Positions 1-31,886 of a DNA stretch of 31,886 nucleotides are shown here, in pieces. The notes below the pieces were generated by a model. That model was given only the letters and a program-made list of their open reading frames with translations, searched no databases and was not told the DNA's origin. The translations under genes were made by a program, and so were the position numbers. The DNA is taken from the IMG/VR virus record IMGVR_UViG_3300006847_000024, positions 1 through 31,886 of that record. One strand, given 5' to 3'. Within the stretch, counting starts at the first letter, position 1. The number at the start of each line of letters is the position of its first letter. The stretch comes from a virus.

Positions 1-2
1 CT

Positions 3-293
3 AGTGATGTTCTTCGGATGGCGAGGGGTTTGATTGAGAACCCCGAGAATTGGGCTAAGGGGGGAGAACAAGTCCGTGGAGGCCGCCACTGTGTAGAGAG
101 CGCCTGTTACGCCAGCGCCGATCCATATAGGGCAGAGTTCGCCCTCAGGCTTTTTGAGCTAGCCAACGCCACTACCCGTTTCGGTCGACCCTGCCCGGCG
201 TGTCACTGGAACGACGACCCCGAACGCACTCACGTTGAGGTCCTCTCGGCCTTCGATAAAGCCATTGAACTGGCAAAGCAAGAGGAGGGGTGA
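3..293 (+). CDS. DUF6197-like protein, 5' end cut by window edge
   Basis: The frame is open from base 3, upstream of the first ATG at 18. The residues before that ATG (SDVLRM) match the N-terminus (PSDILRA) of the paralogue at 4125-4430, so the true start lies left of the window. Both share an ARGLI-x-x-P-x-x-W-A-x-G start and a WND-x-PERTH-x-EVL-x-AFD-x-AI-x-LA end, as in the DUF6197 family of small proteins of unknown role found in phages and bacteria. The product ends in KQEEGG-type codons whose bases AGAGGAGGGG supply the Shine-Dalgarno for the next gene, which begins in an overlap. Family assignment is from remembered consensus; function is unknown. Confidence 0.75.
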   Translation, partial: SDVLRMARGLIENPENWAKGGEQVRGGRHCVESACYASADPYRAEFALRLFELANATTRFGRPCPACHWNDDPERTHVEVLSAFDKAIELAKQEEG

Positions 294-475
294 TGCCCAC
301 CCGCGCCACCGACAGGCGGAACGACGAGTGCAGGGTGGATCCTGAACTTGAGGAATGCGGCTGCGGAAACGACTGTGGTGGCAGCTATTGCTGCGAGGTG
401 TGTGCGCGGGCCGCGGTACTGAGCCCAGAGGAGCGCGCGCTTCTAATTGACGAGGTGGACGGTGACCAACTCTAA
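293..475 (+). CDS. Small cysteine-rich protein, possible zinc knuckle
   Basis: A 60-residue protein. A GTG at 290 is also in frame, but the ATG at 293 sits better after AGGAGG at 283-288. Six cysteines lie in the first two thirds, clustered around CGCGNDCGGSYCCEVC, with an acidic C-terminus. The spacing suits a small zinc-binding fold, but no named family is recognised. It overlaps the previous stop codon (TGATG) and its last codons overlap the next gene by 14 nt, so translation is probably coupled. It is one of several Cys-rich small proteins in this arm. Confidence 0.65.
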   Translation: MPTRATDRRNDECRVDPELEECGCGNDCGGSYCCEVCARAAVLSPEERALLIDEVDGDQL

Positions 476-659
476 GACCTACAACCGCGGAAACCCTCTC
501 TCCCCGGTGCAGCGCCGGAAGCGGAAGCGCGCGGAAGCCGAGGCGCGCAACGCGGTCTACGCGAAGCTCGCCTACGTGGACAAGCTCGCGCTCATCGCGG
601 CGCGTCCGGGCGAATCGAAGCGGGAGAAGCGGCGGATCAATGGTCGGGGGGTGGGGTGA
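462..659 (+). CDS. Small basic protein
   Basis: A 65-residue Lys/Arg-rich protein. I chose the GTG at 462 because GAGGTGGA lies just upstream; an in-frame TTG at 447 would add five residues without a better ribosome-binding site. The middle is a basic alpha-helical stretch (RRKRKRAEAEARNAVYAKLAY) and the C-terminus is again basic (SKREKRRINGRG). This composition could bind nucleic acid, but no domain is recognised. It overlaps genes on both sides and so belongs to the same transcription unit. Confidence 0.6.
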   Translation: MTNSKTYNRGNPLSPVQRRKRKRAEAEARNAVYAKLAYVDKLALIAARPGESKREKRRINGRGVG

Positions 660-904
660 TGGAACGGCGCGCCTTTAAGCTCGTGGAACTAGAAGTTGCG
701 GAGGTGTTTCCGGGACAACACCAGGCGTGGGTTGTTCTGTTCAGTGCCACCGGCAACGGCAAGGTTTGGACTGTCCGCGACGACTGGCCACCGACGCGAA
801 TCTTGACCAGCATCGATGAGGCGCGTCACCTGGGACATTTCCTGTACCAGATTGTTGACGTGCAGTTTGAGACCGACGTCAAGCTTACCCTGGCGGAGCC
901 ATGA
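659..904 (+). CDS. Hypothetical protein
   Basis: An 81-residue soluble protein with no membrane segment and no recognised family. A GTG at 656 is also in frame directly before the ATG. Predicted secondary structure by eye is a mixed alpha/beta fold: beta-rich RAFKLVELEVAEVF, then WVVLFSATGNGKVWTVRDD, then a helix with IDEARHLGHFLYQIV. It starts in overlap with the preceding stop (TGATG) and ends in an ATGA overlap with the next gene. Reality is supported by the unbroken chain of overlapping genes and by the lack of a better frame. Confidence 0.6.
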   Translation: MERRAFKLVELEVAEVFPGQHQAWVVLFSATGNGKVWTVRDDWPPTRILTSIDEARHLGHFLYQIVDVQFETDVKLTLAEP

Positions 905-1173
905 CCGGCACACGCAACTACGAACCCAACTCCGGCCCAGTCTGCTACCGATGCTGGCAAGAGGTCTGCGAATGCCACTGGTGCGACGGGTGCGGCGTGC
1001 CCATGCACCCGCTTGACGGCTGTGTGTGTGATGACTGTTTGCCGGGGGGAGAGACTTCGGGCACGCGCCAACGGCGGGAGCACCCCCGCATTACCCGACC
1101 GTTGCCGGAAAGCCAGTCCGAGCCCAGCCGGACGCCCGAGACGCTGGGCAACTTTTACGTGGAGGAGAAGTGA
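901..1173 (+). CDS. Cysteine-rich zinc-ribbon-like protein
   Basis: A 90-residue protein starting in an ATGA overlap. Residues about 15-46 hold a dense cysteine cluster: CYRCWQEVCECHWCDGCGVP followed by GCVCDDC, enough for two zinc sites. The C-terminal half is polar and Pro-rich (RPLPESQSEPSRTPE), probably disordered. No specific family is recognised. The last codons (VEEK) are encoded by GTGGAGGAGAAG, which is also the Shine-Dalgarno of the next gene. Function is unknown; zinc-ribbon proteins of this size in phage early regions often contact nucleic acid or host factors, but nothing here proves that. Confidence 0.65.
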   Translation: MTGTRNYEPNSGPVCYRCWQEVCECHWCDGCGVPMHPLDGCVCDDCLPGGETSGTRQRREHPRITRPLPESQSEPSRTPETLGNFYVEEK

Positions 1174-1535
1174 TGAGCAACGAATCCAAAGCAGACGCAA
1201 TCGCGGCCCTTACACAAATCTTCGACAAGACGTGCTCGGAGCTCGAGGCGACCCTTGCTCTTGAAAAGATAACGCATCACTTGTGCAAAACCATTTCTCC
1301 CAAAATCCAGGCCGACATTAGGCAGTGGAACGAAAACCAGACGGCGATGCAGGGAATTCTGCAGTCAATGGTTGCACATCAACAGTCCGATACCGATCTG
1401 AGGGACCGGTTCGCGATGGCCGCAATGATGCGGTGGGTGGACGATCCGATGCTTACCGACGAGTCTAGGGATGCGGCTGCCCGTGTTGCCTATGCATGTG
1501 CTGACGCGATGCTAAGGGCACGGGGGGGCACATGA
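1173..1535 (+). CDS. Phage hypothetical protein with AYACADAML C-terminal motif
   Basis: A 120-residue, mostly helical protein. GGAGGAG at 1161-1167 places the start at the ATG at 1173 (an in-frame GTG lies at 1170). The N-terminal two thirds look like helices or a coiled coil. The C-terminus contains RDRFAMAAMM, then an acidic stretch, then ARVAYACADAMLRARGG. This pairing of RDxFA-x-x-AM with AYxxADAMLxAR is a common C-terminal module in otherwise unrelated phage hypothetical proteins; its role is not known to me. It overlaps the next gene by ATGA. Confidence 0.7.
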   Translation: MSNESKADAIAALTQIFDKTCSELEATLALEKITHHLCKTISPKIQADIRQWNENQTAMQGILQSMVAHQQSDTDLRDRFAMAAMMRWVDDPMLTDESRDAAARVAYACADAMLRARGGT

Positions 1536-1771
1536 CCGACCTAATCCTGTCCTGGCGCCCCGACGGAACCGGTGCGTATGTGTGGTCCAGGTGGCTCGCC
1601 CGGAAGTACCCCGCCAGCAAGAAGAGTGCTGAGGGATGGCGGCTTTATGAAAACGGAGAATTTCGCCTCTCTGCAGCCACGCCGGGAGAGCTCGAGATCT
1701 ACGTGCTGGGCAGGATGGAAGCGGAGCACCGGAAGAACCGCGAGAGGTTCTCGAAAGGCGCGGCCGAATGA
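1532..1771 (+). CDS. Hypothetical protein
   Basis: A 79-residue protein beginning in an ATGA overlap and ending in another ATGA overlap with the nuclease-ATPase gene. It has a Trp/Tyr-rich N-terminal half (ILSWRPDGTGAYVWSRWLA) and a charged helical end (EAEHRKNRERFSKGAAE). No family is recognised. Its position directly before the recombination gene suggests co-translation with it, but no functional link can be read from the sequence. Confidence 0.6.
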   Translation: MTDLILSWRPDGTGAYVWSRWLARKYPASKKSAEGWRLYENGEFRLSAATPGELEIYVLGRMEAEHRKNRERFSKGAAE

Positions 1772-3393
1772 GACGGATGACCGCGTCCCGCATGGACCTG
1801 TACATGCTGTGCTTGCACAGCTTGACCGTCGAAGATTTGCCCCGCGACCTCCCCAACCCAGCGGGCATGCTCGGTACCGAGTTCCACTCCGCGGCCCTCG
1901 GGACCGGGCGCCACAACGTCCTAGACCCCGACAGCGAGGCGGCTTTGTCGGTGATGCTCCCGACGTGGGAACGGAACGGCCGGAAACTGCTCCCGAGCCC
2001 TCGACGGGTCGAGGTGGCCTATGCCATTGGCTGCGACGGCTCCGTACGCGAGCTCGGCGAGAACATCGAGCGGCGCTACGACCAGCATGGGGCGCGCCCG
2101 GACGACGTGACGCTGACCCTCGACGCGCTAGGCACCGCGGAACCACGCACGGCGGACATCAAGACCGGCCGCAAGAAGCTCCCCGCTTCCGAGGCGTGGC
2201 AGCTCCGAGCCGCAGCCGCGGCAGCCCTGCCCAATGGGGGCCGGGTCGAGTTTCACTATGTGGCCCGCAATGGGCGGACAACGGTGGACGGGGCGGACGT
2301 CTCGGCCGACGAGTCGCGCGTCTACCTCGCCCAGATCGTCGACCGCGCCAACCAACTCAAAGACGGCGACACCGCCCCTAACCCGGGCATGCACTGCACC
2401 GAGTTCTGGTGCCCGGCGCGGACCGTCTGCGGCGCCTATCAGACGGCGATAGGCCGAGGATTCGTAATAGAGCAACAACAACAGAAGCAACAACAGGAGA
2501 ACAAGCCAATGGCACGGATGAGCATTCAGAATATAACCAAGGGTCTGATAGAGGAACCTTACCGGGTTTTGCTCTACGGTGTGGAAGGTGTTGGAAAGAG
2601 CACGTTCGGGGCGCAGGCCCCGCGACCCGTGTTCATCTCAAGCGAACGCGGCACGTCACACCTGGACGTGGCTCGCTTCCCGGAAGCCGAAAGCTGGAAC
2701 GACGTGTTCGACGCCGTCATCGATCTTCGCAGCAACAACCACGACCATAAAACCCTGGTGATCGACACACTGGACTGGCTCGAACCGCTGAACTTCAAGT
2801 ATGTTTGCGCCCAGAAGGAGTGGGAAAGCGTGGACAAGCCGGCGTATGGCGCCGGGTACAACGCGGCCCGAGACGAGTGGGTGAGTCTGCTCATCGAGCT
2901 CGACGCGCTACAGCAGAAGCGCCGGGACATGGGAATCGTCATGCTCGCCCACGCGAACGTCCGGAAGCACAAGCACCCGGAACTCGACGAGTTTGACCGT
3001 TTCGAAATGGCTCTCAATCGGGCTTCCGCCAAGCGCATCCGCGAATGGTGCCGCGACGTGCTCTTTGCGGATTACGAGGTGCTTACCTTCAAAGAGGGCC
3101 AGCGCATGCGCACTATCGGCGACGGGGCCCGGTTCATTCACACCAACTGGAAGCCGGCCTTTGACGCAAAGAACCGTCACAACCTTCCGGACAAGTTGCC
3201 GCTGTCGTGGGCTGACTTCGACGCCGCATGTCGCGGCGTGGACCGTGGGGCCGACATGCGGACCGAGATCGAATCCCTGCTCGCCTCTGCCGACCCCGAC
3301 TACCGGGCCAAGGTGGAGCCGTTTCTCAAGGACGCCGACGCAACCAAACTCGCCCAGATTCTCAACAAGGTAAAAGCCAAACTCGCAGCGTGA
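1768..3393 (+). CDS. RecB/Cas4-like nuclease fused to Sak4-like RecA-family ATPase
   Basis: A 541-residue two-domain protein. Residues 1-235 form a PD-(D/E)XK exonuclease: motif I GTEFH (H40), D119 in LTLDAL, the D130-I-K132-TG core, and Q145 in AWQL. Four cysteines (C15 and C210, C215, C221 in HCTEFWC then TVC) match the Fe-S cluster pattern of Cas4/AddB-type nucleases. Residues 248-541 form a P-loop ATPase: Walker A GVEGVGKST (271-279), Walker B TLVIDTLDWLE (D333), then VMLAHANV. This layout is that of Sak4 single-strand annealing proteins. The halves are joined by a Gln-rich linker, residues 236-243. An SSB-like gene follows, the usual Sak4 partner. Probable role: DNA end processing plus strand annealing in phage recombination and replication. 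In most phages these are two genes. Confidence 0.85.
   Translation: MRRMTASRMDLYMLCLHSLTVEDLPRDLPNPAGMLGTEFHSAALGTGRHNVLDPDSEAALSVMLPTWERNGRKLLPSPRRVEVAYAIGCDGSVRELGENIERRYDQHGARPDDVTLTLDALGTAEPRTADIKTGRKKLPASEAWQLRAAAAAALPNGGRVEFHYVARNGRTTVDGADVSADESRVYLAQIVDRANQLKDGDTAPNPGMHCTEFWCPARTVCGAYQTAIGRGFVIEQQQQKQQQENKPMARMSIQNITKGLIEEPYRVLLYGVEGVGKSTFGAQAPRPVFISSERGTSHLDVARFPEAESWNDVFDAVIDLRSNNHDHKTLVIDTLDWLEPLNFKYVCAQKEWESVDKPAYGAGYNAARDEWVSLLIELDALQQKRRDMGIVMLAHANVRKHKHPELDEFDRFEMALNRASAKRIREWCRDVLFADYEVLTFKEGQRMRTIGDGARFIHTNWKPAFDAKNRHNLPDKLPLSWADFDAACRGVDRGADMRTEIESLLASADPDYRAKVEPFLKDADATKLAQILNKVKAKLAA
2495..2511 (+). promoter_or_regulatory. Internal ribosome-binding site and start codon for the ATPase half
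   Basis: AGGAGA at 2495-2500 is followed 9 nt after AGGAG by an in-frame ATG at 2509-2511, codon 248 of the fused gene. The ATG begins MARMSIQ, directly before the conserved ATPase domain, where a separate Sak4 gene would be expected to start. The Gln codons before it are CAACAACAACAG repeats. Both full-length fusion and free ATPase could therefore be made. The site is seen in the sequence; its use is inference. Confidence 0.5.
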
Positions 3394-3406
3394 AAGGAAC
3401 AGAACA

Positions 3407-3892
3407 ATGACCGACAACAACAACATGATCGCAGAGGGACAGTACAGAGCACGCGCCATGACCGGCGAGCTCGGGGAGACGCAGAAGGGCAACGCGCAAG
3501 CCGTTGTGACTTTCCGGCTCGATGGCGGAGAAATCCGCACCTGGTACGGCTCGTTCAGCAACACCACTCTCAAGGACGGCCGCACCGTTGCCGAGTCGAC
3601 GCTGCGGAGTCTCCGCCACGCCGGCTGGGACGGGAAGGAAATCACCGACCTGTCCATGCTCGGCGGGACCGAAGAGAAGCCCGTCTACTGCATGGTCACC
3701 ATCGGCCACGAAAAGGACCTGAACGGCGCGGTGCGGGACCGCATCCGCTGGGTCAACGGTCTCGGCGGTACAGCCAAGCCACTCGGCAACGACGCGAAGA
3801 AAGCCCTCCAGGCGCAACTGAGAGGGCAGATTGCCAAGGTCAACAGCGAGTACAAGGCGCCCGCGGCGGATGGGGACGATCTCCCTTTCTAA
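3407..3892 (+). CDS. SSB-like / DUF669-like single-stranded-DNA-binding protein
   Basis: A 161-residue protein starting at an ATG after GAAAGGAA. The N-terminal 110 residues are beta-rich (GQYRARAMTGELGETQKG, then AVVTFRL, then YCMVTIGHEKD), fitting an OB-like or DUF669-type fold. The C-terminus is a flexible linker ending ADGDDLPF, the acidic hydrophobic tail typical of single-stranded-DNA-binding proteins that recruit partners. It lies 13 nt after the nuclease-ATPase gene. Sak4 annealing proteins are known to depend on SSB, so the pair probably forms one recombination module. Assignment to DUF669 rather than classical SSB is uncertain. Confidence 0.7.
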   Translation: MTDNNNMIAEGQYRARAMTGELGETQKGNAQAVVTFRLDGGEIRTWYGSFSNTTLKDGRTVAESTLRSLRHAGWDGKEITDLSMLGGTEEKPVYCMVTIGHEKDLNGAVRDRIRWVNGLGGTAKPLGNDAKKALQAQLRGQIAKVNSEYKAPAADGDDLPF

Positions 3893-3907
3893 TCTGAAAC
3901 CCCCACA

Positions 3908-3938
3908 CCGGCCTGTATGCTTGGCGGCTGCAGGCCGG
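3908..3938 (+). terminator. 8-bp hairpin after the SSB-like gene
   Basis: CCGGCCTG at 3908-3915 is the exact reverse complement of CAGGCCGG at 3931-3938, with a 15-nt loop. It sits in the 62-nt gap between the SSB-like stop and the next small gene. No U-tract follows; instead GAGAGGAG supplies the next Shine-Dalgarno. It may be an attenuator, an mRNA stability element or a weak terminator separating the recombination genes from the block downstream. Confidence 0.35.
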
Positions 3939-3954
3939 GAGAGGAGCACCCCAC

Positions 3955-4128
3955 GTGACCCACCAACAACTCAATCACCTCCACTTGCTAGCCGATTGGC
4001 TCGCCGAACTCGCCGAGACCTCACGTGTCGCTCCGGCGGTGCCGATCGGCAGGTTCGCCGGGCGGCTACCGTTCGAGGCGGAGAGGCTGCGGGAGATTGT
4101 GGCGCAGGCTGAGGAGGAGAAGCCGTGA
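3955..4128 (+). CDS. Small hypothetical protein (57 residues)
   Basis: A GTG at 3955, preceded by GAGAGGAG, opens a 57-residue frame that ends in the GTGA overlap with the DUF6197-like gene at 4125. The protein starts MTHQQLNHLHLLADWLAEL and ends AERLREIVAQAEEEKP, mostly amphipathic helix. Its last codons GAGGAGGAGAAG are the next gene's Shine-Dalgarno, the same junction as elsewhere in this arm. No family is recognised. The perfect fit between neighbours supports it as a real gene. Confidence 0.6.
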   Translation: MTHQQLNHLHLLADWLAELAETSRVAPAVPIGRFAGRLPFEAERLREIVAQAEEEKP

Positions 4129-4430
4129 CCCGCCCCTCTGACATCCTGCGGGCGGCGAGGGGGTTGATTGCGGAGCCTGGACACTGGGCACAGGGCGCAT
4201 CTCGTGTTGGCGTAGCGGTGTGCGCCGCGGAAGCTATCGATAGCTCTGTTGGCAGAGACTACGACGCCATTGACGTGGCGTATCGGTATCTCAAGCGCAT
4301 CATCGGTGCAGACCCTGGAGTAGAAGGGTTCATCTCTTCTTGGAACGACGCCCCCGAGCGCACCCACGCCGAGGTGCTCGCAGCCTTCGACGCCGCCATC
4401 GCCCTAGCCGAACGCGAGGAGAAGCCATGA
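4125..4430 (+). CDS. DUF6197-like protein, second copy
   Basis: A 101-residue protein starting at GTG in a GTGA overlap. It is complete and aligns along its length with the truncated gene at the window start: ARGLIAEPGHWAQGA at the N-terminus and SWNDAPERTHAEVLAAFDAA at the C-terminus. The central AVCAAEAI corresponds to the CAxGAL region of DUF6197 proteins. The two copies lie on either side of the recombination genes and probably arose by duplication or from separate acquisitions. It ends EREEKP, encoded by a sequence that is also the next gene's ribosome-binding site. Function is unknown. Confidence 0.75.
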   Translation: MTRPSDILRAARGLIAEPGHWAQGASRVGVAVCAAEAIDSSVGRDYDAIDVAYRYLKRIIGADPGVEGFISSWNDAPERTHAEVLAAFDAAIALAEREEKP

Positions 4431-4633
4431 CCCGCCAGCCGAAGCGACCGCCGCGCACCGTCTATGTTGTGGCCTGGCACGGAGTCGGGCGCGGGCAATC
4501 GTTCACGAACCGCCGGTACGCCCAGGAGCGCTTCGACGAGTTGAGCCAGAACCAGTTCACCGCGGACATGTCGCTGATGCTGAACCGCTACGAGCTCTCC
4601 GCCCCCAAGCCAAAAAGAAAGGCCAAGCGATGA
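4427..4633 (+). CDS. Small basic hypothetical protein
   Basis: A 68-residue protein. The frame is open further upstream, but the ATG at 4427 in the ATGA overlap, after GAGGAGAAG, is the only start consistent with its neighbours. The N-terminus is basic (MTRQPKRPPRTVYVVAWHG), the middle reads RRYAQERFDELSQNQF, and the end is a Lys-rich tail (PKPKRKAKR). The layout suggests a small nucleic-acid-associated protein, but no family is recognised. It overlaps the next gene by ATGA. Confidence 0.6.
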   Translation: MTRQPKRPPRTVYVVAWHGVGRGQSFTNRRYAQERFDELSQNQFTADMSLMLNRYELSAPKPKRKAKR

Positions 4634-4956
4634 CCCGGTACCAATACACGTCAGAGATGCAAGAGATCAGCGGCTTCGGCGGTGGCTACGAAGACATGTG
4701 CCGTCAGATGGTGGTCGCCGGCTGCGTGTGGCTCGATGCGCATCCGGAAGCCGACCCCAAGTTCCACGGGTTCAAAGGAATCTACGGCATCATCGATGAG
4801 GACAACGAAGACGCTAAGGAGCTAACGAAGGCCATCGTCGCGCCGTGCAATGGCGACTGCACCGGCGCCATGCACCAAGCGGCAGTCTCTCACGTTCTGT
4901 TCATCCGCAAAAACGGTTGGGACAAGTACGTCGAAGAGATGAGTGAGAAGCGATGA
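4630..4956 (+). CDS. Conserved phage hypothetical protein
   Basis: A 108-residue soluble protein starting in an ATGA overlap. Recognisable stretches are QEISGFGGGYEDMCRQMV near the N-terminus, CVWLDAHP, and CTGAMHQAAVSHVLFIRKNG near the C-terminus. I recall similar strings in hypothetical proteins of other phages, but no function is attached. It has two Cys near residues 73-77 and no membrane segment. Downstream, 4953-4979 holds only an 8-codon mini-frame before the next gene. Confidence 0.65.
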   Translation: MTRYQYTSEMQEISGFGGGYEDMCRQMVVAGCVWLDAHPEADPKFHGFKGIYGIIDEDNEDAKELTKAIVAPCNGDCTGAMHQAAVSHVLFIRKNGWDKYVEEMSEKR

Positions 4957-4987
4957 CCCAGCCGATGAGCAGAAAGTAAGGTTAGAG

Positions 4988-5260
4988 ATGGGCGAGTATT
5001 GGAAGCCGATAAACGTCACGAAAAAAGAGTATGTTCACCCGCACGACCTGGACTGTGGTCTCAAGCTCGGTGAGTGGCACTACCCCGGGTCACCTGTACA
5101 CAAGCGAATTGATGAGCTCATTGAGCACCGCGAGTGGTCAGAAGATGATCTGATTGTTATTGCCAGCGACTACGGCGGCCTCATGCCGATGCACGGCACC
5201 GGTGAGGCTCCCGAAGAGCTCTACGAACTCGCGACTGAGACATACCGCAATGTGTCCTGA
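4988..5260 (+). CDS. Hypothetical protein
   Basis: A 90-residue acidic protein. The frame is open from 4943, but the ATG at 4988 is preferred because AAGG at 4978-4981 lies 6 nt upstream and the earlier part overlaps the previous gene in another frame. It begins MGEYWKPINVTKKEYVHPHD and contains an acidic helix (HREWSEDDLIVIASDYGG). No family is recognised. Its final codons overlap the ATG of the next gene. Confidence 0.6.
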   Translation: MGEYWKPINVTKKEYVHPHDLDCGLKLGEWHYPGSPVHKRIDELIEHREWSEDDLIVIASDYGGLMPMHGTGEAPEELYELATETYRNVS

Positions 5261-5522
5261 CACCCGGCCGATGAGCGAGGGGGAGTTGGCGGAGCTTGAA
5301 GACTGGGGCCGCGGCATGTTCCGCGCGGCTAGGCTGGTCACCGAAGTCCGCCGCCTCCAAGCCGAGCGCGACCGGCTGCTCACCTACAACGCAGAGCTAG
5401 CATCCGCCCTGAGCAGGCACACGGAGTGCTCCTGGGTGGGGTGTGATGGCGGCTGCCCAGGTTGTCAGGCGGCGGCACTGCTAGCCCGCGCCGCCGTCGC
5501 TGCTGCCGAGGGGGAGAAGTGA
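5250..5522 (+). CDS. Coiled-coil protein with C-terminal cysteine cluster
   Basis: A 90-residue protein if started at ATG 5250; ATG 5271 is an in-frame alternative that would begin MSEGELAELEDW. The middle is a helical coiled-coil segment (VTEVRRLQAERDRLLTYNAELASAL) of the kind common in small phage proteins. After it comes CSWVGCDGGCPGCQAAALLA, a four-cysteine CxxC-type cluster. The C-terminus is Ala-rich and ends EGEK, encoded by GAGGGGGAGAAG. The start is not well decided by the sequence. Confidence 0.55.
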   Translation: MCPDTRPMSEGELAELEDWGRGMFRAARLVTEVRRLQAERDRLLTYNAELASALSRHTECSWVGCDGGCPGCQAAALLARAAVAAAEGEK

Positions 5523-5746
5523 CCAGTCCCTATCGGACGCCAACACCCGACCCGGGACCGCCTCTCCCCTCCTTTGAATCAGCGGACACCTGCATCAAGT
5601 GCCGCCGCAAGTGGAGCCATCCGAGCAAGTTCTGTAAGGGCACGTTCAAGTTTAGTGACAAGCCCTGCCGCTTTTCAAGCCAGGAGCACATGCACGTTGA
5701 GTGCACCTGTGGCTACACATGGGCCGTGAGATGTCTCGATGCCTGA
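5519..5746 (+). CDS. Zinc-ribbon-like small protein
   Basis: A 75-residue protein starting at GTG 5519 in a GTGA overlap after GGGGGAGAAG; a longer frame upstream lies inside the previous gene. Cysteines form two pairs typical of a zinc ribbon: CIKCRRKW at about residues 26-29 and CTCGYTWAVRC near the C-terminus, with two further Cys between. The N-terminus is Pro-rich (TPTPDPGPPLPSF). The product is probably metal-binding; the partner is unknown. Confidence 0.65.
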   Translation: MTSPYRTPTPDPGPPLPSFESADTCIKCRRKWSHPSKFCKGTFKFSDKPCRFSSQEHMHVECTCGYTWAVRCLDA

Positions 5747-5924
5747 CGAACCCCTCCTCTCCCTCCGCGCCCGCTACTCCCGCCCCGTCCCCGCGGTAGG
5801 CCACGCTTGGGAGCCGGGCCTCCCCGCCGCGGAGACCCACTGCGTCAACTGCGGCGAGCCGTACAGTCCCGACGTCGCGCCGTGCCCGGAAAGCAATTGG
5901 GGGAAGGAGAGCGGTGATGGGTGA
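5739..5924 (+). CDS. Small protein with CxxC motif
   Basis: A 61-residue protein starting at ATG 5739, overlapping the previous gene by 8 nt. A single CVNCGEPY pair and a later Cys (APCPES) may bind metal together. The rest is Pro/Arg-rich (RARYSRPVPAVGHAWEPGLP). No family is recognised. The Shine-Dalgarno for the following long gene (GGGAAGGAGA) is encoded in its C-terminal codons. Confidence 0.55.
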   Translation: MPDEPLLSLRARYSRPVPAVGHAWEPGLPAAETHCVNCGEPYSPDVAPCPESNWGKESGDG

Positions 5925-7290
5925 CCTAGTAGTGCTGTGCCCGATATTCTGCTGCGCGCGAACGGGAAACCCGTGCGGCACCGACACCATGGTTGTCGGC
6001 GGCGAGTGCGACTGTATTCCGTGTCGTCAGGAGCGCTACGTGCGAGCTGCCGAGCAAGCCAACAAGCGCGTCGCGCAAGCCCTGCGCTCAGCCCGATCCG
6101 AGTGCAACGAGCTTCGCGGCGAGTTGAGTGTGGCGCAGCATCTGCTTCGCGAGTGCCTACCGTACGTGGAACAGCTCACGCCTGGCATGTCGGTAGTAAC
6201 CGGCAAGCAGTCGCTCACGCTGAGCCAAGCGATCCGCGCCGCAGCCCGCGCCACCCGGGGGCAGACCGAGCCCAAGCCCACCCCGCAGCCGTCTCCGCAG
6301 CTCTACTCCTGCTTTTGGTGCGGCACGGAGGGAGTGCCGGAGAGCGGCGCTGGTCACACGTGTCAGGGCACGCTGGCGCACGGTCCCGAGCTTCGCGCGA
6401 AAACACAGCAGCCGTCCGAGCGCAAGCGGCGCTGCGAGCATGGTTACTTCGATTGCGCCGGGTGCAATTGGGTAGACGGCCGGCCCGGCAAAGCACAGCA
6501 GCCGGACGCGGGGCCGTGGGAGTTTGAAGGCGTCAGCAAAAAAGGCGAGCACGACGATCGCATTGACGCATTCATGCGCGACGACGGGTGCATTGCCGTA
6601 GCCGTACGCCAAGATGGCAGGCTGTCAGGGGTGGCTCTCGAGAGGACGGCCGCGCGACGCTTGCGCGATTGCTTGTCCACGCTGATAGCCGACGAGCCCG
6701 CCTCCCCCCGGGCAGCGGAAGCCCGGCCGGTCGAGTCTGCCAAGCAGCTACGTGAGCGCCTGGGATTCCCGGAGCTGTCCGAAGAGCAGCAGCAGGCCAA
6801 TCTCCGGGCAGCGGAAGGCGCGGGGGGGTGGGGGCGCGCCGCCATCGGCACAGTCGATGATCTGCGCCATTGCTGTGCCGAAGCAATCGGGACGCCGGTA
6901 GAAACTGCACCGGGACTTGATGCATGTGTCTACGCCGTGTGTGCACACCTGCGATCAGAGAGAATCCGCGCAGAGGCGGCGGAGGCGAGGGTTCGGAGCT
7001 GGGAGCCGATTATCGCCGTCAGCCTCGAGATCATGTCCAAGGCCGCCGACGACGGCACGCTGGCGTTCGCGCGCAAAGAAGACGTGAACGAGCTCTCGAT
7101 GCGCTGGCAAGAGCTGGTGCGCGGGCTGCCGCGCGAGCAGCGGCCCGAGCGTAAGGCCCACACCTGCAACGCGATTATTGACGACGGCGGAAGGTTTTGC
7201 GGCGAACCCGCTACTTGGTGGAATCAGCGCTTTGCGCGTTGTGAGTTGCATAGGAATGCTCGGCTAGAGCAGCGGCCGGGGGACACATGA
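5917..7290 (+). CDS. Mosaic multi-cysteine protein of unknown function
   Basis: A 457-residue protein; AAGGAGA at 5904-5910 supports ATG 5917 over the in-frame GTG at 5914. It looks modular. The first 40 residues hold seven Cys (CCARTGNPC, then CDCIPC). A helical segment follows to about residue 110. A CFWCGTEGVP knuckle lies near 133 and CEHGYFDCAGC near 175. A small alpha/beta block (GCIAVAVRQDGRLSGVALE) sits at about 230-250. The last third is helical and ends in HTCNAIIDDGGRFCGEP and RCELHRN, another Cys/His zinc site. No family is recognised. The composition suggests repeated fusion of small zinc proteins like those encoded just upstream. Confidence 0.7.
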   Translation: MGDLVVLCPIFCCARTGNPCGTDTMVVGGECDCIPCRQERYVRAAEQANKRVAQALRSARSECNELRGELSVAQHLLRECLPYVEQLTPGMSVVTGKQSLTLSQAIRAAARATRGQTEPKPTPQPSPQLYSCFWCGTEGVPESGAGHTCQGTLAHGPELRAKTQQPSERKRRCEHGYFDCAGCNWVDGRPGKAQQPDAGPWEFEGVSKKGEHDDRIDAFMRDDGCIAVAVRQDGRLSGVALERTAARRLRDCLSTLIADEPASPRAAEARPVESAKQLRERLGFPELSEEQQQANLRAAEGAGGWGRAAIGTVDDLRHCCAEAIGTPVETAPGLDACVYAVCAHLRSERIRAEAAEARVRSWEPIIAVSLEIMSKAADDGTLAFARKEDVNELSMRWQELVRGLPREQRPERKAHTCNAIIDDGGRFCGEPATWWNQRFARCELHRNARLEQRPGDT

Positions 7291-7411
7291 TCGACGTCAC
7301 TCGCTGCATGATGGTCAACGCGACTTGCAAGGTAACGCACTATCGCGATTACTGGGTGTGGTTCATGGGCGCCAACTTTTATACCGTCTGGTTCTTAGAG
7401 CAGCGGCCGGG
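7265..7411 (+). repeat. 16-nt direct repeat, two copies
   Basis: TAGAGCAGCGGCCGGG occurs at 7265-7280 and again at 7396-7411, 131 nt apart. Each copy encodes the LEQRPG near-C-terminus of its gene. The copies bracket the 44-residue gene at 7287-7421, so recombination between them could add or remove it. Confidence 0.6.
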
Positions 7412-7421
7412 CGGCGGGTGA
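7287..7421 (+). CDS. Small Trp/Tyr-rich protein (44 residues)
   Basis: The ATG at 7287 overlaps the preceding stop (ATGA). The 44-residue product contains THYRDYWVWFMGANFYTVWF, an aromatic hydrophobic stretch that might insert into a membrane, and ends LEQRPGGG. It is the last gene of the rightward arm that can be supported. No clear Shine-Dalgarno precedes it, but translational coupling to the upstream stop is possible. No family is recognised; confidence is limited by length. Confidence 0.45.
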   Translation: MIDVTRCMMVNATCKVTHYRDYWVWFMGANFYTVWFLEQRPGGG

Positions 7422-7424
7422 GTC

Positions 7425-7511
7425 ATGCACCTGTAGTGCGGGAACCCGCTACATGATGCCGTCTGCTGGCTCTTCTGGCTCGTGCAGGAGTCCACGTGGA
7501 TCGCCACTTGG
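7425..7511 (+). other. Convergent junction between the two arms, with hairpin and interrupted frame
   Basis: This gap separates the + and - arms. A compact hairpin lies at 7432-7453 (TGTA, bulge, GCGGG paired with CCCGC, TACA) and could act as a weak two-way terminator, though no U-tract follows. In the frame of the preceding gene, ATG CAC CTG is followed by a TAG. Beyond that stop the frame stays open to 7613 and encodes a Trp-rich hydrophobic segment (CWLFWLVQESTWIATWLRYL). It may be the remnant of a small membrane protein. Confidence 0.3.
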
Positions 7512-7937
7512 CTACGGTACCTCCCACGCGGCCTGATCAAGCGGCGTCCCCATCACCGTCCCCGACTGGTGCTCGTACCCCGCAACGTGGCCAATCTCGT
7601 GCGCGAACATTAGCGGCACGTCATCTTTGGCCGTACGCGGGTCCGAGCACATCACGATAATCTCCGGTCGCGCCCCGAACGGTATGACGGTCCAGTGGAC
7701 GCAGGCGGCGGAGTCCCCGTCGCAGTCGGGTTTTATCCCGCACCACACCGGCACGCACCTCTCCTCCTTTCCGCAGCCGGCAACACGCCAAGCGTGACCG
7801 GCCTCCGCGTTCCACCAGTGCGCCGCTTCCTTGAGTGACTCGACGTCGATACCGCGGTCTGGCTCAAGCGTGCCGCTGGTCCACGTGGGGCGGTTGCAGC
7901 CGAGGAGAGCGAGGCACAAGACAATAGCTCTAGACAC
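7512..7937 (-). CDS. Lipoprotein with metzincin-type zinc protease site
   Basis: A 141-residue protein starting at GTG 7937, overlapping the end of the Ntn-hydrolase gene. The N-terminus is a lipoprotein signal (MSRAIVLCLALLGC, Cys14 as the lipidated residue). Near the C-terminus lies H113-E-I-G-H117-V-A-G-Y-E-H123 followed by Met129 in GTVM: the HExxHxxGxxH zinc site and Met-turn of metzincins such as matrixins. Catalytic Glu114 is present. Seven further Cys (residues 55-97) suggest disulfides in the periplasm. The mature part, about 127 residues, is short for the family. It is probably a membrane-anchored metalloprotease or peptide-binding relic; its substrate is unknown. Confidence 0.75.
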   Translation of the reverse strand: MSRAIVLCLALLGCNRPTWTSGTLEPDRGIDVESLKEAAHWWNAEAGHAWRVAGCGKEERCVPVWCGIKPDCDGDSAACVHWTVIPFGARPEIIVMCSDPRTAKDDVPLMFAHEIGHVAGYEHQSGTVMGTPLDQAAWEVP

Positions 7938-8460
7938 TTACCACCCTAAACGGCCGCCTCACGCCCACACACGACGCCGCACACGTCTCGAGCACATTCC
8001 TTACCCGCCTCTCCGGCGGTATCTTCATGTTGCGAGTCGCGTGCAGCGCCCCAAACGCGGTTAGCAGTCCAACGCCGGCCGCGACGAATGGCCACGTGAT
8101 GCGCGTGACGGACAGCGCGCCGTCGATGTAGTAGAGCCGACCCCGAAGCCCCACGATCGCCTCGCTTTCCTCGATTGTGTCGTCCGCCCATTGTTCCGTT
8201 AGCGCCTTGCGGAACATCATTGGAAACAGCGCCCTAACCGCTTCCTCTCCGGTCCCGAGCTCGGGTAGCTTCGGCAGCTCGGTGTGGTGACGTAGAACGT
8301 CGCAATACAGGTTTGATCCTGCCGCCCCAAGCGCCCACTCGCCGCTAATCCAAACCTTGGAGTCGGCTAGCGTGACCTCCTGGTCGTCGCCGATGGTAGC
8401 GGCCGAGTCTCCGCCGAGCCAGACGCGGCCGCGGTTCGAGACGGCGACTAGGGCGGTCAC
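7930..8460 (-). CDS. Proteasome-like Ntn hydrolase
   Basis: A 176-residue protein. The frame is open upstream, but GTG 8460 in a GTGA overlap places Thr directly after the initiator Met, as needed for an N-terminal nucleophile. Numbering that Thr as 1, the motif is TALVAVSNRGRVWLGGDS with Asp17, then Lys34 in DSKVW, then GEWALGAAGS. This matches the T1, D17, K33 layout of proteasome beta and HslV subunits. The C-terminal AAGVGLLTAFGALHATR and later GVRRPF match phage members of the superfamily. It is probably a self-processing peptidase or amidohydrolase. No ATPase unfoldase gene is adjacent. Confidence 0.8.
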   Translation of the reverse strand: MTALVAVSNRGRVWLGGDSAATIGDDQEVTLADSKVWISGEWALGAAGSNLYCDVLRHHTELPKLPELGTGEEAVRALFPMMFRKALTEQWADDTIEESEAIVGLRGRLYYIDGALSVTRITWPFVAAGVGLLTAFGALHATRNMKIPPERRVRNVLETCAASCVGVRRPFRVVSV

Positions 8461-9554
8461 TGGATCACCATCCCGTCCACAATCAGTCGTCCATTGATAA
8501 TCGGTAGAGCTGTCGCCCAGCCGCACCCGGTCTCGTCCTCCACAACCCAGCCGATAGCGTGTTGCCATTCTCGCGTTTGCTGAGGCTTGCTACCGTAGTC
8601 AATCTTTGACAGGTCTCCGCCCCATCCAACGCTAACCGCTACGTGCTTGTCGCCCTCGACGTTGCCGCTGTAACTAACACCCGCGTGATGAGAGTGACCC
8701 ACAACGATGTTGTTTCCGAAAGCGTTTAGGCTTGCCCGCGTAGCGTTTACGCCGCACGGTCCGACGGTATGTGTAAAGGCAAACTTACCTATTTTGATCC
8801 ATTCCTTATACGGTACCCACTCAATGCCACGCTCTCGCAGATTCATGTATTCTGGAATTGTTGGAATGTATCCATATAGTGCCGGCGACTTGTCTAGAAT
8901 ATGCCGGTCGAGCCTCTGCTCATGATTGCCCTCTGTCCAGATGATTCGTGGCACACGCAGCGAGCACAGCCTGTCGAGTTCTCTAACCGCTTCGTCGACC
9001 TCGTCCTTGAGTTGAGTTTTGCGGCCAGGCGTCTTCGGAAAGTTCGAGATTGTGTAGCAGTCGAGAAAGTCCCCGATGATGACTACAACGTCGGGACGTA
9101 GGTCCCGGACCGCGTTGAGCATGACACTCCACACGACCGCGTCCGCATAAGGGTGGTGCATGTCGGGGATAACTAGAATCCGGGTCAGCCCCGGCTTTGG
9201 CGCTGTCACAACCGGACGAGGGCGCGCTACCAACTCCGAACTCAACTCACTAAACGTCGGTCCATTTACATTTGGGTTTACATTCCGTATCGTTTCCACC
9301 GGCGGAACTAACGGGGAATGTCTTACAAACGACGAAACGCCCGACCCCACGTAGGGATCGGGCGACATGTGCTTTAGAAAACTGGACGGGGCGTGATGTC
9401 CGCCGCGTCGGAATGCGTCGGCGAGGTTAGCCGCCGTAGCCGTTGGGTGGATACCTAGTGCGTGTATCTCGTCGAGTGCGTCGTTGATCGAGTCGTGGCG
9501 CCGTAGCACCTCGACACACCTCGGAATCAGCGTGGACCACTGGTAACGCGGCAT
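8457..9554 (-). CDS. Calcineurin-like metallophosphoesterase
   Basis: A 365-residue protein. GGAGGTG (9561-9567) lies 6 nt from ATG 9554; an in-frame GTG at 9563 is inside that ribosome-binding site. All metal-site motifs are present: D131-x-H133 in IPDMHHP, GD162FLD, GN210H211E, H262 in FTHT, and GH287SH289H. The N-terminal 120 residues are outside the catalytic domain; the first 55 look helical, possibly a helix-turn-helix (INDALDEIHALGIHP). Family members hydrolyse phosphomonoesters or diesters, including nucleic acids and cyclic nucleotides; the substrate here cannot be read from sequence. Many phages carry such genes. It overlaps the Ntn-hydrolase gene by GTGA. Confidence 0.85.
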   Translation of the reverse strand: MPRYQWSTLIPRCVEVLRRHDSINDALDEIHALGIHPTATAANLADAFRRGGHHAPSSFLKHMSPDPYVGSGVSSFVRHSPLVPPVETIRNVNPNVNGPTFSELSSELVARPRPVVTAPKPGLTRILVIPDMHHPYADAVVWSVMLNAVRDLRPDVVVIIGDFLDCYTISNFPKTPGRKTQLKDEVDEAVRELDRLCSLRVPRIIWTEGNHEQRLDRHILDKSPALYGYIPTIPEYMNLRERGIEWVPYKEWIKIGKFAFTHTVGPCGVNATRASLNAFGNNIVVGHSHHAGVSYSGNVEGDKHVAVSVGWGGDLSKIDYGSKPQQTREWQHAIGWVVEDETGCGWATALPIINGRLIVDGMVIQ

Positions 9555-9574
9555 CCGACACACCTCCGGTTAGA

Positions 9575-9644
9575 GCCGCCCCACGGTTCTGCCCCGTGAT
9601 TACTCGGGTACAGGCCGAGGGTACTGCTGTTGTACTAGAGCGGC
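9575..9644 (-). ncRNA. tRNA-like cloverleaf between two cistrons
   Basis: Read 5'->3' on the - strand, 70 nt pair as: acceptor GCCGCTC/GGGCGGC (7 bp, one U-G), spacer TA, 4-bp arm GTAC/GTAC with 7-nt loop AACAGCA, one C, 5-bp arm CTCGG/CCGAG with 7-nt loop CCTGTAC, 4-nt variable TAAT, 5-bp arm CACGG/CCGTG with 7-nt loop GGCAGAA. Every length is that of a tRNA, and the middle loop would read anticodon UGU (Thr). U8, A14, A21 and A37 fit. However G18-G19, U33 and the TTC of the T-loop are absent and no CCA is encoded. It starts 1 nt after the stop at 9646 and ends 7 nt before the next Shine-Dalgarno. It may be a divergent tRNA, a tRNA mimic or an RNA-processing signal. Confidence 0.45.
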
Positions 9645-9645
9645 T

Positions 9646-10077
9646 TTACTTGTTACGAAGTAAGTAAGTGACGATCCCGACGATAAGCGGAACCAAGAAC
9701 GCGGCTAGCGCTATGGCTCCTTTGAGTTTCGACAGCTCGGTTGTGTACGCGAGCTTGATGTCAGATAGCTGCTGACCCCACCTCAGCTCTCGGCTAAAGT
9801 CTTTCTCTTGAGCCAGCTTCTGGTGTGTGTGGAACTCGTCGACGTGCTTGGTGTGTGCCGCGTCGAGTTTCTCGAAACGCTTTAGGTTCGCCTCAATCCG
9901 CTGCGAGTGGTTCGCGAGCCTATCTTCATGGTGAGATTGGATAAGCTCGATGTTGGCAACCGCGTCCGGAAGTTTCTCCGGCCTTACCGCTTGGAACCGG
10001 GAGCTCGTCGAGGTTGCGGGGGCGCGGCGCGGCGGAGGTGGCCTCGGTATGGACGGCGGGTTTGACGAGCCATTCAC
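9646..10077 (-). CDS. Coiled-coil protein with C-terminal membrane anchor
   Basis: A 143-residue protein starting at GTG 10077 in a GTGA overlap. Residues 1-35 are Pro/Ser-rich and probably disordered. Residues 37-115 form a long charged helix (ANIELIQSHHEDRLANHSQR and onward), likely a coiled coil. Residues 119-140 are a transmembrane segment (GAIALAAFLVPLIVGIVTYL) followed by RNK. Its place after the lysins suggests a role in lysis or envelope disruption. A tail-anchored spanin-like or holin-accessory role is possible but unproven. Confidence 0.65.
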   Translation of the reverse strand: MNGSSNPPSIPRPPPPRRAPATSTSSRFQAVRPEKLPDAVANIELIQSHHEDRLANHSQRIEANLKRFEKLDAAHTKHVDEFHTHQKLAQEKDFSRELRWGQQLSDIKLAYTTELSKLKGAIALAAFLVPLIVGIVTYLLRNK

Positions 10078-10373
10078 GCGGCCTCGTCCGGGGGAGGCAT
10101 CGGCGTACCGCCGGGCGGTGTGATGCTGCGGCGGAGCTGGCGAATTTCGGCTTCGGCATTTTCGACGCGCTTGTCGAGCAGGCTAACCTTGGTGTTTAGC
10201 CCGCGGTAGTAGTTGATCGCGTCGTTGACGTCGGCACCGATAGACCGAAGCTCGTTGCGTACGGCGGTCAGCGTCCTATCGATTCGATCGTCTCGGCTGT
10301 CAACGATGCCCTGGACTCTGTCTAGCAACTCCGTTACCCAAGACGGCGCCCCCGGTATGTCGTGTCCGTTCAC
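10074..10373 (-). CDS. Small coiled-coil protein
   Basis: A 99-residue protein. GTG 10373 is chosen because AAAGGA precedes it and it overlaps the upstream stop; a longer frame reaches 10421 inside the lysin gene. Most of the protein is a charged helix with heptad-like spacing (LLDRVQGIVDSRDDRIDRTL, then TKVSLLDKRVENAEAEIRQL). It ends in a Pro-rich tail (PPGGTPMPPPDEAA). No signal or membrane segment is seen. It may pair with the coiled-coil membrane protein encoded next; this is inference from adjacency and composition. Confidence 0.6.
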   Translation of the reverse strand: MNGHDIPGAPSWVTELLDRVQGIVDSRDDRIDRTLTAVRNELRSIGADVNDAINYYRGLNTKVSLLDKRVENAEAEIRQLRRSITPPGGTPMPPPDEAA

Positions 10374-11131
10374 TGTCTGTCCTTTACCGATGCGTCTCTT
10401 GATGTGACATGCTCGTCCCAATCCACAACCATGCTCGTGAGAACCAGAGACTCGACCTTGTCGCGCAACCAGTCCGGAACCTCAACCTGCATACACTCGG
10501 CTACGTCTAGGCACGTCTGGTCGTCCCAGGCTTCCGTTTCCTCAGCGACACCCCGGGCTACCGGGAGCAGTTTCGCGGTCAACGAAACGACTGCGCGCAT
10601 GTATTTCTCAACGTCGCTCGTAAAGTACCCCAGCGCCTTAATAGCCTTCACGTAGGCGCCGGCATTTCCGGTCAGCGCGTGAGCTAAAGCCGGTCGCCAA
10701 TTTGGCTCGTTGAGAAACCGAATCTTATCCCGGACACCGTCTCCGAGATTTCGGAACGCGCGCATCCGGGTTTGCGGATGCCCGTCGGGGACCGTGTAAA
10801 CCTGACCATCAATGCTGCCGTCGGCCTTCTCTTTGCCCTCGGGTCGGTACCACTCGTAGGCAAGCGAGCCGTCGGGTTGCGGCATGCGTTCGTTTAAACG
10901 TATGCACGTGAAAAGCCCCTCGTACTTGTTGCCGGCCTTCACGTTACCAACGCCGAAGTTCCAGCAGCTCTTCATGTGCCCGGTCTCAAGCGCGCACTGA
11001 GCATGCAGAACCGCCACCGCTTCCGGCTTCGGGTTGACACCGGTGATTACGCTTAGCGCGTGGCGGTATGCGCGCGAGACGTCTACGGGTGAGACCGGGG
11101 TCCGTACGGGCGGTATGTACGAGGCTTTCAC
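10370..11131 (-). CDS. Glucosaminidase-like endolysin
   Basis: A 253-residue protein starting at GTG 11131 in a GTGA overlap. Residues 36-70 contain AVLHAQCALETGHMKSCWNF and GVGNVKAG, the ALETGxGKS and GN-K pattern of lysozyme-superfamily glucosaminidases (GH73-like); Glu49 is the likely catalytic acid. AFRNLGDGVRDKIRFL at about 125-140 and YVKAIKALGYFTSD at about 160-175 fit the rest of such domains. The C-terminal 70 residues have no recognised domain. No signal peptide is seen, so export would need a holin. It should cut glycan strands of the host wall during lysis, working with the peptidase-type lysin just upstream. Confidence 0.75.
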   Translation of the reverse strand: MKASYIPPVRTPVSPVDVSRAYRHALSVITGVNPKPEAVAVLHAQCALETGHMKSCWNFGVGNVKAGNKYEGLFTCIRLNERMPQPDGSLAYEWYRPEGKEKADGSIDGQVYTVPDGHPQTRMRAFRNLGDGVRDKIRFLNEPNWRPALAHALTGNAGAYVKAIKALGYFTSDVEKYMRAVVSLTAKLLPVARGVAEETEAWDDQTCLDVAECMQVEVPDWLRDKVESLVLTSMVVDWDEHVTSRDASVKDRQ

Positions 11132-12063
11132 GAATCCTCAAACCGCTGCAGTTGCGGTTGCGTGTCTCTCTTAGCTAGCTCTCTCGTGTATCGACCCACG
11201 ACCCCCATGGGATCCCCCGACCTAGCCGTCGGATCGATCGGTACACAATGCAAGCGCTGCCACCGGATGGTTGCGGCTTGAGTCATCGGCCCAAAGATGC
11301 CGTCGGCTTTGATGCTCAGTGTTTTCTGCCACTCGGCAACGTCGCTGCCCGTATCGCCCTGTTTCAGGTTGCGCGTCGGGCGTAGCGTGGTCCTCGTGAC
11401 AACCCTTTGGAACTCGGGGCGCTGTAAGTACTCGCCGACCGTTTCGGGTTCCTCAAGCAGTCCGGCGTCGGACGCCGCTTCGATTACCGTGTCGAGTTCG
11501 AGCACCGAGTCGACACGACGGTTGCCGCGCCAAAGGTCTTCGGCTCCGCGAGGCGAAAATCTAATCTCAAGCTTGTTGCTGACGATACGGTGTGCCGGGT
11601 TTCCCTGTCCGCCGTCGGACGTCGTCAGCTTCATGCCCAAGCGGTCGTGCTCGATTACGCACGTTGCGTGTGCCATCCCGCCGGTTGCTCCGACAATCAA
11701 CACGTCGCCCGGCCCGTACTCGTCGTCGATTCTCGCCTTGCGAGCTAGCGGGTTCGTGCCAATCGGCTTTAGGCACAGGTTCTGGAGGTTCCTACCGACA
11801 GACCACGGCTTCCCCATCTCGACGCGGTTTACCCATGGCAACCGCACGCCGAGCCGGTAGTACATCCAGTGTGCAACGTCGCCGCAGTCGGAGTAGCGTC
11901 CTATGCTCATCTTCGGGTTGGTTTTCCGAAGACGCTCCTGCGTCGCGTACCTGCCCTCGCAAATCGCGATAAAGACCGGATCGTCCGTCGACCGCCCCAC
12001 GTCGGACAGCCCGGCGAACTGGAGCAGCTCCCGGGCTAGCTCGCGGTAGTTGTGGTCGGTCAT
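11128..12063 (-). CDS. NlpC/P60- or CHAP-like cysteine lysin with peptidoglycan-binding domain
   Basis: A 311-residue protein. The frame is open to 12177, but ATG 12063 in an ATGA overlap is the start consistent with the operon. Residues 50-140 carry a cysteine-peptidase pattern: RYSDCGDVAHWM with Cys60, GPGDVLIV, then GGMAHATCVIEHD with His132. Residues 232-295 form a peptidoglycan-binding type 1 domain (LKQGDTGSDVAEWQKTL and KADGIFGPMTQAATIRWQ). It probably cuts peptide crosslinks or the amide bond. It overlaps the glucosaminidase gene, so one operon encodes two lysins of different specificity. Confidence 0.75.
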   Translation of the reverse strand: MTDHNYRELARELLQFAGLSDVGRSTDDPVFIAICEGRYATQERLRKTNPKMSIGRYSDCGDVAHWMYYRLGVRLPWVNRVEMGKPWSVGRNLQNLCLKPIGTNPLARKARIDDEYGPGDVLIVGATGGMAHATCVIEHDRLGMKLTTSDGGQGNPAHRIVSNKLEIRFSPRGAEDLWRGNRRVDSVLELDTVIEAASDAGLLEEPETVGEYLQRPEFQRVVTRTTLRPTRNLKQGDTGSDVAEWQKTLSIKADGIFGPMTQAATIRWQRLHCVPIDPTARSGDPMGVVGRYTRELAKRDTQPQLQRFEDS

Positions 12064-12341
12064 CGCTTGCCCAGGTAGAACTCGCACCACAGAATCGCGA
12101 TGCCGGACATGCCGATTCCGAGTGCTACCGCTTGAGCAAACACAACGAACCAACCAAAAGACACCGCGGCCGCACATGCTCCCAGCGTCATGGCGAGACC
12201 GGCAATCACCCTCATGACAACACCATTGCGTCTAGACTTGGCTTTCCACTTCTCGGCGTCCGGGTCGGCGACCTGCAGGTGTGGGATAGGCGGCGGGCGG
12301 AGAGTAGAGCGGCGGATGTCTGCCCACTTGTGGACGGCCAC
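12060..12341 (-). CDS. Small two-span membrane protein, holin candidate
   Basis: A 93-residue protein starting at GTG 12341, overlapping the previous stop. The N-terminal 38 residues are basic and cytoplasmic in type. Two hydrophobic segments follow: about residues 41-66 (VMRVIAGLAMTLGACAAAV) and 68-89 (FAQAVALGIGMSGIAILWC), with a short GKR tail. Size, topology and position directly before a lysin gene fit a holin, but the protein at 13433-13759 is an equally good candidate. Confidence 0.6.
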   Translation of the reverse strand: MAVHKWADIRRSTLRPPPIPHLQVADPDAEKWKAKSRRNGVVMRVIAGLAMTLGACAAAVSFGWFVVFAQAVALGIGMSGIAILWCEFYLGKR

Positions 12342-12565
12342 TACGCCCCCTCCGGCAACGCCGCCTTGAGCTCCGCCGTAGCCATCCTAAAGTGCCCACT
12401 CGGGTTACCGCGTTCGGAAGACTGTTTCGCCAGCCTCCGCAACGCCTCGCCCGCCTCCCAGTAGGCCTCCGCTTTCTCGGACGGCCGGAGTAGCTCGGTC
12501 CGGCGCGTAGCCGCTTCCACAACCTCTTTGACACACGCCCGGATAGACTCGCCCCGCCCGTTCAC
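12341..12565 (-). CDS. Small helical hypothetical protein
   Basis: A 74-residue soluble helical protein starting at GTG 12565 in a GTGA overlap. Stretches include EAATRRTELLRPSEKAEAYW and EALRRLAKQSSERGN. No membrane segment, signal or recognised domain is present. It is held in the operon by overlaps on both sides. Confidence 0.55.
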   Translation of the reverse strand: MNGRGESIRACVKEVVEAATRRTELLRPSEKAEAYWEAGEALRRLAKQSSERGNPSGHFRMATAELKAALPEGA

Positions 12566-12777
12566 TTGACACCGTCCAGCGCGCGCTTGGACCTCTCGCG
12601 GTCACGTTCCGGCGCCGTCATGGCGCGGCTATGGCTCGGCGGCGGCTTGATGGACGGCATGGGAGGCTCAACCGGCTTGTTGGTCACAAGCGACTTGACG
12701 ACCTCGATGCCGGCCGGGACCAGCACGGAGATCAGCTCTTTGAGGTTGCGATAGCCGCGCTTGATTCCGCCGATCAC
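12562..12777 (-). CDS. Small hypothetical protein with amphipathic N-terminus
   Basis: A 71-residue protein starting at GTG 12777, overlapping the lipoprotein stop by GTGA. The first half (GYRNLKELISVLVPAGIEVV) is moderately hydrophobic and may associate with a membrane. The second half is Pro-rich then basic (PPMPSIKPPPSHSRAM, APERDRERSKRAL). No family is recognised. Position in the lysis region suggests an accessory lysis role, which is inference only. Confidence 0.5.
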   Translation of the reverse strand: MIGGIKRGYRNLKELISVLVPAGIEVVKSLVTNKPVEPPMPSIKPPPSHSRAMTAPERDRERSKRALDGVK

Positions 12778-13358
12778 AGCTCCACCTCTTGACCTTCCGT
12801 CGTCACAACGCGGTTTCCGTAAGCGGGAGGCGCGGCGCGGCTGATACCCTTGTCCTCGGCGAGGATTCGGATGATGGCAAGCGCCGACTTAAGTTCCGGC
12901 GGCACGTCAACCCCGCGAGCCTCGAGCTCTGCGATAATCACCAGCAGTGCCGACGTCGCCTCCGTCGCACGGCGGGTCATGTCCGGTCCCTCGGTCTTGA
13001 TAGACGAGTACCAGACTTCCAGCATCTGGCGAGCTCGTTCCACCGACTCTGCGCGCAACTTATAGTCGTGGGTCTTTTCCCAGTCTTCAACCATCGATTC
13101 CCACGCCTGCATTCCGCACGAACGCCAGTTTTCTCCACACTGTTCTTTGAGGTCCGGGACGATCGTCTTGACCGCGTCGAGGGCCATGTCCGACGCCGTC
13201 CGGTGCTCGCTATCGAGTGTCGCGTCCGCCCACAGCCACACCGTACGCGCCGCCTCGTAGGCGGTCATAACCGGCAGTACCGGAGACTTAGCCTCGGACC
13301 CGCGGCACCCGGATAAAATTACCAATAGGGCGACTAGTAGAAACTTTATTTCGCGCAT
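12774..13358 (-). CDS. Predicted outer-membrane lipoprotein, helical
   Basis: A 194-residue protein. GGAGGT lies 5 nt before ATG 13358, a strong start. The N-terminus MREIKFLLVALLVILSGC is a lipoprotein signal with Cys18 as the lipidation site. The mature part is mostly helical and has two further Cys (EQCGENWRSCG). The gene starts inside the 3' end of the small membrane-protein gene at 13288-13452. A membrane protein followed by an overlapping lipoprotein gene recalls spanin pairs, but here the lipoprotein is long and the partner short, the reverse of the usual proportions. The spanin role is therefore tentative. Confidence 0.65.
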   Translation of the reverse strand: MREIKFLLVALLVILSGCRGSEAKSPVLPVMTAYEAARTVWLWADATLDSEHRTASDMALDAVKTIVPDLKEQCGENWRSCGMQAWESMVEDWEKTHDYKLRAESVERARQMLEVWYSSIKTEGPDMTRRATEATSALLVIIAELEARGVDVPPELKSALAIIRILAEDKGISRAAPPAYGNRVVTTEGQEVEL

Positions 13359-13452
13359 TGTTGACCTCCGCGTAAACCCAAGACGCCACCGTCACCACCG
13401 CGGCGACGGCAACGATTGGGATCCAGAACCTCTCAGCTAGGAGCCTTTTCAC
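13288..13452 (-). CDS. Small single-span membrane protein overlapping the lipoprotein gene
   Basis: GTG 13452 opens a 54-residue frame beginning MKRLLAERFWIPIVAVAAVV and continuing TVASWVYAEVNNARNKVS. This gives one N-terminal transmembrane segment (about residues 10-28) and a polar, basic tail. It overlaps the end of the holin-like gene by 20 nt and the start of the lipoprotein gene by 71 nt in another frame. Its Shine-Dalgarno is weak. Without it, the 74 nt between those genes would be unexplained. Topology (N-in, C-out) fits an inner-membrane spanin subunit, but the outer part is very short. Confidence 0.45.
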   Translation of the reverse strand: MKRLLAERFWIPIVAVAAVVTVASWVYAEVNNARNKVSTSRPIGNFIRVPRVRG

Positions 13453-13759
13453 CGCCGGCACCCATCAAGCGCTTGATAACCGCATGGTGTCCGCCGACCG
13501 CGGCGAGTCCGCCAAACGCGCCCATGGCGGCGTCGCCAACCATGGCGACTAGGTCTCCGCCGCTGGACAGTGCAGCCAACGCCGCGGCAACGAGCACCGC
13601 CGGGAGCCCCTGCCAACGCTGCGGCAGCTTCGCGAACGAGCTCGGGTGAACCTTACGCCACGCAAAGATCAGCGCGCCCACAACGACGGCAAGCAGCGCC
13701 ATGGGGGCCTGGGGGTGAACCGCGGCAAGAAATTCGCGAGCCTGACTAAGGAATTGCAT
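13433..13759 (-). CDS. Holin-like membrane protein
   Basis: A 108-residue protein. The frame extends to 13870, but ATG 13759, preceded by AGGA at 8 nt, begins cleanly after a non-coding gap. Hydrophobic segments lie at about residues 18-35 (QAPMALLAVVVGALIFAW), 51-66 (GLPAVLVAAALAAL) and 70-92 (GDLVAMVGDAAMGAFGGLAA). It ends with a basic HHAVIKRLMG region and a charged tail. Size, two or three membrane spans and position as the first gene of the lysis region fit a holin. Confidence 0.65.
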   Translation of the reverse strand: MQFLSQAREFLAAVHPQAPMALLAVVVGALIFAWRKVHPSSFAKLPQRWQGLPAVLVAAALAALSSGGDLVAMVGDAAMGAFGGLAAVGGHHAVIKRLMGAGGEKAPS

Positions 13760-13790
13760 GGTACTGGTCCTGTTTCGCTTTTGCGGAGAA

Positions 13791-13818
13791 TAAATACAGT
13801 GTGGGCAGCCGCCCCCAA
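13791..13818 (-). promoter_or_regulatory. Possible promoter for the lysis genes
   Basis: On the - strand TATTTA (13796-13791), preceded by TG, is the only AT-rich hexamer in this GC-rich gap. TTGGGG lies 16 nt upstream (13818-13813), so the spacing fits a sigma-70 promoter though both hexamers are poor. It sits between the tail-fibre operon and the holin-like gene. Confidence 0.25.
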
Positions 13819-13894
13819 GAGGACTCACTAGCCGGGGCCGGACGGGAGGTGCGGACGTCGGCCGTCGCAAACTAGTGAGCCCACTGGGGGGTGG
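13809..13894 (-). terminator. Nested inverted repeats between tail and lysis operons
   Basis: An 11-bp stem pairs 13821-13831 with 13872-13882 (CTCACTAG/CTAGTGAG plus three further pairs, one a wobble on the - strand RNA). Outside it, a C-rich tract at 13885-13894 (read on -) can pair with TGGGGGCGG at 13809-13817. The 40-nt loop can itself fold (GGCCGAC with GTC-GGCC and one bulge). There is no U-tract, so a rho-independent terminator is not certain. It fills most of a 139-nt gap with no gene. Confidence 0.4.
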
Positions 13895-13898
13895 TTGT

Positions 13899-14630
13899 TT
13901 AGGCGGTAATCGACGCGCCGTATTTGGCGACCCAAAGCGCGTCTATGTTGGCGTCTTCATCCGCCGTTAGGTCGCGATTGAAAATCCAGAGTTGGCAGAG
14001 CTCGAAGTTTGAGAACGCGCCGTTCGACCACTTGCCAACGAAAAACGACGCCGTCGGGTCGGTATTGGTTGCGTTGCCGTTGGTCCCGGCGTTCGAGCCG
14101 ACTACGAGGTAGTCGCTTGCCTGGTTCGAGTAGCGGACACGGATTCGCTTGTATGTGTTGACCGTAAGCGCGCCGCTGGACGCACCGTCCGCACCGTTGA
14201 AAGCCGTTACCGTCGGCGTACCGGGGCTCTGGTACAGAATCATGCTCTGGACCGGAAACGCGCCGAAGCTCCAGATATTGCGCGTACTGACCCACGTCAC
14301 TTGCCGAAGCACGGCGCGCATAACGGTCGGCTGCGTTCCCGGCGCCGGTCGGTCGAGTGCTGTGTTAACTAAGAAATCGTTGGACCCGTCGAACAGCAGC
14401 GACGGAGTTGAGCTCGGCCCGCCCGTCGTTGTTTTGGACGGTTGATCCGACCCGGTACCCTGAGTCAGCGGAAAGGCGTTGCCCTTCTCGTCGGGCCAGG
14501 TGAAGGTTGCTCCCGGTACGGCGTTGTCGGCAACGTAGCCGGCAACCACGGCGTCCGAGCCGGTGATGCTGAACACGGACGGGACTCCGCCCCCAAACCC
14601 AATCCCGATACCGATTCCGATATGCGTCAT
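13899..14630 (-). CDS. LamG/concanavalin-like lectin domain tail protein
   Basis: A 243-residue protein starting at ATG 14630 in overlap with the tailspike stop. A glycine-rich start (GIGIGIGFGGG) precedes a beta-sandwich-like domain. TPSLLFDGSNDFLV near residue 77 and FELCQLWIFNRDLTADEDA near the C-terminus are hallmarks of LamG/concanavalin-A-like domains. It is probably a receptor-binding or tail-decoration protein, placed last in the fibre operon. A related LamG-type domain occurs in the 611-residue protein at 17524-19359. Confidence 0.7.
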   Translation of the reverse strand: MTHIGIGIGIGFGGGVPSVFSITGSDAVVAGYVADNAVPGATFTWPDEKGNAFPLTQGTGSDQPSKTTTGGPSSTPSLLFDGSNDFLVNTALDRPAPGTQPTVMRAVLRQVTWVSTRNIWSFGAFPVQSMILYQSPGTPTVTAFNGADGASSGALTVNTYKRIRVRYSNQASDYLVVGSNAGTNGNATNTDPTASFFVGKWSNGAFSNFELCQLWIFNRDLTADEDANIDALWVAKYGASITA

Positions 14631-17524
14631 CCGCCGCCGAGCCTCTGGCTTGTTTCGTAGGTAACGGCCCAGCGTCCCGTGATGCTTGCCGACCCGTTGT
14701 TAAGAACCGTCTCGAGCTTTGCGCCGCCCGAGTGGACCCTAACAATCGGCGTCGCGTACCCCGCGTCGGACGGGTCTATTTCCTGGTCAAGCAGGCGCAC
14801 GCCGTCGTAGCCGAACTTTAGTGTGCCGCCGGTTCCGTCGCCCGCCGTCAAGTCAATCTGGCTCACCGAGGCGAAGTATTTCAGGCTCGTCACGATAGCC
14901 GCCGTTTGAGAGACCGAGACGGCCTCGACAACGGCTAATCCGTTAATGTCGACGCCCGTAAACGTTGCGGTTGACGGGGCGTGCGACGGCGTTCCGCCGC
15001 CGGTTGTTACCGTTACGCGCCGCCCATAGGATGCTTGCCGCGCGCCGACCACACCGTCCAGGGCGCCTCCGGAGTATGACTGCGGCGACGCACTTGTCGC
15101 GATCGAAAGTTTGACCGCGTCGTCGTCGGAGCCGACTATTGAGGCGTTGCCTCCGAACCGCTTGGTACTAACGCGAAACTTCCAAGCGCTCCATGTGTCC
15201 GCCGCGCTGTCGGACCGGACTCCCGCCACAACGGTTCCTAGTAGGTTCATCTCGGCGGGAACCGTGAAATCAACGGACACGTCCGGACCGGGAGAGCCGC
15301 TAACGGTTGTCGCCTTGCTGACCTGTCTCGAGTAGCCGTGTTGATTAATGGCGTCCGCGGCAAGCCCCGAGCCGTGCGTAAGCAGGAGTCCCGTCGAGTC
15401 GAGTCGGTACCGTTCGGACGAGCCGCCAAACGTGTCGAAGCTAAACCGCGGCTTGGTCGTCGCGACGTGGCGGTAGTGAATGCCGGCGCCCGGGGTAACC
15501 TCGTTGACGCCCAACATGCTGTTGGTGTCGGTCGTGTCTTGTGAAAAGTAGAGCCCGCCGTAAATCGTCTCGGCGTCGAACACGGTACCGCCGGACAGAG
15601 AGATGTAGTTGTGCCCCCATCGCAGGTGGGAAATCGACTGCGTCGAAACTATCAGCGATGTCGGAGTCCCGCTGTCTCCGTTCGGCGACTGGACCACCAG
15701 GTTTCCGCTTACCTCAAGGACGCCGATCCCGGACGGGAAGTAGCACCGGACCATCGGAATCTTACTGGTGTTGGAGACGAAGTTGTTTCTCCAAGTAACC
15801 AGCGCGGCCGACGAGCCTTGCGCGGAACAGACGTGCGCGCCTCGGCCCGGGTTTTCCGCGGGTCCCGAGTTACCCACGGCGGGCGGGCCGCCTCCGCCCT
15901 CGAAGTAGTTACCGGACCAATGAACGCTTCGGACATTCCGGAGCAAGCAGCAATACTGCGTGCCTTGCGAGAACTCGCAGTCTCTTACCGAGTGGTTGTT
16001 TCCGCTTTCGTGCCAGACGCCGACGGCGAGAACGTGTATCCGGCAACGGTCCATGGAGAACCCGTTGTTCGAATCCTCGAAGCCGAATAGGTAGCTGTTG
16101 CCCGTAATCCAAACGGCCATTTGGGCCGCGTACGGGACTCCGCCGCCCGCCACTCCCGGGTTGTCGCCGGGACCGAAATGGCAATCGTTTATGTTGACGA
16201 GCAACCCGCCGTCGTCGATTACCCCCTTGGACCAGCCGTAAAACAGGCAACGGTCAACGACGAGGTCGCCGCCGCCGGTCGTTCTAATCGCGGCGCCGTT
16301 GTATCCGTTGACGGTCCAGGTGTACGTATCGTTAGCGGTGTACGTGCCGGCCGGGAACGTTACGCGCGCGCCGACTCCCGGGATTACCCTCGCCGTCGTC
16401 GCCGTAGTGATCGCCTGCGACGTGTAGTTCGCCCCGTTGTCAAACGACGCCATGTAAAGCGCCGTGCCGCTAGCCCCGGTGGTCTGTATCTTGAGCTTTA
16501 CCGTCCAGTTGTAGGCGTTGTACGGGTTCCAGTCGACCGTGATGCTAGGCGACGAGCCGGAGCTGGCTATCACCTGTGAGCCACTGTCGGCAATCCCGTT
16601 GCGCGGGCAGTTGGTGACGCTCTTGTTGCGTATGGTTAGGTCGCTAATCCAGACGCGCGTTAGAGACTGGTTCGGCGTGGACTGGCAGACAAGGATTCCG
16701 TCGCCGACTCCGCTTGTGCCGGAAAAGTCAAATACGAGAATCGAACAGAGCCGGGAGGCGCCGCGGATAGACGTGCCGGCCGCAAGCTGACCGTTTGCCC
16801 CGGGTCCCTGGAGCTGGCGAGCTAGCAGATAAGTGCCGGCCGGGATGTAGAGCTCGCCGCCGCCCGCGGCCCCGATAGCCGTCAACGCGGCGGTAAAAGC
16901 GTCGTCGTCGTAGGTAACGCCGTTGCCAACGGCGCCATATTCCCGAACGTCGAACCGTCCGAGGTCGATCCGGTTTCGCCCGCCGACCTTCGAGACCTTG
17001 GCCCCGAAAACCTCTATCTGTAGCTCGGGGGTTACGACGGTACCGGCCCGGTCTCGCAGCGACTGCTGTGCCGCGCCCAGGAGCGGCGTAACGGAGCCGT
17101 CCGAGTGCTTCTCGGCCATGACGCCCAGGTCACTCGAGAAACCAATCGTGCTGCCCTGGTTCGGCGTAGGGATCTGACTGTTGGCAACCGGAAAGAACCG
17201 AAGCGCCCCGGCAAAGCTCGGGTTTTGAACCCGCACGCACCCGATCAGAATATCGTATGTGGTAACGCCGTTGACGATGACGGTGACTAGATACTGTCCC
17301 TCGGCGTCGGGGGTAAACCGAACCGTGTCGCCACTCGTGGCGCTAAGGTTTGACCGCGCGCCGGACCCCGACGGTTTCGAGATAGCCCACGCATACGTTG
17401 TGCCCGTCGGGCTCGTGTTGAGGATAATCTCCTCGGACACGAGATAAGCGGAGACCGTCTTGTTGACCGCCGTGTCGGCGTCAACCATGGTCTTCGTTAT
17501 CGAGTTGGCTTTTATGCCGGCCAC
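14627..17524 (-). CDS. Tailspike with pectate-lyase-like beta-helix
   Basis: A 965-residue protein starting at GTG 17524. Residues 1-150 are an adaptor domain also encoded as a separate protein at 23278-23733 (shared MAGIKANS, KTMVD-x-DTAV and VANSQ/IANSQ-x-PTP). From residue 191, FDVREYGAVGNGVTYDDDAF and GGGELYIPAGTYLL mark the start of a pectate-lyase-3 type right-handed beta-helix, which continues with many Gly/Asn-rich turns to about 600. The last 300 residues are beta-rich and may form the trimer tip. Phage spikes of this type bind and often cleave surface polysaccharide. Catalytic residues cannot be assigned by eye. Confidence 0.85.
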   Translation of the reverse strand: MAGIKANSITKTMVDADTAVNKTVSAYLVSEEIILNTSPTGTTYAWAISKPSGSGARSNLSATSGDTVRFTPDAEGQYLVTVIVNGVTTYDILIGCVRVQNPSFAGALRFFPVANSQIPTPNQGSTIGFSSDLGVMAEKHSDGSVTPLLGAAQQSLRDRAGTVVTPELQIEVFGAKVSKVGGRNRIDLGRFDVREYGAVGNGVTYDDDAFTAALTAIGAAGGGELYIPAGTYLLARQLQGPGANGQLAAGTSIRGASRLCSILVFDFSGTSGVGDGILVCQSTPNQSLTRVWISDLTIRNKSVTNCPRNGIADSGSQVIASSGSSPSITVDWNPYNAYNWTVKLKIQTTGASGTALYMASFDNGANYTSQAITTATTARVIPGVGARVTFPAGTYTANDTYTWTVNGYNGAAIRTTGGGDLVVDRCLFYGWSKGVIDDGGLLVNINDCHFGPGDNPGVAGGGVPYAAQMAVWITGNSYLFGFEDSNNGFSMDRCRIHVLAVGVWHESGNNHSVRDCEFSQGTQYCCLLRNVRSVHWSGNYFEGGGGPPAVGNSGPAENPGRGAHVCSAQGSSAALVTWRNNFVSNTSKIPMVRCYFPSGIGVLEVSGNLVVQSPNGDSGTPTSLIVSTQSISHLRWGHNYISLSGGTVFDAETIYGGLYFSQDTTDTNSMLGVNEVTPGAGIHYRHVATTKPRFSFDTFGGSSERYRLDSTGLLLTHGSGLAADAINQHGYSRQVSKATTVSGSPGPDVSVDFTVPAEMNLLGTVVAGVRSDSAADTWSAWKFRVSTKRFGGNASIVGSDDDAVKLSIATSASPQSYSGGALDGVVGARQASYGRRVTVTTGGGTPSHAPSTATFTGVDINGLAVVEAVSVSQTAAIVTSLKYFASVSQIDLTAGDGTGGTLKFGYDGVRLLDQEIDPSDAGYATPIVRVHSGGAKLETVLNNGSASITGRWAVTYETSQRLGGG

Positions 17525-19359
17525 TAGACGGTCACTTCAATGTTTACGGTTGGCGTGTGGAAAACGGTCATGTGGACCGGGTAGTTGATTAGCTCCGGCT
17601 CGAGGGCGACGACCGGATACGAGAGGACGACGAGCTCGACGGGGGGTATGGGGTGGTAGTCCGGGTCCCCGGTGTCCAACGTCAGGGTCGCGTCGGGCGC
17701 GGCGACCGAGAAAGCTCCGGCTTGCGCCGCTACACGCCGCCCCGTCTCAAGGCTCGCCGCCTGCCCCGCAAAGAGAATTGCTCCGGCCGCGGCGGCGAGA
17801 GTGAACCCGCGCCCAAGGGCGGCGGATTGTCCGGTGTGGGTATAGGGACCGGAGTTGGCGCCAATCTTCCTAGCCGCCCGCAGCCCGGCCGTCTGTCCGG
17901 TGTGGACATACGACCCGGACGAAACCGGCAACGTAACGCGCGGGGTTACCGCCTGTCCCGAAGCCGAATACGAGCCCGCAGAGGCGTCTACCTTGCGGCC
18001 TACCCTAAGCCCCGCCGTCTGTCCGGAAAGCGCGTAGGAGCCGGCATTCGCGGCCAGCGTATGGCCGATATTGAGGTTTACCGCCTGACCCGTGTGGGTA
18101 TAGGCGCCGGCCGTTGCGGAAAGCTTCCGGGCAACCCTTAGCCCGGCGTCCTGACCCGTCTCCGTGTAGGAACCCGAGTCGGGCGTTAGCGTCCGGCCCC
18201 GCGTCAGGTTCGCGGCCTGGCCGGTAAACGAATAGGAGCCCGAAGCCGCGGAGAGGCGACGGGCAACCGGAAGTCCCGCGGACTGTCCGGTGAATGAGTA
18301 AGACCCGGACGCGACCGGGAGGGTAAGCCCGAGGGTTACCGCCTGTCCGGTCTCGCTATACGAGCCGGAGACCGCGGTAACGAACCGCGTTGCCCGAAGC
18401 CCGGCGGTCTGACCGGTGAATGTATACGAACCCGAGGCAACGGGTAGCGTCAGCCCAAGCGTCGCCGCTTGCCCAGTCTCTGTGTAGGTCCCGGAGTCGG
18501 CTACGAGCTTGCGCGCCGCCTTGAGGGCCGCGGTCTGACCGGTCTCGGTGTAGGAACCGGAGTCGGCGGAAAGTGTGTAGGCGGCCGGTCCGCTTACGAC
18601 GTACTCGTCGTCGAACCAAGCGGTTGGGTAGGTCTCCGGGTCGAACCAGGCACGCGGCACCAGCTCGGCGTCGAAGTTCTCGGTTCGACTCGTCCACCAG
18701 ATCGGATGGCTACCGGCGTCGTCGGTCGGCGTACCGTTCTTCGTGAAGTTGCCGCCCGTACCGGACTCGTCGACGTTGCAGTCGCTTGCGCTCTGCATGT
18801 CGTTGGCGAACGTGAGGCCGGAGGTTTTCTGCGGGGTACTGTAGTACTTTTCTTTTTGCGCCTCGGACTCCGTCAGTGTGACGTTCCAGATCCGAAGCTC
18901 AGCCATATCGAACTGGCTGTTAGCGTCCCCCGCGAACTTGAACTCGGAGCCGACCGCCATGTAGTCATGGGCGCCCGCCGTCGAGGCTATGTCGGTAGTC
19001 TTGCTCCAGTTCCCGCCCGGCCTCTGGAAGTAGGCCCGGATACCAGTGGCGTTACCGGTAATGCAGATGAACGCCCACCCCGTATAGCTATCGGTCCAAA
19101 GGTTGACCGACGTCCCGCCGTTGTCTTCGAAAAGGTAGAGTGAGCCTCCCGCGTTTCCTTCTAGATAAAAGTTTCGGGTAGTGGTGACCGTGTGCTCAAG
19201 CGCAAAGATATGTGCCCAGTCCTCATACGTGTCGATCCTAAGCCAGAAGCTGACCGAGAAGCTTTCGCAATCCGGGACGTTCGTTGCTCGAGTAAGCGAC
19301 GGCGTACCGGGCGTGACGCCGCTGGTGCCGGGGGAGACGTTGAACTGTACGGAAGCCAC
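17524..19359 (-). CDS. LamG-domain protein with tandem SGSYTxTGQ repeats
   Basis: A 611-residue protein starting at GTG 19359. Residues 1-215 form a LamG/concanavalin-like domain (SFSVSFWLRIDTYEDWAHIF; FDMAELRIWNVTLTESEAQ). Residues 261-563 are about 13 repeats of 20-22 residues with core SGSYxxTGQxAxL followed by RxL/TLPVA, plus a degenerate last copy. The final 48 residues (PPVELVVLSYPVVALEPELI and on) are a beta-rich cap. The layout suggests an extended fibre with a carbohydrate-binding head. Similar repeats occur in other phage tail proteins as I recall. Its stop codon coincides with the tailspike start. Confidence 0.75.
   Translation of the reverse strand: MASVQFNVSPGTSGVTPGTPSLTRATNVPDCESFSVSFWLRIDTYEDWAHIFALEHTVTTTRNFYLEGNAGGSLYLFEDNGGTSVNLWTDSYTGWAFICITGNATGIRAYFQRPGGNWSKTTDIASTAGAHDYMAVGSEFKFAGDANSQFDMAELRIWNVTLTESEAQKEKYYSTPQKTSGLTFANDMQSASDCNVDESGTGGNFTKNGTPTDDAGSHPIWWTSRTENFDAELVPRAWFDPETYPTAWFDDEYVVSGPAAYTLSADSGSYTETGQTAALKAARKLVADSGTYTETGQAATLGLTLPVASGSYTFTGQTAGLRATRFVTAVSGSYSETGQAVTLGLTLPVASGSYSFTGQSAGLPVARRLSAASGSYSFTGQAANLTRGRTLTPDSGSYTETGQDAGLRVARKLSATAGAYTHTGQAVNLNIGHTLAANAGSYALSGQTAGLRVGRKVDASAGSYSASGQAVTPRVTLPVSSGSYVHTGQTAGLRAARKIGANSGPYTHTGQSAALGRGFTLAAAAGAILFAGQAASLETGRRVAAQAGAFSVAAPDATLTLDTGDPDYHPIPPVELVVLSYPVVALEPELINYPVHMTVFHTPTVNIEVTV
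17671..18579 (-). repeat. Tandem repeat block, 60-66 bp units
   Basis: About 13-14 in-frame units encode SGSY-x-x-TGQ-x-A-x-L. Units of 22 residues ending in R-K/R-L alternate in places with 20-residue units ending LTLPVA. The nucleotide sequences have diverged at many third positions, so this is an old protein repeat rather than a recent DNA expansion. Copy number could change fibre length. Confidence 0.8.
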
Positions 19360-19362
19360 ATA

Positions 19363-19908
19363 TCAGCCGAGGAGCGGAGACCACTTGAGCTTGAGTTCGT
19401 CGGTCGTGCGGCAGCCATCGACGTCGAGTGTCGCCGGCAGGTCCCGGAGCTCCTGCCGGTCGGCCTCGATACGGTTGGCGTCGTCGAGGTCGCCGCGACC
19501 AACGGCGCGCATCCAGTCGCGGTCGAGTTGGTCGAGCCTGGAAAGCCGCGCGCGTCTAATTCGGTCGAGATGAATCTTACGGGCTTGGCCGATGTCGTGG
19601 CCGATGGACTCGCCGTCGTCTCGCCACGCGCCGCGGTATGTCCGGTCGGGGGGCACCTCGGCGTCACGGATCCGTCGAAACCTTACCGGCTGCGGTCGTG
19701 GCTCTCCGTCCAAGTCCTTCTCGGGGAATGCTCTCGAGAGTTCGTCCAGTATCACGGCGTCGGTTAGCTTTCGGCACCACCAACCCTCGGTTCGGTCGAC
19801 CCATTGCGCCATGGCCGGTAGCTTGTCGCCGTGGCCAACGGTCAAGATCGACATGATCGTTAGCTCGCCGTTGTCGAGAGTAACCGCGATCTTCTCTTGT
19901 GCGAGCAT
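19363..19908 (-). CDS. Tail fibre assembly chaperone-like protein
   Basis: A 181-residue protein. ATG 19908 overlaps the previous stop (TAATG); an open frame reaches 19938 but lies inside the upstream gene. The C-terminal third, ARLSRLDQLDRDWMRAVGRG and later RQELRDLPATLDV ending WSPLLG, resembles the helical tail-assembly-chaperone domain in which R-x-x-L-x-x-x-D-W is followed by an RQ-x-LRDLP motif. The N-terminal part (KIAVTLDNGELTIMSILTVG) is beta-rich. It lies within the fibre genes, where such chaperones are expected to assist folding or attachment. Confidence 0.6.
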   Translation of the reverse strand: MLAQEKIAVTLDNGELTIMSILTVGHGDKLPAMAQWVDRTEGWWCRKLTDAVILDELSRAFPEKDLDGEPRPQPVRFRRIRDAEVPPDRTYRGAWRDDGESIGHDIGQARKIHLDRIRRARLSRLDQLDRDWMRAVGRGDLDDANRIEADRQELRDLPATLDVDGCRTTDELKLKWSPLLG

Positions 19909-20678
19909 TAGTGATCCCCGAATCCGCAAACGTGCCAACGGGTAGGGTCTTGAATGACCGGTGTCGCCTGGCCGTCGATACAGAAGACAATGATCGAGCC
20001 GGCCGCGATGCTGCGCGTTGTAGCCAAGCGTGCGTTTGCCACGGCGCTAGAGGTCGTCCCCTCGCCGGTCGCCATGCAACACCAGTTGGCCGACGAGAAG
20101 TCGGTAGCGATCGTTACAGTCGCTTCCGTCGTGCCGTCCGAAATGGACGTCATGTTGTACGAGGCTAGGATCGTTGTTGAGTTGCCAGTGAACACAACCC
20201 AGAACTTGGCGGCGCTGGGGTGGAAATGCTGGCGCCCGGGAGTCACGAAAACCGACGTGGACGAGCCGGCCTCCATCTCGGCTTGGCTCGCGACGGGACC
20301 GGGAGTTAAGTACTCGGCCCCGTTGACGTCGTAGTGATGCCAGCGCCCCTCCTCGTCGAGTGTTAGCGTCTCGCCGATAAGAAGGTTGCAACCGTAAAGC
20401 TCGTGCTCGAGTGTGCCGTCGCTATGGTTTACCTGGACGTTGCAAGAGACCGAGGCGTGGTTGTTTCGGAGGTTGAGTAGCTTTACGTTTCTTTGCGTCG
20501 ACGAAGCTGGAGACCCAACGACCGTTGTGGTTGTCGCGCTGGTTATGCTTGTCGTGTTGGTCCGCCCGGGCGTAACCGTCCCGGAGTTCAGGTCAATCCA
20601 CGAGGCGTGAACCTCGATGTCCGAGCTTGCGTCAGTAACAACCCTGACGAGGTCGCCGGTTCCGGTAAGTAGCAACAA
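19908..20678 (-). CDS. Phage tail protein (HPSAAKxWV family)
   Basis: A 256-residue beta-rich protein starting at TTG 20678. The segment SQAEMEAGSSTSVFVTPGRQ then HFHPSAAKFWVVFTG and ILASYNMTSI is a pattern I recognise from many phage tail-region proteins, often in fibre clusters. The N-terminal 110 residues form a separate beta domain (DIEVHASWIDLNSGTVTPGR; LKLLNLRNNHASVS-type). It is probably a minor fibre or decoration protein. The TTG start is the only one near the gene's end of the short intergenic gap; an AGG lies upstream. Confidence 0.65.
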   Translation of the reverse strand: MLLLTGTGDLVRVVTDASSDIEVHASWIDLNSGTVTPGRTNTTSITSATTTTVVGSPASSTQRNVKLLNLRNNHASVSCNVQVNHSDGTLEHELYGCNLLIGETLTLDEEGRWHHYDVNGAEYLTPGPVASQAEMEAGSSTSVFVTPGRQHFHPSAAKFWVVFTGNSTTILASYNMTSISDGTTEATVTIATDFSSANWCCMATGEGTTSSAVANARLATTRSIAAGSIIVFCIDGQATPVIQDPTRWHVCGFGDH

Positions 20679-20692
20679 TTCGGTTTACCTAA

Positions 20693-21115
20693 TTAGGCCA
20701 GCGTGAGAATCGACGACCCGAAGTCGACCGTAAACGTCTCGCCGTCGTTGACGGAGATAGCCGAGCCGTAGTCCCACCAACCAATCAGGGGGTCCGCTGG
20801 GCTGGTCGGAGTGTCGTTGTAAAGCACGGCATATTGGAACGGTCCAAACGAACCGCCGGACGCCGTAAACACAACGTCGTTGCCAACCAAGCTGTACGTA
20901 CCGCCCGACTGGGCGGAGCTTGTGATGGTGATGGCGGTTCCGCCGGACGGGTAGCCGTTCTGCGCCGTAATCTCGGCCATGTCGGCCTTGACGCTGTCAC
21001 CGGAAGCCGACGGGGCCGCGTTGCTAAGGTAGATTTTGATAGCGTCGGCGCCGAGGTTGTGGACCTTCTCTGCGAGGTTCTCGACGAAGACCTGAAACTT
21101 GTTAAACGATGCCAA
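20693..21115 (-). CDS. Phage tail-region protein, beta-rich
   Basis: A 140-residue protein starting at TTG 21115, with GGGAGA upstream. It begins MASFNKFQVFVENLAEKVHN and contains IKIYLSNAAPSASGDSVKAD, AEITAQNGY and FQYAVLYNDTP, a set of strings I recognise from small proteins in many phage tail operons. The fold is probably a beta-sandwich. It may form a ring or decorate the tail; no experimental role is known to me. Confidence 0.65.
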   Translation of the reverse strand: MASFNKFQVFVENLAEKVHNLGADAIKIYLSNAAPSASGDSVKADMAEITAQNGYPSGGTAITITSSAQSGGTYSLVGNDVVFTASGGSFGPFQYAVLYNDTPTSPADPLIGWWDYGSAISVNDGETFTVDFGSSILTLA

Positions 21116-21126
21116 TGTGTTTCTCC

Positions 21127-21432
21127 CTAAGCCACTATCAACTCAAACGGATTGCAGCGTATGACGCCGCCCGGAACCGCGAGACGCGCGGAAACCGTAA
21201 ACCTACCCTTGACGTCCACGTCCCCCGCGGTGAACACGTGACGACCCTCAATCTCGGCGGACGACTGCGCCGATAGCGTCGTCGTCCAATCGGTATACGT
21301 GTCGGTTGCGGACCGGACACGTAGTGTTACCGTGGTAACAGTAGACAGATCCAGCCCACTCTCCCCGGGCGAGATGGTGAACGGCAGCTCTTCCGGCGCC
21401 ACGGCTCCTGCGTAAACTGTGACCTTAATCAC
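21127..21432 (-). CDS. Small beta-sandwich tail protein
   Basis: A 101-residue protein starting at GTG 21432 in overlap with the upstream small gene. Sequence alternates beta strands (VTTVTLRVRSATDTYTDW; EGRHVFTAGDVDVKGRFTVS), as in immunoglobulin-like or baseplate-upper-protein N-terminal domains. No definite family is assigned. It sits among fibre genes and is probably structural. Confidence 0.55.
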   Translation of the reverse strand: MIKVTVYAGAVAPEELPFTISPGESGLDLSTVTTVTLRVRSATDTYTDWTTTLSAQSSAEIEGRHVFTAGDVDVKGRFTVSARLAVPGGVIRCNPFELIVA

Positions 21433-21587
21433 TTCTCGGCTAGAGCTTTCTCTAGCTCCTCAACCTTGAGCTTGAGTTGGTCGCGTTCGACCTTAATCGC
21501 GTCGCGCTCTTCGCACGCCTCGACCAAGAGCTGCTCCTGAACTCCGTTCATGCTTTTCATTAGGTTGTGTACGGCTTCGAATCGCAT
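21429..21587 (-). CDS. Small coiled-coil protein (52 residues)
   Basis: AGGAGG followed by ATG 21587 gives one of the strongest translation starts in this arm. The 52-residue product begins MRFEAVHNLMKSMNGVQEQL and ends RDQLKLKVEELEKALAEK, with leucine heptads typical of a dimeric or trimeric coiled coil. It ends in a GTGA overlap with the next gene. It may be a trimerisation or assembly factor for the adjacent fibre proteins. Confidence 0.65.
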   Translation of the reverse strand: MRFEAVHNLMKSMNGVQEQLLVEACEERDAIKVERDQLKLKVEELEKALAEK

Positions 21588-21604
21588 ACGCTCCTCCTAT
21601 GCGG

Positions 21605-23278
21605 TTACTGGAACAGGCCGATTGCAATCAGGTCCGTGATGATCGTGCCAACAACCGCGGCAAGCTCCGGCGTCCCAACCGTGCTCACGTCAAACGCGCG
21701 GTCGGTAGACGGGTTCGTAACGGTGTAGTCGGGAATAGCGACCGGGGCTTGTCCGTTGAACCCTGTTCCGGTCGAGTTGCATCGGACCTTGTAACCGCCG
21801 GACACCAAAAGCGCGCTTTCCGATCCGCCGTTTACCCATGCGTTAGTTGAGACGCTGTCTCCAAAAATTACCGTCCCGGTGCTGGACGTCCAACTCATCA
21901 GCGGGACGTTTCCGGAATCCGCGTTGTTTCGCGCTTGGATGCTCGGCGTGCCGTTCGGCAAACGAATCTCACCCGCACTCGCCGCGCTACCCGCGCCGCT
22001 GCCGGCGACCAACCCCAAGCGCAGGATTGGCGATCCAATGTTGACCTGGATCTGTCCGGTCGTTACGATGTTGTTGCTTTGCGCGTCCACCGTCGTCGAG
22101 TTGATCTCGAGCTCGGGGGTTCCGTTGATTCGGACGGAGTGTAAGCCGCTTGTCTTTACGTCGTAGACGGCGTTCGCGACCCCGTTCGTGCCGCTTGCGC
22201 CGAAGTACAGCGCGTCGGACCCGTCGGTCGTGAGCGCTCGCATGTCGGCGCTGTTGCCGGCGTTGCGGACCCTAATCTCCGCGGCACTCTCGAGACGAAA
22301 CGCACCGGTCGTAGAGGGGGTGCCGCCAATCGAGAGAAACTCGTTACCGACCTGGATACACTGGGCAACGTCCTCGAAAACCTTGAACGTGCCTCCGGTC
22401 GGCAGGATAACCAGCACCCCGTTGGTCCCCGGGTTCGTACTGTTGCCGATCGTGATGCCGTCAGAGGCGTTCTTTCCAATACCGATTACGTCGCCGGTAC
22501 CGGCGTTGTTGCGAAAGTTTAGACCGCCGCCGGTTTCAAGTCGCAGCGCACCCGATGCCGCTGGCGTATTTCCAACCGAGATGAACTCGGAGGCGATCCG
22601 CACAACTTCGGTACCGTTGACCTGGAACGCATAAACGCCGCTAGTCTGAACATCGAATATCGTATTGACGGGACGACCAGTAGCGCGGCCGATTAGAAGC
22701 TGCTCAGACGTGTCGACGGCCATACCGATAACATCGGTACCCGCGGGGCTTGCCTCCCACGCGATATCGTCGTCGTTAGAAAGCCTGATCCGCCCAGCGT
22801 CGGCTGGGTCCGCACCCATGGAAAGGGTCCCAGTAAGCGCAAGGCTCCCGCCGGCAACGGCGGCAAGATTGAGAACCGAGTTGATATCGTCGGTCCACCC
22901 ATGAGTCGCCTGCCTGGCAAGCTCCTCCCCCGCTGCAAACGGCATGCGACCCTGGGAGTTGACGGTGCCAACGATGCCGTACGCCGACAGGGCCCTCCCT
23001 TTGGTGTCCGAGACGAGACACTTGACCAGGAACGAACGGCCTAGCCCGTCTCCCGGGTCCGCGGGTAGAGCAAACGTAGCCGTCGCACCCGACGGAACAC
23101 CCGCGGGAGTAATCGTCGGCGCGGTCTGCGTGCTCTTGCTTGTCCCCGGAATCGACCACTGAACGGTATGGACGTCTGACAGTGATGTCAGGGCAAGCGT
23201 AACCGTAGACGTGTAGGCCGCGGAAACGGAGGCCGGGACGGCGGTTCCGTTAATGGTAAAGGCTGCGGATAAAGTCAT
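21605..23278 (-). CDS. Tail fibre protein with repeated beta modules
   Basis: A 557-residue protein starting at ATG 23278 (TAATG overlap). Residues 1-115 look like an Ig-like domain (AAFTINGTAVPASVSAAYTS). From about 150 the protein has roughly four copies of a module of about 75 residues with GALRLE/GAFRLES/RIRLS, then a short I/L-RN-N segment, then a G-x-G turn (examples: GNEFLSIGGTPSTTGAFRLE; LNFRNNAGTGDVIGIG). Such modules build trimeric fibre shafts. The C-terminus (AFDVSTVGTPELAAVVGTII) may be a tip or intramolecular-assembly region. It is probably a long side fibre. Confidence 0.7.
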   Translation of the reverse strand: MTLSAAFTINGTAVPASVSAAYTSTVTLALTSLSDVHTVQWSIPGTSKSTQTAPTITPAGVPSGATATFALPADPGDGLGRSFLVKCLVSDTKGRALSAYGIVGTVNSQGRMPFAAGEELARQATHGWTDDINSVLNLAAVAGGSLALTGTLSMGADPADAGRIRLSNDDDIAWEASPAGTDVIGMAVDTSEQLLIGRATGRPVNTIFDVQTSGVYAFQVNGTEVVRIASEFISVGNTPAASGALRLETGGGLNFRNNAGTGDVIGIGKNASDGITIGNSTNPGTNGVLVILPTGGTFKVFEDVAQCIQVGNEFLSIGGTPSTTGAFRLESAAEIRVRNAGNSADMRALTTDGSDALYFGASGTNGVANAVYDVKTSGLHSVRINGTPELEINSTTVDAQSNNIVTTGQIQVNIGSPILRLGLVAGSGAGSAASAGEIRLPNGTPSIQARNNADSGNVPLMSWTSSTGTVIFGDSVSTNAWVNGGSESALLVSGGYKVRCNSTGTGFNGQAPVAIPDYTVTNPSTDRAFDVSTVGTPELAAVVGTIITDLIAIGLFQ

Positions 23279-23733
23279 TATGACTGTGTAATCGTGTGCA
23301 CGGTGCCGTCGGTTCTCTTAACCGCCAACGTCCCGGCGTCGCTTGAGAAGAACAGCGTTTGACCCGACGCCGGTGTCGGAACCTGCGAGTTTGCGATCGG
23401 AAGGAACCTGATGGCGCCAAGGAACGAAACGGCTCCGATGTTGACGCACGAGATGCGAATCACGTAACTCGTCACACCGTCGACAGTGACGTTTACGAGA
23501 AAGATTCCCTCGACGTCGGGGACGAACGAGATGCTCGCCTCGTCGGTGTCGCTGAGGTCCGCCCTAGCCGAAGAGCCCGTCGGCTTGGACAGCGACCAGG
23601 CAAACGTCGATGGCGAACCGGTGACCGTTAGAATTATCGCTTCGGACGTGATGTAACCCGAGACCGACTTGTCAACGGCGGTGTCGCCGTCGACCATGGT
23701 CTTGCTGGCACTGTTGGCTTTGATGCCCGCCAT
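23278..23733 (-). CDS. Stand-alone copy of the tailspike adaptor domain
   Basis: A 151-residue protein starting at ATG 23733. It aligns along its length with residues 1-150 of the 965-residue tailspike: both begin MAGIKANS, share KTMVD-x-DTAV, an SKP(S/T)GS-x-AR motif, VDGVT/VNGVT, and IANSQ/VANSQ-x-PTP. By eye identity is near half. It is thus an adaptor module present once alone and once fused to an enzyme domain. It probably mediates attachment to the baseplate or to another fibre. Confidence 0.75.
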   Translation of the reverse strand: MAGIKANSASKTMVDGDTAVDKSVSGYITSEAIILTVTGSPSTFAWSLSKPTGSSARADLSDTDEASISFVPDVEGIFLVNVTVDGVTSYVIRISCVNIGAVSFLGAIRFLPIANSQVPTPASGQTLFFSSDAGTLAVKRTDGTVHTITQS

Positions 23734-24614
23734 TAGCTGCCGATCCCCTGGAACGACAGCTCAATCACGCGCCACGTCCCGCCGATGCGCATTAGCTTTA
23801 CGGCGAACGGAGACGTCGCTGCGTTGCGACTGATAGTTGCAACCGTTGTGGGCCCCGGGATGCGGACCACGGCGGCAACTCCGCCCGTTGCCTCTTCACA
23901 CACAACGCGGAGCTCGTCGCCGTTTGCGCAGCTCGTGTCGTCGATTGTGAAGTTGCGGTTGACGCTTAGGACGCCGTCTGGAATGAAGTAAACGTCGGCT
24001 GTCTGCGGGGTAATGCTGGCGTCGGCGTCGGAGCTAACGCTGCTCGTCCGGTACCTGATGCGCCCGCTGCTAGCGAAACCGATGATCGAGCTTCCGCCAA
24101 CCGTCAGCGTTCCGGTAAGCGAGTGCGTGTCCCCGGAGCCGTTGCCGATATTGCAATCCCCGTTGCCGTTCAGTGTGCCGGTGACGGTAATTGAGCTATT
24201 GCAAACAACCGCACCGCCGAATGTGCAGGTGTTGACCTGCATGTCGCAATCAACGTCGACGCTGCACGTGCCCGCAATGCTAAGGAGTGTGGTACCGCTA
24301 AGCGCTACCGTACCGGTTCCGGCAACGGATAGCGTGCCGTTGGTTGTGGCAAGCGTTCCGTTCCACTGGTGGACGTCGGCGACGTCGTTGCCGAGTGTGC
24401 AGTTGCCGGTTGATGCAAACGTGTTGCACGAGAAGCCGGAGCCGCCAACCTGGAGACCGGAACCGTTGATAACGAGTGCCGACGACGGCGCAAACGTGCC
24501 GCCCGCGTTACCGTCTAGAGCTCGACTGTGGTCGAGATCAAGCTGGTTCATCTCCGTAGAGAGCAGCTTCTGATTTGTCGCCCAACCGGTGGGCTGAATG
24601 CGTGAGAACGTCAA
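23733..24614 (-). CDS. Tail fibre-like protein with GT-rich beta repeats
   Basis: A 293-residue protein. The start is TTG 24614, in a TTGA overlap with the stop of the tiny gene upstream and with GAGGG before it. After MTFSRIQPTGWATNQKLLST, which recalls the N-terminal attachment region of other phage fibres, residues 50-200 are Thr/Gly/Asn-rich repeats (GNDVADVHQWNGTL; GNGSGDTHSLTGTLTVGG) typical of a beta-helical or trimeric shaft. The last 90 residues form a beta domain (IPDGVLSVNRNFTIDD). It is probably a fibre segment close to the baseplate. Confidence 0.65.
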   Translation of the reverse strand: MTFSRIQPTGWATNQKLLSTEMNQLDLDHSRALDGNAGGTFAPSSALVINGSGLQVGGSGFSCNTFASTGNCTLGNDVADVHQWNGTLATTNGTLSVAGTGTVALSGTTLLSIAGTCSVDVDCDMQVNTCTFGGAVVCNSSITVTGTLNGNGDCNIGNGSGDTHSLTGTLTVGGSSIIGFASSGRIRYRTSSVSSDADASITPQTADVYFIPDGVLSVNRNFTIDDTSCANGDELRVVCEEATGGVAAVVRIPGPTTVATISRNAATSPFAVKLMRIGGTWRVIELSFQGIGS

Positions 24615-24739
24615 TTCAATCCCTCTACGTCAAGTCGCGATACGTCCAAGCGGAACCCGTCTTCCTCACCTCCGTCAAACACGGGTCCGCATCCGGCAAC
24701 CATCATCATGATGAGTGCCTCTCGTCTTGTTAGAATCAC
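24611..24739 (-). CDS. Tiny lipoprotein-like protein (42 residues)
   Basis: GTG 24739 overlaps the stop of the YmfQ-like gene (GTGA) and its own stop overlaps the TTG of the next gene (TTGA), so it fits exactly between them. The product starts MILTRREALIMMMVAGCGPV: a TRREAL motif as in Tat signals, a short hydrophobic stretch, and a lipobox VAGC. The rest (EEDGFRLDVSRLDVEGLN) repeats the C-terminus of the preceding protein (NDGFLLDLSSLDLEGL). The hydrophobic stretch is short for a true signal peptide, so lipidation is uncertain. Confidence 0.5.
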   Translation of the reverse strand: MILTRREALIMMMVAGCGPVFDGGEEDGFRLDVSRLDVEGLN

Positions 24740-25509
24740 GACGGTGTTAGCCCCTCAAGGTCCAGCGAAGACAGGTCAAGTAAGAACCCATCGTTTTCAA
24801 CAACCCACTCCCAAGACGCCCAAACCGGAAGCATCCGATCTAGAAGCGTGTAGAGCTGTATGTCCATAAGGTTCAGGAACTCGTCCAGTGTCACACCGGA
24901 CGGTTGCTGAACGACAACAACAAGCCGGCACCGTTCCGAGAGCCACGCGCCGCCGCCGAGGTCATATGCGGGGGGACCGGGGTTGACGGTAGGCCAGAAC
25001 GTCTGTGTGGGAGGCGTTGCCAGATCGGTTCCGGTGATTAGCTGCAACTCAATAAACGCCTCGCCGAGCAGATCGCTGACCGCCGCCTCGACCTCGGTAA
25101 ATATGTTTCCCTTGCTCGACCGGTAGTGAGCCGCGCAACGCTGGCGCTTCTGCCACTTCTGGTCGTCCGGTGCCGTCGGGATATTGAGGAACTCGACCCA
25201 GTAGTCGAGCTTTTCGTCCGACCTACCAGGGACCGAGTTGGCTCTAACTTTCTCGGGGATTCTTGAGCATGTCGCGGAAAAGAACCTTGCGAGCGCTAGG
25301 TTTTCGGCGTGCACCAGAGTCCCAAGCTTCTGCGCGAACCCGGAGCCGCGCATTGCTTGGAGCTCGCGATACCAGCCGCCCGCGTAAGGCGTGGTCCCCT
25401 CGAGCTCCGAGCCCTCCTTGTCGAGGTCCCCGCCGTAGTCGCCGATCTGTGCGCGCCGAGCCCACGCCGGATACCCGGTCGGCACGCACGTCGCTTGCTT
25501 GAGTGCCAC
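24736..25509 (-). CDS. YmfQ/DUF2313-like baseplate-to-fibre connector
   Basis: A 257-residue protein starting at GTG 25509. The middle section (VRANSVPGRSDEKLDYWVEF, then FLNIP, then WQKRQRCAAHYRSSKGNIF) resembles the family in which a helical region with a -LPDWE-x-x-LGLP- type motif is followed by RR-x-x-V-x-A-x-L. It lies directly between baseplate protein J and the fibre genes, the usual place of YmfQ/gp48-like proteins, which join fibres to the baseplate. Its N-terminus (PAWARRAQIGDYGG) resembles that of the protein at 25955 (PAWVRTVSHLDYGG). Confidence 0.55.
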   Translation of the reverse strand: MALKQATCVPTGYPAWARRAQIGDYGGDLDKEGSELEGTTPYAGGWYRELQAMRGSGFAQKLGTLVHAENLALARFFSATCSRIPEKVRANSVPGRSDEKLDYWVEFLNIPTAPDDQKWQKRQRCAAHYRSSKGNIFTEVEAAVSDLLGEAFIELQLITGTDLATPPTQTFWPTVNPGPPAYDLGGGAWLSERCRLVVVVQQPSGVTLDEFLNLMDIQLYTLLDRMLPVWASWEWVVENDGFLLDLSSLDLEGLTPS

Positions 25510-25955
25510 TAGTTGATCCTGACGGTAACCTTGCCGTCAACCGCGGCTCCGGCCGCGTCGAAGCTACGGACACGGAACCCGTCGGCCTGAGTGACAACCG
25601 TCACGATCATAGCCGTCGCACCGTGTCCGGAGCCCTGCGCTTGACGCACGGCTAGCGGATAGTCAATCTCGTACGGGTCGAGCCACTGCCGCGCGGTCCA
25701 CGTAAAGGTGACATCGCCGGTGCCATTGACGACACGCGAGTTGGGCGCGTAAGCGGAACCGACACCATGCATGCCATGAAAGGCGTCGATGGTGACCGTC
25801 GCGCCGCTCTTCGTGTAGGTAAGCAAGCACAGCGGAGCCGTGCGATTTACGGCTGCCTGGTCGGCGCAGAGACGTGCATGTGTCTCGGGAGACCAGCCCT
25901 CTTCCGCACTACCGCCTAGCCGAATCGGCATCGGCGCAAAGGCACCGAACGGCAT
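25509..25955 (-). CDS. Baseplate-region protein, tandem paralogue A
   Basis: A 148-residue protein starting at ATG 25955. Its C-terminal half is a beta domain (NGTGDVTFTW; DPYEIDYPL; FRVRSFDAAGAAVDGKVTV) that closely matches the end of the next-upstream protein (NGTGDVTFTF; DPYGVSGAY; VRVRAFDAAGAPLGDG). The N-terminal half contains RLCADQAAVNRTAP. Length and beta content suggest a small structural or decoration protein of the baseplate. No named family is recognised. Confidence 0.6.
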   Translation of the reverse strand: MPFGAFAPMPIRLGGSAEEGWSPETHARLCADQAAVNRTAPLCLLTYTKSGATVTIDAFHGMHGVGSAYAPNSRVVNGTGDVTFTWTARQWLDPYEIDYPLAVRQAQGSGHGATAMIVTVVTQADGFRVRSFDAAGAAVDGKVTVRIN

Positions 25956-26491
25956 CAGAGAACCGATAGGGAATAGCGGCCGTCGCCCAGTGGCGCGCCC
26001 GCCGCATCAAACGCGCGCACTCGAACGGTCTGACCGCTGATTACGCATGTGGCGATCGCGGCAACTGTCGTATTAGGAGTGGCATGGGCGTGTGCCGGCG
26101 TGTATGCGCCAGAAACACCGTACGGGTCAGAGTAACTAGAAGCAAATGTGAACGTTACATCGCCAGTACCGTTGCGTGCCGCGCTTGGAAACCCGGTAGG
26201 CGGCGCGTCTCCGGCGTAGCTGGTAAGTCTGACACCGGTCATCATATGCACGAACTCGACCGTGGGCGCCGCCGGGACCGAGTCGTTACATAGGTAGCGA
26301 ATCTCGGCGAACGAGGCCGTGCGCGCGTAGGCCTCGGCGTCGGCCGCAAGTCGGGCTAGCTCTTCAGCTCCGACGTCGGTAAGGGCGTCGATAACACCCT
26401 GGGACAAATAGTTGCGCTTGGACGGGTGGCCCCCGTAGTCAAGGTGGCTGACGGTGCGGACCCAGGCCGGAGCCCCTGCGGGTGTTACCAT
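25955..26491 (-). CDS. Baseplate-region protein, tandem paralogue B
   Basis: A 178-residue protein starting at ATG 26491 in a TAATG overlap with gene J. The first 70 residues are helical (TDVGAEELARLAADAEAYAR) with PAWVRTVSHLDYGG at the start. The last 100 residues form the beta domain shared with the 148-residue protein downstream, including NGTGDVTFTF and RAFDAAGAPLG. The two genes probably arose by duplication. It is likely structural; its exact place in the baseplate is unknown. Confidence 0.6.
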   Translation of the reverse strand: MVTPAGAPAWVRTVSHLDYGGHPSKRNYLSQGVIDALTDVGAEELARLAADAEAYARTASFAEIRYLCNDSVPAAPTVEFVHMMTGVRLTSYAGDAPPTGFPSAARNGTGDVTFTFASSYSDPYGVSGAYTPAHAHATPNTTVAAIATCVISGQTVRVRAFDAAGAPLGDGRYSLSVL

Positions 26492-28008
26492 TAGAGCCTG
26501 TACACTCCGAACCGACGAGGCACTAAGACGTTAGGCGCCGTGTTGACGCTAGCCGGAACCGTCGGCGTCGTTACCGGTGAGTAGCTCAAGGAAATATTCG
26601 TTATCTCGGGATGCTGAGACTTGAACTCGAGCAGCGTCGCGTTGTTGATGTCGGCCGGGTCCTCGTCCGTAACGAACGGGTGGCGCTTGGCTCGGGGCAA
26701 CCGGTACACATCGGTCGTGTTCTCGCCGGGCCCGAGCTTCCGAAACACGTTGACCCACGACGTTCCGTACTTGCCGAGGTTCAGGGCCGCGGGAGAGATG
26801 TAGTCGCCCGCCTGGGGCACGCCGCCGTTCTTACCCACTAGCGGCCGTTCGAGTGTCAGCGACCAAGCCCCCGTGCCGCCCGAGACGGCGGTCACGAGAG
26901 CCGTGTAGAACTTGCGGTCTACCGAGCTCCACCAGGCGATATGGGTCTGTCCAGCGATCGGAGACGTCGCCGTCACGGCGTCGACCACAACCAGGGGCGT
27001 CGCGGCCGTGTAGGACGTGACCGCAACCTGCCCGCTGTCTCCGCCCTCGAGTGGCGGCCACGGCGTTACGTCGGTCCAGCCAAGACCGTTGCCGCCGTTC
27101 TGGGACGACTCGGGGATCGTAACCTTGACCGTGAAGTCGGCCGACTCGTTCGCGACCGCCTGGACCACGTTCTCTAGCGGTATGCCGAGCTCGCCGTGGA
27201 TGATGCCGCGGACCGTGTTGAGCATCGCGCTGGTACAAGCGCGGCTGAAATCGTTGTTGTCCGGATCGAAGTCTTTGATCGGTACCGACTTGCTCGAGCC
27301 GGGCCCGCCGAGTGCCGGGTACTCGTAGATATCTTGGATGCTACCGAGCCCGTCGAGAACCTCTTTGCGAACGTGTGACCAGTTGCCGCCCGCCGGCTTG
27401 TTCCGGCGTGTGTTCAGAATCCGGTCGCGCTTCCGGTCGTCCGTCTCGGCGTCCGTGCCGCCCGTGAGAGGCGCGCCGTGCGAGACGATTGCCGACTTGG
27501 CTACGTTGGTCGGCTCGGAAACGAACTGTACCTCGGTACCTCCCGCCGCGTTCGTCGCCGTACCCGTGTCGACCGCAACAACGTCGAGCTCGTCGCCGTC
27601 GGTTGGGTTGACGTAGGTTCCGACAACCTTGATGCGGAGCCCGTTCGGTAGCTGTATCTCCGAGTCGTTGAGAATCGTCGTCGACCCTAGAATGGTCGGG
27701 CGAATCTTGCCGCTTGAGCCGGACGGCGTTACCTCGGGTAGCCCCTCCGCCTCGCGGATCTGGTCTAACGCGGCGCCGGTGGCGTTGAGTACGTTGGAGT
27801 CGTCGTCCGCGATAGACGTGTTGGCAAGGCCAATGAGGGCAATATTTGCAACCGCGGTTCCGAGCAGAAACCAGTCGGAGCCAGGCTGAGTCGGTGGCTC
27901 GTCGGTAATACCGGTGTCAATGGCTGCCAAACGAACATCACGCAAAAACTGATCGCGTAACTCATCCGCGTTCTTCGGTATGAAGATTTTTTCGCTAGTC
28001 GAAGCCAT
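26491..28008 (-). CDS. Baseplate J-like protein
   Basis: A 505-residue protein starting at ATG 28008. Features of the baseplate J/gp47 family are clear: the N-terminal SDWFLLGTAVANIALIGLAN region, DSNVLNATGAALDQIREAEG, PTILGSTTILNDSEIQLPNG, then KSAIVSHGAPLTGGTDAETD and DDRKRDRILNTRRNKPAGGN. J proteins form the wedge ring of contractile-tail baseplates. The protein is longer than P2 J (about 300 residues), with an inserted beta-rich region around 300-400. It is flanked by the gp25-like gene upstream and the paralogue pair downstream, the expected gene order. Confidence 0.9.
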   Translation of the reverse strand: MASTSEKIFIPKNADELRDQFLRDVRLAAIDTGITDEPPTQPGSDWFLLGTAVANIALIGLANTSIADDDSNVLNATGAALDQIREAEGLPEVTPSGSSGKIRPTILGSTTILNDSEIQLPNGLRIKVVGTYVNPTDGDELDVVAVDTGTATNAAGGTEVQFVSEPTNVAKSAIVSHGAPLTGGTDAETDDRKRDRILNTRRNKPAGGNWSHVRKEVLDGLGSIQDIYEYPALGGPGSSKSVPIKDFDPDNNDFSRACTSAMLNTVRGIIHGELGIPLENVVQAVANESADFTVKVTIPESSQNGGNGLGWTDVTPWPPLEGGDSGQVAVTSYTAATPLVVVDAVTATSPIAGQTHIAWWSSVDRKFYTALVTAVSGGTGAWSLTLERPLVGKNGGVPQAGDYISPAALNLGKYGTSWVNVFRKLGPGENTTDVYRLPRAKRHPFVTDEDPADINNATLLEFKSQHPEITNISLSYSPVTTPTVPASVNTAPNVLVPRRFGVYRL

Positions 28009-28451
28009 CAGACTGTTACCGGCGGTTCCTCTTCGTCCGTCTCGAGGTTGCGATACGAAACGGTGATTAGTGACCGTCCGCCGCTACCCTTGACAACGTC
28101 GATCCGCTGAATCTCAATCAACTGCTCGACCTCGGTGAGTTGTCGCAGCGCAGCCGTCACCGCTACGCGACACTGCGCCTCAAACCGGTCGCCCATCTTG
28201 CGCGGCAGGCGGATACCAAACGTCGGTAGAACCGAAGAGCTACCGACGAGAGTGATCAGCGCCAGCAACACACGCTGCCGAACCGGCGGCATCTGGGCGA
28301 GCTGCTTGGTCGTCGAGTCGACCTCGAAGTCGCGCGTTGCTGGGTTGATCCAGCGCGAGCCGGCGGGGCCGTTGGGCGGCGCCTCGCCCGAGACGGGGGC
28401 GCCGAGGCCGAAAGCGCCCGTACCGACGCCGATGGAGCCGAAACCGGCCAC
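28008..28451 (-). CDS. gp25/W-like baseplate wedge protein
   Basis: A 147-residue protein starting at GTG 28451. A glycine-rich N-terminus is followed by WINPATRDFEVDSTTKQLAQ, then PPVRQRVLLALITLVGSSSV with PTFGIRLPRKMG, and RFEAQCRVAVTAALRQLTEV. This order (strand, helix, loop with a Gly-x-x-L-P motif, long helix) is that of gp25/GPW wedge components. Its position directly before gene J supports the call. It likely bridges sheath and baseplate wedge. Confidence 0.7.
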   Translation of the reverse strand: MAGFGSIGVGTGAFGLGAPVSGEAPPNGPAGSRWINPATRDFEVDSTTKQLAQMPPVRQRVLLALITLVGSSSVLPTFGIRLPRKMGDRFEAQCRVAVTAALRQLTEVEQLIEIQRIDVVKGSGGRSLITVSYRNLETDEEEPPVTV

Positions 28452-28468
28452 GGGTCAGGCTGAACGCA

Positions 28469-28674
28469 TGATCACTAGACCCGCGACTTTTCCGGCCGTA
28501 AGTTCCGAGATCATGACTAAGGGTGTGTGGAAGTTTTGGTCGATAACCGCAACGGTTGTGCTGGTTCTGGAAACGCTGCTATTCGCCGCCGTGGTCCATG
28601 ACGTACGGGAACAGCGGGAGAGCCGCGAAAAGCTGCTCGAAAGCTGCCGCACGCTGCTTACAAGCAGTCGCTAG
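28469..28674 (+). CDS. Possible small membrane protein on the opposite strand
   Basis: The 219-nt space between two - strand genes holds no convincing - strand gene. On + a frame opens at ATG 28469, or at ATG 28514-28516 region starting MTKGVWKFW, and ends at 28674. The product has a transmembrane segment (FWSITATVVLVLETLLFAAV) followed by a charged helix (HDVREQRESREKLLESCRTL). Its stop TAG abuts the stop of the - strand gene in CTAGCTAG. No strong Shine-Dalgarno is seen. Type II membrane topology recalls spanin- or antiholin-like proteins. Confidence 0.4.
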
Positions 28675-28871
28675 CTAGCCTTCGGATCCGTCCGAGTCCG
28701 CACGTACTCGCCGAGGTCGTCGATCGACCAGCTAATCTCGCGTACGCGGTTTGCTAGAATCTTATCGTGAGGCTCGAGCTCGTCGGCGACGTCCTCGACT
28801 ACCTCCGCCCATTGCGTCAGGACTTGCGGCGTCGCGTCTTGAATCAACGTCTTGAACTCTTCTCGTGTCAT
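28671..28871 (-). CDS. Small acidic helical protein
   Basis: A 66-residue protein starting at ATG 28871 after GAGG. Two helices are likely (EEFKTLIQDATPQVLTQWAE; ILANRVREISWSIDDLGEYV) with acidic composition. No family is recognised. It lies between the Leu-Pro repeat gene and the gp25-like gene, so it may be an assembly chaperone for the baseplate; this rests only on position. Confidence 0.55.
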   Translation of the reverse strand: MTREEFKTLIQDATPQVLTQWAEVVEDVADELEPHDKILANRVREISWSIDDLGEYVRTRTDPKAS

Positions 28872-28880
28872 TTGGTTACC

Positions 28881-29180
28881 TCACTCGAACGGGCACGGGA
28901 TTTCGAAGCTAGGAATCTTCGGAAGGCTCGGAAGCGTCAGGCTCGGTATCGGAATCGACAGCCGCGGCAGCTTCGGTAGCTTTAGGTCGAGGTCGAGAGA
29001 GAACGTCGGGAGCTTGGGTAGAGACGGTAGCGTTAGACTGGGGATCGGAATCGATAGAGTCGGCAGCTTCGGAAGCTTGAGCTCGAGGTCCAACGAGAAC
29101 GTCGGGAGCTTCGGAAGCGCGGGGAGTGTCAGCGACGGGATCGGGATCGATAGCGTCGGGAGGCGGAACGAGCAGCTCAC
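28881..29180 (-). CDS. Leu-Pro repeat protein next to the tail spike
   Basis: A 99-residue protein. GTG 29180, in a GTGA overlap with the spike gene, is chosen; the longer open frame reaching 29489 lies wholly inside that gene. The sequence is three copies of a 32-residue unit: LPTLSIPIPSLTLPALPKLP followed by TFSLDLELKLPK, the last copy ending FEIPCPFE. Pro recurs about every third residue with Leu/Ile between, unlike a collagen or coiled-coil pattern. Two Cys lie at the ends (SCSF and IPCPF). Its place directly after the spike V gene suggests a baseplate tip, cap or linker protein, but no characterised family is known to me. Confidence 0.65.
   Translation of the reverse strand: MSCSFRLPTLSIPIPSLTLPALPKLPTFSLDLELKLPKLPTLSIPIPSLTLPSLPKLPTFSLDLDLKLPKLPRLSIPIPSLTLPSLPKIPSFEIPCPFE
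28884..29162 (-). repeat. 96-bp tandem repeat, three units
   Basis: The in-frame 96-bp unit encodes the 32-residue Leu-Pro module of the 99-residue protein. Units two and one differ by few residues (LDLELK versus LDLDLK); the third diverges in its last third. Nucleotide similarity between units is high, suggesting fairly recent expansion. Confidence 0.7.
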
Positions 29181-29815
29181 GAGCCCATGAACGCGCCGGG
29201 CACCGGCACCGGAACCGTCGGCGCCGCCGGGTTGACGGCGGCAAGCGGGAATAGCGGGGTTATGCCGCCAACAACAACGGTACCAATCAGGTTGATAACC
29301 CCATTGCGAACCATGATGCTTCCGCGACCGCTTGCATCCGTCAGAGTGAACCCACCGTCCGCAATCTCGAACATGCACCCGTTGACCGCGATCTGAAGTT
29401 TCTCCGCGGCCCCGTCGAGGACGATAGCCTGTGTCTCGTCGCGCTTGTTTTTGGTAGCAAGCACAACCTGTCGCTTGCTCTCCTTGCACATCACAAGCGC
29501 CGATTGACTCGGACCCGTGCTGTGTAGGACGGTGTCGCCCGGCTTGAGTGTGCCGGCGAGCTTTGCTACTCGCGTGTCGCGGCCGCCCAGCGCTACGGCC
29601 GGCAACCCGCCAACGCCCTCTTCAACCAAGCCCTCCGCGTGACCCTTTTCGTCGGCCGCGGCCGGGTTTGCCATGACGCCTAGGCACTGGATGGCGTCTA
29701 TCTCTCCGAGTGAGTCGACGTCGTTAACTCCGTCCGTAATCGGAGAGACCGCTTGCCACAGCGGAGCCCCGGTCTCTTTCGAAACCGTAGACGCGCCAAG
29801 CTTTACTAGCCTCAC
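29177..29815 (-). CDS. Baseplate spike (gpV-like) protein
   Basis: A 212-residue protein starting at GTG 29815 in overlap with the hub gene. The N-terminal half is a beta domain (GEIDAIQCLGVMANPAAADE; LKPGDTVLHSTGPSQSALVM) like the OB-fold part of V proteins. The segment KLQIAVNGCMFEIADGGFTL then ASGRGSIMVRNGVINLIG is a short beta-helix repeat as in membrane-puncturing spikes. The end is Pro/Val-rich (VNPAAPTVPVPVPGAFMGS). Gene order N, P, V supports the call. It should form the central needle. Confidence 0.65.
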   Translation of the reverse strand: MRLVKLGASTVSKETGAPLWQAVSPITDGVNDVDSLGEIDAIQCLGVMANPAAADEKGHAEGLVEEGVGGLPAVALGGRDTRVAKLAGTLKPGDTVLHSTGPSQSALVMCKESKRQVVLATKNKRDETQAIVLDGAAEKLQIAVNGCMFEIADGGFTLTDASGRGSIMVRNGVINLIGTVVVGGITPLFPLAAVNPAAPTVPVPVPGAFMGS

Positions 29816-31134
29816 TCTTCACTCCCAATCTGAAAACTACCGGGCCGCCAGGCGACAATCTCGGTCGTCGCGCCGTCCTGTGGGCTGAACCGCAGCGTGC
29901 GTTCCGCAATCCACAGCGGCTCTTGAACGTTACAGATTGCGTCGGAGACGTTGACGATCGTGTCCACCGACCAGATTGCGCCGCTTGCCGGGTCAACGTG
30001 ACCTTTCAGCGTCGCCCTATACTCAAGCGTGTCCTTGAGTCGTTCGGCGATAGCTCGAGCCGCACCCTGAAAGAGTTGCTCTTCGTCCTTGGCGTCGGCG
30101 TCCCGGTGGAACAGCAACCGGTAGAGCTTTCCGACGTCGAAGCTAGACCCGCCCGAGGCCGGAGGCTTGCGCCGTCCACGATGTATCGACGACTCGAGAA
30201 TCGCGGCTATCTCTGGCGCCTGAGTCTTTGCAAAGTCGACCCCGTCAAGCGTCTTGTTCAGGCTCTTGTCGCCGGAGCCTACGCCGGAGGAATTGATTAT
30301 GAGGGCGCTCGGCCGAAAGTTACCAAGCCCGAACCCGGTTACCATCTGCAACGTGTCAACCGTCGTCGTGACGACCGGCGCCGTGACACCGGCTTTCGCC
30401 TGGTGCCCCGACAGCATCGTGAACGTCGGGAACCGTGAGTAGTCCCGCGCGCACGTGGCTGAGATAACGTTGTTGGATTGGCCGACCGTCGGGTCGTCGT
30501 AACGCGAGATTGTGTAAAGCGGATCCTGATCGAAGTTCGGTTGCGCCAGCGTCACCGCACGGCGCCGGTCCGACGGCTGGATCGTGCAGCCCTGCCGCGC
30601 CGCTATCTTGTTGCAGAACTCGTAGATGCCCTGACCCGGCTCGGGCTTGATGTCCGCTTGCGAAAGCTTGCGGCGTTTGCGTTTCTTCTTCTTGGCGCCG
30701 ACCGTCTTGCCGGACCGGACGTTGCGCAACCCGACGTCCGCGTCGTCTACGACCTCGTAGATACCGACCGGACCCATGGCGAGCAGGAACGCATCGAACA
30801 AGTTCATGCCGGCGGTAATCTTCAGAGCCGGGTCGACGTTGCACTCGACAATGTCGGCGATGTAGTCGCGGCCGCTAAACGTGTAGGCGCTACCGTTGTC
30901 GCCAACCCGAGAGACGTCGATGCGTCCGATAAGCTGCGACGCCTCGTGTATGAGTAGCTCGACCGGCTGGCACTCGAGGTTCTGGAGCTTCGACCGGTCC
31001 GGGTCGAACGCTGAAAACTCGAACCCGTCCGTCGACGTGAGGTAGTTCGAGCTTATCGAGTAGCCGGTGACCCTTTCGATTGTCCTTTTCAGCGCCGGCA
31101 GCTTGACGACGAGATGCGAATCACTTGCGGACAA
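29812..31134 (-). CDS. Baseplate hub protein (Mu P / P2 D-like)
   Basis: A 440-residue protein starting at TTG 31134, overlapping the N-like gene by 14 nt. It follows the hub pattern: an N-terminal beta domain (HLVVKLPALKRTIERVTGYS), a central SGRDYIADIVECNVDPAL where hub proteins carry SRD-x-x-D-L-VDCS, then GQGIYEFCNKIAARQGCTIQ and a C-terminal RALE-like beta region (WIAERTLRFSPQDG). An unusual lysine/arginine run (AKKKKRKRRK, residues 147-156) lies between domains. Hub proteins join the tail tube to the spike. Confidence 0.75.
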   Translation of the reverse strand: MSASDSHLVVKLPALKRTIERVTGYSISSNYLTSTDGFEFSAFDPDRSKLQNLECQPVELLIHEASQLIGRIDVSRVGDNGSAYTFSGRDYIADIVECNVDPALKITAGMNLFDAFLLAMGPVGIYEVVDDADVGLRNVRSGKTVGAKKKKRKRRKLSQADIKPEPGQGIYEFCNKIAARQGCTIQPSDRRRAVTLAQPNFDQDPLYTISRYDDPTVGQSNNVISATCARDYSRFPTFTMLSGHQAKAGVTAPVVTTTVDTLQMVTGFGLGNFRPSALIINSSGVGSGDKSLNKTLDGVDFAKTQAPEIAAILESSIHRGRRKPPASGGSSFDVGKLYRLLFHRDADAKDEEQLFQGAARAIAERLKDTLEYRATLKGHVDPASGAIWSVDTIVNVSDAICNVQEPLWIAERTLRFSPQDGATTEIVAWRPGSFQIGSEE

Positions 31135-31886
31135 TACGGATCACGGTTCCGGGTAGAATGAGTGGGGACGTGGCTAGCGACGGGTTGAGTTTGAGTAGCT
31201 CTTGCACCGTCATGCCGTCTTTGGCGGCCTCGGCGGTAACCGTGGTTTGAAACCTTCGGATAACCGTTATGATCCGTTCGGCCGGGTTCTCGCCGCGTTT
31301 CTTTAGGCGGATCGCGTCTTCTCTGACCCGCCTAGCCGACCGCCTGACCTGCCAGTTCTGCGGGTTCTCGAGCTTGTCGGCTTGCTTTTCGATCTTCTCG
31401 GCTCGGAACGCGACGTCGTCGAGTCCGGCCGCAACCTTGTTTTGCTGCCGATCGATCTGTGCGCCGACCCCGGCAATCGCCGATAGCACGTCGGTCTCGG
31501 CGTTCTCGGCTATGAATTGCTCAAAACCGGGCGCCGCCTTGAGGTCCTCGTCGAGCTGCCCCGCTTCGGTCTTGATACCGCTAAGCGAGACAACCTCGGG
31601 CTCTAGCTCTTCCTCGTCGAACTCGGGGGCGTGCTCAAATTCAACCCGGATATCGGTACCGTCGCGCCTGTTTACGTCGGACTCGTCGTTGTACGTTTGC
31701 GGTACGCAGGTAAGCTCGCCGTAGATTGGGTCTAGCAGCTTACCTGGTTCTCGGTTTCGGCAGTCGCGAAAGAGGACCGGCAATCCCTCGGTAAAGAGGT
31801 TCTTGTACGGACCCTTTGCGATGTCCTGACGCATCGGAAACGTGTAGGACAGGACGAGGTTCTCGGCGCCGGTCGGCTCAACAAAG
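31121..31886 (-). CDS. DNA circularization protein N-like, with C-terminal LysM-like domain (partial)
   Basis: At least 254 residues; the frame is open to the right edge (FVEPTGAENLVLSYTFP precedes the first ATG at 31834), so the start lies outside. LDPIYGELTCVPQTYNDESD followed by RVEFEHAPE matches the N-terminal domain of Mu N-type proteins (a -HP-x-YG-x-L- motif, then -V-x-L-x-F-x-E-). Residues about 120-200 are helical. The C-terminus (DGMTVQELLKLNPSLATSPL and LPGTVIRIV) is a LysM-like module. Despite its name, this family acts in tail and baseplate assembly in Mu-like phages. Confidence 0.75.
   Translation of the reverse strand, partial: FVEPTGAENLVLSYTFPMRQDIAKGPYKNLFTEGLPVLFRDCRNREPGKLLDPIYGELTCVPQTYNDESDVNRRDGTDIRVEFEHAPEFDEEELEPEVVSLSGIKTEAGQLDEDLKAAPGFEQFIAENAETDVLSAIAGVGAQIDRQQNKVAAGLDDVAFRAEKIEKQADKLENPQNWQVRRSARRVREDAIRLKKRGENPAERIITVIRRFQTTVTAEAAKDGMTVQELLKLNPSLATSPLILPGTVIRIVRK

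Follow-up and report, generated by a model that had tools for sequence, protein, structure and literature searches.

A tRNA-Thr(UGU)-like cloverleaf between two lysis-region genes of a tailed phage

Phage-encoded tRNAs are already known, and the altered loops of the element described here are a new variation on them. It has been shown that phage tRNAs can overcome defences that cut tRNAs (PMC11555353), and a proposed function of those with changed anticodon loops is resistance to host tRNA nucleases (PMC10264068). Staphylococcal tRNA-Gly variants, used in cell-wall synthesis, escape EF-Tu via changes in the T arm (described in PMC9976931). In the E. coli thrS translational operator, binding of ThrRS to hairpins of the thrS leader blocks the ribosome (PMC3858243).

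The element lies on a 31.9-kb viral contig, an IMG/VR record, which we analysed over its whole length of 31,886 nt (the window) and whose baseplate and tail genes mark it as a tailed phage. The tRNA-Thr(TGT) of Vibrio phage KVP40 (L116:3404-3476) and the element have in common their cloverleaf dimensions, the UGU anticodon, a Thr-type acceptor and, outside the anticodon, 33 of the 63 positions compared; the 7-nt D loop of the element is also found in several KVP40 tRNAs. Unlike phage elongator tRNAs, the element has no G18, U33, T54, T55 or A58 and is missed by ARAGORN, and it is a single gene in the lysis region and not part of a tRNA cluster. Like the nuclease-resistant phage tRNAs, it combines an altered anticodon loop (at positions 33 and 38 in the element) with an intact anticodon. 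However, those tRNAs were found by ARAGORN and tRNAscan-SE and have recognisable signatures (PMC10264068), whereas the element is also without the elbow. T-arm changes are shared with the staphylococcal non-proteinogenic tRNA-Gly, although that is a cellular gene for another amino acid with a known role in the cell wall (PMC9976931). Finally, the thrS operator and the element are both structured RNAs related to Thr that lie directly before a ribosome-binding site, but the operator is built of bipartite hairpins and controls thrS itself (PMC3858243), whereas the element is a complete cloverleaf.

Geometry and genomic setting of the cloverleaf

Genes from 18 to 7290 of the window are on the plus strand, and the structural and lysis-region genes, from ~31834 down to 7512, are on the minus strand. 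The cloverleaf is on the minus strand, as are both flanking genes, and occupies the spacer that separates a holin-like gene from a phosphoesterase gene. This gap of 91 nt is one of few in the cluster, where most neighbouring genes abut or overlap. The upstream gene (9646-10077, minus strand) is translated into a protein of 143 aa with a long polar region followed by a single C-terminal hydrophobic segment; this holin-like protein has no PHROG match and no Pfam match above the Pfam cut-off. The downstream gene (8457-9554, minus strand; ATG at 9554-9552) encodes a metallophosphoesterase of 365 aa (PF00149, 4.5e-9; phrog_221, 3.8e-35). Its Shine-Dalgarno sequence, GGAGG at 9563-9567, follows the acceptor stem by 7 nt and precedes the ATG by 8 nt, and the element itself starts 1 nt after the TAA stop (9648-9646) of the upstream gene.

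The element is 71 nt long (9574-9644, minus strand), with G1 at 9644 and the discriminator U73 at 9574; CCA is not encoded. Read 5' to 3', it consists of the acceptor strand GCCGCTC (9638-9644), a TA spacer, the D arm GTAC-AACAGCA-GTAC (9621-9635), a single C, the anticodon arm CTCGG-CCTGTAC-CCGAG (9603-9619, with the anticodon UGU at 9612-9610), the variable region TAAT (9599-9602), the T arm CACGG-GGCAGAA-CCGTG (9582-9598) and the second acceptor strand GGGCGGC (9575-9581), which pairs at 7/7 positions with the first. The stems of 7, 4, 5 and 5 pairs are complete, at 21/21 standard pairs (20 Watson-Crick and one U-G), with loops of 7, 7 and 7 nt and spacers of 2, 1 and 4 nt. On recount, the coordinates, arm sizes, loops, spacers and pair count that an earlier note had drawn from the letters alone all proved correct, as did its distances from the cloverleaf to the upstream stop and to the Shine-Dalgarno sequence.

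A complete cloverleaf of this kind is rarely expected by chance. With flexible tRNA dimensions, 400 Markov windows matched in dinucleotide composition give an expectation of 0.0075 cloverleaves at 21/21 per window, and when at most one GU pair is allowed the expectation drops to ~3e-5 per window, by arithmetic from the base composition. None was present in 436 kb of real phage and related sequence, a scan that works, as it recovered a genuine tRNA in contig L008 at 20/21. The cloverleaf is not the predicted minimum-energy fold (-27.5 versus -28.2 kcal/mol, 0.7 above the minimum), the predicted pair probability of the anticodon and T arms is 0.09, and in the wider context folding compares with that of shuffles at z +0.23. 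Because one third of 113 genuine tRNAs fare no better, showing, like the element, at most 11/21 cloverleaf pairs in the predicted minimum, folding energy is uninformative for or against the cloverleaf.

The gap holds no hidden small gene on its minus strand and no promoter that we could find, and the number of terminator-like sites around the junction is at the chance level. The idea of a GTAC-repeat operator found no backing in the window, where GTAC is not enriched and the D-arm and T-arm hairpins are not repeated elsewhere.

tRNA kinship and threonine isotype signal

Catalogues of phage tRNAs are built with finders and pre-filters for which the T-loop motif is an important cue. A standard ARAGORN run did not find the element; with a relaxed threshold, a check that the earlier note had proposed, ARAGORN gave hundreds of junk sites in the window and still left the element unreported in the 400-base junction. 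Neither Rfam cmscan nor a genome search with RF00005 reported it at E<=10 with the Rfam filters on. We give here the results of two covariance models, trained independently of each other, with E-values that the tool itself describes as rough: R1, from 26 KVP40 tRNAs and one viral-contig tRNA, and R2, from 22 tRNAs of an unrelated bacterial genome. In unfiltered cmsearch runs the element was the best match in the window with R1 (28.1 bits, E 7.4e-7; next match 9.7 bits) and also with R2 (25.1 bits, E 2.2e-5; next match 12.6 bits). With default filters, R1 reported nothing at all, which suggests that speed filters, not a low score, hide the element from Rfam. The low scores that the earlier note had forecast thus took the form of misses by ARAGORN, Rfam and filtered Infernal. 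Since all of the filtered searches missed an element with an E-value of ~1e-6 under a full covariance model, counts of remodelled tRNAs in viral genomes may be too low.

For an empirical null we ran R1 unfiltered on ~290 kb of sequence from elsewhere, where the highest score was 15.6 bits. R2 gave one match elsewhere, of 22.3 bits, at 9517-9574 (plus strand) of contig L007, and because this is a genuine 3' half of a tRNA-Gly, scores near 22 bits mark tRNA-derived sequence. As an observation in its own right, this tRNA-Gly(CCC) half, missed by ARAGORN and below the Rfam cut-off, adjoins an integrase gene (9628-10659, minus strand), and the two together are likely a prophage attachment site.

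Much of the tRNA score of the element comes from its stems, and the T loop costs ~12 log-odds bits. Random sequences placed in the same perfect cloverleaf, with GU pairs rare, reach a tRNA log-odds this high at P 3e-4, and under this null the loops outside the T loop are tRNA-like on their own (P ~1e-3). This loop signal is not due to the way in which the site was chosen, because the earlier note picked it by geometry and held the signature bases to be absent.

Conserved positions are matched at 12 of 18 (P 0.006, given a perfect cloverleaf). Kept are T8, A14, A15 with U48, G19, A21, G53-C61, C56, R37 and Y32, so that the tRNA core bases (T8, A14, R15-Y48, A21, G53-C61) are all present; lost are G18 (now A), U33 (C), T54 (G), T55 (G), A58 (G) and Y60. 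The absence of signature bases claimed in the earlier note therefore holds for G18, U33, T54, T55 and A58, but not for T8, A14, G19, A21, G53-C61 and C56. Within the T-loop motif T54 T55 C56 R57 A58, the loop GGCAGAA keeps only C56 and R57, and it resembles random sequence (P 0.63). Judged from the bases present and absent and from known tRNA structure, the tRNA-core contacts 8-14-21, 15-48 (the Levitt pair, between A15 and U48 of the variable region) and 19-56 could form, and the contacts 18-55 and 54-58 and the U-turn could not.

The anticodon UGU specifies Thr (codon ACA). In a comparison of each position of the element outside the anticodon with 105 tRNAs, taken from KVP40 and a number of bacterial genomes, Thr was the closest isotype (mean of 29.2 identities versus 25.7; permutation P 0.0007, an optimistic value since related tRNAs are not independent). 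The acceptor stem alone also favours Thr, at 8.6 of 14 positions versus 5.3 (P <5e-5, again optimistic through the kinship of tRNAs). The best-matching individual tRNA is a Gly(TCC), the Thr signal being a trend across the isotype. In addition, G1-C72, C2-G71, G4-C69, G35 and U36 agree with bacterial Thr identity elements, and G5-C68 does not (PMC9976931). Codon supply offers no obvious motive for carrying the element, because ACA makes up only 12% of the Thr codons in the late genes (77 codons). Taken with the unfiltered covariance scores, the isotype ranking lends good support to the degenerate tRNA-Thr(UGU) that the earlier note had listed as one option, and the element is very probably a late-operon gene, missed by standard finders, that derives from a tRNA-Thr(UGU). 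The two other options of that note, a tRNA mimic processed by RNase P/Z and an element controlling translation of the phosphoesterase, would also fit the location of the cloverleaf.

Origin and possible role of the element

All 21 pairs survive while at least five near-invariant loop bases have changed, which favours a fold under selection; if point changes are independent, the probability that every pair stays intact after 5-8 neutral substitutions is 0.04-0.009. We favour, at a probability of about one half, a remodelled tRNA-Thr(UGU)-like RNA that would be cut from the late mRNA, with its structure conserved by selection and its loops altered. The element would be transcribed within the late lysis-region mRNA. 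A cut by RNase P at 9645/9644 would give an upstream mRNA that ends one base past its stop codon. With its 5' end set by 3' processing of the element near 9574, after U73, the downstream mRNA would retain an intact Shine-Dalgarno sequence and start. The freed 71-nt tRNA-like RNA might then receive CCA, and the element would in this way punctuate the late mRNA with both flanking genes undamaged.

The freed RNA could be charged by ThrRS. Without U33 and the elbow, it would be expected to work poorly in elongation and to be recognised differently by enzymes or nucleases that read those features; the loss of U33, T54, T55 and A58, which would impair a normal elongator tRNA, counts against the remodelled RNA that we favour, as do the missing Rfam match, the low share of ACA codons and the lack of an encoded CCA. 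The altered anticodon loop and elbow could instead serve nuclease resistance or avoidance of the elongation pathway. We propose tentatively, and with less confidence than the remodelled RNA itself, that both the fold and the Thr identity are selected in a chargeable tRNA-Thr(UGU)-like RNA that would act outside normal elongation, as a nuclease-proof substitute, as a decoy or as a clean processing mark between two lysis-region mRNAs. If this is true, such tRNA-like RNAs without elbow and U-turn would form a class that current tRNA finders cannot see.

The alternative that survives best, and that we nevertheless consider less likely, is that a tRNA-Thr(UGU) gene of phage or host, once captured in the late operon, has recently decayed into a functionless pseudogene and lost its loop motifs by drift. 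A pseudogene would fit the covariance scores and the Thr isotype kinship equally well, the lost bases are among those that tRNAs need most, and the T loop looks random. Few events may suffice. Read on the plus strand, the T-arm hairpin becomes CACGG-TTCTGCC-CCGTG, so that a single inversion of the T-arm loop could lie behind most of the T-loop change; this inverted loop scores weakly as a tRNA T loop (P 0.058). However, a pseudogene would be unlikely to keep every pair through at least five near-invariant changes (~0.04-0.01 under neutrality for 5-8 substitutions), and the late operons of the phage are otherwise tightly packed. On these grounds we think a remodelled tRNA-like RNA more likely than a pseudogene, with its conservation read from one sequence.

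A chance cloverleaf in a GC-rich spacer, singled out among many windows, is improbable. The site was indeed selected post hoc from an unknown number of windows, its folding in context is no better than that of shuffles and the cloverleaf competes with other folds. On the other hand, two independent models return E-values of 7e-7 and 2e-5, the loops that geometry did not select are still tRNA-like (P ~1e-3), and the acceptor stem and the anticodon agree on Thr. Least probable of all is a cis-acting mRNA element, in which ThrRS or another tRNA-binding protein would bind the tRNA-Thr-like fold and control translation of the phosphoesterase: the short distance from the acceptor stem to GGAGG, the Thr identity elements and the thrS precedent (PMC3858243) would suit it, but the thrS operator is made of separate hairpins with no full cloverleaf, the accessibility of the phosphoesterase start site (0.41) is ordinary among the 28 genes of the window, and the arrangement occurs in no relative that the searches returned, the junction between a CHAP-domain gene and the metallophosphoesterase downstream of it in MW202627 being only 3 nt.

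Related loci and neighbouring genes

A search of phage DNA with the junction gave no match, and scans of viral contigs with the phosphoesterase, the upstream protein, an HslV-like protein and the endolysin gave no syntenic relative; two matches to the upstream protein were dismissed as a spurious ORF opposite to the strand of the real genes. The baseplate protein led to one related contig, L004 (43% identity), from which both the phosphoesterase and the upstream gene are absent. Among the 69 loci of a phosphoesterase profile search none carried the cloverleaf, and in all the collections searched, from which near-identical records may have been missing, we found neither a second copy nor a homologous junction with the element. 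Loop-anchored pattern searches returned 14 matches, each with at most 11/21 pairs and all attributable to chance. None of 398 bacterial genomes, all from one phylum, contains the D-arm 17-mer, which is therefore not simply a common host D arm.

One candidate for a second copy, at 1660-1735 of contig L051 and 1 nt after a stop, turned out to be a long stem-loop (cloverleaf at -13.9 versus a minimum of -35.5 kcal/mol) and not a tRNA. This strong stem-loop (1658-1740, plus strand) directly follows the stop of a small lipoprotein-like (spanin-like) ORF and lies upstream of a phosphoesterase gene.

The phosphoesterase next to the element carries an N-terminal extension of ~110 residues (residues 1-110; gene at 8457-9554, minus strand) that is absent from four other aligned phage homologues. 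The 366-aa homologue of MW202627 (L010 2914-4014), which adjoins the CHAP-domain gene, also has an N-terminal extension.

Elsewhere in the window, the 74-nt gap between genes 13433-13870 and 12774-13358 holds a 14-pair hairpin (13384-13414, minus strand) that resembles a terminator and has a T-rich tail. A 541-aa protein (1768-3393, plus strand) matches the exonuclease family phrog_69 over residues 3-242 and the Sak4-like single-strand annealing protein phrog_124 over residues 240-499, and is apparently an exonuclease-recombinase fusion. Finally, the N-terminal 155 residues of the tail-spike protein (14627-17524, minus strand) and the whole of a 151-aa protein (23278-23733, minus strand) both match L004 15290-15757, and this shared match suggests a duplicated tail-attachment domain.
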